Below are positions 1 through 64,000 of a stretch of DNA of 64,000 bases, in pieces; the stretch's first letter is position 1; each line of letters begins with the position of its first letter. Below the pieces are notes generated by a model. It was given only the letters and a program-made list of their open reading frames with translations, was not told where the DNA came from and searched no databases. A program made the translations under genes and the position numbers. Source of the DNA: Pectobacterium araliae (GTDB lineage Bacteria; Pseudomonadota; Gammaproteobacteria; Enterobacterales; Enterobacteriaceae); assembly GCF_037076465.1 (NCBI RefSeq), contig NZ_AP028908.1, forward strand, positions 3,038,001 through 3,102,000. Reading direction: 5' to 3'.

Positions 1-108
1 ACGTCAATCGACGTCTTTTTTTATTCCTAAAATTCAGTGAATTAGCTATAAATTCGCTGATTTCAGTCAACCAGACTCTACCGACATCTCCGTACATCAA
101 GTAGGATT

Positions 109-159
109 TGTTGGTATAAGTGATGGTACAAGCCCGTTCAATGAATTCTTATACCAACA
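109..159. repeat. 12-bp inverted repeat upstream of the integrase
   Basis: TGTTGGTATAAG (109-120) and CTTATACCAACA (148-159) are perfect inverted copies separated by 27 bases, and end 38 bases before the integrase start. Paired short repeats in this place are typical of integrase or excisionase binding sites or of an autoregulatory operator. No tRNA 3' end, the usual target of P4-type integrases, is visible in the 196 bases before the gene. Confidence 0.6.
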
Positions 160-176
160 GCCAGCGTATGCCGACA

Positions 177-206
177 CCTCAATATGGAGATCTGCTATGC
201 CACTCA
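177..206 (+). repeat. Left copy of 30-bp direct repeat flanking the island
   Basis: These 30 bases run from 20 bases upstream of the integrase ATG (197) to codon 4. They recur at 20282-20311 with a single difference (T to G at the 17th base). The sequences outside the 30 bases do not match. The pair brackets the whole Rhs/T6SS cargo island. Confidence 0.75.
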
Positions 207-1411
207 CCGATGTAAAAGTCAGAAGTGCCAAACCAGAAGACAAGGCTTATAAACTTACCGATGGTGAAGGGATGTATCTGATGGTCCATCCTAATGGCTC
301 AAAATACTGGCGTCTGCAATACCGCTTCGACGGCAAACAGAAAACACTGGCGCTTGGGGTATATCCTGAAATTACCCTGTCTGAAGCACGGCAACGCCGT
401 GATGAAGCCAAACGCCAGATTGCTACCGGGACTGACCCCAGCGAACAGAAGAAGGTGGACAAACAACTGCGCCAAACGCTCGTTGATAACACCTTCAAAG
501 CTATCGCACTGGAATGGCATGAATATAAGCGCCCTAACTGGTCGAAGGGCTACGCTGAAGACCTGATGGAAGCGTTTGAGAACGATATCTTCCCTGATAT
601 CGGCAAACGCCCTGTTGCTGAGATCAAGCCGTTGGAAATGCTAACCACGCTGCGCAAACTGGAAAAACGCGGCGTACTCGACAAGTTGCGTAAAATTCGC
701 CAAGCCTGTAATCAGGTATTCCGTTACGCGATCGTCACTGGCCGGGCTGAAAACAACCCAGCGTCAGAACTGGCAAGCGCCCTTCCGCCCCCCAAAGCCA
801 CGCACTACCCTCACCTTCTGCCAGATGAACTGCCGGATTTTCTACGCGCGTTATCAACTTACTCAGGTAGTAAGGTCACGCAACTGGCAACTCGTATCCT
901 GATGCTTACCGGCGTTCGCACTATCGAATTACGACAAGCCGAATGGAAGGAGTTTGATTTCGAAAAAAGGCTCTGGGAAGTGCCGAAAGAACGCATGAAA
1001 ATGCGCCGCCCTCACCTCGTTCCTCTCTCCGATCAAGTGATCGATGCTCTACAACAGCTCCAGGCAGTTACCGGGCGATACAATCTGGTTTTCCCTGGAC
1101 GTAACGACATCACCAAACCGATGAGTGAAGCCAGTATTAATCAGGTACTGAAACGGATTGGTTATCACGGCAAAGCGACAGGCCACGGCTTTCGCCACAC
1201 CATGAGCACCATATTGCACGAACAAGGCTATAACACCGCTTGGATCGAATTGCAGCTTGCTCATGTGGATAAAAACACTATTCGTGGGACGTATAACCAT
1301 GCGCAGTATCTGGAACAACGAAGGGGAATGTTGCAGTGGTATGGGGATTTTATTGATGGGCTGGAGCATGAGGATGCGAGGAAGGTTGTGGTGATGGTGA
1401 AACGAAAGTAG
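197..1411 (+). CDS. P4-type tyrosine integrase (DUF4102 arm domain)
   Basis: A 404-residue site-specific recombinase of the phage P4/IntS class. It cuts and joins DNA at attachment sites to insert or excise an island. The first 85 residues form the arm-type DNA-binding domain (begins MPLTDVKVRSAKPEDKAYKL). A SAM-like core-binding domain follows at about 95-190, then the catalytic domain, where I see the Arg in TGVRTIEL, the HGFRH box, and the His and Tyr in HVDKNTIRGTYNH. Length is normal for the family and no key residue is missing, so the gene looks intact. ATG 197 follows GGAGAT. It stands alone at the left edge of the Rhs island and is the best candidate for having brought it in. A hairpin lies just after the stop. 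Confidence 0.93.
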   Translation: MPLTDVKVRSAKPEDKAYKLTDGEGMYLMVHPNGSKYWRLQYRFDGKQKTLALGVYPEITLSEARQRRDEAKRQIATGTDPSEQKKVDKQLRQTLVDNTFKAIALEWHEYKRPNWSKGYAEDLMEAFENDIFPDIGKRPVAEIKPLEMLTTLRKLEKRGVLDKLRKIRQACNQVFRYAIVTGRAENNPASELASALPPPKATHYPHLLPDELPDFLRALSTYSGSKVTQLATRILMLTGVRTIELRQAEWKEFDFEKRLWEVPKERMKMRRPHLVPLSDQVIDALQQLQAVTGRYNLVFPGRNDITKPMSEASINQVLKRIGYHGKATGHGFRHTMSTILHEQGYNTAWIELQLAHVDKNTIRGTYNHAQYLEQRRGMLQWYGDFIDGLEHEDARKVVVMVKRK

Positions 1412-1422
1412 GCAAAAAATTA

Positions 1423-1447
1423 TTGGCCGGAATTATTCCGGCTTTAG
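1423..1447 (+). terminator. Hairpin after integrase
   Basis: GCCGGAAT and ATTCCGGC form an 8-bp stem with almost no loop, followed by TTTAG. It lies 12 bases after the integrase stop and resembles the stem of the symE-associated terminators, so it may be a further remnant of that cassette. Confidence 0.5.
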
Positions 1448-1474
1448 TGCAGCGTGCATGTAGTTCACTGGTTT

Positions 1475-1505
1475 CCCCCAGTGTCAGGATAGATGTCACT
1501 GGGGG
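1475..1505. repeat. Perfect 9-bp hairpin
   Basis: CCCCCAGTG (1475-1483) and CACTGGGGG (1497-1505) pair perfectly around a 13-base loop. It lies just before the Rhs scar. Function unknown. Confidence 0.5.
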
Positions 1506-1507
1506 CG

Positions 1508-1597
1508 GTCGTCATACTGGTAATGCCACTGGTGGCCGCTGCCGTCGGTAAAGGTGCTGACCAGTCCGGTATCACCCAGATAGGCAAATTCCACCAC
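1508..1597 (-). pseudogene. Rhs core fragment (recombination scar)
   Basis: About 75-90 bases match the minus-strand Rhs core near 15049-15117 of the intact rhs gene in this window (YD-repeat region), with a few substitutions. The match stops abruptly at the CCACC before base 1600, where symE sequence on the opposite strand begins. Too short to encode anything. It records a deletion that fused the inside of an Rhs gene to a symE gene. Confidence 0.75.
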
Positions 1598-1599
1598 CC

Positions 1600-1725
1600 A
1601 ACCCGCCGTCAGCGATTAACCTCAAAGGCCGCTGGCTGGAAGAGTCGGGTTTTATGACCGGGATGCCGATAACAGTGACGGTTGAGCGGGGAAGGATAGT
1701 GATTGAGACGGAGATTAATCTGTGA
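1600..1725 (+). pseudogene. symE: symE remnant, copy A
   Basis: The last 41 codons of a SymE-type toxin are present (SAINLKGRWLEESGFMTG through RIVIETEINL), nearly identical to the intact copy at 11870-12094. The first 30 or so residues, the start codon and the ribosome-binding site were lost at the junction with the Rhs fragment. The final residue is Leu instead of Val. The usual terminator and a convergent immunity gene follow, as at the other two copies. Confidence 0.85.
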
Positions 1726-1746
1726 GCATTGAACTAAACAGCAGGT

Positions 1747-1791
1747 AAAATAAAGCCGGAAGGATCGTGAGGATCATTCCGGCTTTATTTT
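1747..1791. terminator. symE cassette terminator A
   Basis: A 15-bp perfect stem pairs 1747-1761 with 1777-1791 (core AAAGCCGGAA / TTCCGGCTTT), with A-rich and T-rich flanks. It can end transcription from both directions: symE from the left and the immunity gene from the right. Confidence 0.85.
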
Positions 1792-2322
1792 CTAATATTT
1801 CTCAAAAATGATATTATCAGGAGGAAAGTTATTAGGTAACGAGTCTGGTTTTATTTTCATTAATAAAATACCAGATAATAAAGACGTTATATTTTCATCA
1901 AAATATTCTATATCAGGGGATCTAGATGCAACTATTGCAGTTCCCCATGCATCACTGTTTTTTAGATCGGAAACAACCCAAAAAATATAATCACCATTAT
2001 CCGATACACCTATTGGTAAAAGTCCGTTTTTTTCTGGATAAAGATTATATTTAAAATAGTCAGGGTCTTCATTGTTAAGGTAACTAAAGCCCTCAATAAT
2101 TAATTTTTTTTGCTCAAAAAAATTAAGATCATGATTTTGAGTAAATGGACTAAATATCGCAATAAAATTAGCAATTCGTCCCGTACCATAGCTACTGATA
2201 AACTCAACATAGTCATTAGGAAATGTAATGCTTTCATCTATAGAAGGCCAAGCATCACCGCTACCAGACTCATTAGGAAAAGCAGGTGGAACTAAAATGC
2301 TATTTAATTTAGGCATGGTCAT
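1792..2322 (-). CDS. SUKH (SMI1/KNR4) family immunity protein
   Basis: A 176-residue protein with SUKH-fold sequence features: ITFPNDYVEFISSYGTGRI near residues 32-52 and LPIGVSDNGDYIFW near 101-114. SUKH proteins are common immunity partners of nuclease toxins. The gene starts 3 bases after the Rhs tip at 2326-3600 and is read in the same direction, so it is presumed to neutralise that endonuclease. ATG 2322 is preceded by an AGGA; ATG 2316 is an alternative. The gene is AT-rich compared with the Rhs core, as is usual for exchanged tip-immunity pairs. No frame damage is seen. Confidence 0.8.
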   Translation of the reverse strand: MTMPKLNSILVPPAFPNESGSGDAWPSIDESITFPNDYVEFISSYGTGRIANFIAIFSPFTQNHDLNFFEQKKLIIEGFSYLNNEDPDYFKYNLYPEKNGLLPIGVSDNGDYIFWVVSDLKNSDAWGTAIVASRSPDIEYFDENITSLLSGILLMKIKPDSLPNNFPPDNIIFEKY

Positions 2323-2325
2323 GAT

Positions 2326-3600
2326 TTACATTCCTGGAGGATTAAGAAGAGTAACGCTTTCAAAGAAGCCGCCACTACCTTGAGCATTCATTGTTATACC
2401 CGCAGGTATTCTAGAAGGACCTTTATAGATAGGCGTTACCGATACATCAACTATTTCCCCTCGTTCTAACGCTTTTCTTATACGTCCTTCGATACTGCTC
2501 ATATCTGGGGTATTCATTGGACGATGTTGAATAGTAACCAAATTACGTATATCATCGCCGGAACCGCCCAATTGCCGCCCTAACAAATGTCCACGAGCAC
2601 GATTAGAACCTGCTCCTGTAATAAATCCAGGTGGTTGAATGGCAGGGTTGGCATGCGTACCTGTATTTATATAGCTTGAATCTAAGCGAGCTTTCACACC
2701 AGTTGGGCGACCCAGGTGATCCAATTCACCGTATCGTGTATTACAACCAGCCAACCCAAACGGATCAACCCAGCAGACCGGATTCTGAACGTAAGCGTAA
2801 TTATTCTCTCCCCCCAATACCCCTATCGGGTCAGGCGAGACATAGCATCCACCACTCGGATCATAATAGCGAAAACGGTTATAACATAGCCCGCTTTCGC
2901 TGTCACGGTATTGCCCGGCAAACGCCAGTCCCGGATCAAGACTTTCAATATTATCTGTATAGCGCTGGCCCCATAAGTTGGTGCGCGGAGCCTGCCAGCG
3001 CAGTTCGCCTTGCGGATTAAAAACTGCCTGCGGTTCACCATTATGGCCGCTGGTGACAAAGTCCGTTTCCCAACTACCGTCTGTATTTTGCCGCTGTTGT
3101 ACCAGCAGCTCCCAGCCGTTATGCACCCAGTGACGGCGGCTGATAAGTTGGTTGTCGCGGTAGTGACGCACTTCAGCTATCTGGTCGCCGTCCCACAGGT
3201 AGCGGATATCTTCACGGGTCTGGCCGCAGCGCTTGCCGATGCGTCGGCCAAACGGGTCATAGCGGTAGAACCAACGCTCTCCGGTCGGCGTGTCCACGAC
3301 TCTAAGCTGGTTACGGCTGTCCCAGCGGTAGTGCCACACCTGTGGCCGGTAGCCCGGCTGCACCACCTGTTTGCGTATCAGCCTTCCGGCCTTGTCGTAC
3401 TGGTAGTGGGTGTTGTCCTGTTGGGTCAGGCGTCCGGCCTGCCAGTCAGTCAGCCTTGTCGCGTCCTGTGGCAGGCCACTGCGGGTGTAGCGGTATTGTT
3501 CTTCAGTATCCGCGCTTCTGTGGCGAGCGACATCGTGAGTCAGCGTCAGCTCCACACCGTCTGGTGACAGTATCTGACGCAGTTCACCCGCACGCGTTGT
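2326..3600 (-). pseudogene. Orphan Rhs tip with non-specific endonuclease toxin domain
   Basis: The C-terminal part of an Rhs protein, without PAAR or N-terminal domains. YD repeats lead to the conserved RYYDPSGGCYVSPDPIG junction. A toxin of about 135 residues follows, with RARGHLLGRQLGGSGDDIRN, the His-containing signature of the DNA/RNA non-specific endonuclease family (Endonuclease_NS_2 type). The core also lacks about 80 residues that the intact rhs gene has before EEQYRYTRSG, and upstream it breaks off near 3600 where symE copy B begins. The frame stays open to a chance ATG at 3639, but no proper start is apparent. It is either a silent reservoir for recombination with the full rhs gene or a weakly expressed fragment. 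Its immunity gene is intact. Confidence 0.85.
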
Positions 3601-3614
3601 CGCTGAAAGTGCCG

Positions 3615-3806
3615 GTGAGTGCGGTGGAAAAAACAGCACGTTACTACACGGTGGGATACGCCCCGCATAACGGGAAGCCCAACCTGCCGTCAGCGATTAA
3701 CCTCAAAGGCCGCTGGCTGGAAGAGTCGGGTTTTATGACGGGGATGCCGATTACCGTTACGGTGGAACGGGGAAGGATAGTGATCGAGACGGAGATTAAT
3801 GTCTGA
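3615..3806 (+). pseudogene. symE: symE-like toxin, 5'-truncated copy B
   Basis: From ARYYTVGYAP to ETEINV this copy is almost identical to the intact SymE. The original start region is replaced by sequence at the Rhs breakpoint; a GTG at 3615 would give 63 residues beginning VSAVEKTARYY. SymE proteins have an AbrB-like fold; E. coli SymE is a type I toxin held in check by antisense SymR. Without its own 5' leader this copy is probably not expressed normally. Confidence 0.75.
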
Positions 3807-3830
3807 TCGTTGTACTAAACAGCAGATAAA

Positions 3831-3870
3831 AAATAGCCGGAAGGATCGTTGGGATCGCTTCCGGATTTTT
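3831..3870. terminator. symE cassette terminator B
   Basis: CCGGAA (3837-3842) and TTCCGG (3859-3864) pair around a loop with two GGATCG copies, followed by a T run. Same sequence and position as terminators A and C. Confidence 0.75.
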
Positions 3871-3872
3871 AT

Positions 3873-4304
3873 TTATAAATTATTATCAATAGACATCACG
3901 TATTTTTTCGCTTTTACTGACAAAAGCAAATCATTTCCAATGAAAACATATCCTACTAACTCATTATTCTCATTAATCTCTTCATAGACACCAGGATGAA
4001 GCTCTGTGCCATTAAGATAATTAGATAAACCAGAGTTTTTGTCAGTGCAATAAAAGAAGTCGAAAATTTTAAAGTCAAAATTAGCTATTCTATACCCAGC
4101 ATTATTATAAACTTCATCGGGCATGTCTGACTCGTCATGTAACTCGTTGCATTTAAGGTAACTGTTAATATCTTTTTCTCGGCTATCGGTACCTAAAAAA
4201 ACCAAAAAATGTACATTCAAATAGCTTCCTAAATAAGAAAAAAATGGTTCAGATACACTTTCCATAACCCATGGGAATTCAATATTTTTTAGTGAAAAAT
4301 TCAT
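3873..4304 (-). CDS. Putative Rhs-tip immunity protein (family not recognised)
   Basis: A 143-residue acidic, soluble protein that starts MNFSLKNIEFPWVMES. I do not recognise the family. The ATG at 4304 overlaps the stop of the preceding Rhs tip by four bases (ATGA), the coupling expected for a toxin-immunity pair. Low GC content, small size and location directly after a toxin tip support an immunity role, presumably against the tip at 4301-5056. It ends convergent with symE copy B and shares its terminator. Confidence 0.65.
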   Translation of the reverse strand: MNFSLKNIEFPWVMESVSEPFFSYLGSYLNVHFLVFLGTDSREKDINSYLKCNELHDESDMPDEVYNNAGYRIANFDFKIFDFFYCTDKNSGLSNYLNGTELHPGVYEEINENNELVGYVFIGNDLLLSVKAKKYVMSIDNNL

Positions 4305-5318
4305 TTAACCAACCTTATAACATCAAGAATAGTGTTGTTGTTCGGTCCTGGGGTAATAGGGATGGATAATCCAGGCATAGAGAACACTTCACCTCGTTGC
4401 CTTAGAGGTATTTCCTTCAATCTATTAAGCAAAGTCTCTGTAACTGGAACTTCTTTTAATATTGTTGGCTTCATTCCCGCCGCAGATATTGCCGCGAGAG
4501 TCCTATTGCTCTCAGCTATTCTTTGGCCTGTTTGAGGATGAATAAAATAGCTAACAGGTAATTGATCTGTATGCAAAACGCCACTTCTCAAATCACCAGC
4601 AACGTCATAGATACTTCGTCCTCGAATATAGTCAGGCGCATCAGAACCAACATTCCTAAACGTATCACTAATCCTTTTTTGACCGAACAGTAAATCACAA
4701 CCAGCCAACCCCAATGGATCAACCCAACTAATCGGATTAGGTGCGTAAGCGTAGTTATTTTCCTCACCAAGTAGCCCTATCGGGTCAGGCGAAATATAAC
4801 TACCACCACTTGGTTCATAATACCGAAATCTGTTATAGCACAAGCCACTTTCCGCGTCACGGTATTGACCGGCAAAGGCCAGTTCCGGATCGAGGTTTTC
4901 AGTATTATCTGTATAACGCTGGCCCCATAAATTGGTGCGTGGAGCCTGCCAGCGCAGCTCACCTTGCTGGTTAAATATGGCCTGCGGTTCGCCGTTATGG
5001 CCGCTGGTGACAAAGTCCGTTTCCCCACAGCCATCTGTATTTTGGCGTTGCTTCACCAGCAGATCCCTGCCGTCGTGTACCTAGTGGTGTCGGTGAACCA
5101 GTCCGCCACCGCGGTGGTGCCACACTTCCGCTATCTGTGGTCGCTATCCCACAGGTAGCGGGTCTTCATCGGGCTGGTCGCAGCGTTTATTGATGCGTCG
5201 CCCAATTTTCGCGGCTGGGTGTATCCGCTACTCTAAGCTGGCTGCGGCTGTCCCAGCGGTAGTGCTACACCTGCGGGCGGTAGCCCAGCCGCACCATCTG
5301 CTTGCGTATCATCTTTAG
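4301..5318 (-). pseudogene. Orphan Rhs tip with ParB-like toxin domain, decayed core
   Basis: Bases 4301-5056 hold an open frame with the end of the Rhs core (RFRYYEPSGGSYISPDPIG), then a tip of about 130 residues after GLAGC. The tip contains VSYFIHPQTGQRIAESNRTL and AAISAAGMKPT, reminiscent of the conserved box of ParB-like domains; this assignment is tentative. From 5057 to 5318 the upstream Rhs core can be followed as DNA but carries stops and frameshifts, and at 5319 it joins unrelated AHH sequence. No start region remains. It is coupled to an intact immunity gene through an ATGA overlap. Confidence 0.75.
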
Positions 5319-5442
5319 CATTTGACATTACTATGCGGTGTGCAGAGTTCTTATAGCTGGGAGCAACTTTCCCTGCAGCTTCCATGTTTTCACGTAACTT
5401 AAAACAACCAAGGGCATAAGTAATATCCCATATTGACAATTA
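5319..5442 (-). pseudogene. AHH-type nuclease toxin fragment
   Basis: On the minus strand this reads FKLRENMEAAGKVAPSYKN followed by SAHRIVMSNAKD. It resembles the N-terminal half of AHH-family Rhs/CDI nuclease tips, with the usual AHH reading AHR here. The domain is cut off at about 5319, where degenerate Rhs core in another frame follows, and there is no Rhs core in front of it. It begins directly after the immunity gene at 5444. A dead remnant of an older tip. Confidence 0.6.
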
Positions 5443-5443
5443 A

Positions 5444-5968
5444 TTATATTAATGACCAATCATCATTACTAGAATCCATTTGGCATATGAGGAACTCAAT
5501 ATCTTCAAATTGAACTAGATCTTCCTTTACTATTCTAGTCAAGTAATCCTTCTTGCAATTAATATGCGTGTATATTTCATCGGTAGAAAAAACAATAGAT
5601 ACGGAAAAAGAAAAATCAGAGGATGACAGGAAAATTGAAATAACCTCATTATACTCAGGATGAAAGAAGACTTTTATAAAATCAACTTTGAATGGTAAGA
5701 AATTATGCTCTTTACTTTCACTCAAAGCGGAATATGAAGCATGCAAATTAAAATCATCAAACTTATCAATATGATTAATAGAAATAAGTGGATTAGAACC
5801 ATTTATATAGAATCCTACCACATCGCTAAATTCTAACTCGAAGAATCTAACATTATCAATTAAATCACCATCTTCATCACTTATTAAAATAAGGTCAGAG
5901 ATAGTCTTACCATAGAAGAGATGCGAAATCTTCTTTAAAAAAGAGCGATGATAATTCGTTAATTTCAT
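5444..5968 (-). CDS. Putative Rhs-tip immunity protein (family not recognised)
   Basis: A 174-residue, AT-rich gene. The protein starts MKLTNYHRSFLKKISHLFYG and is rich in Phe, Ser, Asp and Ile, without membrane segments. I cannot name its family. ATG 5968 overlaps the toxin stop as ATGA, so it should be translated together with the tip at 5965-6363 and is presumed to be its antidote. No frame damage is seen. Confidence 0.65.
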   Translation of the reverse strand: MKLTNYHRSFLKKISHLFYGKTISDLILISDEDGDLIDNVRFFELEFSDVVGFYINGSNPLISINHIDKFDDFNLHASYSALSESKEHNFLPFKVDFIKVFFHPEYNEVISIFLSSSDFSFSVSIVFSTDEIYTHINCKKDYLTRIVKEDLVQFEDIEFLICQMDSSNDDWSLI

Positions 5969-6363
5969 TTAATTACCTCTTGCAAGAATGAGGATATTCT
6001 ATCTTTATGAAGAAATGTCAATATTTCATTCGTTGAGTTATTGACTAAAACCACAGCCTTGTCTTTCACATATGCACTTGTGGACTCAATTGTGTTCCAC
6101 TTGAATTTTGGATTGGCTAAATTACTGCCATCATTCACTATGGAAAGAATAAAATTCTTCATACCTTCCTTGTCCCCTTTTGCAACAGGAACGCCTAATT
6201 TCCTTGACGTTTCGTATATATCTTGAGCATGCTTCTTCAGCTTAGTTTCAAAATTGTTACTAAATTTAAAATCACAAGGTGCTAACCCAAGTGGATCGAT
6301 CCATGATATCGGATTTGGAACGTAAGCATAATTATTATCCCCGCCCGCTATCCCTATCGGATC
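5965..6363 (-). pseudogene. Orphan Rhs toxin tip (possible BECR-fold RNase), core lost
   Basis: The frame opens at the Rhs junction PIGIAGGDNNYAYVPNPISW, runs through IDPLGLAPC, and continues into a tip of about 95 residues. The tip contains KWNTIESTSAYVKDKAVVLV and NNSTNEILTFL, a beta-rich pattern like that of Barnase/EndoU/ColicinE/RelE-type (BECR) toxin ends; I infer this from pattern only. Everything upstream of the PIG codons is missing: the Rhs sequence stops at 6363, where the recombinase module begins. The gene has no start of its own but keeps an intact, coupled immunity gene. Confidence 0.7.
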
Positions 6364-7293
6364 ATAGGGACGATCCCGACACGGTCGTACTTTTTAGCGC
6401 ACTTAACTTATTGAAGTGGCTGGCTTTTCAGGAGACGTTTTCGGCCTATTTAACACCACCTTAACCCGAACAACCCGACGCGCACTTTTACCCCCGGACA
6501 CGCTACCGCCATGCTGTGACTTCCCTGTCTGCCTGTGCCACATCATAGCAGCGGCGTCAGCCGCTGCCATTAGTCGTTGTGTTAATGAACCGGGTTTTAT
6601 CGCGGCGCGAGCCGTTCCGCAGCTTGCCTGTGGGACGGTGAAGCGTCTGCCGGGTGCGGGCTGGCGAAGCCCGCAGGACAAGACGTTGAACAGGGAGGCC
6701 CCCGGCGGGGGCCGCACGGGGCGGAGATGGCGAGCACGGGAACGAGCAAGGAGCCTGCGACTGCGCGCCGGGCGCAGCCAGTGCAGCAGGGTCGGGGCGG
6801 GGGTGAGGTGAAGCCCTTCAGCGGAGGCCGCAGGCCGACAACCCTTGTTTTGTTGACGTTGACGCTGATGTTTGCTGAAGGATGACGCCGGAGCCTGCGC
6901 CGCCAGGGAGGGCGGCCACACCATCGGAGCCAGCAGGGAAGGAACTCGATGCCGATAGCAGAGCGAGCCTGCGAGCTGTGCCCCACACCGCGCCACGAAC
7001 CCGCCCCCGGCGGCCAGCCGCACGCCTTTGCCGAAGTCGCCGCAGCGCGCCCATGCGTTGAACGGCGCAGACATAATGTTCGTTACGCGTGGGTCGCGTT
7101 CAGCGGCTTTCGCGTAATGCCACATTATGTTGAATGACGTTCGGCCAGCAACGTGACCAACAGAGAGCGCCATTGTCTGGCGCTGGCCGGGCGGCATTTA
7201 CCGCCGGAGCGCCCATGCTGACCAAGGCAAGAGGTGCGCCATGGACGGCGCAGCTTTTGCCCTGCACCGTCCTGCGGGACTGAAGGGCGTGAG
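6364..7293. other. GC-rich, hairpin-dense non-coding tail
   Basis: About 930 bases without a convincing gene. Perfect or near-perfect hairpins follow one another: GGCCCCC/GGGGGCC (6697-6713), CTGCGC/GCGCAG (6761-6777), a nested stem ACATAATGT/ACATTATGT enclosing TTACGC/GCGTAA (7071-7130), AGCGCC/GGCGCT (about 7165-7185) and GGCGG/CCGCC (about 7188-7204). Open frames here begin without ribosome-binding sites and have protein composition typical of chance frames in GC-rich DNA. It may be a structured RNA, a replication origin for the primase, or folded recombination sites. Confidence 0.55.
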
Positions 7294-8346
7294 CTACTTT
7301 TTGTGACTGTCCGGCAATGTTGTAGCGTCCGGCTTGCGCTCGTCCCGCTTCTTTTTACGCCGCGCCTGCTGTTTCCGCTCTGCCGGATGGGTCTGTTCAT
7401 GCACCTTCTGTAAGTGTCCTATAGCAACCCGCGTATAGATTTGCGTGGTTTCCAGCTTTTCATGGCCGAGTATGGCCTGTATGTGTCGCGTGTCCGCGCC
7501 GTTCTCCAGCATCTGTGTGGCCATTGAGTGCCGGAACACATGGCACGCCCCCGGTTTATCAAGATGTCCCGTTTCCCGGATGGCTTTGCCCGCCATCTGC
7601 GTCAGCGTGACCCGCGCCAGTCCTTTTCCCCGCTGGCTGATAAACAGGTGTCCGCTGTCATACCGTTTCGCCAGTTCAGGCCGCGCATGATTCAGGTAGC
7701 GCGTCAGCCACTTACACGCCCGCTCACCCAGCGGCACCACCCGGTCTTTATTGCCCTTGCCCTGACGCACCACCATCACGCCCCGGCTCAGGTCGATATC
7801 GCTCAGCATCAGATTAGCTGCTTCTGTCCGGCGAACGCCCGTACTCCACAGCACTTCCAGTATCACCCGGTTACGCAGCCCGATAACGGTGCCGCTCTCC
7901 ACCGACTGTAATACGCCGCCGGTTTCTTCCACGCTCAGTACCTGCGCTGGCAGCCGCTTTTCCTCTTTCGGCAACGTCAGCATGTCCGCCGGGTTATACA
8001 GGATAATGTGGCGTTTCAGCAGCCAGCGGAACAGCATCCGGATAGCCGACAGGCGGTTTAACTGACTGCCCGCCGTTAACGGTCTGCCGTCTGCCTTGCG
8101 ATAGCCCCGCAGCCAGCGCTGATACCCTTCCAGCACGGACAGACTTACTTGTGGTGCATGAAGCAACCCTCTGTCCTCACACCACGCCACGAACGGCAGC
8201 AGCCGCTCCCGGTAACCTTCATGCGTGCGCGGGCTGTAGCCTGCCGCGCTCAGGTGTTCAAGGTAATGGTCGGTGTGCTGGCGCAACGTCTGCGTCTGGC
8301 GGCTAAGGTAAAGGGCTTCCGGTGTCGGGGATTTGGGTTGAGTCAT
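7294..8346 (-). CDS. XerC/XerD-like tyrosine recombinase
   Basis: A 350-residue site-specific recombinase. Residues 20-110 form the SAM-like core-binding domain (YLEHLSAAGYSPRTHEGYRE). The catalytic domain follows at about 125-310 with STGVRRTE (Arg), HVFRHSMAT (His-x-x-Arg), GHEKLETTQIY (His and nucleophilic Tyr). A basic tail (KQQARRKKKRDERKP) closes the protein. There is no arm-type N-terminal domain, so it is of the Xer/integron style and not the P4 style of the integrase at the island edge. It starts 33 bases after the primase stop, probably in one operon with it. The non-coding hairpin tail lies directly downstream. Confidence 0.92.
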   Translation of the reverse strand: MTQPKSPTPEALYLSRQTQTLRQHTDHYLEHLSAAGYSPRTHEGYRERLLPFVAWCEDRGLLHAPQVSLSVLEGYQRWLRGYRKADGRPLTAGSQLNRLSAIRMLFRWLLKRHIILYNPADMLTLPKEEKRLPAQVLSVEETGGVLQSVESGTVIGLRNRVILEVLWSTGVRRTEAANLMLSDIDLSRGVMVVRQGKGNKDRVVPLGERACKWLTRYLNHARPELAKRYDSGHLFISQRGKGLARVTLTQMAGKAIRETGHLDKPGACHVFRHSMATQMLENGADTRHIQAILGHEKLETTQIYTRVAIGHLQKVHEQTHPAERKQQARRKKKRDERKPDATTLPDSHKK

Positions 8347-8379
8347 GGCGGCGCGTCCTGCGTGAGGGTGAGAAGGGAA

Positions 8380-11298
8380 CTACGGTACGATGGGCTTATC
8401 GTGTGTTGCCGGAACAGTGTTTTTACCGTTAACCCGACCGGATGACGTGGAAGCTTTGCCAGTGCGGGCTTTAGCCACTGTTACCTTGTCCGACCGACTA
8501 CCGACCACCCCCCGACCTGAGGCCGACCGCTTTTTATTTACCCCCGACCGGACGAAGTCGTACTGGCTGTTATTGTCGGTTGTGGCTGAACTTGTTGGTG
8601 CTTCCAGCACGTCGATAAGCCCGCACAGATGCGCGTTATCGGCCTGTGTATCCCCGTCGAACAGCAGTTCATAGCAGAACGTCAGCCCCCGCTTGTGCAG
8701 CATCAGGTATTCCAGTTCAGCCAGTCGGGCAAGGTGGATTTTCAGTTGCGTATCGCCCCACTGCACCGCGTCCCGTAGCTGTTTGCGGGTGAAGTGAAGC
8801 TCTGCTTTCGGCTGGCCGCTCTCTTTTACCCATTGCTGTATCAGCATCAGCAACTTCCGCGTCTGCGGCGGCATTTCGTCCAGCGTCCGGCCAAGGATTT
8901 CATGCGCTAACCGATTGGCCAGCACGATATCCGACCGTTCGACCTCGATATACTCGATAACCGCGCCACGGTGCTCCACCGTCTTCACCTCCCGCTGGTA
9001 CTGATGCAACAGCGCGACAGACTGGATTAACGTCAGGTACTTCATATGGTCGCGGCGGGTGCGGGTTTTGTCGCTCAGGAACGTGAGCTGTGAGGCGAAC
9101 GGATTGACCACCCTGAGCGGGCGTAACAGCCGCTGCGCGTTCTGGTGCAGTTCGGTGAGATAGCCTTTCTCGTTCTCCATCAATAACCCTTCCAGCGTTT
9201 GTTTGTGGCGCTGCAACGCATGTATCGCTTCGGTCTGTTCGCGGGATTCGTTTACGGTGAGCACAAGGCAGCGGTTCAGCAGTTCTTCATCCACGTCGAT
9301 GGCCGTGGTGGTCAGCATCAGCATCACCGGACCTTTTACCGTGTACTGTTTGGTGACGAGGTTTCCCGTCGCATCATCCTTGCCCGTACTGGCTATCGTC
9401 AGTTCACCATCTGACTGGAGCAGTTTCAGTGCATACGCCGCCTGCCGCACACCTTCTTCTTCCGCGATGGCGAGGATTTTATGCTGGAGATTGGTTTCAC
9501 CGAGATAAAACAGGCTTTGCCCCGTCATGGCGCTGTACTGTAAGCGCTCTTCCGGCGGTATCAGGTTCAGCACCGCATCCATCAGTGAGGATTTCCCCGC
9601 CGCCGAACTGCTCTGGATGAGCACCGCTAACGGCCTGTCCAGCTTGCGCGACACCGCCGCCAGATAGCCCGCCACTAAGTTAGTGGATTCCCCCACCACA
9701 CCACAGGCGGCCAGGTCATCCGTCAGTCTGCCGATAAGGTTCGGGTCTTGCAGCAACGCCAGCGCCGCCGCTTTGGCGTCCTCATCCAGTTCAGGAACGC
9801 TTTCACCGTGGGTGTCCGGCTGGCTCAGATGGGTTTCCAGTGCCAGCAGCACCCGCCCCAGACTGCGTTTAATGTCGCTTTCCGCTAACCCCAGCTCTGA
9901 TGCGGCCAGCCGCGCATAGCCCGCCCGTGAACGGGCGCTCACCATGTCTACGCTGTCCGCGAACACCACACCACTTTCGGTGTCCAGTATCTGCGCGTTG
10001 ACCTTCATCACGCCGCTGCCCGCTTTCACCGACGCCATGCCCCGGATGCGCCAGTGCTGACCGGACAGCGTTATCTCCAGCTCACCGCCCGGCAGCGTTT
10101 CAACCACAACCCCGGCAACTAAAGAAGAGGCGGGTTGCGGCAAGGTTTCAGACTGTGGCGCGGCTTTACGCTGTGGCTCAGGAGCCGTGTCAGGCGTGGA
10201 TTCAACCCCGACCACTTCCCCCATTGGCAACGCCCCGTCAACCGCCGCACGGAACGCCAGTTCTGGCTCTGAGACCTTGCACAGGTACTCATTCGCATCC
10301 ATGCCCGCCGGGAACACCAGCCGGAACGGCGTGATACCGTCAGCCGCTAACACAGAAGCCAGTTTCACCGCGCCTTCATCGCCTGCCGCGTCGTTATCGA
10401 ACGCGATAAGTACCTGTTTCACGCCGTGACGGATAAAAGCCTTCCGCATCTCCTCGGTCACGCCGTTCACCCCATACGCCGCCGTTACGTTGCGGTAGCC
10501 TGCCACCCAGAAGCTCATCGCATCGATAAGGGATTCGCACAGGATGACCGTTTTACCTGCCACTAACGCCTGCTCGTTCCACACCCCGCCATGCGGCCCC
10601 GGCAGATACAGGTGCAGCGGTGTCCCTTTGCGTAACTCACTGCTGACCTTGCGCCCGTACAGCTCCTGCACCTGACCGTTAAGGTCGATAACCGGCACCA
10701 CGAGCGACCCCGCCAGATGTTCATGACCGGATGAACGCAGTATTCCCAGCGCCTGCAACTGACTACGGATGGCCGCGCCGTCTTTCAGTTTCTTCGGCGG
10801 CAGGCGATAACCCAGCGTGCGGTTGGCGAACCCCAACTTAAAGGCAGCGACTAACTCAGGATGATTGAGGCGGCGCTTTTCCAGATACGCGATGGCCTCC
10901 GGCGCATTCATCAGCGTGTGGTGATAGAAGTCGATAACACGCGTCAGTAACGCCTGCCGCTCCTGTTCATCCGCGATATCGCTGACAGGCGGCAACGGTG
11001 CCGCCGCAGGCACCACGCCAAGTTCACCCCGCAGGCGGTCAACCGCCCGGTGCAGGCTTAGCCCTTCCGTTTTCATCACCCAGTCCAGCACCGAGCCGCC
11101 TGCATCGCAGCCGAAGCAGTGATACAGGTTCTTGTCCGGCGAGATAACCATAGACGGGGTTTTCTCCTGATGGAACGGACACAGCACCACCACGTCTTTA
11201 CCGCGTTTGACTATCTGCCGACCCTGCGAGCGCACCACGTCCACTAACGGCACGGCGGCTTTCAGGTGCTGCAACTCGGATTCAGGGATGCGTGCCAT
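8380..11298 (-). CDS. CHC2/TOPRIM primase fused to a P-loop ATPase (primase-helicase)
   Basis: A 972-residue replication protein. The N-terminus has a DnaG-type zinc finger (CPFHQEKTPS, then YHCFGC), followed by a primase core and a TOPRIM domain (LCESLIDAMSFW and AFDNDAAGDEGA, about residues 255-310). The C-terminal half has a P-loop ATPase with Walker A SSSAAGKSS (about 570) and an acidic AIAEEEG box, which suggests a helicase. The tail is basic and rich in Gly, Ser and Lys, without clear structure. ATG 11298 is preceded by AAGGAGCC; an upstream in-frame start without such a site is unlikely. It diverges from xre across a shared promoter and operator region. No frame damage. Confidence 0.88.
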   Translation of the reverse strand: MARIPESELQHLKAAVPLVDVVRSQGRQIVKRGKDVVVLCPFHQEKTPSMVISPDKNLYHCFGCDAGGSVLDWVMKTEGLSLHRAVDRLRGELGVVPAAAPLPPVSDIADEQERQALLTRVIDFYHHTLMNAPEAIAYLEKRRLNHPELVAAFKLGFANRTLGYRLPPKKLKDGAAIRSQLQALGILRSSGHEHLAGSLVVPVIDLNGQVQELYGRKVSSELRKGTPLHLYLPGPHGGVWNEQALVAGKTVILCESLIDAMSFWVAGYRNVTAAYGVNGVTEEMRKAFIRHGVKQVLIAFDNDAAGDEGAVKLASVLAADGITPFRLVFPAGMDANEYLCKVSEPELAFRAAVDGALPMGEVVGVESTPDTAPEPQRKAAPQSETLPQPASSLVAGVVVETLPGGELEITLSGQHWRIRGMASVKAGSGVMKVNAQILDTESGVVFADSVDMVSARSRAGYARLAASELGLAESDIKRSLGRVLLALETHLSQPDTHGESVPELDEDAKAAALALLQDPNLIGRLTDDLAACGVVGESTNLVAGYLAAVSRKLDRPLAVLIQSSSAAGKSSLMDAVLNLIPPEERLQYSAMTGQSLFYLGETNLQHKILAIAEEEGVRQAAYALKLLQSDGELTIASTGKDDATGNLVTKQYTVKGPVMLMLTTTAIDVDEELLNRCLVLTVNESREQTEAIHALQRHKQTLEGLLMENEKGYLTELHQNAQRLLRPLRVVNPFASQLTFLSDKTRTRRDHMKYLTLIQSVALLHQYQREVKTVEHRGAVIEYIEVERSDIVLANRLAHEILGRTLDEMPPQTRKLLMLIQQWVKESGQPKAELHFTRKQLRDAVQWGDTQLKIHLARLAELEYLMLHKRGLTFCYELLFDGDTQADNAHLCGLIDVLEAPTSSATTDNNSQYDFVRSGVNKKRSASGRGVVGSRSDKVTVAKARTGKASTSSGRVNGKNTVPATHDKPIVP

Positions 11299-11325
11299 AA
11301 CAGGCTCCTTACAAAAATGCGTCAA

Positions 11326-11362
11326 GGTCATTATTGACCTATAATATAGGAGTCATTATAAT
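11326..11362 (+). promoter_or_regulatory. Promoter and operator of xre, divergent from primase
   Basis: TTGACC (11334-11339) and TATAAT (11357-11362) are 17 bases apart, near-consensus for sigma-70, and point to the xre start at 11397. The -35 box is the right half of the palindrome GGTCATTATTGACC (11326-11339). The octamer GTCATTAT in this palindrome recurs at 11352-11359 across the -10 box. Xre binding here would repress itself and control the primase, which starts at 11298. Confidence 0.7.
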
Positions 11363-11396
11363 TACTTCAAGGGTTAATTTTAAAAGGACGTTTATC

Positions 11397-11795
11397 ATGC
11401 AGAGTAAACAACTTAACTGGCTTTGTTTCTCCATGAGTGATTTTGGTAAGCGTCTGGCTGCGCTGCGTAAGGCAAGACAGCTAACACAGATAGAACTGGC
11501 GAACCTGCTGGACATTCAGCCCCGGATGCTGGGGCGATGGGAACAAGGGCAGGTTAAGCCACAGTTTGATTACATCATTAAACTGGCTCAGTTTCTTGAA
11601 GTCAGCATTGACTATATGCTGCTGGGAGATAAGAACACGCCTGCACCTGTTTTTGACATTAAAAACAAGCGATTAAAAGAGTTATGCAAGCAGGTTGATG
11701 AACTTAAGGCAGACGATCAGGAAGTGATATGCCGTATTCTGGATATGGCGATCACACAGGAGAAGATGAAGCAGGTAATGAAGACAATGCGTTGA
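11397..11795 (+). CDS. Xre-family transcriptional regulator
   Basis: A 132-residue DNA-binding protein. A helix-turn-helix of the HTH_3 type spans about residues 13-70 (FGKRLAALRKARQLTQIELA, then QPRMLGRWEQG). A helical C-terminal part (RLKELCKQVDELKADDQEVI) may serve for dimerisation. ATG 11397 follows AAAAGGACG; a second ATG at 11433 has no clear ribosome-binding site. It is divergent from the primase gene and has a strong promoter overlapped by a palindrome, the usual layout of a phage-type repressor that represses the replication and recombination genes of its element. Confidence 0.87.
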   Translation: MQSKQLNWLCFSMSDFGKRLAALRKARQLTQIELANLLDIQPRMLGRWEQGQVKPQFDYIIKLAQFLEVSIDYMLLGDKNTPAPVFDIKNKRLKELCKQVDELKADDQEVICRILDMAITQEKMKQVMKTMR

Positions 11796-11804
11796 TATTT
11801 AACG

Positions 11805-11838
11805 CGGCTGCTACAGGAGGCAACCTGTAACAGCCGCT
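11805..11838. terminator. Long hairpin between xre and symE
   Basis: GCGGCTGCTACAGG (11805-11818) and CCTGTAACAGCCGC (11825-11838) form a 14-bp stem with one mismatch. There is no T run, so it is either a weak terminator after xre or a structure in the symE leader. Confidence 0.55.
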
Positions 11839-11869
11839 CACCACAAGCAACTAAACGAGGTAGTTAATC

Positions 11870-12094
11870 ATGGCTAAGGCACATTCTAAGTCAGGCGTCA
11901 CCGTTAATACAGCAACTAAAACAGAACGTTACTACACGGTGGGATATGCTCCGCAAAACGGCAAGCCAAACCCGCCGTCGGCGATTAACCTTAAGGGTCG
12001 CTGGCTGGAGGAGTCGGGCTTTATGACCGGGATGCCGATAACGGTGACGGTCGAGCGGGGAAGGATAGTGATTGAGACGGAGATTAATGTCTGA
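11870..12094 (+). CDS. symE: SymE-family toxin, intact copy C
   Basis: A complete 74-residue gene and the only intact one of three copies. The protein starts MAKAHSKSGVTVNTATKTER, followed by the conserved YYTVGYAPQNGKP, LKGRWLEESGFMTGMPITV and the end ETEINV. SymE has an AbrB-like fold; in E. coli it is a damage-induced toxin controlled by the antisense RNA SymR. An antisense promoter would be expected over the 5' leader, but I cannot place it. I see no LexA box. ATG follows ACGAGG. It is convergent with the immunity gene of the full Rhs effector. Confidence 0.8.
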   Translation: MAKAHSKSGVTVNTATKTERYYTVGYAPQNGKPNPPSAINLKGRWLEESGFMTGMPITVTVERGRIVIETEINV

Positions 12095-12117
12095 TCGTTG
12101 AACTAAACAGCAGATAA

Positions 12118-12162
12118 AATCAAAGCCGGAAGGATCGTTGGGATCGCTTCCGGATTTATTTA
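12118..12162. terminator. symE cassette terminator C
   Basis: CCGGAA (12126-12131) and TTCCGG (12148-12153) pair around the same GGATCG-containing loop as in terminators A and B, followed by ATTTATTT. It serves symE and the convergent immunity gene. Confidence 0.75.
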
Positions 12163-12166
12163 AAGA

Positions 12167-12529
12167 CTAAGTGCGTAAGCTATAAATATCCTTCGCTTCC
12201 TCATCCATGTCTAGGCTACCAAGAGCACCAAGATCTAGACTATAAATTTTATCACTATTATCATGAAGATAAATAAAATACCCTATATCCCCATCCTGAC
12301 CAATTAAAAAATAATTAGGTTCAACATCTTGTATTGTATATGTTTTGTTTCTTTCAATTACATCATGATAGTTATAAATATAAATTAAATCACCACGCGA
12401 ATTTTGGATTTCATAAGCTTCATTTTCGCCAACCTCTTCAAACAAGAATTTTTTATATGCGATAGGCAACCCTTTGCCTATAAATTTTTCTATATCTACT
12501 AATTTTTCCATCGCTTTATTTTTATCCAC
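12167..12529 (-). CDS. SUKH (SMI1/KNR4) family immunity protein
   Basis: A 120-residue SUKH-type protein: GLPIAYKKFLFEEVGENEAY near residues 19-38 and YFLIGQDGDIGYFIYL near 73-88. It follows the full rhs gene by 20 bases in the same direction and is presumed to protect the cell and its kin against the SHH-type nuclease tip. The frame starts with GTG at 12529 and weak ribosome-binding signals; ATG at 12511 is an alternative. Confidence 0.82.
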   Translation of the reverse strand: MDKNKAMEKLVDIEKFIGKGLPIAYKKFLFEEVGENEAYEIQNSRGDLIYIYNYHDVIERNKTYTIQDVEPNYFLIGQDGDIGYFIYLHDNSDKIYSLDLGALGSLDMDEEAKDIYSLRT

Positions 12530-12549
12530 AAAAAGTCACCGCGCATTTA

Positions 12550-15500
12550 TTAAATATTAAAAAATGGGTTGCCAATATTACTTTCTCTCAATCCATCAAA
12601 ATATTTGTATGCATCACTAAGGGCTTTTTTAGCCTGTCCAGAAGGAACTCCTGCATCAAGCATCTCCCTATAGCTTGTATTGAACTCTTGTTTCAAAGAG
12701 GTATCCCATCCCCCAGACATAGCTCTTCTCGCTCGCTGGGCTGCGCTAATTTTAGCGTGAGGGCTGCCCGATGCAGATCCTAATAATGTAGCGGGGGCCG
12801 AATTTCTCTGATATCCGTCGATTCTTTTCTTAGCCCAAGCATCTTGGATAGGATGATGACTTTGAACAAAACCATCAGACTTAGTATTCCGATGACCTGA
12901 TGCCCTGTTTGCATTTGGTGATAAATTACCATGAGGGTCAACATCACCTTTTTTATATCCGTTCGGTGAATTGCACTTCGCCAACCCCAGAGGATCAACC
13001 CACGTATTCGGATTCGGTACATACCCATAGTTACTCTCACCCCCCGCTATCCCTATCGGGTCAGGCGAGACATAGCATCCACCACTCGGATCATAATAGC
13101 GAAAACGGTTATAACATAGCCCGCTTTCGCTGTCACGGTATTGCCCGGCAAAGGCCAGTCCCGGATCGAGATTTTCAGTATTATCGGTATAGCGCTTCCC
13201 CCATAAGTTGGTGCGCGGAGCCTGCCAGCGCAGTTCGCCTTCCGGATTAAAAATGGCCTGCGGTTCGCCGTTATGGCCGCTGGTGACAAAGTCCGTTTCC
13301 CAGCTACCGTCCGTATTCTGGCGTTGTTGTACCAGCAGCTCCCAGCCGTTATGCACCCAGTGGCGGCAGCTGATAAGCTGGTTGTCGCGGTAGTGCCGCA
13401 CTTCGGCAATCTGGTCGCCGTCCCACAGGTAGCGGAGTTCGTCCTGCGTTTGCTCACAGCGCTTGCCGATGCGCCGTCCGAACGGGTCGTAGCGGTAGTA
13501 CCAGCGCTCTCCCGTTGGGGTATCAACAACCCTTAGCTGGTTACGGCTATCCCAGCGGTAATGCCACACCTGCGGCCGGTAGCCCGGCTGTACTACCTGT
13601 TTACGTATCAGTCGCCCGGCCTTGTCGTACTGGTAGTGAGTGTTATCCTGCTGGGTCAGGCGTCCGGCCTGCCAGTCGGTCAGGCGGGTGGCATCCTGCG
13701 GCAGGCCACTGCGGGTGTAGCGGTATTGTTCTTCAGTATTGATGCTGCGCCCCGCGCCACCGCTCAGCACCGACAGCACGCGCCCGCTGGCATCGAGCTG
13801 ATAGCCAGCCGCTTCGCGGTTGCGTCGGGTGCCGGTCAGGTTGCCTGCACCGTCGTAGAGGTATTCCCGCGTCTGGGTGGGGTGCAGGCGACCGTCCACC
13901 GACTGGCCACTCATTTCCCGCGTCAGCCAGCCCATGGCGTCGTATTCACGCTGCTGTGTAAAACCGCCATTGCTGTGGCGGGTAGATTCACGTCCGGCGG
14001 CATCATGAGCCAGCGTTAACTCCGCGCCATCCGGCAACTGTACCTGGCGCAGTTCACCCGTCGCACTATAGCGGAAGGTGCTGGTCAGTGCCGCACTGTC
14101 CTCTTCACCGTCCCAGTACAGGCTGCGGGACACGGTGTGCGATGCGTCCTGATAGTGGCGTCGGATGACCGAACCGCTGTTGTACTCCTGCACCACCCGG
14201 TCACGCTCGTCATATTCAAGCCGGATATGACTGGTGGCGGACGTGACTTCAGTCAGCCGACCTGCCGCGTCATAGCGGTAGTGCAGGGTGTCGTCCGGCG
14301 CGGTTTCCTTAATCAGCAGTCCGCGTCCGTCGTACAGAAAGTGGCGAGTTTCTCCTTCGCCATTGCGGATGCTGATGCAGTGGCCGTCTTCGTCATAGCC
14401 ATAGTGGGTCTCCGTGCCCGCCATGTCGCGTTCACGTATGACACGTCCGTCTGCATCCAGCCACCACTGCCAGCGGTTGCCGTCCGGTGCCGTAACGCAG
14501 ACAAGCTGCTGGCTTTCTTTGTCGTACTCGTACTGCCAGGTGCGGCCTGCCGCATCGGTGCGTGAGGTCAGCAGGTCAAACGCGCCATAGGTTTGTGCCC
14601 ATACTGCGCCGTTGCCGTCGGTGTAGTTCAGCAGGTTGTTATGTTTGTCGTACTGGCGCTGCTCTTGCTTGTCATCCGGGCGCAGCAGTTGCTCCGGTAG
14701 CTTCCAGCTTGCACGGCGATAACCGAGGCGGTAGGTTGAACCGTCCGGGCGCGTCCAGCTTGTGAGTCGGTCCTGCGGGTCGTAGCGCAGTTGCTGAGTG
14801 CGGGATTCTGCATCCGTGGCACTCATCAGGCGCTGCCGGTGGTCATAAAACAGGCTGGCCTGTACCTGACCGTTCTGGTCGCTGACTTCAGTCAGCAGGC
14901 CATAGCGGTTCCAGGCAAAACGCACTTCGCTGTTGTCCGGCCCGGTCAGGCTCTGCGGATTACCGGTGCTGTCGTACTGCCACGCCCAACTTCGGCCCAG
15001 GGGGTCGGTGATGCCGGTCAGCCGCTCGTAATGGTCATAGTTGTAGTGCCACTGGTGGCCGCTGCCGTCGGTAAAGGTACTGACCAGCCCGCTGTTGTCC
15101 AGATAGGCAAATTCCACCACCCGCCCTGCCGGAGAGATTTCCCGCAGCAGGTTGCCGACGTCATCGTATTCATAATGGGTGACATGGCCGAGTGGGGATT
15201 TCTCCCAGGCCATCAGGTAGAGGTCATTGAAGCCATATTCACTGCGTTGGCCCTGTCCGTCAGTCATCACCACGCGGTCGGTCAGGTACTCAAAACCGGC
15301 GGTCAGGTAGCCGTCAGCACAGGTGGTGTAAATGCACCGCCCCTGAAGGTCATACTCATAATGCGCCCAGGTTTTATCGTTGTCGTGCCAGCGAGTCAGA
15401 CGGCTATGGTTGTCATACTCGTAAAACAGGTGATAGGCATGGGCGGCATCCGCCTCGACCAGTCGCCCCTGTTCGTCCTGCCGGTATTCGGCCAGCATGG

Positions 15501-16917
15501 TTTTCTGGCCGCCATCAATGCGCTGTATCTGACGCAGAAACTCACCCTGCCACACCAGCAACAGCTCGATGCTGTCGCTGTGCCGTATTTTACGCAGGTA
15601 GCCTTTGGGGTCGCGGAGAAAGTCGATACGATTCTGGTGGTTGTCGGTAATGGCCGACAACAGCAACTGGTCGCCCTGTTTGACGGTAAAGGCACGCCAG
15701 GTCTGGCTGTCGCGGTGCCACAGGTGAAAACCGTTATGCCGCTTGACCAGTTTAAATTCGGGGTATTCGGCGCAGTACACCACGGTGGCACCGAGCCCGA
15801 AAGTGAAGTCGATATCGTAGCCCTGCGCCAGCGTAATGGTGACATGGGGGGCACCGTTATCGTCGCTGAGGGTCGCGACTTCACTCCAACTATCGTGCCA
15901 GCCGTGGCCCAGCAAGCCAGTGTGGGGGCTACCAGAGCGGTAGGTGCGTTCAAACAACAGAGGAATGGTCTGGCCCAAGTCCAGATCGAGGCGTTTTTCA
16001 ATGACCTCGCCACTGGCGATATAGACGGGGTCTTTCAGGAAGCCGCGAACGGATTCGGTGACACGCGCCAGTCCTTTACTGTTCTTAAAACCATTTTTGG
16101 CACACTCTACGGCACTACGGAGTCCTTTCAGGGCGAATGATGCCCCGGCCTGCATGCCCCTCAGCACCGCCATCGGCCCTTTAGTGAAGAGTTTGCCCAG
16201 TCCCCGAAACAGGCCCCGGCTGGGGGGCACCAGAAACTCCACCGCGAGTATCAGCGCCTTCTGCCAGCCACTGAACTCATCCTGAACCTTGAGCGGCGAA
16301 GCCTGACCGGAGCCGAAGAACACTGTTGAAGCCCCCTCTTTGAGGGTCGCGCCGCACACAGTTTTATCCCCCACCCGTGCGGCATGGTAGCCCTCAACGA
16401 ACACGGTTTCACTGCCCTGGGCAATCAGTTGCGGGCCGTTATGTTTATCGCAAAGCACCGCATCGATTTCGGCGCGGGACACTGGGTTGCCCTCGACAAA
16501 CACGGTCTTTGAACCACCTTTGACCATACCCGACGCAGGCATGACACTGTCTACCATGGCAGCGGTCTTTCGACTGACATCGGAGATTAAGCCACTCAAC
16601 GCGAATACAGCCCCGAATCCAAGCGCCAGTTTGGCTGCACCGATAACCAGAGCCAGTCCTGCTCCGCCCGTTACCCCGGTTAACAATACCAGGCCGGCAA
16701 CGACAGCAGAGGCAGCGGCAAACGCGACGGCGGCGACCAGCGCCCCAGCCACCGCACCAAGCAGCGCCCCCAGAAAGCTGCTGTGTTTGATAGCCTTGCC
16801 CGGTGAGGTCGGCGGCGAGCCGCTGCCGGGTGCCGGTAAATCAGGCGGTAACGTCGGTCGATTGCCCGCGTGCATCGCGCCCACCCGTGCAATACGGGAG
16901 AGGATTTCATCACGCAT
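12550..16917 (-). CDS. rhs: PAAR-Rhs type VI effector with SHH-signature nuclease tip
   Basis: A full-length Rhs effector of 1455 residues. Two hydrophobic segments lie at about residues 50-110 (pre-PAAR membrane segments). A PAAR domain follows at about 125-205 (GGSKTVFVEGNPVSR, FVEGYHAARVGDKTVCG) and caps the VgrG spike. A DUF6531-like segment and the long YD-repeat shell come next, ending in RYYDPSGGCYVSPDPIG. The tip of about 135 residues contains FVQSHHPIQDAWAKKR, the signature of the HNH/Endo VII Tox-SHH family. ATG 16917 overlaps the eagR stop by eight bases; an in-frame ATG at 16971 lies inside eagR and is less likely. It is in one operon with hcp, vgrG, eagR and the immunity gene. 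Confidence 0.93.
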   Translation of the reverse strand: MRDEILSRIARVGAMHAGNRPTLPPDLPAPGSGSPPTSPGKAIKHSSFLGALLGAVAGALVAAVAFAAASAVVAGLVLLTGVTGGAGLALVIGAAKLALGFGAVFALSGLISDVSRKTAAMVDSVMPASGMVKGGSKTVFVEGNPVSRAEIDAVLCDKHNGPQLIAQGSETVFVEGYHAARVGDKTVCGATLKEGASTVFFGSGQASPLKVQDEFSGWQKALILAVEFLVPPSRGLFRGLGKLFTKGPMAVLRGMQAGASFALKGLRSAVECAKNGFKNSKGLARVTESVRGFLKDPVYIASGEVIEKRLDLDLGQTIPLLFERTYRSGSPHTGLLGHGWHDSWSEVATLSDDNGAPHVTITLAQGYDIDFTFGLGATVVYCAEYPEFKLVKRHNGFHLWHRDSQTWRAFTVKQGDQLLLSAITDNHQNRIDFLRDPKGYLRKIRHSDSIELLLVWQGEFLRQIQRIDGGQKTMLAEYRQDEQGRLVEADAAHAYHLFYEYDNHSRLTRWHDNDKTWAHYEYDLQGRCIYTTCADGYLTAGFEYLTDRVVMTDGQGQRSEYGFNDLYLMAWEKSPLGHVTHYEYDDVGNLLREISPAGRVVEFAYLDNSGLVSTFTDGSGHQWHYNYDHYERLTGITDPLGRSWAWQYDSTGNPQSLTGPDNSEVRFAWNRYGLLTEVSDQNGQVQASLFYDHRQRLMSATDAESRTQQLRYDPQDRLTSWTRPDGSTYRLGYRRASWKLPEQLLRPDDKQEQRQYDKHNNLLNYTDGNGAVWAQTYGAFDLLTSRTDAAGRTWQYEYDKESQQLVCVTAPDGNRWQWWLDADGRVIRERDMAGTETHYGYDEDGHCISIRNGEGETRHFLYDGRGLLIKETAPDDTLHYRYDAAGRLTEVTSATSHIRLEYDERDRVVQEYNSGSVIRRHYQDASHTVSRSLYWDGEEDSAALTSTFRYSATGELRQVQLPDGAELTLAHDAAGRESTRHSNGGFTQQREYDAMGWLTREMSGQSVDGRLHPTQTREYLYDGAGNLTGTRRNREAAGYQLDASGRVLSVLSGGAGRSINTEEQYRYTRSGLPQDATRLTDWQAGRLTQQDNTHYQYDKAGRLIRKQVVQPGYRPQVWHYRWDSRNQLRVVDTPTGERWYYRYDPFGRRIGKRCEQTQDELRYLWDGDQIAEVRHYRDNQLISCRHWVHNGWELLVQQRQNTDGSWETDFVTSGHNGEPQAIFNPEGELRWQAPRTNLWGKRYTDNTENLDPGLAFAGQYRDSESGLCYNRFRYYDPSGGCYVSPDPIGIAGGESNYGYVPNPNTWVDPLGLAKCNSPNGYKKGDVDPHGNLSPNANRASGHRNTKSDGFVQSHHPIQDAWAKKRIDGYQRNSAPATLLGSASGSPHAKISAAQRARRAMSGGWDTSLKQEFNTSYREMLDAGVPSGQAKKALSDAYKYFDGLRESNIGNPFFNI

Positions 16918-17353
16918 GGCGGCCAGCCTTATCCTCCGCTGTGGCAGGTTCAGCCGCATTAAACGTCTCAATCACGGCCAGCAGCTCCGCTTTACGGGCA
17001 TCACTCAGCACCCCGGCAGCGGTAATGGTGAACGTCAGCAACAGGTTACCCCGCACCTGCATCACCACTACCTGATGCATTTTCCCTTCCGGTGACTGCC
17101 AGGTGTATTCCAGTGCGGGAGCAGGCACGCCTGCCAGCGTCAGTTCCCAGGACAGCACCTCGTTGTAACCCGTGAGATGGGTAGAAAACTGTTCCAGCGT
17201 TTTTTCATAAACCGTTTCCGCTGCCTGACCGGGTTCCGTCGGGGTGCGGTTCACCACCAGGTTAGTGGTTTCATCCGGCAGGACAAAAACGTGCAGGGAT
17301 TCATCACGCCACTGCGCAGGAATAGCCAGCGTGCCTTCGTTCATCTGGTACAT
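16910..17353 (-). CDS. eagR: EagR-type chaperone (DcrB/DUF1795) for Rhs
   Basis: A 147-residue DcrB-like protein (MYQMNEGTLAIPAQWRDES, later LSWELTLAGVPAPALEYTW). Proteins of this family bind the hydrophobic pre-PAAR segments of Rhs effectors and help load them on VgrG. It sits between vgrG and rhs and overlaps the rhs start (TGA 16912-16910 against ATG 16917), so the two are translationally coupled. ATG 17353 has AAGGA nine bases upstream; the GTG at 17359 is too close to that site. Confidence 0.88.
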   Translation of the reverse strand: MYQMNEGTLAIPAQWRDESLHVFVLPDETTNLVVNRTPTEPGQAAETVYEKTLEQFSTHLTGYNEVLSWELTLAGVPAPALEYTWQSPEGKMHQVVVMQVRGNLLLTFTITAAGVLSDARKAELLAVIETFNAAEPATAEDKAGRHA

Positions 17354-17378
17354 GTTCACGTGTCCTTGTTCTTGTTGT

Positions 17379-19229
17379 TCAGTTCAGGTCGATTTGCTGG
17401 CCATTGATGACAATGTGAGTGCCCTTGATGTTGATGACCCCGTCTGCACCGATACCAATAAAGCCCTTGTCCGTCGCTATCAGGATGCCCCCCTTCTGCG
17501 ACTGGATGGCAATGTTGTTTTTCACCTGTAGGCTGTCGTGCGCCTCATCTTGTGCTTCCGTGTCACCAATGACCGTGCTGCGACCGCCGCTGATGGCGAT
17601 GCCCTGTTGCCCCTGGATTTCGGTGGACTGGTCTTTCACCACCGACACCGCCTGATTACCGCCCACGCTTTCCTCATGGTCAGCCGTGACGGTGGTCTTA
17701 CGGTTGTTCAGCACTACTGTGTTCATGTCTTTCTGAGCATGGATGAACACTTCTTCCTGCCCGGCCTGGTCTTCAAAGCGCAGTTCGTTGAACCCGGCCC
17801 CCTTGTGCGTTGAAGTGCGCAGTGAGGTGCGCGTCTTGTTGGCGGGCAGCGGGTACGGCGACGGATTGGTGGCGTGGAAGGTTCTGCCGGTGACAATCGG
17901 CTGGTCCGGGTCACCTTCGAGGAAGCTGACAATCACCTCGTGGCCGATACGCGGGATGGCTATCAGCCCGTACTGACCGCCCGCCCAGCCCTGACTCACC
18001 CGCACCCAGCAGGAGCTCTGGTCGTCACTGGCGCCGTAGCGGTCCCACGGGAATTGCAGTTTGATGCGGCCGTATTCGTCACAGTAGATTTCTTCCCCCG
18101 CCGGGCCGACCACGGTGGCAATCTGCGGGCCGTCCACCATCGGTTTGTACGGCAGGTCGGCACGCCAGGTCGATTTGGCACTGATAACCTCAAAGCTGTT
18201 GCTGTAGGTGGTGGGTTCGCCGCCGCTTTCCTCTTCCAGCGCCTGCGGTTGTTGCCCGCTGTGCGTTATCGCCACCAGTTGCCAGCCACTATTCAGCGTC
18301 GGGTTAGGGTGCTCCGTCAGGGTAAAGCTGCTGCCCGGCATCAGCATCGCGGCATTCGATTCGCCAGAGCCGGTCATCGCTCCTGCTCTTAACGCATCCA
18401 GCCGGTAGCCGGTAAAGGCTTTGCCGCTTGGGTCTTGCTTGAAGCGGCCGGGGTAGTCGAAGTGCTGATAACTTTCGCGCTGGTGTTCTAGCTCGCTGCC
18501 CATCTTGCTGTGCAGCAGACCATAGGCGGGGGTTTTGAAGCTGTAATCCTTGAGCGCGACTTCGGCGGTACTGACACGCTCGGCATAGCGGAAACGACGG
18601 ACATAGTCGCCTTCGCTCAGGCCCTGTGTAGCAAGGTTGAAGAACAGTTCCGGGCCTTTACTGAGTGCGCCTGCATCATCCGCAAAAACGACGCGGTGTT
18701 TACTCTCTTCAAACTCATGGAAGAAATACAGCCCTTCCTCTGCCGCCAGTCGGGTGACAAACGCCAAATCGCTTTCCCGATACTGCACGCAGTATTCGCG
18801 CGGGGCGTGGTCGTGACGCAGTGCAAAGGCATAATCGGTAATGCCGGACTCTTCCAGCAATGTACCGATAATCGCCTCCGGCTTTTGCGCCTGAAAAATA
18901 CGGGCGTTGGTACGCAGCCCCAGCCGCCACAGCGCGGGACGTACTTCTGCCTGATAGCGGGTGCGACGAAAGCCGGTGTCGCCCTGGGCAAAGGCGCTGA
19001 CCATGCCGCTGACCCGGCGCTTCAGTTCGCCTTCGTACCACACCAGCAGCTCACAGGGCTGGTCGAGTACTGCACCAAAGTCGATGCTGGGCAACGGGCT
19101 GGCCAGATTCAGCGACAGGGCAAACGGCTGGTTCAGTGCCTCGCTGAGCTGAAAATCCACCACGGCAAAGGTCGAGGCAGGCAGGGCGCCGACCGTTACC
19201 GTGAACTGTAATCCTGTACTGTTTGCCAC
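17379..19229 (-). CDS. vgrG: Type VI secretion spike protein VgrG
   Basis: A 616-residue VgrG. The N-terminal half is like phage gp27 ([20 protein letters not shown] is the hallmark segment near residue 150). The OB-fold/gp5 region follows ([16 protein letters not shown], then [16 protein letters not shown]), and the C-terminus is a repetitive beta-helix needle ending [14 protein letters not shown]. No extra effector domain is fused. The start is GTG 19229 with GAGGGA upstream. It is transcribed with hcp from the right, though a hairpin terminator stands between them. The cargo is the PAAR-Rhs two genes on. The structural T6SS genes are not in this window. Confidence 0.95.
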
Positions 19230-19307
19230 GTTGATTCCCTCGCTTTGAACATCGTGTTGTCTGCACTCAGGTCTGGAGAATCAGACCTCAGGACAGTACA
19301 CGCAGAA

Positions 19308-19328
19308 AACCCGGGACAAGCCCGGGTT
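19308..19328 (-). terminator. Terminator/attenuator between hcp and vgrG
   Basis: Read on the minus strand, AACCCGGG and CCCGGGTT form a perfect 8-bp stem with a 5-base loop followed by TTTTC, 14 bases after the hcp stop. It should reduce read-through so that Hcp is made in excess over VgrG. A second small stem, GGTCTG/CAGACC, lies at 19270-19287. Confidence 0.75.
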
Positions 19329-19341
19329 GAATACAACAGGA

Positions 19342-19860
19342 TTACGCTTCGACCGGCGCACGCCAGTCATCAGAACCGGAAGTGCCGGCAACGGTGTGTT
19401 CCCAGTCGATTTTGCGGTAAGCCAGCGACACTTCGATTAACTGGGTGTAGTCCAGTTTGGACGGGTCCTGACAGTGTGGCATCTGGCAGTTGATGTCCAC
19501 GATGGTGGCGTCGGTCAGCACGGTAGAGAAGAAGTGCTCCTGCTTGCCTTCCACGGAGGTGCGATACCACTTCAGGGTCACAGTGGGCAGCATTTCACCG
19601 GTAGACAGCGCGTTATACAGCAGCGGAACGGCTTTGTTCAGCGCCACGGTGAACTTGAACGGTTTATGCACACGCTGGCCGGATGGCTGACCGGACTGCG
19701 GGTCGGTTGGTACGGTGACGACGTGTTTGAATTCCTGTACCAGCATTTCATCTTCGTGGCCCTGCACGTAGATGTTGCCGACGGAATCAGAGGTGAACGC
19801 CCCTGCGGTGATGTTGCCCTGGGTTTTCCCTTCGATGCTGATATAGCATGGAGTTGGCAT
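19342..19860 (-). CDS. hcp: Type VI secretion tube protein Hcp
   Basis: A 172-residue Hcp that stacks as hexameric rings in the secretion tube. Recognised from MPTPCYISIEGKTQGNITAG, VQEFKHVVTVPTDPQSGQPS and HKPFKFTVALNKAVPLLYNA. ATG 19860 is preceded by AAGGAG; the open frame extends 26 codons further but without a start signal. First gene of the hcp-vgrG-eagR-rhs-immunity unit. Confidence 0.95.
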   Translation of the reverse strand: MPTPCYISIEGKTQGNITAGAFTSDSVGNIYVQGHEDEMLVQEFKHVVTVPTDPQSGQPSGQRVHKPFKFTVALNKAVPLLYNALSTGEMLPTVTLKWYRTSVEGKQEHFFSTVLTDATIVDINCQMPHCQDPSKLDYTQLIEVSLAYRKIDWEHTVAGTSGSDDWRAPVEA

Positions 19861-19976
19861 AGTAATGCTCCTTGTTGTTGAACGGACTGTGTTGTTAAAC
19901 GGATTGAATAACTTCACACTCCGTATAGCAATTCCCATGCCAATTTTTATCTAATTGTTTTTACTATAAATTCACT

Positions 19977-20123
19977 TAACTCAAATTTCTCCTAAGCCAA
20001 ATTTGAGCAAAAAGTTGCGCGGACTTCGCGAATCGTTTGCAAACATTGCGCAAAAAGTGATTTACACCAGAAAGTGAGCAAGAAGTTGCGCAGAATGTGC
20101 AGTTATGCTGAAAATTTGAGTTA
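19977..20123. repeat. Nested repeats upstream of hcp
   Basis: TAACTCAAATTT (19977-19988) is inverted at 20112-20123 (AAATTTGAGTTA), and AAATTTGAG is also at 19999-20007. Inside, GAGCAAAAAGTTGCGC (20005-20020) recurs as GAGCAAGAAGTTGCGC (20076-20091). The block lies 117 bases before hcp, near the right end of the island. It could be regulatory for the T6SS operon or the trace of an element end. Confidence 0.55.
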
Positions 20124-20281
20124 GGGGTATGAGATGGCCGTCTATTTGAAAGGTATGAGCGATTAATGGAGAGAATATCCTCATAAATTTATCAATATAA
20201 AGCAGGGTAATAATCTCTCCAGTCACCAAAGCAGGCGAAGAAAACGTATTTCTCAATCATCGCCCAAAGGGTTGGCTGAGT

Positions 20282-20311
20282 CCTCAATATGGAGATCGGC
20301 TATGCCACTCA
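20282..20311 (+). repeat. Right copy of 30-bp island direct repeat
   Basis: 29 of 30 bases match 177-206, including the integrase ribosome-binding site, ATG and first three codons. After that the frame no longer encodes an integrase. It is either the stub of a second integrase gene or one arm of a recombination event at the island's right border. Confidence 0.75.
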
Positions 20312-20935
20312 TCTTCACCATCCGGATGATTCCACGGGTATGGCTACCTTTGCCTTCTTACCTCGGTTATTCAAACCACAATGAAGAAAGCTCTATCACC
20401 ATCACAATGCCCAGAATCACCTGAATCAAGAGGATAAAAAATGCAAGAACGCCAAGCACTGTGATTTTTCTACGAAGGATAAACGTAATACCGGAAAGTA
20501 CTGCGCTAAACAGGATGGTTGCACGGAGCCAGAAGCGCCCGCTTCCATGTCTTTTGATAACAGACAACGTGAGTCTGTTCTACGCGATGGGTGGCCGCTT
20601 TTCTCAGGTAGCTCAGCATCGGCGAGAACATCTTGTTGATCGCGTTATCGACAATCTGTCCAGCTATCCGTTCCTAATCGCATGGATTCCATGCGGTACA
20701 TCCTGTAAGACAGAGGGCTTCTGCGCTAACGTTTCTCCCGCTCGCACACCTGATCATGAATATAATTCACGTTTGATGAAATTAACTCTCTTTTACTCAT
20801 CCAATGACTCTGGCATAAAATGTGCAATATTAACTTATTAACAACATGAAGACTGCTGAATAAGAAACAAACAAAACCATTTAAATCAACAAATTAATTC
20901 AGCTTTCACATCAAAATTTAGGATGTAAGAACACA
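20312..20935. other. Gene-poor junction between island and mesX
   Basis: About 620 bases without a well-supported gene, apart from a small hydrophobic frame at 20367-20567. The last 150 bases are AT-rich and hold the mesX promoter region. I looked for a MetJ-type repeat (AGACGTCT) and saw none. Confidence 0.5.
20367..20567 (-). CDS. Possible small membrane protein (66 aa)
   Basis: A frame that reads MSVIKRHGSGRFWLRATILF, then two hydrophobic stretches (about residues 15-30 and 35-58) and ends ELSSLWFE. The only start is a TTG without a ribosome-binding site, just after an in-frame TAG, so it may be the 3' remnant of a longer gene. The hydrophobic pattern with an Arg-Arg-Lys turn is protein-like. 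Function unknown. Confidence 0.3.
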   Translation of the reverse strand: MSVIKRHGSGRFWLRATILFSAVLSGITFILRRKITVLGVLAFFILLIQVILGIVMVIELSSLWFE

Positions 20936-21913
20936 ATGAACAAAGATTTTACATTTACCCTTAAAAGCATTTGTTTCGATGAAAATTATAACCCTTCTGA
21001 AAATACGCGCATCACGACCAACTTTGCGAACCTGGCCAGAGGAGAGAAGCGTCAGGAGAACTTACGCAACACGTTAGTGATGATTGACAAGCGTTTCAAT
21101 TCTTTGGCGCATTGGGATAACCCCAAAAGCGATCGTTACTCTGTCGAACTTGAAATCATTTCCGTCGAGATTGATATTGAAGGCAATGGCGATACCTTCC
21201 CAGCCATTGAAATATTGAAAACAAATATTGTTGATAAAAAAACAAACGAACGCATTGAAGGCATTGTAGGGAATAACTTTTCTTCTTACGTGCGAGACTA
21301 TGATTTTAGCGTATTACTGCCAGAACATAATAAGAGTCACCCCGGATTTAGCACGCCAGATAATTTTGGCGATTTGCACGGGAAATTATTTAAATGTTTC
21401 ACAAATTCAATTTATTACAAAAATAACTTTAATAAACAACCCGTTATATGCCTCAGCATTTCAAGTAAAAACACTTATCATCGGACGGGAAATCAGCATC
21501 CTGTTTTGGGCATCGAATACCAGCAGAATGAACCTTCCTTGACCGATCATTATTTCGGAAAAATGGGATTACAGGCTCGCTACTTTATGCCTGCAAATAG
21601 TGTCGCACCTTTGGCTTTTTATTTTTCTGGTGATTTACTGAGTGATTACACAAATCTTGAGCTTATCAGTACCATCAGCACGATGGAGACGTTCCAAAAG
21701 ATTTATCGACCTGAGATTTACAATGCTAACTCAGCAGCAGGGCAATGCTATCAACCTACTCTGAATCATCAGGATCATTCATTAACAAAAATTGTTTATG
21801 ATCGGGTAGAACGCAGTCAGTTGGCTATTGAGCAAGGAAAGTTTACTGAAGAGCAATTCATCAAACCCTACAAAAATATTCTTGAACAATGGTCTGCTCA
21901 CTACGCGCTTTGA
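20936..21913 (+). CDS. mesX: MesX (DUF1852), partner of methionine synthase MesD
   Basis: A 325-residue DUF1852 protein (FTLKSICFDENYNPSENTRI, TTNFANLARGEKRQENLRNT, then HPGFSTPDNFGDLHGKLFK). Members lie next to a shortened MetE homologue and have been proposed to act as an oxygenase needed by MesD for folate-independent methionine synthesis. The methyl donor is not known to me. The next gene is mesD, 27 bases on, in the same direction. No signal peptide or membrane segment. Confidence 0.85.
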   Translation: MNKDFTFTLKSICFDENYNPSENTRITTNFANLARGEKRQENLRNTLVMIDKRFNSLAHWDNPKSDRYSVELEIISVEIDIEGNGDTFPAIEILKTNIVDKKTNERIEGIVGNNFSSYVRDYDFSVLLPEHNKSHPGFSTPDNFGDLHGKLFKCFTNSIYYKNNFNKQPVICLSISSKNTYHRTGNQHPVLGIEYQQNEPSLTDHYFGKMGLQARYFMPANSVAPLAFYFSGDLLSDYTNLELISTISTMETFQKIYRPEIYNANSAAGQCYQPTLNHQDHSLTKIVYDRVERSQLAIEQGKFTEEQFIKPYKNILEQWSAHYAL

Positions 21914-21940
21914 TTCACCAAAACAATAAGGTCACCTGTT

Positions 21941-22972
21941 ATGAAAAGATTGCTCCCCACGTCAACGGCTGGCAGTTTGCCCAAACCCTCTTGGCTCGCA
22001 GAGCCTGAGAAACTGTGGTCTCCCTGGAAATTACAAAACGACGAGTTAATTGACGGGAAAAAAGATGCTCTGAGTTTGTCGCTGTTTGATCAACTGCGCG
22101 CAGGTATTGATATAGTCAGCGATGGTGAACAAACGCGCCAACACTTTGTGACAACGTTCATTGAGCACCTTAGCGGCGTGGACTTTGAGAAGCGTGAAGT
22201 CGTTAAAATTCGTAATCGCTATGACGCAAGCGTACCGACCGTGGTCGGTGCGGTGACACGTCAAAAACCCGTTTTTGTTGAAGATGCCAAATTCTTACGT
22301 CAACTTACTAAGCAGCCGATTAAATGGGCTCTGCCAGGGCCGATGACGATGATCGATACGCTGTATGATAACCACTATAAAAGCCGCGAAAAACTGGCCT
22401 GGGAATTCGCCAAAATTCTCAATCAGGAAGCGAAAGAGCTAGAAGCCGCGGGTGTGGATATTATTCAGTTCGATGAGCCAGCCTTTAATGTGTTTTTTGA
22501 AGAAGTGAATGATTGGGGTATCGCCGCGTTAGAAAGAGCGATTGAAGGGCTGAAATGTGAGACGGCGGTACACATTTGCTACGGGTATGGCATCAAAGCC
22601 AATACCGATTGGAAAAAGACGCTGGGATCAGAGTGGCGGCAATATGAAGAAGCGTTTCCTAAACTGCAAACATCCAATATCGATATCATCTCGCTGGAAT
22701 GCCACAACTCGCGTGTTCCCATGGATCTGCTTGAACTGATTCGCGGTAAAAAAGTGATGGTTGGAGCCATTGACGTGGCAACCAATGCCGTCGAGACACC
22801 AGAAGACGTCGCCAATACGCTACGCAAAGCACTTCAGTTTGTCGATGCCGACAAACTCTACCCTTCAACCAACTGTGGTATGGCTCCTTTATCTCGTCGG
22901 GTAGCTACAGGCAAGCTTAATGCGTTAAGTGCTGGCGCAGAAATCATCCGAAAAGAACTCTCGGCTCAATAA
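21941..22972 (+). CDS. mesD: MesD, core methionine synthase (short MetE-like)
   Basis: A 343-residue protein equal to the catalytic C-terminal half of MetE, without the N-terminal domain. It methylates homocysteine using a bound zinc. TSTAGSLPKPSWL opens the barrel; FDEPAFNVFFEE, HICYGYG (His and Cys zinc ligands) and NCGMAPL (the second Cys ligand) are present. Pairing with DUF1852 identifies it as MesD type, a class reported to need oxygen and MesX and not methyl-folate. Start ATG 21941 after AAGGTCACC. Confidence 0.87.
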   Translation: MKRLLPTSTAGSLPKPSWLAEPEKLWSPWKLQNDELIDGKKDALSLSLFDQLRAGIDIVSDGEQTRQHFVTTFIEHLSGVDFEKREVVKIRNRYDASVPTVVGAVTRQKPVFVEDAKFLRQLTKQPIKWALPGPMTMIDTLYDNHYKSREKLAWEFAKILNQEAKELEAAGVDIIQFDEPAFNVFFEEVNDWGIAALERAIEGLKCETAVHICYGYGIKANTDWKKTLGSEWRQYEEAFPKLQTSNIDIISLECHNSRVPMDLLELIRGKKVMVGAIDVATNAVETPEDVANTLRKALQFVDADKLYPSTNCGMAPLSRRVATGKLNALSAGAEIIRKELSAQ

Positions 22973-23000
22973 CACGATAGACACCTGTCTTATGTAAGAA

Positions 23001-23032
23001 AAAGACCCCAGATAAACCTATCCAGGGTCTTT
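23001..23032. terminator. Bidirectional terminator between mesD and dltC
   Basis: AAAGACCC (23001-23008) and GGGTCTTT (23025-23032) pair with A-rich and T-rich flanks. It serves the convergent mesXD and dlt operons. Confidence 0.8.
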
Positions 23033-23062
23033 ATATCGTGTAAAACCGCCACCGTTTTAAGC

Positions 23063-23284
23063 TTAGCCGCGGTTCTCTTCAATGTAGCGTGCCAATTCTG
23101 CTGGGGTCTTTAGAACAGTAGCGACTTCAGTTGGCGGGATCACGCAGCCGTAGACGTCCTGCACTTCCAGCACCAGATCGACCGCCAGAATCGAGTCGAG
23201 AATATCGGACTCAATCAGTTCATCATTAAAGCCCACTTTACGGGATAAGATCTTTTCAAACAGCGCGAGTATTTCTTGTTCCAT
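23063..23284 (-). CDS. dltC: DltC-like carrier protein
   Basis: A 73-residue acyl-carrier-type protein. The Ser in ESDILDSILAVDL is the expected phosphopantetheine site. In dlt systems DltA loads an amino acid (normally D-alanine) on this arm and DltB transfers it across the membrane. It is the last gene of the dltD-X-B-A-C unit, 17 bases after dltA. Length is typical. Confidence 0.83.
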   Translation of the reverse strand: MEQEILALFEKILSRKVGFNDELIESDILDSILAVDLVLEVQDVYGCVIPPTEVATVLKTPAELARYIEENRG

Positions 23285-23301
23285 AATTTTTCCTGGGATA
23301 A

Positions 23302-24735
23302 TTAAATCGTGCGGGCATGGGTATCCAGCAGTTTACGGTCAATCTTGCCGTTAGGATTCAGCGGCAACGCATCTTGGATAATAATTTGGGAAGGCACCAT
23401 ATAGGGCGGAATCACCTTAGAGAGCGAGGTTTTAATCGCCTCTGGTGCTAAGTTCGTCACGCAGAACGCGGCAATACGCAGTACGCCACCGCCCGATTTC
23501 ATCAGCGGCAGGACAACGGCTTCGCTGATGTCGGATATCGCCAGCAGACGGTTTTCAATTTCGTTGATTTCAATACGGTAGCCATTAAGTTTGATCTGGC
23601 TGTCATTTCGCCCCTGGCAGTACAACAACCCGTTCTCATAGCCCAGATCGCCGGTTCGGTAGCCTCGGAACGCCTCGCTTTTGCGATGAAGCAATTTCTC
23701 CGCGTTCTCCTGCACCAGCCCAAGGTAGCCACGCATCACGTTTTTCCCCCAAATGATCAGCTCACCTTCAGCAGTAATTTCCATTCTGGAGTCCGGCATC
23801 ATCGCGCCGACGGGCAGCAGGTCGTTGTCGTTGTGCAGGATATCATCCGTGATTTCGATGACGGTGGTGGCGATAGTCGCTTCCGTTGGGCCATAAGAGT
23901 TGAGAATTTTGGCGTGCGGAAAGCGGCGGCGTAGCTGTTTTACTAACGCTTTATTGAGCACTTCGCCAATGAAGACGAAGACGTTAAGTTCAGGTAAGTA
24001 TTCACTGTTGAACTGAGGAGAAAGCAGCTTCTGATAGGCGAAAGAGGGCGTTGAAACCCAAACGGAAACGCCGTTATCTTTCAGGCGATCGAGCCAATTT
24101 TCTGCTGCAATATCCTCTTTCGCATTCAGGACGATGTGCCCTCCGGCTGCCAGATTCGCCAACAGCGGGATCAGGGAGAGATCGAAGCTGAACACGGCAT
24201 GGTTCATCAGCACCGGCACATCTGGCAGCGAAAAGTCCTCACGTACCCATTTCATAAAGTGCCACAGGCTTTCACGCCCGATTTGCACTCCTTTCGGTTT
24301 TCCGGTACTGCCGGAGGTGAACATGATATACGCGAGATCCTGCTCGACTAACGCCTGACCCACCTCACCCGTAGCAATAAACTGCCTCGTCACGACATCG
24401 TAGTAGTAAGGAGCGTTCGCCAGATGGAAAATCTCCTTGAGCCGCTCCTGCGGGTAGATACAGTCCACTGGGATATACGGAATGTTATGTAGCAGGCAGC
24501 TATAGATCGCCACAGCGAATTCTGCCTGCTGGTGTCCATATAACACCACTGGCGAACCCGCGGGCTGCTGGCATTGCTGATAGCGATGCGACCAGTCAGT
24601 AACGGCAACGGATAGCTGTTGCCAGGTCATCGCTTCATCGCTGCCGCTAATCGCCAACTGATTGGGGTTAGCGGGCTCAAGTAATGTCGCACGCAGGAAA
24701 TCTTGTAGTTCCTGAAGTTCTGAGTGAAGGTTCAT
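23302..24735 (-). CDS. dltA: DltA-like amino acid adenylating ligase
   Basis: A 477-residue AMP-forming enzyme that activates an amino acid with ATP and loads it on DltC. Core motifs: YIMFTSGSTGKPKGV (P-loop-like A3), NSYGPTEATIATTV (A5), YRTGDLGY (A7), and NGYRIEINEIE with a final PNGKIDRK lysine. In Gram-positive DltA the segment FCGE has a Cys linked to D-alanine selection; here it reads FIGE, so the substrate could differ. It overlaps the dltB stop by four bases (ATGA). Confidence 0.85.
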   Translation of the reverse strand: MNLHSELQELQDFLRATLLEPANPNQLAISGSDEAMTWQQLSVAVTDWSHRYQQCQQPAGSPVVLYGHQQAEFAVAIYSCLLHNIPYIPVDCIYPQERLKEIFHLANAPYYYDVVTRQFIATGEVGQALVEQDLAYIMFTSGSTGKPKGVQIGRESLWHFMKWVREDFSLPDVPVLMNHAVFSFDLSLIPLLANLAAGGHIVLNAKEDIAAENWLDRLKDNGVSVWVSTPSFAYQKLLSPQFNSEYLPELNVFVFIGEVLNKALVKQLRRRFPHAKILNSYGPTEATIATTVIEITDDILHNDNDLLPVGAMMPDSRMEITAEGELIIWGKNVMRGYLGLVQENAEKLLHRKSEAFRGYRTGDLGYENGLLYCQGRNDSQIKLNGYRIEINEIENRLLAISDISEAVVLPLMKSGGGVLRIAAFCVTNLAPEAIKTSLSKVIPPYMVPSQIIIQDALPLNPNGKIDRKLLDTHARTI

Positions 24736-25853
24736 AGAGGAGACATTCCGCTAAAGATGTAGAGGGAGGCCGCTGCGCTTGTCAGCGTCAGAATTCGACC
24801 GATGAGCACAATAACCGAGTGATGCAGAAAATTATTCAACGCTGGACTACGTTTGGCAGACCACTGCAACATGTTATGAACAACGGAAATGGCACCAAAC
24901 AGCGCGCCGCTAATAACATAGTGTCGTTCAAGTCCATTCCATGCCCCCATACAGAACAGGGTGCAGAAAATGCCAATATTCTGCGCCAGCGTTTTGTTCT
25001 GTCGGAAAAAATCGAGCTTCATCAGATTCATATAAATCGGCATAAAGACCACGTCCCTCAGCCATTCCGACAGGCTGATGTGGAAGCGCCGCCAGAAATC
25101 CTGCGGGTTTTTAGCCAGAATGGGCATATTGAAGTTCGCTGGGATATTCAAGCCAAATAAGCGCCCTGCCCCGATAGCCATATTGCTGTAGCCAGCAAAA
25201 TCAAAGTAGAGATAGGCGCTGTAGGCCAGCGACATCACCACACCCACGTTTAATGTAAACGGGCGATGGCTCCACGACTCAATCACCAGATTATTGATCA
25301 GCATGGCAAATAAGAACTTCTGAATAATACCGGTAAAGATTTGCTCCATGGCCACTAAAAACTGCTCACGGGTAATCATGAAGGCCGGTTTATTAATGTC
25401 AGTAAGCCACGTCCGCCAGCGATACATGGGGCCCGCCAGAATAATGAAGGGCATAAACAGATAGCAGAAGTAATGCAGGAAATTCTGGCCGTCTTTTTTG
25501 CTGCGATACAGCAGAACATCAATGGCGCGGAAGGTCATAAAAGACAAACCAATCATGCCCCAGTGGTTGTTTAGGTGTAATTTCACTAAAAACAGCGGGA
25601 GCAACGTCAGGCTGACCGCCTGCCAGGTTCTCAGCCAGCCTTTCTCTTTTAAGGTAACGAAAATATAAAAACTCAGGAAAACCGCCACGGGAATAATGTA
25701 ATCCCCCTGGAAAATATATCCCCAGCCTAACACCGCCAAGACGGAAAAGGCGGATAAATACGTCAGTCGATAACTGAATACGCGATTAATCAGCGCAAAC
25801 AACAATGCTGATGAAAACAGAAGGAAAAAAAACATTCCGGAGCTGTACATCAT
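24732..25853 (-). CDS. dltB: DltB-like MBOAT membrane acyltransferase
   Basis: A 373-residue polytopic membrane protein of the MBOAT family, with about 10 hydrophobic segments. FWRRFHISLSEWLRDVVFMP is the conserved cytoplasmic-facing box with one family His. The second family box, normally G-x-W-H-G with the catalytic His, reads CMGAWNGLERHYV: His is Asn (codon AAT on the minus strand, one base from CAT). It would pass aminoacyl groups from DltC towards the periplasm. It starts 8 bases after dltX, with GAAGGA upstream. Confidence 0.85.
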   Translation of the reverse strand: MMYSSGMFFFLLFSSALLFALINRVFSYRLTYLSAFSVLAVLGWGYIFQGDYIIPVAVFLSFYIFVTLKEKGWLRTWQAVSLTLLPLFLVKLHLNNHWGMIGLSFMTFRAIDVLLYRSKKDGQNFLHYFCYLFMPFIILAGPMYRWRTWLTDINKPAFMITREQFLVAMEQIFTGIIQKFLFAMLINNLVIESWSHRPFTLNVGVVMSLAYSAYLYFDFAGYSNMAIGAGRLFGLNIPANFNMPILAKNPQDFWRRFHISLSEWLRDVVFMPIYMNLMKLDFFRQNKTLAQNIGIFCTLFCMGAWNGLERHYVISGALFGAISVVHNMLQWSAKRSPALNNFLHHSVIVLIGRILTLTSAAASLYIFSGMSPL

Positions 25854-25860
25854 TCATCCT

Positions 25861-25980
25861 TCAGAATTTTTGATATTCAAAATGCACTTTTAAACTCATG
25901 CTTTCGTCAACAGAAGTCCAGGCGACGATAGTGACTGCCAAAAAGAGATAAAGGAAAAAAAGGCGAATGGCGGTTTTCAT
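25861..25980 (-). CDS. dltX: DltX-like small membrane protein (39 aa)
   Basis: The reverse strand reads MKTAIRLFFLYLFLAVTIVA, then a short loop and a C-terminal HFEYQKF. One membrane segment covers residues 5-20. The end matches the FxYxxF pattern of Gram-positive DltX, where the Tyr carries the aminoacyl group for transfer. The ATG shares its A with the dltD stop (TGATG), a strong sign of coupled translation, and dltB follows after 8 bases. Small size, position beside dltB and the motif together support the call. No homology search was possible. Confidence 0.75.
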   Translation of the reverse strand: MKTAIRLFFLYLFLAVTIVAWTSVDESMSLKVHFEYQKF

Positions 25981-27116
25981 CATTTAAAACTCTCAGCAAT
26001 AAAATGATCCATCGTGACCCAGGCTGGCTCGGTTGGGTGCAGACGATCCCAATTCCAGCCGTTTTGGTAAGGCTGCGCATACATATCAAAATAGCGAACC
26101 TGATTTTCCTCCAGCACCGACCGGATCTGACGATCGACTGGCTGAAATTTCTCGGAATTCTTAATTGCCCACGGATTGATCGGATCGACAATGACGACAA
26201 ACTGCGCATTGCGCGCTTTCAACAGTTTTATCGTCGCGGATAACGCCTCCATTTGCGCAGGAAAAATCGGTGCGTCATCCCACTCTTCCCGCGTTTGATC
26301 GTCTGCAAAAACAGACTTATCCATCCACAGCGTCGCTGCGCTTTGCTGGCGAGATTTATTCAGCTCGTGAGCCTGAGCCAGCTCGCGATCCCAGTCGGGA
26401 ATCACATGGGTGGCGAGTGGATGCGGCCATGGTTGTGTGGGCTGAGGGACAATGCGTAGCATCGCTAACCAGTCGTTTTTTATCAGCTCGCAGAAATTAG
26501 CAAATTGATAACTCACTTCCTGCCAGATAATTTGCGGATCCCAACCATAGACTTTCATTTGGCCGAAAGTTAGATGGCTTATCTCTTCTTTGTCGATATG
26601 TTGTAAGTAATTGACCAGAAAGGATCGCGTCTGGTCGTCCTTCATCAACGGATTGAAAATAGATGCCGGAAAATTGTTGGCAAAAATGGCCGGGGGAATA
26701 CCGTCCGAATAAAAGCTATCGGGCGCAAGCAGCAAAACAACTTTACTGTTAGCGTTAAGATCATTTTTAAAACGTGAAAGCAGTAAAAAATGCGTGACGC
26801 TATCGACATAACTATCGCCATAAGCCACAACCGGACGATGCAGTTGGTTATTAAAATAGTTATAGACCGCGTAATGTTCGTCTTCAGAAGTAGAAACTTC
26901 GGATGCACCAAGAAAGAAAATCGCATTTCCCTGCAAAGCATGAGAAATAGTCGCTATTTTTTCCCTTTGTTCTTTCGGCGTTCCTTCCATGGTGTTTATC
27001 AGCGGTTGGAATGTTAACGCAGGATCAACACTTGTTGCTAGCGGGTGAGCACTAAGAAACAGGATGGCGAGGGTAGCCATCAGGATATGTAGACAGAGAG
27101 TATTTTTTATTTTCAT
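25980..27116 (-). CDS. dltD: DltD-like periplasmic acyl-transfer protein
   Basis: A 378-residue protein with an N-terminal membrane anchor (MKIKNTLCLHILMATLAILF). It has an SGNH-hydrolase-like domain with the Ser in FLGASEVS and the Asp and His in NWDRLHPTEPAW, the DltD catalytic set. DltD moves the aminoacyl group to the final envelope acceptor. Gram-negative bacteria lack teichoic acid; in Bordetella a related locus modifies the cell surface and raises resistance to cationic peptides. I chose ATG 27116 because it begins the anchor; the frame is open for 59 codons more, but with no signal. First gene of the operon. Confidence 0.82.
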   Translation of the reverse strand: MKIKNTLCLHILMATLAILFLSAHPLATSVDPALTFQPLINTMEGTPKEQREKIATISHALQGNAIFFLGASEVSTSEDEHYAVYNYFNNQLHRPVVAYGDSYVDSVTHFLLLSRFKNDLNANSKVVLLLAPDSFYSDGIPPAIFANNFPASIFNPLMKDDQTRSFLVNYLQHIDKEEISHLTFGQMKVYGWDPQIIWQEVSYQFANFCELIKNDWLAMLRIVPQPTQPWPHPLATHVIPDWDRELAQAHELNKSRQQSAATLWMDKSVFADDQTREEWDDAPIFPAQMEALSATIKLLKARNAQFVVIVDPINPWAIKNSEKFQPVDRQIRSVLEENQVRYFDMYAQPYQNGWNWDRLHPTEPAWVTMDHFIAESFK

Positions 27117-27461
27117 TATATAAAGTAAGACTACATGATATTTATTGTTTGAAATTTGTGAATTTTTATCTTCACAGTAAATCGATCCCTGTATTTTTGG
27201 ATTATATACCAGGCTTATCTTCGATGATGAGCGTTGCTGTGTAACGGTATGTACAGTGTTTATGTCCGTCACAATAATCAGATTGGCGACCAAGCAGGAG
27301 AAGGATTTTCAGACCTCTCTTCTTGCTTACGTAGCCCGAATGTGGGGAAGTAGAGGCTCGATAACAGGAGTCTCACCGCACGCGGTTTGGACGTAATGCC
27401 GGGGTGATGGCGTTCAAAAACCGTTGAGCGCTGACCGAGAAAAAAATTAAACGGAGAGTTT
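27117..27461. other. Divergent promoter region of dltD and lipoprotein gene
   Basis: About 345 AT-rich bases. On the minus strand a TATAAT (27206-27201) could be the dltD -10 box, but no good -35 is spaced for it. I looked for PhoP boxes (GTTTA repeats) and found only one half-site. Confidence 0.35.
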
Positions 27462-27662
27462 ATGAAAAATTATCAGGCCACTATCCATCAGCTATTGATT
27501 GCGTCGGTGGCGCTGTTAGTTATCGCCTGTTCATCCAGTACGAAAAAATCCCCCACGGATGAAACGCCGGCATGCATGAAGTACCGTTTAATGATGACAG
27601 CACCTTTACCGCCAGCGGAAACGGTGAGGTTAAAAAATCAGTGTGAGCAATCAAGGCATTAA
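27462..27662 (+). CDS. Small lipoprotein, ChiQ/YbfN-like
   Basis: A 66-residue protein with a lipoprotein signal peptide (IASVALLVIAC, lipobox ending at the Cys of ACSSS). The mature part contains CMKYRLMMTAPLPPAETVRL and ends NQCEQSRH, a pattern of the small YbfN/ChiQ-type enterobacterial lipoproteins as I remember them. ATG follows ACGGAG. Role unknown. Confidence 0.6.
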   Translation: MKNYQATIHQLLIASVALLVIACSSSTKKSPTDETPACMKYRLMMTAPLPPAETVRLKNQCEQSRH

Positions 27663-27872
27663 CGTAATAGCATGTTTTTATCGTGCCGATGATTCAAAAA
27701 AATAAAAAATGCCCTCATCAATAAAGCAAAAAAATAGCGTTCATCATTGAAAATGATCGCTACTCGTTTCAATTCTCCACGTATTCCTCATCGCCGTAGC
27801 ATGTATTACGAAACTTTTGATTTTGTATTCTAAGCGAGCATTGTCATCGGTAATCGAGCCTCTGCCAACGTC

Positions 27873-28392
<520 letters not shown>

Positions 28393-28477
28393 CTATTATA
28401 CACACTCATGGATGATATCTATGTAAAGCCACTCAGCGTGAAGACTGAATGGCTTTTCCCTTTGCTCAACGATGTGG

Positions 28478-28801
28478 CTAACGCGTGTGCATATTAACGC
28501 CTGAGACCTCTTTCCTGAGTTCAATAATTTCCTCAGCCAGCTCACGGCACAACATCGCATTCATCAGGTGATCCTGTGCGTGCACCACGATGAGTTCAAG
28601 GTTGGTTTTTTCCTTACTCTGGTGGCCAATAAATTCGGTCTGGATCAACTGCGCTCGGTTTAGCGCTACCGCCGCCATTTTTAATAGTTCATCGACGTGT
28701 TCCCACTCGCCTCGGCGGGCGGATCTGAGTGCTTCCATTGCGCAGGAACGTGTTTCGCCAGATTTAACAATAAGCTCAATCATCCGCGTATCTACATCCA
28801 T
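28478..28801 (-). CDS. PTS lactose/cellobiose-type IIA component
   Basis: A 107-residue, all-helical EIIA of the Lac/Chb class. LVIVHAQDHLMNAMLCREL-like region (ELIVVHAQDHLMNAMLCREL) holds the His that takes phosphate from HPr. It would pass phosphate to a IIB partner for beta-glucoside or chitobiose uptake, but no IIB, IIC or phospho-glucosidase is next to it. The gene stands alone; its partner must be elsewhere, or it has a regulatory role. Confidence 0.83.
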   Translation of the reverse strand: MDVDTRMIELIVKSGETRSCAMEALRSARRGEWEHVDELLKMAAVALNRAQLIQTEFIGHQSKEKTNLELIVVHAQDHLMNAMLCRELAEEIIELRKEVSGVNMHTR

Positions 28802-29134
28802 TATCCCATCCCCCGAATATCAGTTGCTGTGTCACTTTTCTGTCGGTCAATTAGCCCCAAATTGCAGACAAGCGCACGTGACACCGAAGAGATACGGTGT
28901 ATTTGTTGTATCGCTACTCACAGCCTGCATAGTAAATATAGACGACGAACCAATATTTGTTGCTGTAAATCATGGTGTTATATCTCATATTCGATGAAAT
29001 AAATTTCACCGCGACACCAGCCCATTTTTAACGACGGCTTTATCCCCTTCCACACCACGACACATGCTGGAATAAAGTAATGGGAAAAATATCACATTCA
29101 CCGAAACCTTAATTTAACCTTAAGAAAGAGAAAT
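28802..29134. other. Intergenic region before the iron transporter
   Basis: About 330 bases with short chance frames only. It holds the promoter of the PTS IIA gene (leftward) and the upstream part of the sfuA control region. Nothing else recognised. Confidence 0.4.
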
Positions 29135-29159
29135 AATAATAACTATCATTATTATTATC
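29135..29159. promoter_or_regulatory. Fur box upstream of sfuA
   Basis: The AT-rich stretch contains overlapping matches to the 19-bp Fur consensus: 29135-29153 matches at about 14 of 19 positions, and 29141-29159 at about 13. It lies 126 bases before the sfuA start. Iron-bound Fur would repress the transporter. Confidence 0.65.
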
Positions 29160-29284
29160 GATATGTAGAATCCATTTTCGACTGCCGCTACATCCCTGTC
29201 TGTGTCACTAAAATAATGTGATACGGGGAGTCAATGTCGGCCAGCAATATTCAAACATAACGGGTATTGATAAGGGTAAATACT

Positions 29285-30301
29285 ATGAAGCTTGGTTTTG
29301 GATTACTGAGTTCTGCCGTTTTATTGGCTTCCGGCCTGACTCTCAGCGCATCGGCAAATGCAGCAGAAAACGATGAAGGGATTGTGATTTACAATGCCCA
29401 ACATGAAAACCTTGTAAAATCGTGGGTAGATGGTTTCACCAAAGAAACGGGTATCAAGGTGACGTTGCGCAGCGGCAGCGACACCGAATTAGGCAACCAA
29501 CTGGTGCAGGAAGGGAAATCGTCTCCTGCCGACGTGTTTCTGACCGAAAACTCACCGTCGATGGTGCTGGTCGATAATGCCGATCTCTTTGCTCCGTTGG
29601 ATAAAGCGACCCTTGCGCAGGTCGCGCCTGACTATCGCCCGTCCCACGGACGCTGGATCGGTATTGCCGCGCGATCCACCGTATTTGTCTATAACCCAAC
29701 CAAATTTACCGACGCGCAGCTGCCAAAATCCTTAGCCGATCTGGCGAAGCCAGAATGGAAAGGTCGCTGGGCAGCGTCGCCATCGGGTGCAGATTTTCAG
29801 GCCATCGTCAGCGCCTATCTGGAGCTGAAAGGCGAAAAAGCCACGCAAGAATGGTTGAAGGGCATGAAAGAGAACTTCACTGCCTACAAAGGCAACAGCA
29901 CGGTGATGAAAGCGGTGAATGCAGGTCAGATTGATAGCGGCGTGATCTATCACTATTACCGTTTTGTCGATCAGGCTAAAACTGGTGAAAACAGTAACAA
30001 CACGAAGCTGTACTACTTCAAGCATAAAGATCCGGGCGCGTTCGTCAGTATTTCCGGCGGCGGCGTACTGGCCTCCAGCAAGCACGCCAAAGAGGCGCAA
30101 GCTTTCATTCAGTGGATCACGGGTAAATCTGGTCAGGAAATCTTGCGTACCAACGATGCGTTTGAATATGCCGTTGGCGTCAACGCGGCCTCAAATGACA
30201 AACTGGTTCCGCTGAAAGATCTGGATGCACCGAAAGTTGATGCCGCCAGGCTCAACAGTAAGAAAGTCGTGGATCTGATGACGCAGGCAGGCCTGTTGTA
30301 A
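29285..30301 (+). CDS. sfuA: Ferric iron ABC transporter, periplasmic binding protein
   Basis: A 338-residue FbpA/SfuA-type protein. The signal peptide (MKLGFGLLSSAVLLASGLTL...SANA) is cleaved near residue 29. The mature protein starts ENDEGIVIYNAQHENLV; YHYYRFVDQA carries the adjacent Tyr pair typical of iron ligands. It binds Fe3+ in the periplasm and delivers it to SfuB/SfuC. ATG 29285 follows AAGGG; an in-frame TTG upstream is not needed. A Fur box lies upstream and an intercistronic hairpin follows, so the binding protein can be made in excess. Confidence 0.92.
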   Translation: MKLGFGLLSSAVLLASGLTLSASANAAENDEGIVIYNAQHENLVKSWVDGFTKETGIKVTLRSGSDTELGNQLVQEGKSSPADVFLTENSPSMVLVDNADLFAPLDKATLAQVAPDYRPSHGRWIGIAARSTVFVYNPTKFTDAQLPKSLADLAKPEWKGRWAASPSGADFQAIVSAYLELKGEKATQEWLKGMKENFTAYKGNSTVMKAVNAGQIDSGVIYHYYRFVDQAKTGENSNNTKLYYFKHKDPGAFVSISGGGVLASSKHAKEAQAFIQWITGKSGQEILRTNDAFEYAVGVNAASNDKLVPLKDLDAPKVDAARLNSKKVVDLMTQAGLL

Positions 30302-30339
30302 CGGATTGATGGTAATACGCAGATTGTAATGATAGCGCC

Positions 30340-30366
30340 TTCGTCAGGGCGTTTAGCCCTGACGAA
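30340..30366 (+). promoter_or_regulatory. Intercistronic hairpin between sfuA and sfuB
   Basis: TTCGTCAGGGC (30340-30350) and GCCCTGACGAA (30356-30366) form a perfect 11-bp stem with a 5-base loop and no T run. It probably protects the sfuA message 3' end or slows read-through into sfuB. Confidence 0.7.
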
Positions 30367-30440
30367 TCATCACGAGAATGGCCGCTCAACGCGATTTTAC
30401 CGTCTAAGAATATCGTCCTGACGAGGCAACTACAGGCAGT

Positions 30441-32018
30441 ATGACAAACGTTAGCTACAGCAAAATAACCACCTTTCCCGCATCCTCTCCGCCATTACGT
30501 AAACCTGTCGCGGTGCTCACGATCGTCGCTTTAGTGTTATCCCTATTGGGCTTCGTTCCGCTGGGCTTTGTGATTGGCGTCAGTATTGATACCGGCTGGG
30601 AAACGGCTCGTGCTCTGTTATTCCGTCCACGCGTCGGCGAACTCCTGGCAAATACCGTACTGCTGGTTGTCCTGACGCTACCGATTTGTACGGTGCTGGG
30701 CGTACTGTTGGCCTGGCTGACGGAACGGACTACTCTGCCTGCCCGACGCCTGTGGTCACTGCTGCTCACTGCCCCGCTGGCGATCCCCGCGTTCGTACAA
30801 AGCTACGCCTGGATCAGCGCTGCGCCCAGCCTGCATGGCCTTCCGGCTGGCGTATTTTTATCCGTCGTCGCTTACTTACCGTTTATTTATTTACCCTGCG
30901 CCGCGATGCTACGGCGTCTTAACCCGGCGCTGGAAGATGTCGCCGCCACACTGGGCGTGCCTCCCGTTACCGTATTTTTCCGCGTGGTGTTGCCGCAGCT
31001 AAAACTGGCTATTGGCGGCGGGCTGCTGCTGATTGCCCTGCACCTGCTGGCGGAGTATGGCCTGTTCGCGATGATCCGCTTCGATACCTTTACTACCGCA
31101 ATTTTCGATCAGTTTCAGTCAACGTTTAATGGTCCGGCGGCCAACATGCTAGCCGGCGTGCTGGCGTTGCTGTGTCTGTTTCTGCTGTGTGCGGATGCCC
31201 GCATGCGAGGTGTCACGCGCTATGCGCATGTGGGGTCTGGCGCGCCGCAGGTTGTTACACCGATACCTTTGTCGCCGCGTTCTCTCGCGCTGGCGCTACT
31301 GTTGCTGACAACGCTCGTGCTGCTAACGCTCGGCGTACCTTTTATTACACTATTTCGCTGGCTAGGGTTTGGCGGCTGGGAAGTGTGGCTACGCCGTGAA
31401 CTGTTTGATGCCTTTAGGCAGACCATGACGCTGGCGCTGGGCGGTGCTGCACTCACGACGCTGGCGACGATCCCGATGGCCTGGCTGACCATTCGTCACC
31501 CCAATCGCCTGTATCGATTTTTGGAAGGATGCAATTACATTACCAGTTCTCTGCCAGGCATCGTCGTCGCACTGGCGCTGGTGACCACCACCATTCACAT
31601 CACCAGGCCGCTCTATCAGACCGAGTTTACCGTGCTGTTAGCTTATCTGTTGATGTTCATGCCACGGGCGATGGTTAATCTGCGCGCTGGCATCGCACAG
31701 GCACCAGTAGAGTTGGAACAGGTTGCTGCCAGCCTGGGTCGCTCCCCTTTGCGGACGTTAATGACCGTGACCATCCGGCTGGCTGCGCCCGGCGTCGCGA
31801 CGGGGGCAACGCTCGTGTTTCTGGCGATCGTCAATGAGTTAACCGCCACGCTGTTGCTGGCACCGAACGGCACACGCACGCTGGCGACCGGATTTTGGGC
31901 GCTCACCAGTGAGATCGATTATCCTGCGGCGGCACCCTATGCACTTATTCTGATCTTACTGTCACTACCGTGGACCTGGTTTCTCTACACGCAATCACAA
32001 AAAATGGCGGGGCTGTAA
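30441..32018 (+). CDS. sfuB: Ferric iron ABC transporter, permease
   Basis: A 525-residue inner-membrane protein made of two fused permease halves with about 12 membrane segments, as in FbpB/SfuB. Each half has an ATPase-contact (EAA) loop: [20 protein letters not shown] near residue 175 and [20 protein letters not shown] near 425. It carries Fe3+ across the inner membrane. sfuC starts 2 bases after its stop. Confidence 0.92.
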
Positions 32019-32020
32019 TC

Positions 32021-33061
32021 ATGTTGGAACTTCATCGCGTCAGTAAAAGCTTCAACGGACGCACCGTGCTGTCTGACATTCGTTTAACGTTAGAAAATAG
32101 CCGCCGCACGGCGATTGTCGGCCCGTCCGGTTCAGGAAAGACCACCCTGCTGCGCCTGATCGCCGGGTTCGAAAAGCCAGATACTGGCGTTATTACGCTA
32201 AACGGGCAAACGCTCTGCGATAACGGGCTGTCCATTCCTGGCCATCAGCGCGGAATCGGCTACGTTCCGCAGGACGGCGCGCTGTTCCCGCATCTCTGTA
32301 TCGCAGACAACATCGCCTTTGGGCTAAAAGGCACAAAAGCGGAAAAACAAAAACGCGTAGATGAGCTGATGGCGCTGGTTTCCCTTCCCACACATTTACA
32401 GCGGCACTCGCCGCACGAAATTTCCGGTGGTCAACAGCAGCGTGTCGCACTGGCTCGCGCACTGGCGCAGCGCCCTGCATTGATGCTGCTGGATGAACCG
32501 TTTTCCGCCCTGGATACCGGACTGCGTGCCGCCACCCGTAAAACGGTGATGGACGTCTTGCAGCAGGCTAACGTAGCGTCGATTCTGGTGACCCACGATC
32601 AGGGGGAAGCGCTGTCTTTTGCCGATCGGGTCGTCGTGATGCGCGACGGTCAGCTGTCGCAATCGGGTTCGCCATGGACGCTCTACCACCAGCCCAATAG
32701 TGAAGACATCGCCACCTTTCTCGGTGAAACGCTGATTCTCGACGCACAGATTGACAACGGTCAGGCTGATTGCCTGCTTGGGCGCATCACGGTGGATCAT
32801 CCAGCCGTAAGCGGTCGGGCAAGAATCATGCTCAGGCCGGAGCAGATAACGCTTCAGGATACCGAAACAACGGGCACGACGCCCATTCGCGCCACCATCC
32901 GTAACGTCGAGTTTTCCGGCTTTGTCTCTACGCTGACGCTCTGCATCCACAACGCAGAAGCCGATGTCATTGAACTGAAAACCGTCAGCCACGCCGCTTT
33001 CACCCTCGGCCAACAGGTTAGCCTAAGCGTGACTGGTGCTGCACACGTTTTCAGTCAGTAA
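32021..33061 (+). CDS. sfuC: Ferric iron ABC transporter, ATP-binding protein
   Basis: A 346-residue ABC ATPase. Walker A GPSGSGKTT, signature SGGQQQR, Walker B LMLLDEPFSALD and switch His in LVTHDQGEA are all present. A regulatory TOBE-type C-terminal domain starts near residue 240. ATG 32021 lies just after the sfuB stop; a longer frame back to 31970 overlaps sfuB and lacks a good site. Completes the sfuABC operon. Confidence 0.93.
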   Translation: MLELHRVSKSFNGRTVLSDIRLTLENSRRTAIVGPSGSGKTTLLRLIAGFEKPDTGVITLNGQTLCDNGLSIPGHQRGIGYVPQDGALFPHLCIADNIAFGLKGTKAEKQKRVDELMALVSLPTHLQRHSPHEISGGQQQRVALARALAQRPALMLLDEPFSALDTGLRAATRKTVMDVLQQANVASILVTHDQGEALSFADRVVVMRDGQLSQSGSPWTLYHQPNSEDIATFLGETLILDAQIDNGQADCLLGRITVDHPAVSGRARIMLRPEQITLQDTETTGTTPIRATIRNVEFSGFVSTLTLCIHNAEADVIELKTVSHAAFTLGQQVSLSVTGAAHVFSQ

Positions 33062-33201
33062 TCGGTGATGCGTCCAATTAGTAGAAATAGGTGAACAATA
33101 CGATTGGAGTTACTACCGCTAATGTCATCAACGGCAGCGCAAATGGCAGGAACGTCTACACTTATCCTCAGTCATCTCTCTGGCTAAGGATGGGAAGGAC
33201 A

Positions 33202-34749
33202 ATGAAGGTCAGCACGCGCGACAGAGCCAGCCACTACCAGATGCCACTGCAAAAATTGATGATTGTATTTATGCTTTTCATCATCACCACTGTCGTGGCG
33301 CTGAACGGATGGGCGGTATTCAATTCTCACCAACAGCTTATTGATTCCACTGAACGAAACGCCAAAAATCTGTCGTTGTCGTTGGCACGCCATGCAGAAG
33401 ATACTTTTTTACAAGTCGACATCCTGTTACAGGATTTACAAGAGCGTATCGACAAAGATGGCTTATCACCCGCACAAATAATCAGGCTCGGCGATATTTT
33501 AAAAAACAGAAAAGCCACGCTGCCACAGCTACACGGTATCTTTATCTATGATGAAAAAGGCGAGTGGCTGGTCAATTCCGGGGTCGCTAAACCCGCACAG
33601 GCTAACAACGCTGACAGAGAGTATTTCAAATATCATCAGAGCAATGTCAGCAAAGACTTGCACATCGGCAGCGTGATTCAAAGCCGCTCCACCGGTGATT
33701 TGATCATTCCAGTCTCCATGCGTATCAATAAGCAGGATGGCAGCTTTAACGGCGTGCTGCTCGCTACCCTCTCGTTGAACTATTTCAAACAGTATTATGG
33801 CTACTACTCCATGGGGAATATGGACGTACTCGCCATTCTGCTTTCTGATGGACGAATCCTGTACGGCCGCCCTTACGACGATTCGTACATTAACCGTAAT
33901 GTGTCCAACGGCCCGCTGTTTTCAGAACACTTGAAACAGTCCGAAAGCGGAACGGCGACGTTTATCTCTACGCTCGACCACATCGAGCGGATTTACGGTT
34001 ACACAAAATTAAAGCGTTACCCCATCGTCATCGCCGCGGGTTTCGATCTTGAATTGGTTCTCAGTAAATGGCGAACGGACAGTCTGGTCTACGGTGTCAT
34101 TACGCTCATTCTGTTGTTCACTATTACCCTGCTCGGCCTGATCGTACTGCGGCAGATTCGCATGAATTTAAAAAATCAGATCGATTTAACCATCGTGCGT
34201 GATGAGCTGACGTCGGTTAACCACACCTTGCAAACGCTGGCATTGTTCGATGGCTTGACGGGCTTAGCCAACCGCCGTCAGTTCGACATTTTCTTGCAAC
34301 AGACCTTAATGCAGGTTGCAGAAACACGGCAGTGCATGGCGCTGATCATGATGGATGTCGACGCCTTCAAGAAATATAACGATCACTATGGGCATGTGGC
34401 CGGCGATGAGTGCCTGCGCAAGATTGGTAACATTCTGGGTAATATGCCAAGACGTAAAGAAGATTTAGTCGCCCGCTATGGCGGTGAAGAGTTCGCCATC
34501 ATCATAACCGATACCGACAAGCAAGGTGCCACTACGCTTGCTCAGCGTGCTCTGGATTTAGTACGCGCGGAAAAAATCCCACATGAAATGACGCTGTTCC
34601 CAGAGAAAATCGTCACCATTAGCGCTGGTGTCTATGTATTCTGCGTCGATAACCCACCACCAACAGCGGCATCCGTTGTCGATATTGCCGATGCCGCATT
34701 GTATCGTGCCAAACATAGCGGTAAAAATCGGTTCGAGATCAGTGAATAG
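33202..34749 (+). CDS. Membrane diguanylate cyclase with periplasmic sensor domain
   Basis: A 515-residue protein. One membrane segment (KLMIVFMLFIITTVVALNGW) opens a periplasmic dCACHE-like sensor of about 250 residues (IFIYDEKGEWLVNSGV, then ADREYFKYHQ). A second membrane segment at about residues 300-320 leads to a GGDEF domain with RYGGEEF. The RKED five residues before it fits the RxxD product-inhibition site. It makes cyclic di-GMP in response to an outside signal. ATG 33202 has GGAAGG upstream; ATG 33190 is an alternative. It stands alone after the iron transporter. Confidence 0.88.
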   Translation: MKVSTRDRASHYQMPLQKLMIVFMLFIITTVVALNGWAVFNSHQQLIDSTERNAKNLSLSLARHAEDTFLQVDILLQDLQERIDKDGLSPAQIIRLGDILKNRKATLPQLHGIFIYDEKGEWLVNSGVAKPAQANNADREYFKYHQSNVSKDLHIGSVIQSRSTGDLIIPVSMRINKQDGSFNGVLLATLSLNYFKQYYGYYSMGNMDVLAILLSDGRILYGRPYDDSYINRNVSNGPLFSEHLKQSESGTATFISTLDHIERIYGYTKLKRYPIVIAAGFDLELVLSKWRTDSLVYGVITLILLFTITLLGLIVLRQIRMNLKNQIDLTIVRDELTSVNHTLQTLALFDGLTGLANRRQFDIFLQQTLMQVAETRQCMALIMMDVDAFKKYNDHYGHVAGDECLRKIGNILGNMPRRKEDLVARYGGEEFAIIITDTDKQGATTLAQRALDLVRAEKIPHEMTLFPEKIVTISAGVYVFCVDNPPPTAASVVDIADAALYRAKHSGKNRFEISE

Positions 34750-34915
34750 CGAGATCAATAGGCGCATATGCCCTAAATAATTCGAGTCACGCAGCCAACG
34801 TGAGGAATGACGGGTATAGAAATAATTAATATTGATGCAATACCTGACAGCACACGCAGGTTCTGACAAAATAGCGGCCATCCCCCCTATTTCAAATTGA
34901 TGGGTCTCATCTCAG

Positions 34916-35779
34916 ATGGCAGCAAAGATTATTGATGGTAAAACGATTGCGCAGCAGGTCAAAGACGAAGTTGCCGCACGAGTCACGCAGCGTTTAGCTG
35001 AAGGAAAACGCGCGCCGGGTCTGGCTGTTGTACTGGTCGGCGATAATCCAGCGTCACAAATCTATGTCGCCAGCAAGCGTAAGGTATGTGAAGAAGTCGG
35101 TTTTATCTCCCGCTCTTATGATTTACCCATCACCACCACGGAATCAGAGCTGTTGGCGGTGATCGATCAGCTCAACGCCGACCAGACGATTGACGGTATT
35201 CTGGTTCAGCTTCCGCTGCCTGAAGGTATCGATAATACAAAGGTGATTGAACGTATCGCTCCAAGTAAAGATGTTGATGGCTTCCACCCTTACAACGTGG
35301 GTCGTCTGTGCCAACGCGCTCCACTGCTGCGCGCCTGTACGCCACGCGGCATCATCACGCTGCTGGAGCGTTACAATATAGACACCTTCGGGCTGAATGC
35401 CGTTGTGGTCGGCGCGTCCAATATTGTTGGCCGTCCGATGAGTCTGGAACTGTTGCTGGCGGGTTGTACCACCACCGTTACGCATCGTTTTACCAAAAAT
35501 CTGCGCCACCATGTTGAGAACGCCGACCTATTGGTTGTCGCCGTGGGCAAGCCGGGCTTCATCCCTGGCGAATGGATCAAACCGGGCGCCATCGTGCTGG
35601 ACGTGGGTATCAACCGTCTGGAAAGTGGTAAAGTGGTTGGCGATGTGGAATTTGAAACGGCACAGGAAAACGCGTCTTACATCAGCCCCGTACCGGGCGG
35701 CGTCGGCCCGATGACCGTTGCCACTCTGATTCAAAACACGCTACAGGCGTGCGAAGAGTATCATGACCACGCCGAATGA
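34916..35779 (+). CDS. folD: Methylenetetrahydrofolate dehydrogenase/cyclohydrolase
   Basis: A 287-residue bifunctional folate enzyme that interconverts methylene-, methenyl- and formyl-tetrahydrofolate with NADP. Signatures: [19 protein letters not shown], the nucleotide site [13 protein letters not shown], and [16 protein letters not shown]. Catalytic Lys lies in [13 protein letters not shown]. Start ATG 34916 gives the usual length. ybcJ follows as in E. coli. Confidence 0.96.
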
Positions 35780-35811
35780 TTGGCGAGCCAAACACCGATA
35801 AGCAGGAATTT

Positions 35812-36024
35812 ATGGCAACCTTTAATCTTGAAAAACATCCGCACGTTGAACTGTGCGATCTCTTAAAATTGCTGGGTTGGAGTGAAAGTGGCGCAACAGC
35901 CAAACTGGCTATCGCCGCAGGCAACGTGACCGTTGACGGCCAGACGGAAACGCGCAAGCGCTGCAAAATCGTCGCCGGGCAAACCGTTCAGTTCAATGGC
36001 GAGAAGGTAACCATCGCCGAGTAA
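35812..36024 (+). CDS. ybcJ: S4-type RNA-binding protein YbcJ
   Basis: A 70-residue protein nearly the same as E. coli YbcJ (ATFNLEKHPHVELCDLLKLL, then TRKRCKIVAGQTVQFNGEKV). It has an S4-like RNA-binding fold. ATG 35812 follows AGCAGGA; a longer frame from 35776 adds residues absent in the family. It follows folD and ends in a shared terminator. Confidence 0.92.
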   Translation: MATFNLEKHPHVELCDLLKLLGWSESGATAKLAIAAGNVTVDGQTETRKRCKIVAGQTVQFNGEKVTIAE

Positions 36025-36047
36025 TCCTTACCACGTCGATGATGCCG

Positions 36048-36083
36048 AAAAAAAGCCCGCGATTTATACTCTGCGGGCTTTTT
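36048..36083. terminator. Bidirectional terminator between ybcJ and cysS
   Basis: AAAAAGCCCGC and GCGGGCTTTTT pair around a 12-base loop. It serves both convergent genes. Confidence 0.88.
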
Positions 36084-36116
36084 GTTGACTGAAAGTGTGT
36101 TGGCTGAGAGAAAAGA

Positions 36117-37502
36117 TTACTTACGGCGCCAAATCGTTCCCTGTGGGCCATCTTCCAGCACAATTCCCATTTCGTTTAACCGATCGCGTGCCTGATCGGC
36201 CAGCGCCCAGTCTTTCGCCACGCGTGCATCTTTACGCTGCTGGATTAACGCTTCGATTTCTTTCACTTCATCGTTATCCACCTGCGCACCATTTTGCAGG
36301 AACTGCTCAGGATCTTGTTCCAACAGGCCAAGCACTCCAGACAGTTTACGCAGTGCCGATGCCAGCTGGTTCGCCGCCTGCACATCTTCCGTTTTCAGGC
36401 GGTTAACTTCACGCGCCATGTCAAACAGCACGGAGTAGGCTTCAGGCGTGTTGAAATCGTCATCCATTGCTTCGCGGAAACGGGCTTCAAATTCATCACC
36501 ACCGTGCGCCGCAACGCTGAGATCCATGCCGCGCAACGCGGTATACAGGCGCTCCAACGCCGCACGCGACTGTTTCAGATTATCTTCGCTGTAGTTCAGT
36601 TGGCTACGATAGTGGCCTGACATCAGGAAATAACGCACAGTTTCCGGGTCGTAATACGCCAACACATCGCGCACGGTGAAGAAATTGTTGAGTGATTTTG
36701 ACATCTTTTCGCGGTCAACCATCACCATACCGGAATGCATCCAGTAATTCACATACGGACCATCGTGCGCGCAGCTGGATTGTGCAATCTCGTTTTCGTG
36801 GTGCGGGAACATCAAATCTGAACCACCGCCGTGAATATCAAAGTGTTCACCGAGCTGCTTGCAGTTCATGGCAGAACATTCGATATGCCAACCAGGACGC
36901 CCTTCTCCCCACGGAGAAGGCCAGTGAGGCTCACCCGGCTTGGACATTTTCCACAGCACGAAGTCCATCGGATTACGCTTCACCTCGGTAATTTCAACGC
37001 GCGCACCAGCCTGCAACTGATCCAGATCCTGACGCGACAGCACACCATAACCCGAAGCAGTATCAACGGAGAACATCACATCGCCATTACTCGCCACATA
37101 GGCATGACGGCGGGCAATCAGTGTTTCCACCATTTCGATGATGTCAGCAATATGGTGCGTCGCACGTGGCTCGGCATCCGGGCGCAGAATATTCAAGGCA
37201 TCAAAATCAGCGTGCATTTCTGCGATCATACGAGTCGTCAGTTGGTCGCTGGTTTCCCCATTTTCGATCGCACGCTTAATAATTTTGTCATCAATATCGG
37301 TGATATTACGCACATACTTCAGTGAATATCCCAGATACCGCAAATACCGCGCCACCACATCAAACGCCACGAAAGTACGCCCGTGACCGATATGACACAG
37401 GTCATAAACGGTGATGCCACACACATACATTCCCACCTGCCCGGCGTGGATAGGTTTAAATTCCTCTTTTTGGCGACTCAGCGTATTAAAAATCTTTAGC
37501 AT
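36117..37502 (-). CDS. cysS: Cysteinyl-tRNA synthetase
   Basis: A 461-residue class I tRNA synthetase that charges tRNA-Cys. It shows the HIGH box ([11 protein letters not shown]), the KMSKS loop ([12 protein letters not shown]) and zinc ligands (Cys in [10 protein letters not shown], and [10 protein letters not shown] with nearby His). Full length and intact. Convergent with ybcJ. Confidence 0.97.
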
Positions 37503-37525
37503 CGGGGCGTTCCAGTGTTTTTATA

Positions 37526-37576
37526 AAAAAATGGTTTTCACAAAAAATGGTCTTCACAAGAAAAAATCGTGTTCAC
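37526..37576. repeat. Three copies of a 16-bp unit upstream of cysS
   Basis: AAAAAATGGTTTTCAC (37526-37541), AAAAAATGGTCTTCAC (37542-37557) and, after three bases, AAAAAATCGTGTTCAC (37561-37576). They lie just before the cysS start on its promoter side. Confidence 0.7.
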
Positions 37577-37714
37577 TCGATAGGTCAATTACCGTCGCGG
37601 CTAGCGCTAGTAACATCAATGTATTCAGGGTTTACACCCTAACGGCGTATTGAAACCTGAACCCCACTGTATTGCAAGGTTAAGAAGAGGGAATAAGCGA
37701 GAAAGGATAAAAAT

Positions 37715-37743
37715 GAAATGGCCCGGAAGATCCGGGCCATTTC
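37715..37743. terminator. Terminator after doxX-like gene
   Basis: A perfect 13-bp stem pairs 37715-37727 with 37731-37743 around a 3-base loop (core ATGGCCCGG / CCGGGCCAT), with T-rich bases on the far side for minus-strand transcription. Confidence 0.85.
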
Positions 37744-37790
37744 ACACAATCGGTGTTATTGATGAAAAATACGCGGCTAACAAAAAACAA

Positions 37791-38222
37791 TCAGCGCCAA
37801 CGTGGATTCGACATCACAGAATATTTACCACTACCCAGCAAGGCAATCGCGATACCCGCAAAGAAGAACACGGCCGTGCCTTCAACACCCCAGGCACCGG
37901 ATTTTGCCAGCGTGACAAAACCATCCGGGTGAACCAGTAACGTCGCCACCACCATCGTGAAAGAGAAAATCAGCGCGGCAGGACGTGTAAAAATCCCAAG
38001 AATCATCAGAAGCGGGGTAATGACTTCGCCGACATAGACGCCGTAGCCAATGAAAGCAGGAAGCCCTGCACCAGCAAGCATACCTTCAATAGCACCAATC
38101 CCGCCGTGCACTTTGTGCCAACCGTGGAACAGCATCAAAACGCTGAAAGATACGCGCAGAAACAGCTTACCAAAATCCGGTTTGTCTAATAAACGATTAA
38201 CACCATCCAGAATACCCAGCAT
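37791..38222 (-). CDS. DoxX-family membrane protein
   Basis: A 143-residue protein with four hydrophobic segments and DoxX family features (FLRVSFSVLMLFHGWHKVHG, YVGEVITPLLMILGIFTRPA). The family includes small oxidoreductase-associated membrane proteins of unclear role. A single-gene unit with its own terminator. It sits between cysS and ppiB, where E. coli has other genes. Confidence 0.85.
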   Translation of the reverse strand: MLGILDGVNRLLDKPDFGKLFLRVSFSVLMLFHGWHKVHGGIGAIEGMLAGAGLPAFIGYGVYVGEVITPLLMILGIFTRPAALIFSFTMVVATLLVHPDGFVTLAKSGAWGVEGTAVFFFAGIAIALLGSGKYSVMSNPRWR

Positions 38223-38636
38223 AGTTCACCTATCTCTTTAGAGTTATTTGGGAAAATAAGAGTTACTCTCAGATTAATCTGAGTCGAAAAAAAAGAATAC
38301 GTTGACTATGCAAAACCTTGATCTGGGGCAATAAAAATCTCATTCAAATAAATTAACTATGAATTCATTAATTAATCAATTTATTTGCTTTTAAAATCCA
38401 CATTACATAATTAATGTGTTCATCAATGTATACTTAGTCGCCACCGCGCTCCCTTACCTACGGTTGCCTAAATCAGAGTAGCACACGACTTTTCAATCCC
38501 CCCGTCGCCAACAAACACGCCGCAAGCGCGAAATACTGACTCAATCGACCAGTTATGCTATAACAGCGCTCTTGTTTGTTCACCGCCTTTTGTGGACAGC
38601 ACTCTTAATCACTAAGGCTATCTAGGGTTCATTATT
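38223..38636. other. Divergent promoter region of doxX-like gene and ppiB
   Basis: About 410 bases, AT-rich in the left half with several short AT palindromes. No gene. It must hold promoters for both flanking genes; I could not single out boxes with confidence. Confidence 0.4.
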
Positions 38637-39131
38637 ATGATTACGCTTCATACCAATCACGGCGATATCGTTATTAATACGTTTGCAGACAAAGCGCCAG
38701 TTACCGTAGAAAATTTCCTGAACTACTGCCGCAGCGGTTTTTATGACAACACGATTTTTCACCGTGTCATTAATGGTTTTATGATTCAAGGCGGTGGCTT
38801 CGCTCCCGGTATGGATCAAAAAGAAACCAACGCGACAATCAAAAATGAAGCCAACAATGGCCTGAAAAATACGCGTGGCACGCTGGCAATGGCTCGTACT
38901 AACGATCCGCACTCTGCGACTGCCCAGTTCTTTATCAACCTCGTTGATAACGATTTCCTGAACTTCCGTTCAGAACGTGCCGATGGCTGGGGCTACTGCG
39001 TTTTCGCTGAAGTGACCGACGGCATAGACGTTGTTGATAAAATCAAAGGCGTGGCAACGGGTCGCAGCGGCATGCATCAGGACGTACCGAAAGAAGACGT
39101 GGTGATTACCCACGTAACGATCAGCGAATAA
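38637..39131 (+). CDS. ppiB: Peptidyl-prolyl cis-trans isomerase B
   Basis: A 164-residue cytoplasmic cyclophilin. Active-site segments [30 protein letters not shown] and [10 protein letters not shown] are present. No signal peptide, hence PpiB and not PpiA. It is followed after 10 bases by lpxH, as in E. coli. Confidence 0.96.
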
Positions 39132-39141
39132 TCCGACCTGC

Positions 39142-39864
39142 ATGGCAACGCTGTTCATTGCCGATCTGCATTTAAGCTTTCATGAACCGGCGATTACCGC
39201 CGGTTTTCTGCGTTTTTTACGCCATGATGCGATTCATGCCGATGCGTTGTACATTCTGGGTGATCTGTTCGACGCCTGGATTGGTGACGATGATCCGCAA
39301 CCGCTGCACGTGACCATCGCCGCTGAACTGTATGCCTTACATGAGCGCGGTATTCCCTGTTATTTCGTGCACGGTAATCGTGATTTTTTGATCGGTAAAC
39401 GTTTCGCCAAACAAAGCGGAATGACGCTGCTGCCGACGGAAACCGTGCTTGATCTCTACGGCCAAAAGATTCTCATTCTGCACGGTGATACGTTGTGCAC
39501 TGACGATCGGCATTACCAGCAATTCCGCCGTCGGGTACACAACCCAGTTATTCAGCGACTCTTCCTGCTATTACCGTTGTCATTACGTATGAAAATTGCG
39601 GCGAAGATGCGGGCCACCAGCCAGCACGAAAATCAAAATAAGTCGCAGCAGATTATGGATGTGAATCACGGCGCTGTACTTGAACGCTTGCGACATTATC
39701 AGGTGGAAACGATGATCCACGGTCACACTCACCGTCCGGCCATTCATCAGGTCGATCTCGGTGAATCTTTTGGTCGTCGTGCCGTTCTCGGTGCCTGGCA
39801 TAAAGAAGGGTCGATGATTAAGGTCACACCACAAAATATCGAACTGATTTCCTTCCCATTTTAA
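39142..39864 (+). CDS. lpxH: UDP-2,3-diacylglucosamine hydrolase
   Basis: A 240-residue calcineurin-like phosphoesterase that makes lipid X for lipid A. Metal-binding motifs: [31 protein letters not shown] and HGHTHRP. It lies 10 bases after ppiB in the same operon. Confidence 0.96.
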
Positions 39865-39922
39865 TGCGTTTCCTGCCATTGATTTAACGGTTCTTGATCT
39901 AGTCCCCTTAGCATCTCCGCAT

Positions 39923-39938
39923 ACGCAACCGTTTTCCT
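39923..39938 (+). promoter_or_regulatory. PurR operator upstream of purE
   Basis: ACGCAACCGTTTTCCT matches the PurR consensus (ACGCAAACGTTTTCGT) at 14 of 16 positions and lies 105 bases before the purE ATG. Purine-bound PurR would repress purEK. Confidence 0.85.
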
Positions 39939-40042
39939 CGCCATAATGGCGTGATATGCTCTACGCCCTCAACGCCAGACCCTCTCTGTCTGGCCGACGC
40001 AAAATCGTCACGAACACGCACAATCACAGGAGCGTCACAGGC

Positions 40043-40552
40043 ATGTCATCCAACGTTGCCCCGGCTAAAATTGCCATCGTCATGGGTTCAAAGAGTGACT
40101 GGGCCACTATGCAGTTTGCTGCGGAAATCCTCACCACGCTGAGCATTCCTTTTCATACCGAAGTCGTTTCCGCACACCGGACGCCAGATAAGCTGTTCAG
40201 CTTCGCTGAGCAGGCGGCAAAAAATGGTTTTGATGTGATTATCGCAGGCGCAGGCGGCGCAGCACACCTACCGGGTATGCTGGCAGCAAAAACGCTGGTT
40301 CCGGTGCTTGGCGTACCAGTACAAAGTTCAACGCTGAGCGGTGTAGACAGCCTGTATTCCATCGTCCAAATGCCGCGAGGTATCCCGGTCGGCACATTGG
40401 CCATTGGCAAAGCGGGCGCGGCGAATGCGGCTCTGCTGGCCGCACAAATTCTCGCTCTGCATGATAATGGCATCGCTGGCCGACTGGCCGACTGGCGTCA
40501 GGCGCAAACTGATGATGTGCTCTCTCATCCCGATCCGCGGGAGGAGGCATGA
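40043..40552 (+). CDS. purE: N5-carboxyaminoimidazole ribonucleotide mutase
   Basis: A 169-residue purine enzyme that moves the carboxyl group of N5-[33 protein letters not shown] and [12 protein letters not shown] are the conserved elements. ATG 40043 gives the E. coli length; upstream frame to 39956 has no counterpart. It overlaps purK by four bases (ATGA). Confidence 0.96.
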
Positions 40553-41619
40553 AACCGGTCTGCGTATTAGGCAATGGTCAATTGGGCAGAATGCTGCGTC
40601 AGGCTGGCGAACCGCTAGGCATTGCGGTTTATCCAGTGGGGCTGGATGCAGAGCCGGAATCGGTTCCGTTTCATAACAGTGTCATTACCGCCGAGATCGA
40701 ACGTTGGCCGGAAACCGCCCTCACCCGTGAGTTAGCCGGGCACACGGCGTTTGCGAACCGCGACATTTTCCCACGTCTGGCCGATCGCCTGACGCAAAAG
40801 CAGCTGCTGGACTCGCTGAATCTGGCAACCGCGCCTTGGCAACTGCTGGCTAGTGCCGATGAATGGCCACACGTCTTCGCCTCATTAGGTGAACTCGCTA
40901 TTGTTAAACGTCGCGTCGGCGGTTACGACGGCCGTGGACAATGGCGCTTGCGTGACGGCGAACAGCTGACGCTGCCTGCTGACTGCTACGGCGAGTGCAT
41001 CGTTGAGCAAGGCATTAATTTTTCCGGCGAAGTCTCGCTGGTGGGTGCCCGCAATACGCATGGCAAGTGCGTGTTCTACCCGCTCACTCATAACCTGCAT
41101 CAGGATGGCATTCTACGTACCAGCGTGGCTTTCCCTCAGCCCGATCCGCAGTTGCAGCAGCAGGCTGAACAGATGCTGTCTGCAATAATGAATGCACTGG
41201 GTTATGTGGGTGTGATGGCGATGGAATGCTTTATCGTCGGCGACCACCTGCTCATTAACGAGTTGGCTCCACGCGTACACAATAGCGGGCACTGGACGCA
41301 AAATGGCGCGTCGATCGGCCAGTTCGAGCTGCACCTGCGCGCTATTCTGGACCTGCCGCTGCCGGTACCGGTTGTCGAAACACCGTCGGTGATGGTCAAC
41401 CTGATCGGCACTGACGTGAATATCGACTGGCTGGCGCTACCGCTAGTACATCTGCACTGGTATGAGAAAGACGTTCGTCCTGGCCGCAAAGTTGGACACC
41501 TCAATTTGCCGTCGTCGGACATCGCACAATTGCGGCACACGCTGCAATCGCTGGCGCCGCTATTACCAGAGGAATACCACAGCGGCTTGGCGTGGGCAGA
41601 AGAAAAACTCACTGCCTGA
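40549..41619 (+). CDS. purK: N5-carboxyaminoimidazole ribonucleotide synthase
   Basis: A 356-residue ATP-grasp enzyme that forms N5-CAIR from AIR, bicarbonate and [18 protein letters not shown] opens the protein; [14 protein letters not shown] and [15 protein letters not shown] are family signatures. The four-base overlap with purE ties the two in one operon. Confidence 0.96.
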
Positions 41620-42153
41620 CGATCGGTGAGCGTTATCCGGCAGGCTGCAATCTGTCGGGTAACATCATCGAATAACAATGCATCAGGTTGTGATGCGATA
41701 CAACAACAGAAACGGCACTGTCGATGCGTCCGCAAAAGAAAAAAAACATCATTACGCGTGACATCAGAAAATTTGCGTTTATTATTTCAGCTGCCATTTT
41801 TTCATATATTGTTCACTTTTCACCATTCAGTAATTAAATAAATCATCAATAACGAGCCGTTAAAAATATTTAAAATAAAGTATCAACATTGATATTTTAA
41901 TTTCCTCGATAATTTATTAAAATACTCCCCGTCAATTCATTTCTGTGAACGCTTCAATATTATTCGCTGACCGCCACGATATAGAATGCCGCCACAAAAC
42001 AACATTGGCCTGCTGACATAATTAGCACTATGTCTCGTTCGTTTTTTAAACTCCGTAACGGCAGCTTGCCGATACTGTAATTTTTATAATCCACATCATG
42101 TGGCAATACCTTTGTAACAAGGTATTAATATGCTCACCGAGGAGAATCAGTAT
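41620..42153. other. AT-rich intergenic region before sdaC
   Basis: About 530 bases without a credible gene. The second half is AT-rich, consistent with the sdaC promoter. I do not see a clear hairpin terminator after purK. Confidence 0.4.
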
Positions 42154-43443
42154 ATGAGCACCATTCAAGATAGCAGCCAGGTGTTAGAACCGGCTTCAGG
42201 ATGGCGTAAAAGCGACACCGTCTGGATGCTGGGTCTCTATGGCACGGCTATCGGCGCTGGCGTATTATTCTTACCTATCAATGCGGGTATTGGTGGGTTA
42301 ATTCCGTTAATTATCATGGCACTGATTGCCTTCCCGATGACATATTATTCTCACCGTGCCTTATGCCGCTTTGTATTATCCGGCAAGAAAGGTGGCGAAG
42401 ATATAACCGAAGTCGTTGAAGAACATTTCGGCGTTGGTGCAGGTAAATTAATCACTTTGCTCTATTTTTTCGCTATTTATCCGATCCTATTAGTTTATAG
42501 CGTTGCCATCACCAATACGGTTGATAGCTTTATTACTCACCAATTGCATTTACCTTCTCCACCGCGTGCCGTACTGTCATTAATATTGATCCTTGGGTTG
42601 ATGTTTATTGTTCGCTTCGGTGAGACGATGATCGTCAAGGCCATGAGCATTCTGGTTTATCCTTTTGTTGCCGTGCTGATGCTACTGGCGCTTTATTTAG
42701 TTCCGAACTGGAATACCTCTGTTTTTGAAAACATCGCTTTGAGTTCCAGCGTAACGGACAACGGTCTGTTAGCAACATTATGGCTGGCTATTCCGGTGAT
42801 GGTTTTCTCTTTCAACCACTCGCCAATCATCTCCTCTTTCGCGGTTGCCAAGCGTAAAGAATATGGCGATGACGCAGAGAAAAAATGTTCACGCATCCTG
42901 TCTTATAGCCACATCATGATGGTGATAACGGTGATGTTCTTTGTTTTCAGCTGCGTATTAAGTCTTTCTCCAGCTGAGTTGATGGAAGCGAAAACACAGA
43001 ATATTTCTATTTTATCCTATCTGGCGAACCATTTTAACAACCCGGTAATCGGCTATTTGGCTCCGATTATTGCTACCATCGCGATCTCTAAATCGTTCCT
43101 GGGTCACTATCTTGGCGCTGGCGAAGGTTTTAACGGCATGATCGTGAAAACCCTACGTAGCAGAGGAAAAACCATTTCCAATACCACGTTGAACCGCATC
43201 ACTGCGCTGTTCATGCTGATCACCACCTGGATTGTCGCAACGAAAAACCCCAGTATTCTGGGTATGATCGAAACGTTGGGTGGCCCGGTTATCGCCTGCC
43301 TGCTGTTCCTGATGCCGATGTACGCCATCCAGAAAGTCCCAGCGATGAAGAAATACAGCGGCCACATCAGCAACGTCTTTGTTACCCTGATGGGACTGAT
43401 CGCTATTTCCGCCATTGTTTACAGCCTGCGCGATCTGCTGTAA
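42154..43443 (+). CDS. sdaC: Serine transporter SdaC
   Basis: A 429-residue inner-membrane protein of the HAAAP (serine/threonine) family with about 11 membrane segments. It matches E. coli SdaC in length and in TAIGAGVLFLPINAGIGGLI and YFFAIYPILLVYSVAITNT. It imports L-serine with protons. ATG 42154 follows GAGGAGAAT. No serine deaminase gene is next to it, unlike the sdaCB unit of E. coli. Confidence 0.92.
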   Translation: MSTIQDSSQVLEPASGWRKSDTVWMLGLYGTAIGAGVLFLPINAGIGGLIPLIIMALIAFPMTYYSHRALCRFVLSGKKGGEDITEVVEEHFGVGAGKLITLLYFFAIYPILLVYSVAITNTVDSFITHQLHLPSPPRAVLSLILILGLMFIVRFGETMIVKAMSILVYPFVAVLMLLALYLVPNWNTSVFENIALSSSVTDNGLLATLWLAIPVMVFSFNHSPIISSFAVAKRKEYGDDAEKKCSRILSYSHIMMVITVMFFVFSCVLSLSPAELMEAKTQNISILSYLANHFNNPVIGYLAPIIATIAISKSFLGHYLGAGEGFNGMIVKTLRSRGKTISNTTLNRITALFMLITTWIVATKNPSILGMIETLGGPVIACLLFLMPMYAIQKVPAMKKYSGHISNVFVTLMGLIAISAIVYSLRDLL

Positions 43444-43559
43444 GCCCCCTAACCTACCAGAGAGCGTAAACAAGGTGCCGGAGCGAGACGAACATTGGCT
43501 GGAAGATGAATTACGGCGTAAAGGCTGGGCTGGTGAAACGGCAACAACTCGCGCCAAAG

Positions 43560-43723
43560 CGAATAACATCATCTCCGGTTGCGCATGCAGATATGGCACA
43601 CCCGACCTGACGTTGAGAACCCGCATCGAGCGTCTGGCTCGCCACACTATCTGTTTATCTCGCTCTGTTGAGTTACATGAAAAAGTCATCGGAGCCTTCA
43701 TTGAGAAATACACATTCTACTAA
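43560..43723 (+). pseudogene. IS1-family transposase, C-terminal remnant
   Basis: The frame ends RIERLARHTICLSRSVELHE then KVIGAFIEKYTFY, the end of an InsB-type IS1 transposase. The DDE catalytic part and both inverted ends are absent. It lies in the gap between sdaC and pstB, where the sequence in front (43444-43560) is not recognised. It marks an old insertion. Confidence 0.7.
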
Positions 43724-43780
43724 TTAGAGGCATCACAAATTATATGCACGGTAATGATATTGCGTTATTTAAATAATAAT

Positions 43781-44596
43781 CTAACCAAACCGTCCGGTAA
43801 TATAGTCTTCTGTGCGACGCTGCATTGGCGAGGTAAATAAATCGTCCGTGCGGTTGTATTCAATTAACTTACCCTGATTGATAAACGCGGTGTAATCTGA
43901 TACGCGAGCCGCCTGCTGCATATTGTGCGTCACTAACACCAACGTAAAATGCTGCTTTAGCGTTCCCATCAGTTCTTCAACAATCAGCGTCGAAATCGGA
44001 TCAAGTGCAGAGGTCGGTTCATCCAACAGCAACACTTCTGGTTCAATGGCGATAGCACGAGCAATCACCAAACGCTGCTGCTGTCCGCTGGATAGCGTCA
44101 GCGCGTTGTCACTCAGCCGATCCTTTACCTCATGCCATAGTGCCGCTGCCCGCAACGCACGCTCGACGGCATCATCCAATAAGCGACGATCGCGCAACCC
44201 TTGCAATCTCAGGCCATAAATGACATTTTCATAGATCGACTTGGGAAACGGATTGGGGCGCTGAAAGACCATGCCGATGCGGCGACGTAACACGGCAACA
44301 TCCAGTTGAGGATCGTTAATTGGCATACCGTTCAGCCTGATATCGCCTTCGGTACGGCAGTCATCCACCAGATCGTTCATCCGATTAAAACAGCGTAACA
44401 GGGTAGATTTTCCACAGCCAGACGGCCCGATCAGCGCCGTGACCTGATTCTTCGGAATGCGAATCGAAATATCATTCAATGCCTGTTTATTGCCGTAGTA
44501 CAGATTCAGATGTTCCACGGTTAACGTCGTCTGCTCATCACTCAGTTGATGAACATCAGGCAGCAGTGCCATCTCCTTTTGTGTCATAAATCCCAT
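43781..44596 (-). CDS. pstB: Phosphate ABC transporter, ATP-binding protein
   Basis: A 271-residue ABC ATPase of the PstB type. Walker [10 protein letters not shown], signature LSSGQQQR, Walker [13 protein letters not shown], and the PstB-typical [20 protein letters not shown]. It powers phosphate uptake through the PstA/PstC pair upstream. It follows pstA by 15 bases. No phoU follows. Confidence 0.92.
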
Positions 44597-44611
44597 AACT
44601 TCATCCTACTT

Positions 44612-46258
44612 TCAGAGTGATAACGAACGGTATTTCTCACGCAAAACATGGCGAATCCCAATCGCCGCAAGGTTCAACCCGACAACAATCAATACCAGCA
44701 GCAGCGCGGTGATGTACACCAGCGGTCTTGCCGCTTCCACATCCGGGCTTTGGAACGCCAGATCGTAGATTTGGAACCCTAGATGCATAAATTTTCGCTC
44801 AAGATGCAGATAAGGGAAAATGTCATCAACCGGTAAGACGGGCACCGACTTTACCACGCCGACCAACATCAGTGGCGCGGTTTCCCCTGCGGCACGCGCC
44901 ACCGCGAGGATCAACCCCGTCATCATTGCGGGAACCGCCATCGGCAAGACAACGTGCCACAGCGTTTCAGCTTTGGTTGCCCCCAGCGCTAACGAACCGT
45001 GGCGCACAGACTGCGGAATCCGTGACAACCCTTCCTCCGTCGCCACAATCACCACGGGCAACGTTAGCAATGCCAGCGTCAGTGACGCCCACAGCAGCCC
45101 CGGCGTACCAAACGTTGGGTTTGGCAACGCTTCAGAATTGAACAGCTGATCCAGCGTGCCGCCGATGAGATAAACAAAAAAACCTAATCCGAATACACCG
45201 TAAACAATTGATGGCACACCAGCCAGATTGACTACCGCAATCCGCACCCAACGCGTTAAGCTATTTTTCCCTGCATATTCATGCAGATAAACCGCAGCAA
45301 CCACTCCCAACGGCATCACGACAATGGACATCAGCACCACCATCAATACCGTGCCAAAAATGGCAGGAAAAAGTTGCCCCGCGTTGTTACTGTCCGGTGA
45401 GTAGTGCACCAGCATATATTTCGCCTGCTCGCCCCAGTGGCGGACTTTTTCCCACAGGTTCATGGCATTGGGATACCAGACCTGCTCAATGTCTCTGAGC
45501 GGGATAAGATGGACGCTACCGTTCGCATCCCGTAACTGCACGGTATCGCGATTAATGTCCAGATTGAGTACGGTTAACTGGCGCGATAGCTCATCAAAGC
45601 GGCGTTGCAGTTCGATACGTTCTGCCTGAAGACGAGCCAATGTCTGATTGTCCAGCGTCTTTGCCAGTTGTCGTTTTTTCTCTTCCAGCCGTAGCGCCTC
45701 AAACTGCTGGTTGATCTTTGCCATCTCGCCCATGCGGATGGCCTGCGTCTTCGCAAGCAATCCCTGCACCTGCTCAACGCGATGCTGTAGGGTTGCGGGG
45801 AGATCCGTCGCCACTAGCAGTTGTTCTCCCTCCAGCATCCCAGCCAGATAACCGTAGGCGGTGCCATTATTGGTTCGCTTTAACACCAGAATGTCAGCAG
45901 GCTTATCAACGCGAACAATGTCGCGGGACAGCAGCGTGCGAAAGCTTTGCCCATGAATTTCACGCTGGCCAATTTTGATCAAATAGCGGGTTTCTTCCTT
46001 CCCAGACGACGGCGCTAAATTAGCCTGTTGCAACTGTGGAGGCGACAGCGTCTGCTTGGCATAAATTTCTCCCATCAACATACGTTGCCCCCCCTGTTCA
46101 GGCTGTAACGTCAGTAGCCAGACGGGCTGCGGCCACAGATAACGCATCCCCTGCCCAGCCAACAGCACGATAATCGCCAACATGGCCAACAGGCTGATAG
46201 AAATTGATGATGCCGTCAGCCACACCCACGGTCTTCCTGAACGGAACCAGCGCTTCAC
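44612..46258 (-). CDS. pstA: Phosphate ABC transporter permease PstA, long form
   Basis: A 548-residue permease, much longer than classical PstA (about 295). After one membrane segment (about 20-40) comes a periplasmic insert of some 220 residues with a coiled-coil stretch (KRQLAKTLDNQTLARLQAER). The permease domain follows from about 270, with ALGATKAETLWHVVLPMAVP as ATPase contact. Start ATG 46258 overlaps the pstC stop by four bases. Confidence 0.88.
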   Translation of the reverse strand: MKRWFRSGRPWVWLTASSISISLLAMLAIIVLLAGQGMRYLWPQPVWLLTLQPEQGGQRMLMGEIYAKQTLSPPQLQQANLAPSSGKEETRYLIKIGQREIHGQSFRTLLSRDIVRVDKPADILVLKRTNNGTAYGYLAGMLEGEQLLVATDLPATLQHRVEQVQGLLAKTQAIRMGEMAKINQQFEALRLEEKKRQLAKTLDNQTLARLQAERIELQRRFDELSRQLTVLNLDINRDTVQLRDANGSVHLIPLRDIEQVWYPNAMNLWEKVRHWGEQAKYMLVHYSPDSNNAGQLFPAIFGTVLMVVLMSIVVMPLGVVAAVYLHEYAGKNSLTRWVRIAVVNLAGVPSIVYGVFGLGFFVYLIGGTLDQLFNSEALPNPTFGTPGLLWASLTLALLTLPVVIVATEEGLSRIPQSVRHGSLALGATKAETLWHVVLPMAVPAMMTGLILAVARAAGETAPLMLVGVVKSVPVLPVDDIFPYLHLERKFMHLGFQIYDLAFQSPDVEAARPLVYITALLLVLIVVGLNLAAIGIRHVLREKYRSLSL

Positions 46259-48423
46259 GCGTTTTCTCCTTCATCACGGTAACGTTGGCGCAAACGCTGC
46301 CGGATAGTTTCAGCCAGCGTATTCACGATGAATGTGAATACAAACAGCGTGAGTGCCGTTAAAAACAGCACCCGATAGTGGCCGCTGTTCGTTACGGCTT
46401 CCGGCATTTCAATAGCAATATTCGCTGCCAGCGAACGTAAGCCCTGAAGCAGACTTTCATCCATAATCGGGGTATTGCCCGTCGCCATCAGTACGATCAT
46501 GGTTTCCCCCACGGCGCGACCAAAACTTAACATCAGCGCGGCAAAAATTCCGGCGCTGGCGGACGGCAATACAACGCGCCACAAGGTTTGCCACGCTGTC
46601 GCACCCAGTGCTAACGATCCCTGACTTAAACGCGTCGGCACGCTGAAAAGAGCATCTTCTGCCAGCGAAAAAATCAACGGAATCAACGCAAAACCAAGGG
46701 CAACGCCCGCCACCAGCGTATTACGTTGAGCAAAATCGTCACCCAACCATTGGTACAGCGGCTGCCCCAGTAGCGCTATTTCGATATGTGGTGCGACCCA
46801 GCAGCCAACCACGAATGTTAATAAAATGGCGGGAATGAGAAATAGCACGTCCCAGCCCACAGGGAAACGGGTACGCCAGCGTGTCGGCAGGCACTCAATT
46901 AACCAGCCGCAGCCGAGCACGGCCAGTATCCATAACACCGGCATGACCAGAATAGCGGACAAATACGTCGCAAAGTGCGGTGCCAACCAGATGGCCGCAA
47001 TCAGGCCGACGACGACTGTCGGCAGTGCGCCCATGATCTCCAGCGTGGGTTTAATCCAGCGTCGTAGTGTCGGCGACATAAAGCAGGCGGTATAAATCGC
47101 GGCGGATAGTGCCAGCGGCGTGGCAAACAACATGGCATAAATCGCCGCTTTCATGGTGCCCAGCATCAGCGGCATCATGCTGAATTTTGCCTGATAGCTG
47201 TCATCCGCAGACGTGGATTGCCAGATATAAGCCGGTTCCGGGTAGTTCTCATACCACAGCTTTTGCCACAGCCCGCGCCAGCCAATATCGGGATACGGAT
47301 TATCAACCTGATAGCGATGCCAACCCTGTGCCGTTTCAATCAGCAGGGCAGAACCTCGCGGCGAAAATGCCATCCCCAACGCTTGAGTGGGTAATATCTG
47401 CGTCAGCAGCGCATGCGATTGTTTACTGGCAAACAGCGACAGTTCTCCCTGAGCGTTCAACGTGGCAAAAACCCGCCGCTGCGCTTCCGTTGCCAGCAGT
47501 ACCGACGCCCCTGTAACGTGCGGAAACTGACGCGTTTCCGTCAATCTGGCGCCCTTTTCACTTGGGACGTCAAACCATTGGCTAATTCGCCCGTCAGCGG
47601 CCTGCACCAACAATGAGCGCCCGCCGGACAACAACGCCAGATGCAGGGGTTCCGCCAGTTGCAATTGCCGTTCTTCCCGCAGCGTCAGTGCATTCGTATC
47701 CACCTGCCACAATGTTAATGTGTTGCCGCTGAGCAAATACACTTGCTGTCCGTCTGGCGTCAGCAGTAGTTGGCTGATTGTACCGGTTGGAAGCGGAATA
47801 GGTGCCCGTTTCCGCACGCCGTTTTCATCAATATTGGCAATAATCAGCGCATTTTCCTGCCCAATCGCAGCGACAACAACCTGTTTTTCACCTACAGCCG
47901 CTATCGCCAAATGACGCAACGGCTGTACGGGTAGCCCAAGAGAATACGTCTGTTCACCCAGCGGATACACCCAGGCAGGAGGACGGTTTTCCGTCCGCGA
48001 CAATGCAGGCTGAACAAAAAGCAAACGGCCATCAGGTTGGCTCAAGGCATAAATCTGTCGCTCGCCCTGACTTTGCGCCAACAAGCTCAGCGCAGGAACC
48101 AGTTGAATACGCAACATAGGCTGATTTTCTGCAAACGGAATAAATTCGCCATACCCCTGAGCGTCGATACGAAACCCGATTTGCCCATTATCACTGAGCC
48201 CCAGTGCCAGCGACGGTTCCGCACTGTGGCGTTGAACCGTTTTTTGCCCGTTGACCGAAGGGGAAAGGAACAGTGGGATCACCACGTATAGTAGATAGAA
48301 GAAGATTAACAACAGCATAGCTAACACCAGCAGCCCGCTGCCCGCAACAATGCGGTGAACCAAACGATCTACCCACGCTCGTCGGCGATCTCGATACTGT
48401 AATGTGCTGCCTGCTTTGACCAT
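46255..48423 (-). CDS. pstC: Phosphate ABC transporter permease PstC, long form
   Basis: A 722-residue permease. A membrane segment near residue 40 is followed by a large periplasmic domain of about 330 residues with propeller-like repeats (LLLTPDGQQVYLLSGNTLTL), then the six-segment permease domain (ALGATAWQTLWRVVLPSASA). Such long PstC/PstA pairs exist in other gammaproteobacteria. The start at 48423 gives a short cytoplasmic N-terminus; the frame runs on to 48501. No pstS is present. Divergent from ppk. Confidence 0.87.
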   Translation of the reverse strand: MVKAGSTLQYRDRRRAWVDRLVHRIVAGSGLLVLAMLLLIFFYLLYVVIPLFLSPSVNGQKTVQRHSAEPSLALGLSDNGQIGFRIDAQGYGEFIPFAENQPMLRIQLVPALSLLAQSQGERQIYALSQPDGRLLFVQPALSRTENRPPAWVYPLGEQTYSLGLPVQPLRHLAIAAVGEKQVVVAAIGQENALIIANIDENGVRKRAPIPLPTGTISQLLLTPDGQQVYLLSGNTLTLWQVDTNALTLREERQLQLAEPLHLALLSGGRSLLVQAADGRISQWFDVPSEKGARLTETRQFPHVTGASVLLATEAQRRVFATLNAQGELSLFASKQSHALLTQILPTQALGMAFSPRGSALLIETAQGWHRYQVDNPYPDIGWRGLWQKLWYENYPEPAYIWQSTSADDSYQAKFSMMPLMLGTMKAAIYAMLFATPLALSAAIYTACFMSPTLRRWIKPTLEIMGALPTVVVGLIAAIWLAPHFATYLSAILVMPVLWILAVLGCGWLIECLPTRWRTRFPVGWDVLFLIPAILLTFVVGCWVAPHIEIALLGQPLYQWLGDDFAQRNTLVAGVALGFALIPLIFSLAEDALFSVPTRLSQGSLALGATAWQTLWRVVLPSASAGIFAALMLSFGRAVGETMIVLMATGNTPIMDESLLQGLRSLAANIAIEMPEAVTNSGHYRVLFLTALTLFVFTFIVNTLAETIRQRLRQRYRDEGENA

Positions 48424-48639
48424 TATTCTCGCCGTTAAAATGAAGCCGCAGAGTCGTGTTGCTAACGTATTGCGGGTAGCATATGTTGCCTTTACGCCCA
48501 TAATATGACAATGGTAAGTCTGTCTATGAATTAGATTTTATCGTCATCAACACGCCATAATGTTGTTGTACCCTATCTCCACACAGGAAGGGTATGAATA
48601 TTGGATGAACCTTCAGTACATGAGTTGAGCGGAGTGACA

Positions 48640-50712
48640 ATGGGTCAGGACAAACTCTATATAGAGAAAGAATTAAGTTGGTTATCCTTTAATGAGCGAG
48701 TGCTTCAGGAAGCAGCAGATAAAAGCAATCCGTTAATCGAACGTATGCGCTTTCTTGGCATTTACTCCAGCAACCTTGATGAATTTTATAAAGTCCGTTT
48801 TGCCGATTTGAAAAGACGCATTCTGATTAACGAAGAACAAGGTCTGGACGGCAATCTACGGCATCTTTTAGGCAAAATTCAGGCGCGTGTACTCAAAACC
48901 GATCAGCTCTTTGACAGCTTGTATAACGAACTGCTATTGGAGATGGCGCGGAACCAGATTTTTCTGGTCAACGAGCGTCAGGTTTCACCGAATCAGCAGG
49001 AGTGGCTGAGGGACTACTTCCGGCAATATCTACGCCCGCACATCACGCCAATACTTATCTTTAACGAAACCAATCTGGTGGAGTTCCTGAAAGATAACTA
49101 CACCTATCTTGCCGTCGAAATTATTCGTGGCGATGAAATCAGTTATGCCCTGCTGGAAATTCCTTCGGATAAGATACCACGCTTCGTTAACCTGCCAGCG
49201 GAAGCGCCACGCCGTCGTAAGACCATGATCCTCATCGATAACATTCTGCGTTACTGTCTGGATGATATCTTCAAGGGCTTCTTTGATTACGATGCGCTGA
49301 ACGCGTATTCCATGAAGATGACGCGCGATGCGGAATACGATCTAGTGACGGAAATGGAATCCAGCCTGCTGGAGCTGATGTCCTCCAGTCTTAAGCAGCG
49401 CCTGACCGCCGAACCCGTGAGATTTGTGTATCAGCGCGATATGCCGGACGCCATGGTTGCGATGCTGCAAGAGAAACTGGGGATCTCTTCCTTTGACTCT
49501 GTTATACCCGGCGGGCGTTATCATAACTTCAAAGACTTTATTTCTTTCCCGAACGTCGGACGCGCCAATCTGGTCAACAAACCCTTGCCCCGCCTACGGC
49601 ACACTGGGTTCAACCATTTCCGCAATGGGTTTGATGCGATTCGTGAGCGTGATGTTCTACTTTATTATCCGTACCACACCTTCGAACATGTATTGGAACT
49701 GCTGCGACAAGCCTCCTTCGACCCCAATGTGTTGTCCATCAAAATCAACATTTACCGTGTCGCCAAAGACTCACGTATCATTACCTCAATGATCCATGCG
49801 GCGCACAACGGCAAGAAAGTGACGGTTGTTGTCGAGCTACAGGCACGCTTTGACGAAGAGGCAAATATCCATTGGGCGAAACGCCTGACGGAAGCTGGCG
49901 TGCACGTCATTTTCTCAGTGCCTGGGCTGAAGATTCACGCCAAACTGTTCCTGATTTCCCGCCGCGAAGGGGAAAATATCGTGCGTTATGCGCACATCGG
50001 CACCGGTAACTTCAACGAGAAAACCGCCCGCCTGTATACCGACTACTCGCTGCTGACCGCCGACGAACGCATTACCAACGAAGTCCGTCGCGTCTTCAAC
50101 TTCATTGAAAACCCTTACCGTCCGGTCAGCTTCGAGCACCTACTGGTATCACCACAAAACTCACGCGACAAGCTCTACCAATTGATCGATATCGAGATCG
50201 AAAATGCGCTGGCGAATCGTGATGCAGGCATTACGCTTAAGGTAAATAATCTGGTGGATAAAGGGCTGGCGGAAAGGCTGTATCAGGCCTCCTCGGCAGG
50301 TGTAAAAATTAATCTGCTGGTACGCGGCATGTGTTCATTAATTCCTAACTTGCCGGGGATCAGCGAAAATATTCAGGTCATCAGTATCCTTGACCGCTAT
50401 CTGGAACATGATCGGGTGTATGTCTTCAACAATGGCGGAGACAAAAAAGTCTACCTCTCTTCCGCAGACTGGATGACACGCAACATTGATTATCGCATTG
50501 AAGTGGCAGTGGAAATCCTTGATCCCATTTTGAAAAACCGCGTACTGGAAACGCTGGACATCCTGTTCAGCGACACGGTGAAGGCCCGCGTCATTGATAA
50601 AGAGTCGAGCAACCGCTATGTATCACGTGGCAACAAGCGTAAAGTACGCGCGCAAAATGCCATTTACGACTACATCAAGGCGCTGGAGCAACCTGGAGAT
50701 AAGCCTGAATAA
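48640..50712 (+). CDS. ppk: Polyphosphate kinase 1
   Basis: A 690-residue enzyme that makes long-chain polyphosphate from ATP. It begins [20 protein letters not shown] as in E. coli. The autophosphorylated His lies in [13 protein letters not shown] and the second key His in [14 protein letters not shown] 48640 follows GGAG; a TTG at 48601 lacks support. The stop overlaps the ppx start (TAATG). Confidence 0.97.
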
Positions 50713-52247
50713 TGCCGTTAACGAACAATGAAAAAACTGAGATGAAGCCACAAGAATTCGCGGCTATCGACCTGGGCTCCAATAGTTTTCACATGGTGAT
50801 CGCACGCGTGGTAAACGGTGCGCTTCAGGTGTTGGGGCGTTTAAAACAGCGGGTGCATCTGGCTGATGGGCTGGACAACAAAAATGTGCTCAGTGAAGAG
50901 GCGATTCAACGCGGCCTAAGCTGTCTGGCGCTGTTTGCTGAACGTTTGCAAGGCTTCCCCGTGGTGAACGTTTCTATCGTCGGAACGCACGCGCTGCGTC
51001 AGGCGATTAACGCACAGGAATTTTTGCGCCGTGCAGCAGATATCATCCCCTATCCGATCGAGATCATTTCCGGCCACGAAGAAGCCCGCCTGATTTTTAT
51101 GGGCGTGGAGCATACACAGCCGGAAAAAGGCCGCAAGCTGGTCATTGATATCGGTGGAGGTTCCACGGAGCTGGTTATCGGCGAAGATTTCGAGCCGATG
51201 CTGGTGGAAAGCCGACGTATGGGGTGTGTCAGCTTTGCCCAGCAATTTTTCCCCAATGGTGAAATTAGCGAAGCCAACTTCAAGCGCGCACGACTGGCGG
51301 CGGCACAAAAGCTGGAGACCCTGTCCTGGGAATACCGCATTTATGGATGGAAATTCGCCCTTGGTGCGTCTGGAACGATCAAAGCCACGCATGAAATTCT
51401 GGTGGAAATGGGAGAAAAAGACGGCCTGATTACCCCCGAGCGTCTGGAAATGCTCCGCACGCAGATCTTGCAGTTTAAGCACTTCAAAGCGCTGAGCCTA
51501 CCGGGACTATCCGAAGATCGGCAGTCGGTGCTGGTGCCCGGTCTGGCTATACTGAGTGGTATTTTTGATGCACTGGCGATCAAAGAACTGCGCTTATCCG
51601 ATGGTGCGCTGCGCGAAGGCGTGCTGTACGAAATGGAAGGCCGTTTCCGCCATCAGGATATCCGTATCCGTACCGCGCAGAGTCTGGCGACCCATTACAA
51701 TATCGACCGTGAGCAGGCGCGACGCGTGCGAGAAACCACGCAACAGCTTTATGCGCAATGGGCAGAGCAAAATTCTAATCTGGTGCATCCACAGCTTGAG
51801 GCCATCTTAAACTGGGCTTCTATGCTGCATGAGGTCGGATTAGGCATTAACCATAGCGGCATGCACCGTCATTCTGCTTACATTCTGCAAAATACCAACC
51901 TGCCCGGCTTCAATCAGGAACAGCAACTTGTGTTGGCGCTCATCGTGCGTCTACACCGTAAGGCTATTAAGCTGGAAGAATTGCCACGACTGAACTTGTT
52001 TAAAAAGAAACAATATTTGCCGCTAGTGCAGTTGCTGCGCCTTGCCACGCTGTTAAACAACCAGCGGCAGGCAACGACCACTCCGGAATCATTGCGATTA
52101 CATACCGATGACAATTACTGGACGCTCACCTTCCCGTACGACTTTTTTACCAATAACACGCTGATACAGCTCGATCTGGAGCGCGAACAGGAATATTGGC
52201 AAGACGTCACCGGCTGGAAGCTGATGATTGAGGAAGAGAAAGCCTGA
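50712..52247 (+). CDS. ppx: Exopolyphosphatase
   Basis: A 511-residue enzyme that cleaves phosphate from polyphosphate ends. [19 protein letters not shown] and [15 protein letters not shown] are the two phosphate-binding loops of the Ppx/GppA family; an HD-like C-terminal domain includes [19 protein letters not shown]. Coupled to ppk through TAATG, as in E. coli. Confidence 0.97.
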
Positions 52248-52478
52248 TTACCGAAAGTGTTGTGCAAGAAATGTGGCACACGTCGGACACTATAATAAAG
52301 CCAAATTGCACCACCGCGTTGGCGGGTTCACGCTGGTTAACATAAAGTTAACCAGAATGGGGCCGATACCATATTGATGGCTGGTGAGAATGTTCACCAA
52401 CATCGTGCAACCTCGGTGGAAAGGCGCGCTTCCTTTCCATACCGGATAGTAATCCAACTCAACGTTAAGGAGAGTGAA

Positions 52479-52667
52479 ATGGATGTATCACAGATTGCAT
52501 CACTCGCGACCGACCTCAGCAACCTGCGTACCAGCAGTGAGGCCAGTACGCTTGTGATGAAGAAAGCGCTCGACAGCCAAGAGGCTGTTGCTTTAGGTAT
52601 TTTGCAAGCATTACCCCCGCTGCCAGCAAACCCGGCGATTGGGCGTAACGTTAATACCACGGCGTAA
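52479..52667 (+). CDS. yjfB: Small protein, YjfB-type
   Basis: A 62-residue protein (MDVSQIASLATDLSNLRTSS, end NPAIGRNVNTTA). The family is annotated as a putative motility protein, role unproven. ATG 52479 follows AAGGAG. A terminator follows directly. Confidence 0.8.
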   Translation: MDVSQIASLATDLSNLRTSSEASTLVMKKALDSQEAVALGILQALPPLPANPAIGRNVNTTA

Positions 52668-52683
52668 TTCCGCCGTACTACAC

Positions 52684-52714
52684 AACCCGCTTATCCGTTT
52701 TGAGCGGGTTTTTT
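52684..52714 (+). terminator. Terminator after yjfB
   Basis: AACCCGCT (52684-52691) and AGCGGGTT (52703-52710) with a following run of T residues. Confidence 0.9.
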
Positions 52715-52898
52715 ATACCATCGCCCCTACCCTCACTCACTTTCCTCTCAGTGCTCGTTCCTAAAACCCATCCTTGCACTGAACGTGCGGAAACCCGTTC
52801 GGCCCTCACCTTTTTCACTGCGGCAGATTGACCTCGGCCATCGCTTGTGCCTAAATAAACAACAGCGAATGTTCGCTTTCACAAAGGATTTACTGGTA

Positions 52899-53114
52899 AT
52901 GTCCACGCTTACCCACAAACGACGATTATCGATACGCCCGCGACGAAGTGGTTCTCGGATCGCCCGTGCCGTTTTGCTCATCAGCTTCATTATTCTTTTA
53001 GGTCGTTTTGCTTACTCCACTGTTACCGCGTTTGCCCACCATCAAGATAAGCAGCAGCAACGTGCTGAACAATTACTGCTTCCTACCAACGTACTCGTCA
53101 ATCAGAAAGAATAG
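52899..53114 (+). CDS. yfgG: YfgG/DUF2633-type small membrane protein
   Basis: A 71-residue protein: a basic N-terminus (STLTHKRRLSIRPRRSGSRI), one membrane segment (ARAVLLISFIILLGRFAYST) and a polar tail. It resembles the DUF2633 family, which includes E. coli YfgG next to ppx. ATG 52899 follows AAAGGA. The position after ppk-ppx agrees. Confidence 0.75.
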   Translation: MSTLTHKRRLSIRPRRSGSRIARAVLLISFIILLGRFAYSTVTAFAHHQDKQQQRAEQLLLPTNVLVNQKE

Positions 53115-53297
53115 CGCTTAACCAATCCGTTCCTTATATTCTGCTTTTCCTCGTCAGGCTTTATTGCCTTTGCATTTTTGTGCCCGTTATTCGCGCCTGC
53201 ACATGTTGCCCATTCCGCTTATGTCGCACAAATAAAAAAAACGGCAGCGCGAATCTTCGCAGCCACCGTTTTCATCAATCAATCATGTAAGCCAGGC

Positions 53298-53723
53298 TTA
53301 GACGATAGTCAGGGTCACATCGATGTTACCACGCGTTGCATTGGAATACGGGCAAACGATATGAGCTTTCTGCACCAGATCTTCAGCCACGGCACGATCC
53401 AAGCCTGGCAGGGAAATTTTCAGTTCAACTTCAATACCAAATCCGGTTGGGATGGCACCGATACCTACGCTACCGTTCACCGTGGTATCAGCCGGTACGG
53501 CGATTTTCTCACGCGCACCGACAAATTTCATTGCACCAAGAAAACAGGCAGAATAGCCAGCCGCAAACAGCTGCTCTGGGTTCGTCCCCTCACCGCCTGC
53601 GCCGCCCAGTTGACGTGGCGTCGTCAATTTAATATCAACCGCGTTGTCAGAAGATACCGCACGACCATCACGACCACCCGTGGCTTGAGCATGAGCAACG
53701 TATAATACTTTTTCAATAGACAT
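53298..53723 (-). CDS. ohr: Organic hydroperoxide resistance protein Ohr
   Basis: A 141-residue OsmC/Ohr-family peroxidase. The two catalytic Cys lie in [12 protein letters not shown] and [12 protein letters not shown]. It reduces organic and lipid hydroperoxides. ATG 53723 follows TGGAG. The same 22-bp palindromic operator type stands before it and before ohrR. Confidence 0.95.
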
Positions 53724-53786
53724 AATGTGACTCCAGGTCATTAAGGAATTAGGGATGCTGCTGTTATTTCATTTACATAGCGGAAA

Positions 53787-53808
53787 ACTAAATCGCACAC
53801 TACTTAAT
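53787..53808. promoter_or_regulatory. Putative OhrR operator before ohr
   Basis: ACTAAATCGC...CTACTTAAT matches the reverse complement of the 22-bp palindrome before ohrR at 17 of 22 positions. It lies 64 bases upstream of the ohr start. Confidence 0.7.
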
Positions 53809-53882
53809 TGCGTAAAAATAAATGACTTAAAAACATGATGCTATATAACAAATCTTACAATGTGCATAGAACAGGCGCGTGT

Positions 53883-54320
53883 TTAAAGATGTCCGATAAG
53901 GCTCTTACGCAGCATTTCCAGATCCATTTTGATCGTCTGTAACTGTTCGAGGTGACATTCCGTCGCACAAAACACGCTTTCAGGAACCGTTCGCGCCCGT
54001 TGCTGAAGAGCACGACCTGCTTCAGTTAAGCCGATCAGCACCTGACGCTCATCTTCCGTCCCCCGGTTACGCACCACCAGTCCTGCACTTTGTAAGCGCT
54101 TGAGCAATGGCGTTAGCGTAGCGGAATCCAAATACAGCCGCTCGCCCAGCTCAGATACCGTCAATCCATCACGCTCCCACAAAACCAGCATCACCAGATA
54201 TTGGGGATAAGTCAGATTTAGCTCAGACAGTAAACGACGATACAGCTTATTCATTGCCAAGTTGGCAGAATACAGTGCGAAGCACAGTTGTCCATCCAGT
54301 TTGTAAGCGTTGTCGTTCAT
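53883..54320 (-). CDS. ohrR: MarR-family peroxide-sensing repressor OhrR
   Basis: A 145-residue winged-helix repressor. The Cys in [19 protein letters not shown] is the conserved sensor Cys; [20 protein letters not shown] and [20 protein letters not shown] form the DNA-binding domain. Oxidation by organic peroxides would free the ohr promoter. ATG 54320; two residues more are possible from 54332. Same direction as ohr, separate promoter. Confidence 0.93.
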
Positions 54321-54375
54321 GGTCTCTACCATCGGTATCTGTTACGTTTCTGGGACTGAATTTATATTGCTCAAC

Positions 54376-54397
54376 ATTAAATAGCAAGCGATTTAAT
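54376..54397. promoter_or_regulatory. Putative OhrR operator before ohrR
   Basis: A 22-bp palindrome with arms ATTAAAT and ATTTAAT and inner GC pairs (18 of 22 bases symmetric). It lies 56 bases before the ohrR start; a related copy stands before ohr, implying autoregulation. Confidence 0.75.
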
Positions 54398-54552
54398 ATC
54401 ACATAAAATAAAAATCATCCTGAAAAACACGTTATCCCAGTATCAGTTCGTTTTCCAGACGGCGATTCGACAGTAATCCTATTCTTAATCTACTGATTTT
54501 GCGCTACGTTTAATAAAACATGGATAAAAAAACAGACCGAGCATAAAACATT

Positions 54553-56031
54553 ATGTCGAGTGTAAAAAAACTTACCGACCTCCGGCGCCGTATCTCCCTT
54601 CTGCTCCTAGAAAATAAAGCGCTGGTTGAAGACATCATCAATCGACAACCCCAGACCACAGAACATAACCAAACCACGTTAAGCGACAAAACAGTATCAA
54701 GTCACAAAGTCAGGCTACGTGAGAAAAGTATCCTGCTCGATCAAACCGCAGAAATCAGCGAACTGATCGTCAATCTACATGCTGCTGACCTGGCTGATTT
54801 GTTGGAATCGTTACCACAGGATGAACGTCTGGCGCTCTGGCGGCTTATCCCTATCGCAAAGCGCGGCCACGTTTTGATTGAGGCCTCAGACAGTATTTCC
54901 GACGATCTGATCGCCGATATGCAGGATAAGGACATTCTAAGAGCCGTACGGGTTCTGGATGTGGATGAACTGGCCCAGTTGTCTCGCCTCGTCCCCCGCC
55001 ATTTACTGGGGCGAATACTGACCTCGCTTGAACCGAAACAACGAGCACAGCTACGCGCCGCCATCAATTATGATGAAGATTGCCTCGGCCACATGATGGA
55101 CTTCAAACTCATCACCGTGCGTGCCGACGTCACGCTCGCGGCCGTACAGCGCTATCTGCGCTACCGCAAAACCATTCCTGAATCTACCGATAAGCTATTC
55201 GTGACCGATCGCAAAAACACGCTGATCGGTGAACTGTCGCTGGCAAGTATTTTGCTCCACTCACCTCATGCATTGGTGACTGACGTGATGGATGCTCAGC
55301 CGCTGAAATTTCAGCCTGAAGAGAAAGTCGAAGAGGCCGCCGGCGCCTTTGAGCGCTATAACTTAATCTCTAGCGCCGTCGTGGACAGCAAAGGCAAGCT
55401 AATGGGACGCCTGACGATTGAAGATATTGTCGATGTCGTGAACCGGGAAAGTGACAGTAACCTGCGGCGTTCTGGCGGGTTAACCCCTTCTGAAGATGTC
55501 TACGCGCCCGTGTATAAATCGTTCCGCAATCGCTGGGCGTGGCTGGCTATCAACCTGTGTACGGCGCTCATTGCCTCGCGGGTTATCGGGCTGTTTGAGC
55601 ACACATTATCTCATTTGGTGGCGCTCGCAACGCTCATGCCGATTGTTGCCGGCATCGGTGGAAATACCGGTAACCAAACAATCACCATGATTGTACGCGC
55701 ACTGGCGCTGCATCAGCTTGAACACGGCAAGAAATCGTACCTGCTGCTTAAAGAATTAGGCGTTGCACTGGTGAACGGGGTGATTTGGGGCACGATCATG
55801 GGCGTAGTGACCTTCCTGCTCTATGGCAATCCCGCGATGGGTGGCGTGATGATGCTGGCAATCCTGCTGAATTTACTGCTCGCCGCGCTGATGGGGGTCG
55901 CGATTCCGCTGGTCATGATGAAGCTTGGACGCGATCCGGCCATCGGTTCCAGCGTGATGATTACGGCAATCACCGACACTGGCGGCTTCTTTATCTTCCT
56001 CGGGCTGGCAACGCTGTTCCTGCTGCCTTAA
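54553..56031 (+). CDS. mgtE: Magnesium transporter MgtE
   Basis: A 492-residue channel. The N-terminal helical domain (about 60-180; HAADLADLLESLPQDERLAL) and two CBS domains (about 185-310) sense magnesium. Five membrane segments follow, with the conserved PIVAGIGGNTGNQTITMIVR and a final TDTGGFFIFLGLATLFL. ATG 54553 has only weak ribosome-binding signals. No magnesium riboswitch seen in the 220 bases upstream. Confidence 0.94.
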   Translation: MSSVKKLTDLRRRISLLLLENKALVEDIINRQPQTTEHNQTTLSDKTVSSHKVRLREKSILLDQTAEISELIVNLHAADLADLLESLPQDERLALWRLIPIAKRGHVLIEASDSISDDLIADMQDKDILRAVRVLDVDELAQLSRLVPRHLLGRILTSLEPKQRAQLRAAINYDEDCLGHMMDFKLITVRADVTLAAVQRYLRYRKTIPESTDKLFVTDRKNTLIGELSLASILLHSPHALVTDVMDAQPLKFQPEEKVEEAAGAFERYNLISSAVVDSKGKLMGRLTIEDIVDVVNRESDSNLRRSGGLTPSEDVYAPVYKSFRNRWAWLAINLCTALIASRVIGLFEHTLSHLVALATLMPIVAGIGGNTGNQTITMIVRALALHQLEHGKKSYLLLKELGVALVNGVIWGTIMGVVTFLLYGNPAMGGVMMLAILLNLLLAALMGVAIPLVMMKLGRDPAIGSSVMITAITDTGGFFIFLGLATLFLLP

Positions 56032-56044
56032 GCATGTGAATGTA

Positions 56045-56072
56045 AAAAGGGCTTTACGCATAAAGCCCTTTT
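56045..56072. terminator. Bidirectional terminator between mgtE and galK
   Basis: AAAAGGGCTTTA (56045-56056) and TAAAGCCCTTTT (56061-56072): a perfect 12-bp stem with a 4-base loop. Confidence 0.92.
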
Positions 56073-56095
56073 CGCTTGCGATTACTGACCGAAAC

Positions 56096-57259
56096 TTAAC
56101 TCAACCGCCCCGCACCATCGGATGCCTGGCACAGATAGATTGACGGTTTGAGCCCGGTGCGCGCCGGATATTCACGTTCGATCACCTGTTTGACTTCATC
56201 AGTCAGCGCCGAGGGGATAAGGGCAACAATACAGCCGCCGAAACCGCCACCGGTCATGCGTACACCGCCCCGCTCACCGACATAGTTTTGAATCAGAGCC
56301 ACCAGGGTATCGATAGGCGGCACGGTAATTTCAAAATCGTCACGCATGGAGACATGCGATTCCGCCATCAGCGTAAACAAGCGGCGAGCATCCTGACGCG
56401 CCAGCGCATCGGCGGCTTCCAACGTGCGGCGATTCTCGGTAATGACGTGCCGCGCACGACGCACCGCCACGGGGTCCAGCCCCTCGATTCCCGCTTCAAA
56501 CTGTGGCAGCGAGACATCACGCAGGACTTTGACGTTAAAGTGACGCGCCGCCGCTTCACACTGCTGACGGCGCGTGTTGTATTCACTGTCCACCAGCCCA
56601 CGGCGCACATTGGAATTCACGATCAGGACGTCGACACCATCGAGCATACGCACAGATCGTCCTTCCAGAGAGCGGCAGTCGATCAGCATCGCCTGACCTT
56701 CACGCCCCTGAGCAGAAATAAACTGATCCATAATACCGCAGCTACAGCCGACAAAATGGTTTTCCGCCTGCTGGCCGTTTAACGCCACATCCAGCTGGCT
56801 GATATCCAGATTATTCAATTCTTTGAACGTCTGCCCGATCACCACTTCCAGCGAGGCCGACGAGCTTAGCCCGGCACCGGAAGGCACATTTCCAGAAACC
56901 ACCATATCCATACCGCTGAGCGGCAGGTCACGCGCCAGCAAGAACTTCACCGTTCCACGGATATAGTTGGCCCAGAGGTATTCCGGATGAGGTTCTATTT
57001 CTTTAGCAAGATCAAATTCATCCTGCTGATTATCATAGTCCACCGCCACTACCCGCACGATGCCATCCTGACGTACCGCCGCGCTGACGACCGTCTGGTA
57101 ATCGATAGCGCAAGGCAAAACAAAACCGTCGTTATAGTCGGTGTGTTCACCAATCAGGTTAACCCGGCCAGGAGCCTGAATAGCAGCATGCGGCGCATAG
57201 CCAAATAATCGGACAAAAACAGACTCGGTTAACTGACGTAGAGAATCAATACGGCTCAT
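56096..57259 (-). CDS. galK: Galactokinase
   Basis: A 387-residue GHMP kinase that phosphorylates galactose at C1. [19 protein letters not shown] and [14 protein letters not shown] are the sugar and ATP motifs; [15 protein letters not shown] is the third. It follows galT by 9 bases. galE and galM are not in this operon. Confidence 0.97.
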
Positions 57260-57268
57260 AAAATGACC

Positions 57269-58309
57269 TCAAATTTGCTCACGAAAATGGATATCACTCA
57301 CGCTGCGTAAACGTTCAGCGGCCTGTTCTGCCGTCAGATCACGCTGTGCTTCAGCCAGCATTTCATAGCCGACCATAAATTTGCGCACGCTGGCAGAACG
57401 TAATAACGGGGGATAAAAATGGGCATGCAGTTGCCAGTGTGCGATGTCATCACCCTTGAACGGCGCGCCATGCCATCCCATCGAATAAGGGAATGAACAT
57501 TGGAACAAGTTGTCGTAACGGCTGGTCAGCTTTTTCAGGAGCAGTGCCAGATCGTCACGCTGAACGTCATTTAGCTGTGGCAACCGCTGTACAGCGAACT
57601 TGGGCAGCACCAGCGTTTCAAACGGCCACGACGCCCAGTAAGGGACAACCGCCAACCAGTGCTCCGTTTCCACCACGATGCGTGAACCGTCAGACTGCTC
57701 CCGCTGCACATAGTCCAGCAATAATGGCGAGCCATGGCGAGTAAAATAGTCACGCTGCTGTTCATCCTCACGCAACACTTCGTTCGGCAGAAAATCGTTA
57801 GCCCAAACCTGACCGTGCGGATGGGGATTAGAACACCCCATCATCGTCCCTTTGTTCTCAAACACCTGAACCCACGGGTAGCGCTTGCCTAGCTCTTCAG
57901 TCTGATCGCTCCACGTATCGATCACCGCTTTCAGCGCTGGCAGTGAAAGCTGCGGCAGACTTTTACTGTGATCGGGAGAAAAACAGATGACACGACTGAC
58001 GCCCCGTGCTTGCTGTACGCGAAAAAGTTCGTCGTCGCCCGACGGGGCATCCGGCGTATCTTCCATCAGTGCCGAAAAATCATTGGTAAAAACAAAGGTG
58101 CTCTGATAATGCGGGTTGATATCGCCCGTAATACGTTTATTGCCCGCACACAGATAACAGGTCGGATCGTAAGGCGGCGGAGTGGCACGATCGGGTTCAT
58201 CCTGCTGGCCTTGCCAAGGACGTTTTGCCCGATGCGGGGAAACCAGAATCCACTCGCCTTTCAGCGGATTAAATCGGCGGTGCGGATGTTCAGTTGGCTC
58301 AAACTGCAT
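57269..58309 (-). CDS. galT: Galactose-1-phosphate uridylyltransferase
   Basis: A 346-residue enzyme of the Leloir pathway. [15 protein letters not shown] has the His-Pro-His active site, where the second His carries the UMP group; CYLCAGN supplies zinc ligands. First gene of galT-galK. CRP-like and gal-type operator sites lie within 250 bases upstream. Confidence 0.97.
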
Positions 58310-58450
58310 AAGCTATTCCTCAATACAAAATACAAATTCGGTACAGCAGCGGACGCCATCCGCAGCCAATTGTATGGCGCTAACAGCCCGACAGCGGCAA
58401 GGAAGAGGCATCTGACCGACCGATAAAACCCAGCAAGGAAAACCCCTTCA

Positions 58451-58466
58451 TGTAATCAGTTTCACA
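58451..58466. promoter_or_regulatory. CRP-type site before galT
   Basis: TGTAATCAGTTTCACA matches TGTGA-N6-TCACA at 9 of 10 consensus bases, about 140 bases before galT. A weaker site, GTTGATAGCGATCACA, lies at 58605-58620 towards galS. Confidence 0.65.
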
Positions 58467-58537
58467 CTATGTCATGGATAAAATAGCTCTAATAATGCTG
58501 AATATAGATAGATCGCTATCGTCAAACCATCACACAA

Positions 58538-58553
58538 GTGTAAACGGTTACCC
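58538..58553. promoter_or_regulatory. Gal-type operator between galT and galS
   Basis: GTGTAAACGGTTACCC closely matches the GalR/GalS consensus GTGKAANCGNTTNCAC. It lies in the divergent region, 229 bases before galT and 286 before galS, and may serve both. Confidence 0.75.
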
Positions 58554-58838
58554 TAAATTTAAACCTCAGAATGGTATTTTGGAAGAGAGAAATAGCCGAT
58601 GATTGTTGATAGCGATCACATAAGTACGGTCTGGATCAAAAAGGAAAGGAGGTCGGATAGGTAACATCGCCAAAAAACCTGTACATTTATAAATATAAGT
58701 CATCGATTTTTTCTTTTAACTTGTGAGTTAGGCGACGACTCGCCTTAATACCTTAAATAATTCGGTTTGCTGAAAGGTTTAAACACGTGCAACCTGAAAT
58801 ATGGCGGGGATAACACATTTGACCGTTCAGGAATGCTA

Positions 58839-59849
58839 ATGGCCACAATAAAGGATGTCGCTCGTCTATCAGGTGTATCCGTCGCTACGGTTTCGCGCGT
58901 AATCAATAACTCGCCCAAAGCCAGTACTGCCTCAAGAGAAGCTGTACACAAGGCCATGGCGGAACTGCAATATCATCCGAATGCCAATGCCAGAGCGCTG
59001 GCGCACCAAAATGCAGAGACAATGGGGTTAGTCGTTGCGGATGTATCCGATCCCTTTTTCGGGACAATGGTCAAATCTGTCGAACAAATTGCACAGGCAA
59101 CCGGCAACTTCCTGTTAATTGGTAACGGCTACCACAATGCCGAGCAGGAAAAGAAGGCTATTGAGCAGTTGATTCGCCACCGCTGTGCGGGGCTGATCGT
59201 GCATGCAAAAATGCTTTCAGATGAGGAACTGGCGGCGCTGATGAGCCACATTCCTGATATGGTGCTCATTAACCGCACTTTACCGGGTTATGAAAATCGC
59301 TGCGTTGCGCTCGACGATCGCTATGGTTCTTGGCTAGCAACACGCCATTTGATTCAGGAAGGCCATCAGAAGATCGGTTTTCTTTGTTCCAACCACCAAA
59401 TATCCGACTCCACCGACCGCCTGCAAGGCTATATGGATGCACTGCAAGAGCACGGCATCGCACGGGATGAGCGCCTCATTGCACGCGCTTCACCGGACGA
59501 AGTGGGCGGCGAGTTGGCCATGACGGAATTGTTGAGTCGCGGTGGTAATATGACAGCGGTGGTGTGCTACAACGACTCCATGGCCGCAGGTGCCCTTTCC
59601 GTTCTGAGCGATAACAGCATCAACGTACCGCAGGATATGTCGGTGATAGGGTTTGATGACGTCTTGATTGCCCGCTACCTTCGCCCCCGCCTGACTACCG
59701 TGCACTATCCGGTTTCCGCCATGGCGATTCAGGCGGCAGAATTAGCTATCGCGTTATCCCACGGTACACAACTCAGCGAAACGACGAATATGTTTAGCCC
59801 GACGTTGGTACGTCGCCATTCTGTTAGCCCCCCCACCCGCAAGCAATAA
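58839..59849 (+). CDS. galS: LacI-family repressor, GalS/GalR type
   Basis: A 336-residue repressor. The N-terminal helix-turn-helix and hinge read ATIKDVARLSGVSVATVSRV and YHPNANARALAHQNAET; the sugar-binding domain follows with GLVVADVSDPFFGTMVKSVE and closes FSPTLVRRHSV. It is strikingly like E. coli GalS. Because a galactan locus stood next to it, it could equally be the galactan repressor (GanR role). ATG 58839 follows AGGA. No mgl transport genes follow. Confidence 0.85.
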   Translation: MATIKDVARLSGVSVATVSRVINNSPKASTASREAVHKAMAELQYHPNANARALAHQNAETMGLVVADVSDPFFGTMVKSVEQIAQATGNFLLIGNGYHNAEQEKKAIEQLIRHRCAGLIVHAKMLSDEELAALMSHIPDMVLINRTLPGYENRCVALDDRYGSWLATRHLIQEGHQKIGFLCSNHQISDSTDRLQGYMDALQEHGIARDERLIARASPDEVGGELAMTELLSRGGNMTAVVCYNDSMAAGALSVLSDNSINVPQDMSVIGFDDVLIARYLRPRLTTVHYPVSAMAIQAAELAIALSHGTQLSETTNMFSPTLVRRHSVSPPTRKQ

Positions 59850-59863
59850 CAACCGACTGCAAT

Positions 59864-59892
59864 ACAGCTTGCCCGATCGTTAGGCAAGCTGT
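59864..59892 (+). terminator. Hairpin after galS
   Basis: ACAGCTTGCC and GGCAAGCTGT form a perfect 10-bp stem with a 9-base loop; no T run follows. Confidence 0.6.
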
Positions 59893-59986
59893 AGTCCGCC
59901 CCTTCTGTTTTCATTCTCCCTGTAGCTGGCACACTTTCCCTCTATTCCTGAAACATTTCCTATCCAATATCGAATCACACCTTTTC

Positions 59987-59998
59987 TGAAACGTTTCT
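59987..59998. promoter_or_regulatory. LacI/Cra-type palindrome upstream of the galactan remnants
   Basis: TGAAACGTTTCT matches the Cra (FruR) core; a looser copy TGAAACATTTCC lies at 59949-59960. Both stand in the 450-base gap between galS and the porin remnant. Confidence 0.45.
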
Positions 59999-60225
59999 GA
60001 CCCTGCTATAAAAAAATTTTATGCTGCATTTGAAGCATGCATGCAAAACGTGTAACCAATTACACACCATTACATAGCGAACAACAGCGCAATAAAGCTA
60101 ATAAATAATCAAAATGCAGACTATGGCATCGTTAAGTCAGTGCAAATTTTGATGTAACTCTTTTGTATTCTGTGAGAACAATCATGTCACGCCCCCTTTT
60201 ATTCCCCCATAATCTTTCGTCATGA

Positions 60226-60241
60226 GTGGAAACGCTTTACC
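60226..60241 (+). promoter_or_regulatory. Gal-type operator before the porin remnant
   Basis: GTGGAAACGCTTTACC matches GTGKAANCGNTTNCAC except near its end. It lies 63 bases before the porin start codon, so the dead locus was probably controlled by the neighbouring repressor. Confidence 0.65.
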
Positions 60242-60303
60242 TCCTTTCACGTCATATTATTTGGAACATCCACATTCTTACCCGAATAAGCGAAAAGTAT
60301 ATT

Positions 60304-60643
60304 ATGAAAAGAAAACTGCTGACGACATCCATTGCGCTAAGTTTGGCAATGCTGGCAACTCCTTCTTATTCTGTTTATTTTTCAGGATACTTCCGTTCTG
60401 GCGTGGGGCATCAACCGATGGAAAACTGCAAATAAAAATCTAGTGGGGAGATTAGGTAACAAAGATGACACCTATGGCGAAACTCAATTAGGGCAGCAAC
60501 TGTATAACGAAAATAGGAAAACGTTTTACTTCGACAGCATGATTTCCATGTTTTCCAACGACTCAAACGATAATGAAACCACCAAAGATGATGATGCCGA
60601 GTTTGGTTTACGCCAGTTGAATCTTCAGGCGAAAGGCTTTGTG
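60304..60643 (+). pseudogene. Maltoporin-family outer membrane porin, broken
   Basis: It starts with a good signal peptide ([20 protein letters not shown]) and [10 protein letters not shown], but is frameshifted and stopped by 60435. Another frame continues with [36 protein letters not shown] and [13 protein letters not shown], all LamB/ScrY-like N-terminal barrel strands. At about 60643 it fuses to GH53 sequence, so most of the barrel is deleted. Probably the remnant of a galactan oligosaccharide porin (GanL type). Confidence 0.8.
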
Positions 60644-60644
60644 C

Positions 60645-60952
60645 CAAAGCCACGATTAGCGAATTCCAGAAAGCGGGCGTCATGCCGGATATGGTGCAAA
60701 TCGGTAACGAACTGAACGACGTCACCAAACGCTACCATAAAGACATCATCGTGGTTGAAGCCGCCTATGCTTACACGTTGGAAAACTGCGTATAACGCGG
60801 AAAACAGCTTCCAGCAAAAAGAGTTGGATGCAGGCGGCTATCCGGCTTCCGTTCAGGCCAATTACCTGCACGACCTGATGCAGAGCGTCATCAACGTGCC
60901 CAGTCAGCGTGGTAAAGGCGTCTTCTATTGGGAGCCAATTTGGCTGGCTGGA
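60645..60952 (+). pseudogene. GH53 endo-beta-1,4-galactanase remnant
   Basis: One frame reads [20 protein letters not shown] then [20 protein letters not shown], then hits a stop at TLENCV; a one-base shift restores NAENSFQQKELDAGGYPASV and KGVFYWEPIWLAG. These are GH53 galactanase segments, including the catalytic Glu regions (IGNE and VVEA). Front and middle parts are missing. It runs into GH42 sequence near 60945. Confidence 0.8.
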
Positions 60953-61543
60953 TGGCATCCTCGACACGCTGTATGCCAACGGTATCTTCGTTTTTCTGGC
61001 AACACCGAGCGGCGCACGCCCAGCTTGGCTATCGCAGAAATACCCGGACGTACTGCGCGTAGGCAGCAACCGCGTGCAAGCACTGCACGGTGGTCGCCAC
61101 AACCATTGCCTGAGTTCGCCGAACTATCGCGAGAAAGTAAAACAAATCAACACCCAGTTGGCAAAACGTTACTCACACCATCCTGCGGTGATCGGCTGGC
61201 ATATTTCCAACGAATACGGCGGCGAGTGCCACTGCGATACCTGCCGCAGCACCTTCCAGCGCTGGCTGAAAGCGCGCTACGGCACGATAGACGCATTGAA
61301 TAGTGCGAACTGATTCATCTGGAAGGTGCGCGGGCGCTGCCGACCGACCTGCCTTACGGCGTTGTCGCTCATCGTCGTGATAACGGGGAAAGTGAGTTCA
61401 TCTTCGTACAGAACTACACGGCAACAGCGCAACAGATCGCGCTGCCTGCCACCTACGAGGAAATGACCACGGGCAGCACGCTTTCAGGGTTTATTGACCT
61501 GTCAGGCTATGGCTGCCGGATTCTACGCCGCGCGCTACAGTAA
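60941..61543 (+). pseudogene. GH42 beta-galactosidase remnant
   Basis: N-terminal part: FGWLDGILDTLYANGIFVFL, ATPSGARPAWLSQKYPDVLR and HPAVIGWHISNEYGGECHC (NEYG with the acid/base Glu). Near 61305 it jumps to the C-terminus (LIHLEGARALPTDLPYGVVA through GYGCRILRRALQ, stop 61541-61543), with several hundred codons deleted. It would have cut galactose from galacto-oligosaccharides made by the galactanase. Confidence 0.82.
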
Positions 61544-61695
61544 AGCTCATGCTTGGCGCTTAAGCATTAGACTACTGGGCGATCACGGGTGCGGACGTTC
61601 CTACGGAACCTCATCACCGTGTGTTGCCTAACAGTAATATTACGTGGACAGCATTATCATACGTACGCTGATAAACAAACGAAGAGGTGACTACG

Positions 61696-62043
61696 ATGGG
61701 CAAGATTCACAATTTTCGGAAATTGTTCGCATCAATGTTGGGTAAGCAAATTACCGAAATTGAAATCGCTTCACCGCTAGACAAAGAGAATTTGCAGCAG
61801 TTGGTAACCGCCTTTGGCGGCAAAGAAAATATTGTCAGCCTGGATGCCTGCATCACCCGCTTGCGGGTCGAGGTTCACAGCCTGCGGCTGGTTAATAGCG
61901 ACAACCTGCAAAAACTGGGCGCTATCGGCGTGATTATTGTCGGTCATCAGGTACAGGCGATTTTCGGCACCCAGTCAGATAACCTGCGGCGCGAGTTAGC
62001 CGCCTGGTTTGAGGATGATGGCGCAAACAAAGAAGTACGCTAA
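61696..62043 (+). CDS. Stand-alone PTS glucose-type IIB domain
   Basis: A 115-residue EIIB of the glucose class. The phosphorylated Cys is in [14 protein letters not shown]; the start ([20 protein letters not shown]) looks like a genuine N-terminus rather than a linker. No IIC is near. It may be a regulatory or partner domain, or what remains of a larger enzyme II. ATG 61696 after GAGG; a GTG at 61687 is possible. Confidence 0.8.
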
Positions 62044-62106
62044 CAGTTTTACGAATCCCAATGAGTTTTGCCGTTATCCGGCGTAAAAATTATGCTGAGG
62101 AGATAG

Positions 62107-62290
62107 CAGGCTTAGGATGAGCCGCATGGACGCGGCTCAAGCTTGCGCCACGTCGGGAACGTGTCGCAAGCGGTCCTCTAAGCCTGATACCGACGAAGGC
62201 ACCGCTTTAGCGGCATAATTCCCGCCAAAAGCCGGGGTTCACAGGGGGCTGGCGTAGCCCCCTGTGTCGGGCGCGTGCTACGACGTAGCA
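62107..62290. repeat. Three-way-junction structured non-coding repeat
   Basis: CAGGCTTAG (62107-62115) pairs with CTAAGCCTG (62178-62186) and encloses two perfect hairpins: GAGCCGC/GCGGCTC (62119-62138), and CTTGCG/CGCAAG (62142-62170) with inner CACGT/ACGTG. It is followed by ACAGGGGGCT/AGCCCCCTGT (62241-62265) and TGCTAC/GTAGCA (62277-62290). No coding frame. Probably an intergenic repeat family or a structured RNA. Confidence 0.7.
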
Positions 62291-62362
62291 TGAAAATGGC
62301 GGTATGATGGCGCACGAAACCATTTCCAAGCCTGCATAGAATGTGACGAAGAAAGCCGCTTC

Positions 62363-63328
62363 CTAATAGCGACTCGCATGATCCAACAGCTCAATATCTT
62401 CTGCCGGCAGCACCAGCCGCGTCGCACTCGCCAGCTCAACAACCTGCTCCAGCGATGTCGCACTGGCAATTGGTGCCGTGATGCTCGGACGAGCAATCAG
62501 CCATGCCAATGCAACCTGTGATGGCGTCGTCTGATGCGCATTCGCCACGCTATCCAACGCTTCCAAAATGGTGCGACCGCGCTCGTTCAGGTATTTTTCT
62601 ACGACACCCTGCCCGCGTGCGCTTTTCGACGCATCCTTCGGCTGACGATACTTGCCAGACAAGAACCCGCTAGCCAGCGAATAATAGCTAATCACCCCGA
62701 CGCCTTGCTCACGCACCAGCGGTTCCAGTGCGGCTTCATAGCCCTGCCGATCGTACAAATTGTATTCCGGTTGCAGCGTTTCATACCGCGCCAGATGATT
62801 GGCTTTACTGACTTTCAGCGCTTCCGCCAGACGCTCAGCACTGTAGTTAGACGCCCCAATCGCGCGTACCTTACCTTCTTTAATCAGCGCATCAAACGCG
62901 GCCAGCGTCTCTTCCAACGGCGTTTCTTTGTCATCCGTGTGTGCCTGATAGAGATCGATGTAGTCCGTTTGCAAGCGCCGTAATGAGGCCTCGACCGCCT
63001 GACGAATATAAGCAGCAGACAGCCCTTTCTTGCCCTCGCCCAGATCCATGCCGACTTTGGTGGCAATAATCACCTTGTCACGCTGGCCGCTTTTTTTCAG
63101 CCAGTTGCCGATGATGGTTTCAGATTCACCACCCTGATTACCGGGTGCCCAACGCGAATAAACATCGGCGGTATCAATGAAATTCAGCCCGTGCGCTAGC
63201 AGCGCATCCAGCAGGCTGAACGACGTCGATTCGTCAACCGTCCAGCCAAAGACGTTACCGCCGAAAGAAAAAGATGGAACCACGATCCCTGAACGTCCAA
63301 GCTCACGTGTGGTATCTGATACTGACAT
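62363..63328 (-). CDS. Aldo/keto reductase
   Basis: A 321-residue NADPH-dependent oxidoreductase. FIDTADVYSRWAPGNQGGES has the catalytic Asp and Tyr, VIIATKVG the Lys, and LYQAHTDD the His. RLQTDYIDLYQAH and IGASNYSAERL are family marks. Substrate unknown. ATG 63328 follows AAGGAG. It is intact, unlike the fragment at 27873. Confidence 0.92.
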   Translation of the reverse strand: MSVSDTTRELGRSGIVVPSFSFGGNVFGWTVDESTSFSLLDALLAHGLNFIDTADVYSRWAPGNQGGESETIIGNWLKKSGQRDKVIIATKVGMDLGEGKKGLSAAYIRQAVEASLRRLQTDYIDLYQAHTDDKETPLEETLAAFDALIKEGKVRAIGASNYSAERLAEALKVSKANHLARYETLQPEYNLYDRQGYEAALEPLVREQGVGVISYYSLASGFLSGKYRQPKDASKSARGQGVVEKYLNERGRTILEALDSVANAHQTTPSQVALAWLIARPSITAPIASATSLEQVVELASATRLVLPAEDIELLDHASRY

Positions 63329-63595
63329 AATCACTCTCCTTTTAAGTCATGCAGAAAACATCATAAAAAATCCCGCCTACCTGCAACCTAAAGTAGGGTG
63401 ACGCAACTTTCTGTATGGGATAAGAATAATGAATGAACAGAAAGGCGCAAATAACGAGACGTAGCATTTAGTTTAGATAAAATCCCAAGGTATAATTGTT
63501 TTTTTGCGTTCTTCCTCTCATTTTTAGTGCATGCGTTACATAAAATGACGTGGAAAATTTGGCCTGCCTCATATTTGGAGCACACATGTCCTTGT

Positions 63596-64000
63596 CCCAT
63601 ATCGCGCAATTTATTCTGGCGCTGGTTGTTGTTGCGGCGCTATCGCTACTCGTCTGCCGCGATCGTAAAAGTATTCGTATTCGTTTTATTATTCAGCTAC
63701 TCGTCATCGAAATTCTGCTCGCTTACTTCTTCCTGTACTCAAACATTGGGTTAGGTGTGGTCAAAGGGTTCGCAGCAGTCTTCGACAAACTACTCGGATT
63801 TGCGGGCCAAGGGACGGACTTCGTATTCGGTGACATGGTGAATAGTGAGAAGAACCTGATTTCCTTCTTCTTCAAAGTGCTCTGCCCTATCGTCTTCATT
63901 TCTGCGCTGATCGGTATCCTGCAACACATTAAAGTGCTGCCAATCATCATCCGCGCTATTGGTACGATCCTGTCCAAAGTGAACGGCATGGGCAAACTGG
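63596..64000 (+). CDS. nupC: Nucleoside permease NupC (5' part)
   Basis: The frame starts at ATG 63596 after TTTGGAG and stays open to the window end (135 codons seen of about 400). It reads [20 protein letters not shown], then [20 protein letters not shown] and [20 protein letters not shown], close to E. coli NupC, a concentrative (CNT) proton-nucleoside symporter. At least three membrane segments are visible. The rest lies outside the window. Confidence 0.93.

Follow-up and report, generated by a model that had tools for sequence, protein, structure and literature searches.

Since displaced tips were first described, it has been a question by what means Rhs and CdiA proteins acquire unrelated in-frame toxin tips, each with a matching immunity gene and with the old tip kept. 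It is raised here by a 64,000-nucleotide stretch of the Pectobacterium araliae chromosome (G000:C1:3038001-3102000, hereafter the window), which is part of a single-contig 4.66-Mb genome. An earlier note on the window had described a module inserted at the DPIG codons of an Rhs gene. The module is real and the site is DPIG, but a toxin tip and an immunity gene carried as cargo had been missed. The complete unit is very probably an integrative element that exchanges Rhs toxin tips by site-specific recombination.

The unit occupies window positions 13062 to 6364 on the minus strand (6,699 bp), with both ends set by DPIG sites. It comprises, in order, a toxin tip, an immunity gene, SymE, an RstR-like repressor, a primase-helicase, an Xer-type recombinase and a structured tail. 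The features of the locus were as follows.

13063..16971, minus strand: carrier, PAAR-Rhs delivery part and core up to the att codons, outside the unit (Pfam PAAR_motif and RHS_repeat; sequence before the site).
13057..13062, minus strand: core-side att site GACCCG (Asp-Pro of DPIG), the first unit end; the same codons bound three identical units.
12550..13062, minus strand: toxin tip 1 (Tox-SHH; HNH/EndoVII superfamily), carried as cargo and forming an in-frame fusion with the Rhs core (PF15652, E 1.5e-38).
12167..12529, minus strand: cargo putative immunity gene 1, SMI1/KNR4-like (PF09346, 20.3 bits, below the cut-off of 25.4; position behind the tip).
11870..12094, plus strand: symE (PF08845, 85.6 bits, cut-off 29).
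11397..11795, plus strand: RstR-like XRE repressor, divergent from the primase (PF01381; NF041951 RstR, 78.9 bits, just under the cut-off of 80).
8380..11331, minus strand: primase-helicase, 983 aa, with DnaG-like Zn ribbon, Toprim and a C-terminal ATPase that is perhaps MCM-like (Pfam; DnaG structures by sequence).
7294..8346, minus strand: Xer-type tyrosine recombinase, subfamily NF002331 (565 bits, cut-off 371; XerD 1a0p alignment over the catalytic region).
6364..7293, no strand assigned: GC-rich, structured tail of 930 nt; its positions 6364-6413 are the conserved element end.
6358..6363, minus strand: far-end att site GATCCG; the unit stops just before it.
5965..6363, minus strand: orphan tip 2, displaced and core-less (it follows the element end with an in-frame DPIG; no Pfam family).
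5444..5968, minus strand: putative immunity gene 2 (ORF behind tip 2, named by position only; no Pfam family).
1549..5439, minus strand: older displaced tips with core pieces (DPIG at 4786 and 2832) and the genes behind them.
Near 3630-3831 and 1549-1750, plus strand: symE remnants near the older displaced tips.

The intact PAAR-Rhs gene of the window runs from 16971 to 12550 on the minus strand, and the first unit end lies inside it, at the Asp-Pro codons of DPIG (13062). The far end is a second DPIG, in front of the displaced tip, and position 6364 directly abuts this in-frame motif. The two sites are direct repeats. The first is flanked by Rhs core (..TCGCCT-GACCCG-ATAGGG) and the second by the element end (..TCGTCCCTAT-GATCCG-ATAGGG). 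Because core lies to the left of the first DPIG and the element end to the left of the second, the unit was drawn as 13062..6364, tip and immunity gene included. It carries its own tip and ends at the second DPIG, so the old tip has been pushed downstream. The carrier was assigned type VI features because a VgrG and a DcrB-domain protein are encoded upstream of the Rhs gene. Divergent promoter-like sites, by consensus match only, lie between repressor and primase at 11334 (+) and 11384 (-).

The left end proposed in the earlier note, 6364, is correct and lies directly against the in-frame DPIG of a core-less Rhs tip. Its right end, 11838, was wrong: the unit also takes in symE, the putative immunity gene and the intact Rhs gene's tip, and the att site is at 13062. 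A longer element extending past 11838 had been named there in advance as evidence against the proposal, and such an element was found for the right boundary. The XRE/RstR-like gene, the primase with its C-terminal ATPase, the Xer-type recombinase and the GC-rich tail were confirmed in their stated places, and the stated lack of capsid, conjugation and transposase genes agrees with the genes identified in the unit. A site preference or a role in tip exchange had been offered; both fit, the site being the means and the exchange the result.

Three further units (U1, U2 and U3) are present in the same genome, each of 6,591 bp and with 0 mismatches in any pair. They stop at the same codons as the window unit. 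U1 and U2 stand in tandem, and U3 belongs to a different Rhs gene at a distance of 1.06 Mb. Identity beyond the unit extends for 5 nt on the left (U1/U3) and for 2-11 nt on the right (pairs). U1, U2 and U3 have the same exact ends in unrelated flanks, the behaviour of a site-specific integrative element. Core sequence common to unit and target at the join amounts to just 5 nt left of U1 and U3, too little for displacement by core homology. At the protein level, the last 88 residues of the window core plus the join were 52% identical to the U1 carrier and 58% to the U3 carrier. Because the units are identical and the cores are different, homologous recombination in the core fails to explain the copies, and one site-specific exchange does explain them.

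Window positions 6300-11900 were used as a megablast query against 5,426 Escherichia coli genomes. Relatives were found in 61 of these genomes at 193 places, all chromosomal, none of which reached 80% query coverage. The locus compared was the interval between ybfA and ybgA, the rhsC locus of K-12. In its empty state, core-GATCCG-tipC (WP3-S18-ESBL-09, L111; CI5, L115), the Rhs core is fused to tipC and followed by an immunity gene, symE and ybgA. In its occupied state (L002, L112, L113, L114 and L116) the locus reads core-GACCCG-tipA .. end-GATCCG-tipC. In strains EC9, D6, QA-1986 630 and d1-58, the core-tipA fusion is followed by an immunity gene, symE, repressor, primase and xerC and then by a second unit, whose tip is tipB or, in d1-58, a papain-fold tip instead. 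The occupied loci finish with tipC, the same immunity gene as in the empty state, symE and ybgA. In these sequences, one locus can thus be read before and after displacement of its tip and stacking of units. The empty site has T as the third base of GAYCCG. This T is kept with tipC at the far end, the core now having C with tipA. Because the base travels with its own tip, the exchange was located at the GA of GAYCCG.

The tipC piece was found in 87 of the 5,426 genomes, always at 99% identity or above. Of the 60 tipC matches listed, 30 carry an RHS protein annotation and 25 are given as two orphans (hypothetical proteins); in the other 5, two hypothetical proteins stand beside an RHS feature. 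The fused or orphan state was confirmed by sequence in 2 fused and 5 orphan cases. The tipB rows listed at 99.9% or above number 20 and are all annotated as orphans (38 records reach 99%), and no intermediate with tipB fused to the core was found among the matches listed. Two tipB rows at 80% fall under a DUF4150-domain protein. Strain S10 has one unit and had been considered as a one-insert intermediate. This candidate was dropped, since its tail end belongs to the other unit's type and S10 therefore probably arose by deletion. One of the 5 tipC rows with an additional RHS feature is a second d1-58 record; the other d1-58 record has the orphan tip. The carriers of d1-58 and S10 are annotated as frameshifted or partial and that of D6 is short; recombinases are annotated as frameshifted twice in QA-1986 630 and once in EC9.

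A recombinase scan of 84,980 species genomes was carried out, and the best 80 of 259 relatives were taken, giving 71 loci. An initial DPIG pattern matched 31 of 95 xerC rows; others were missed because contigs often end at the join and the required residues are absent from some tips. It was replaced by a 56-nt model of the element end, which gave 65 matches in the window plus 89 loci, in 57 different contexts. Across genera, 44 of the 57 contexts run on in frame as DP[ILFMV]G. In a further 7 the contig ends at or just before the join, and 6 are of other kinds. Of these, L057 is cut off, L041 continues into an Rhs tip as DPLN, and L059 lies at different codons, which resemble Rhs core. The remaining three, L040, L050 and L051, are Photorhabdus thracensis units that lack a right-hand DPIG and do not fit the site: a normal Rhs core precedes L050 on the left, L040 has no DPIG at all, and L051 lies outside Rhs, adjoining a terminase-like frame (named by eye). 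The primase was detected at E<=1e-120 in 12 of 394 sampled genomes of the order, source genome included, and in 8 of 114 genera. Primase and recombinase have a GC content of 58-60% in loci of 46-47% in Photorhabdus L045 and Xenorhabdus L084; locus L049 has a GC content of 55%.

The cargo varied on a constant backbone. The 66 different tips fell into 51 clusters, and backbone blocks were 0.91-1.00 identical in within-strain E. coli pairs. Neighbouring units of E. coli D6 were 0.55 and 0.54 identical in the first two 500-column blocks, which hold the cargo, and 1.00 identical in ten consecutive backbone blocks. At the DPIG site, arms of about six bases (CCCTAT / ATAGGG) flank GACCCG. The Ile codon of DPIG was ATA in 49 of 49 different sites of Entero/Pecto loci, and the neighbouring Ile of W-I-DP in 3 of 21. 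In further genomes of the order, some of which may carry the element, the DPIG Ile of Rhs genes was ATA in 6 of 18 (drawn from 20 sites in 18 of 29 inspected loci). The DPIG codons are variable in Photorhabdus and Xenorhabdus. The ATA bias supports a constraint at the DNA level and does not prove it, because the sites share descent, which may account for part of the bias.

The following mechanism is proposed. The free form would be a circle of tip, immunity gene, symE, repressor, primase, recombinase and tail, closed by rejoining of the tail end to the tip through GAYCCG. The Xer-type recombinase of the element would recombine the circle site with the matching codons in a resident Rhs gene, whereupon the resident core would become fused in frame to the incoming tip, with the immunity gene directly behind it, and the old tip and its own immunity gene would be displaced behind the element. 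Repeated insertion at the new core/tip join would give a tandem stack of units. Catalysis by the unit's own recombinase, excision and transfer between cells would be steps of this scheme; no excision helper was identified, and genes for passage between cells were not seen in the unit. The circle would be replicated by the primase-helicase under control of the repressor, and SymE and the tail would presumably have roles of their own.

Old Rhs tips displaced downstream by new ones via circular intermediates are described in the part of Jackson 2009 (PMC2935791) considered here, in a model that needs core homology and, in that part, has no integrase. The present unit likewise displaces old tips downstream; unlike that model, its recombinase lies inside the unit and the join falls at two codons. 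A rival reading follows Jackson 2009 in having tips exchanged by RecA-dependent homologous recombination in the Rhs core, the primase/xerC module merely hitchhiking between them. The two older displaced tips of the window do keep core pieces, so homologous recombination also acts; moreover, neighbouring E. coli units have homogenised backbones, and S10 resembles a homologous deletion. As the source of the exchange itself it is nevertheless very unlikely, since identical units stand behind different cores (the window core end reaches no more than 52% and 58% identity with the U1 and U3 carriers), identity stops 5 nt into the core, and the ends fall on one codon pair across genera.

Who gains from the exchange is a separate matter. 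The unit might be a selfish integrative replicon, in which tip, immunity gene and SymE act as addiction genes and tip exchange is a by-product with no gain to the host. SymE and the immunity gene within the unit, the three identical copies in one genome and the toxin-antitoxin genes adjoining xerC in some relatives are in keeping with this. We regard it as a doubtful but serious alternative: the tip is in frame with a delivery protein and the cargo is much more diverse than the backbone, and the mechanism is the same as that of the favoured explanation, the sole difference being who gains. Primase-helicase, repressor and integrase genes are common in phage satellites, and the unit has all three, as would a satellite carried in helper-phage particles. 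A phage or satellite origin was searched for and found no support. No structural, packaging or capsid-redirecting gene was recognised in the unit. Viral contigs gave 11 loci at 27-34% and no close relative, with two short exceptions (47% over 110 residues and 55% over 38), and among the matches listed phage rows cover the primase part alone, at 24-31%. This is the least probable of the explanations weighed. Exchange of Rhs tips by a site-specific integrative element is therefore preferred.

The preferred element resembles several known systems. Integron gene cassettes are also small circles inserted by a tyrosine recombinase and stacked in arrays. Their integrase lies outside the cassette; here the recombinase is encoded within each unit and by NCBIfam falls outside the integron integrase family, and the unit carries the latter half of a gene as its cargo. 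In the PilV shufflon, Rci, a tyrosine recombinase, joins alternative C-terminal ends to a constant gene by inverting local segments, whereas in the present system a mobile unit brings the new ends in, together with an immunity gene. The element thus works like a cassette system and a shufflon, yet is neither: full units carry their own recombinase and import domains from outside. Elements such as e14 in icd integrate within a reading frame and supply a replacement 3' end that encodes nearly the same protein; the unit does likewise, but its end encodes an unrelated toxin domain. No relaxase or conjugation genes, as in ICEs or IMEs, were among the annotated genes of the unit. Other mobile elements use Xer at dif sites, and PMC10210955 mentions such sites in the vicinity of vgrG. 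These elements share Xer-like recombination and two arms around six bases, but the unit has its own recombinase and targets Rhs or CdiA codons rather than dif. The earlier note knew of no named element of this build, and none is described in the open-licence PubMed Central literature searched; other journals or preprints may hold one.

The unit combines an integrase with a replication gene, and gain of a tip could be tested with one enzyme and a short site. If the proposal is right, DPIG and VENN are partly recombination sites, tip arrays are a record of insertions, and it is explained how bacteria keep changing their Rhs weapons.

Across its N-terminal half, the primase matches structures of DnaG both in sequence (2au3, E 7.8e-46) and in fold. 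The AlphaFold model is weak (pLDDT 65, pTM 0.38), so the MCM-like matches of the ATPase (Foldseek E 2.6e-7 and weaker) are a lead only, and the domain is perhaps MCM-like. Because the primase-helicase is paired with a divergent RstR-like repressor, the unit is suggested to be a repressible replicon. Most of 47 unique tails are 913-987 nt long (extremes 805 and 1,096), and 30 tails had a GC content of 62-67%. The fold of 33 tails scored -319 on one strand and -342 on the other; column shuffles, six for each, gave -184 to -208. The tail is strongly structured on either strand, and shared helices have GU:AC of 67:115 on the xerC strand. No Rfam family reached its gathering score in the window, and the 30 tails have no consistent reading frame, their longest open stretches varying in length and frame. 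The tail may serve as an origin, as an RNA or as both.

The strongest indication of a free circle is a Lonsdalea populi record of 11,289 bp (one assembly), deposited as a circular plasmid and consisting of two units. Both joins read end-GACCCG-tip, xerC and a portion of the primase are missing from one of the units, and the Rhs core site was not found in this circle. A Shigella circle of 8,758 bp, containing an IS as well as a fragment of core, is not clean. Of 14 draft contigs with inspected ends, 3 (L022, L027 and L034) are exactly one unit each, and the L029 contig opens with the circle-type join GTCCCTAT-GACCCGATAGGG; these fit circles and, equally, tandem copies. A terminal direct overlap of at least 15 nt was found in 0 of 39 whole draft contigs.

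The recombinase belongs to the Xer-like subfamily NF002331 (PRK01287; 565.2 bits, cut-off 371). It scored below the cut-offs of the chromosomal XerC and XerD models (TIGR02224, 237 against 335 bits; TIGR02225, 236 against 330) and of the NCBIfam integron integrase model (129 against 265). Alignment with XerD 1a0p showed all catalytic residues (Arg, Lys, His-x-x-Arg, His and Tyr) to be present. A relative of a second clade lies in the source genome behind a CdiA-like gene, which was named by its VENN motif; its recombinase is 46% and its primase 57% identical. There, the orphan tip begins after ..GACGTTGTT-GTGGAGAATAAC, and the intact CdiA-like gene has ..AATGCG-GTGGAGAATAAC. As at DPIG, six bases (GTGGAG, Val-Glu) lie between inverted arms. 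VENN follows the same kind of end in Xenorhabdus L084 and on an Enterobacter IncFII plasmid (L142), as do the variants VDNN and ADNN in Photorhabdus L085 and L089. L144 was not counted, as its VENN codons lie upstream of the module and not after a recognised end. Judged by these alignments, the VENN clade is a sister of the DPIG clade with the same way of working.

Other join codons were YNYFR of Rhs (L134 and L078), NAGKGT (L133) and ASGVLQT beside an FHA-like gene (L145). In a recombinase tree of 80 rows, 21 of 21 DPIG rows fell in one 53-row clade (100/100) and 4 of 4 VENN rows in one 7-row clade (100/100), and the NAGKG and ASGVLQ rows each paired by themselves. Target labels were assigned automatically and deep forks are weak; because 47 of the 80 rows are unlabelled, these statements rest on 33 rows. 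We think it rather likely that the units form a broad, unnamed class of domain-swapping replicons, in which recombinase clades on one backbone are each specialised on the codons before another carrier's toxin. The backbone would consist of the repressor, the DnaG-MCM-like primase and the Xer-type recombinase, with the structured tail in two aligned clades. The targets would be DPIG and YNYFR in Rhs, VENN and NAGKG in CdiA-like genes, and ASGVLQT beside an FHA-like gene. Such a class would be general machinery for tip exchange among contact-dependent toxins across secretion systems, with an att site maintained as DNA within a protein motif. Distant relatives were also seen on Leptospira plasmids, and the one inspected adjoins ParA/ParB genes.

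The GC-rich tail, which runs from the recombinase gene to the element end, was approximately 0.93 kb long and apparently non-coding at window 6364-7293 and in 46 further unique tails. Across this set, structure was strongly conserved and length near-constant. A search of Rfam returned no match for the tail, which may represent an RNA or a replication origin. In some units, the neighbor of the recombinase gene xerC was a toxin-antitoxin pair (RelE/ParE type with partner), located as follows:

L003, 29-630
L142 (Enterobacter IncFII plasmid), 9920-10509
L143, 10054-10642

CdiA-like genes carried insertions at their VENN codons (or the variants VDNN/ADNN). The recombinase and primase there belong to a sister clade, and orphan tips follow each insertion:

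L016 (same genome as the window; G000:C1:2405001-2424900), at 7095 and 14434
L084 (Xenorhabdus)
L085 and L089 (Photorhabdus)
L142

In a further locus, L133 (G347:C1:1958001-1977900), several tips started with NAGKGT codons (at 1376, 3320, 10082, 16799 and 16997), and two such tips directly followed units. NAGKGT is a putative additional target motif.

The Photorhabdus thracensis genome contained many unit copies (L038, L040, L049, L050, L051, L062). The right flank was non-Rhs in some of these, and a terminase-like frame adjoined L051. The copies perhaps represent a burst with off-target insertions. A Leptospira noguchii plasmid (L146) carried a distantly related repressor-primase-recombinase set, which adjoined ParA/ParB genes and was preceded by a large hypothetical protein gene.

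In the Rhs region of the window, Rhs core pieces and symE remnants were retained with older displaced tips (window 1549-5439), which look as if the backbone had been lost from former units. A second, unrelated phage-type integrase gene was located at the region's edge (window 197-1411).
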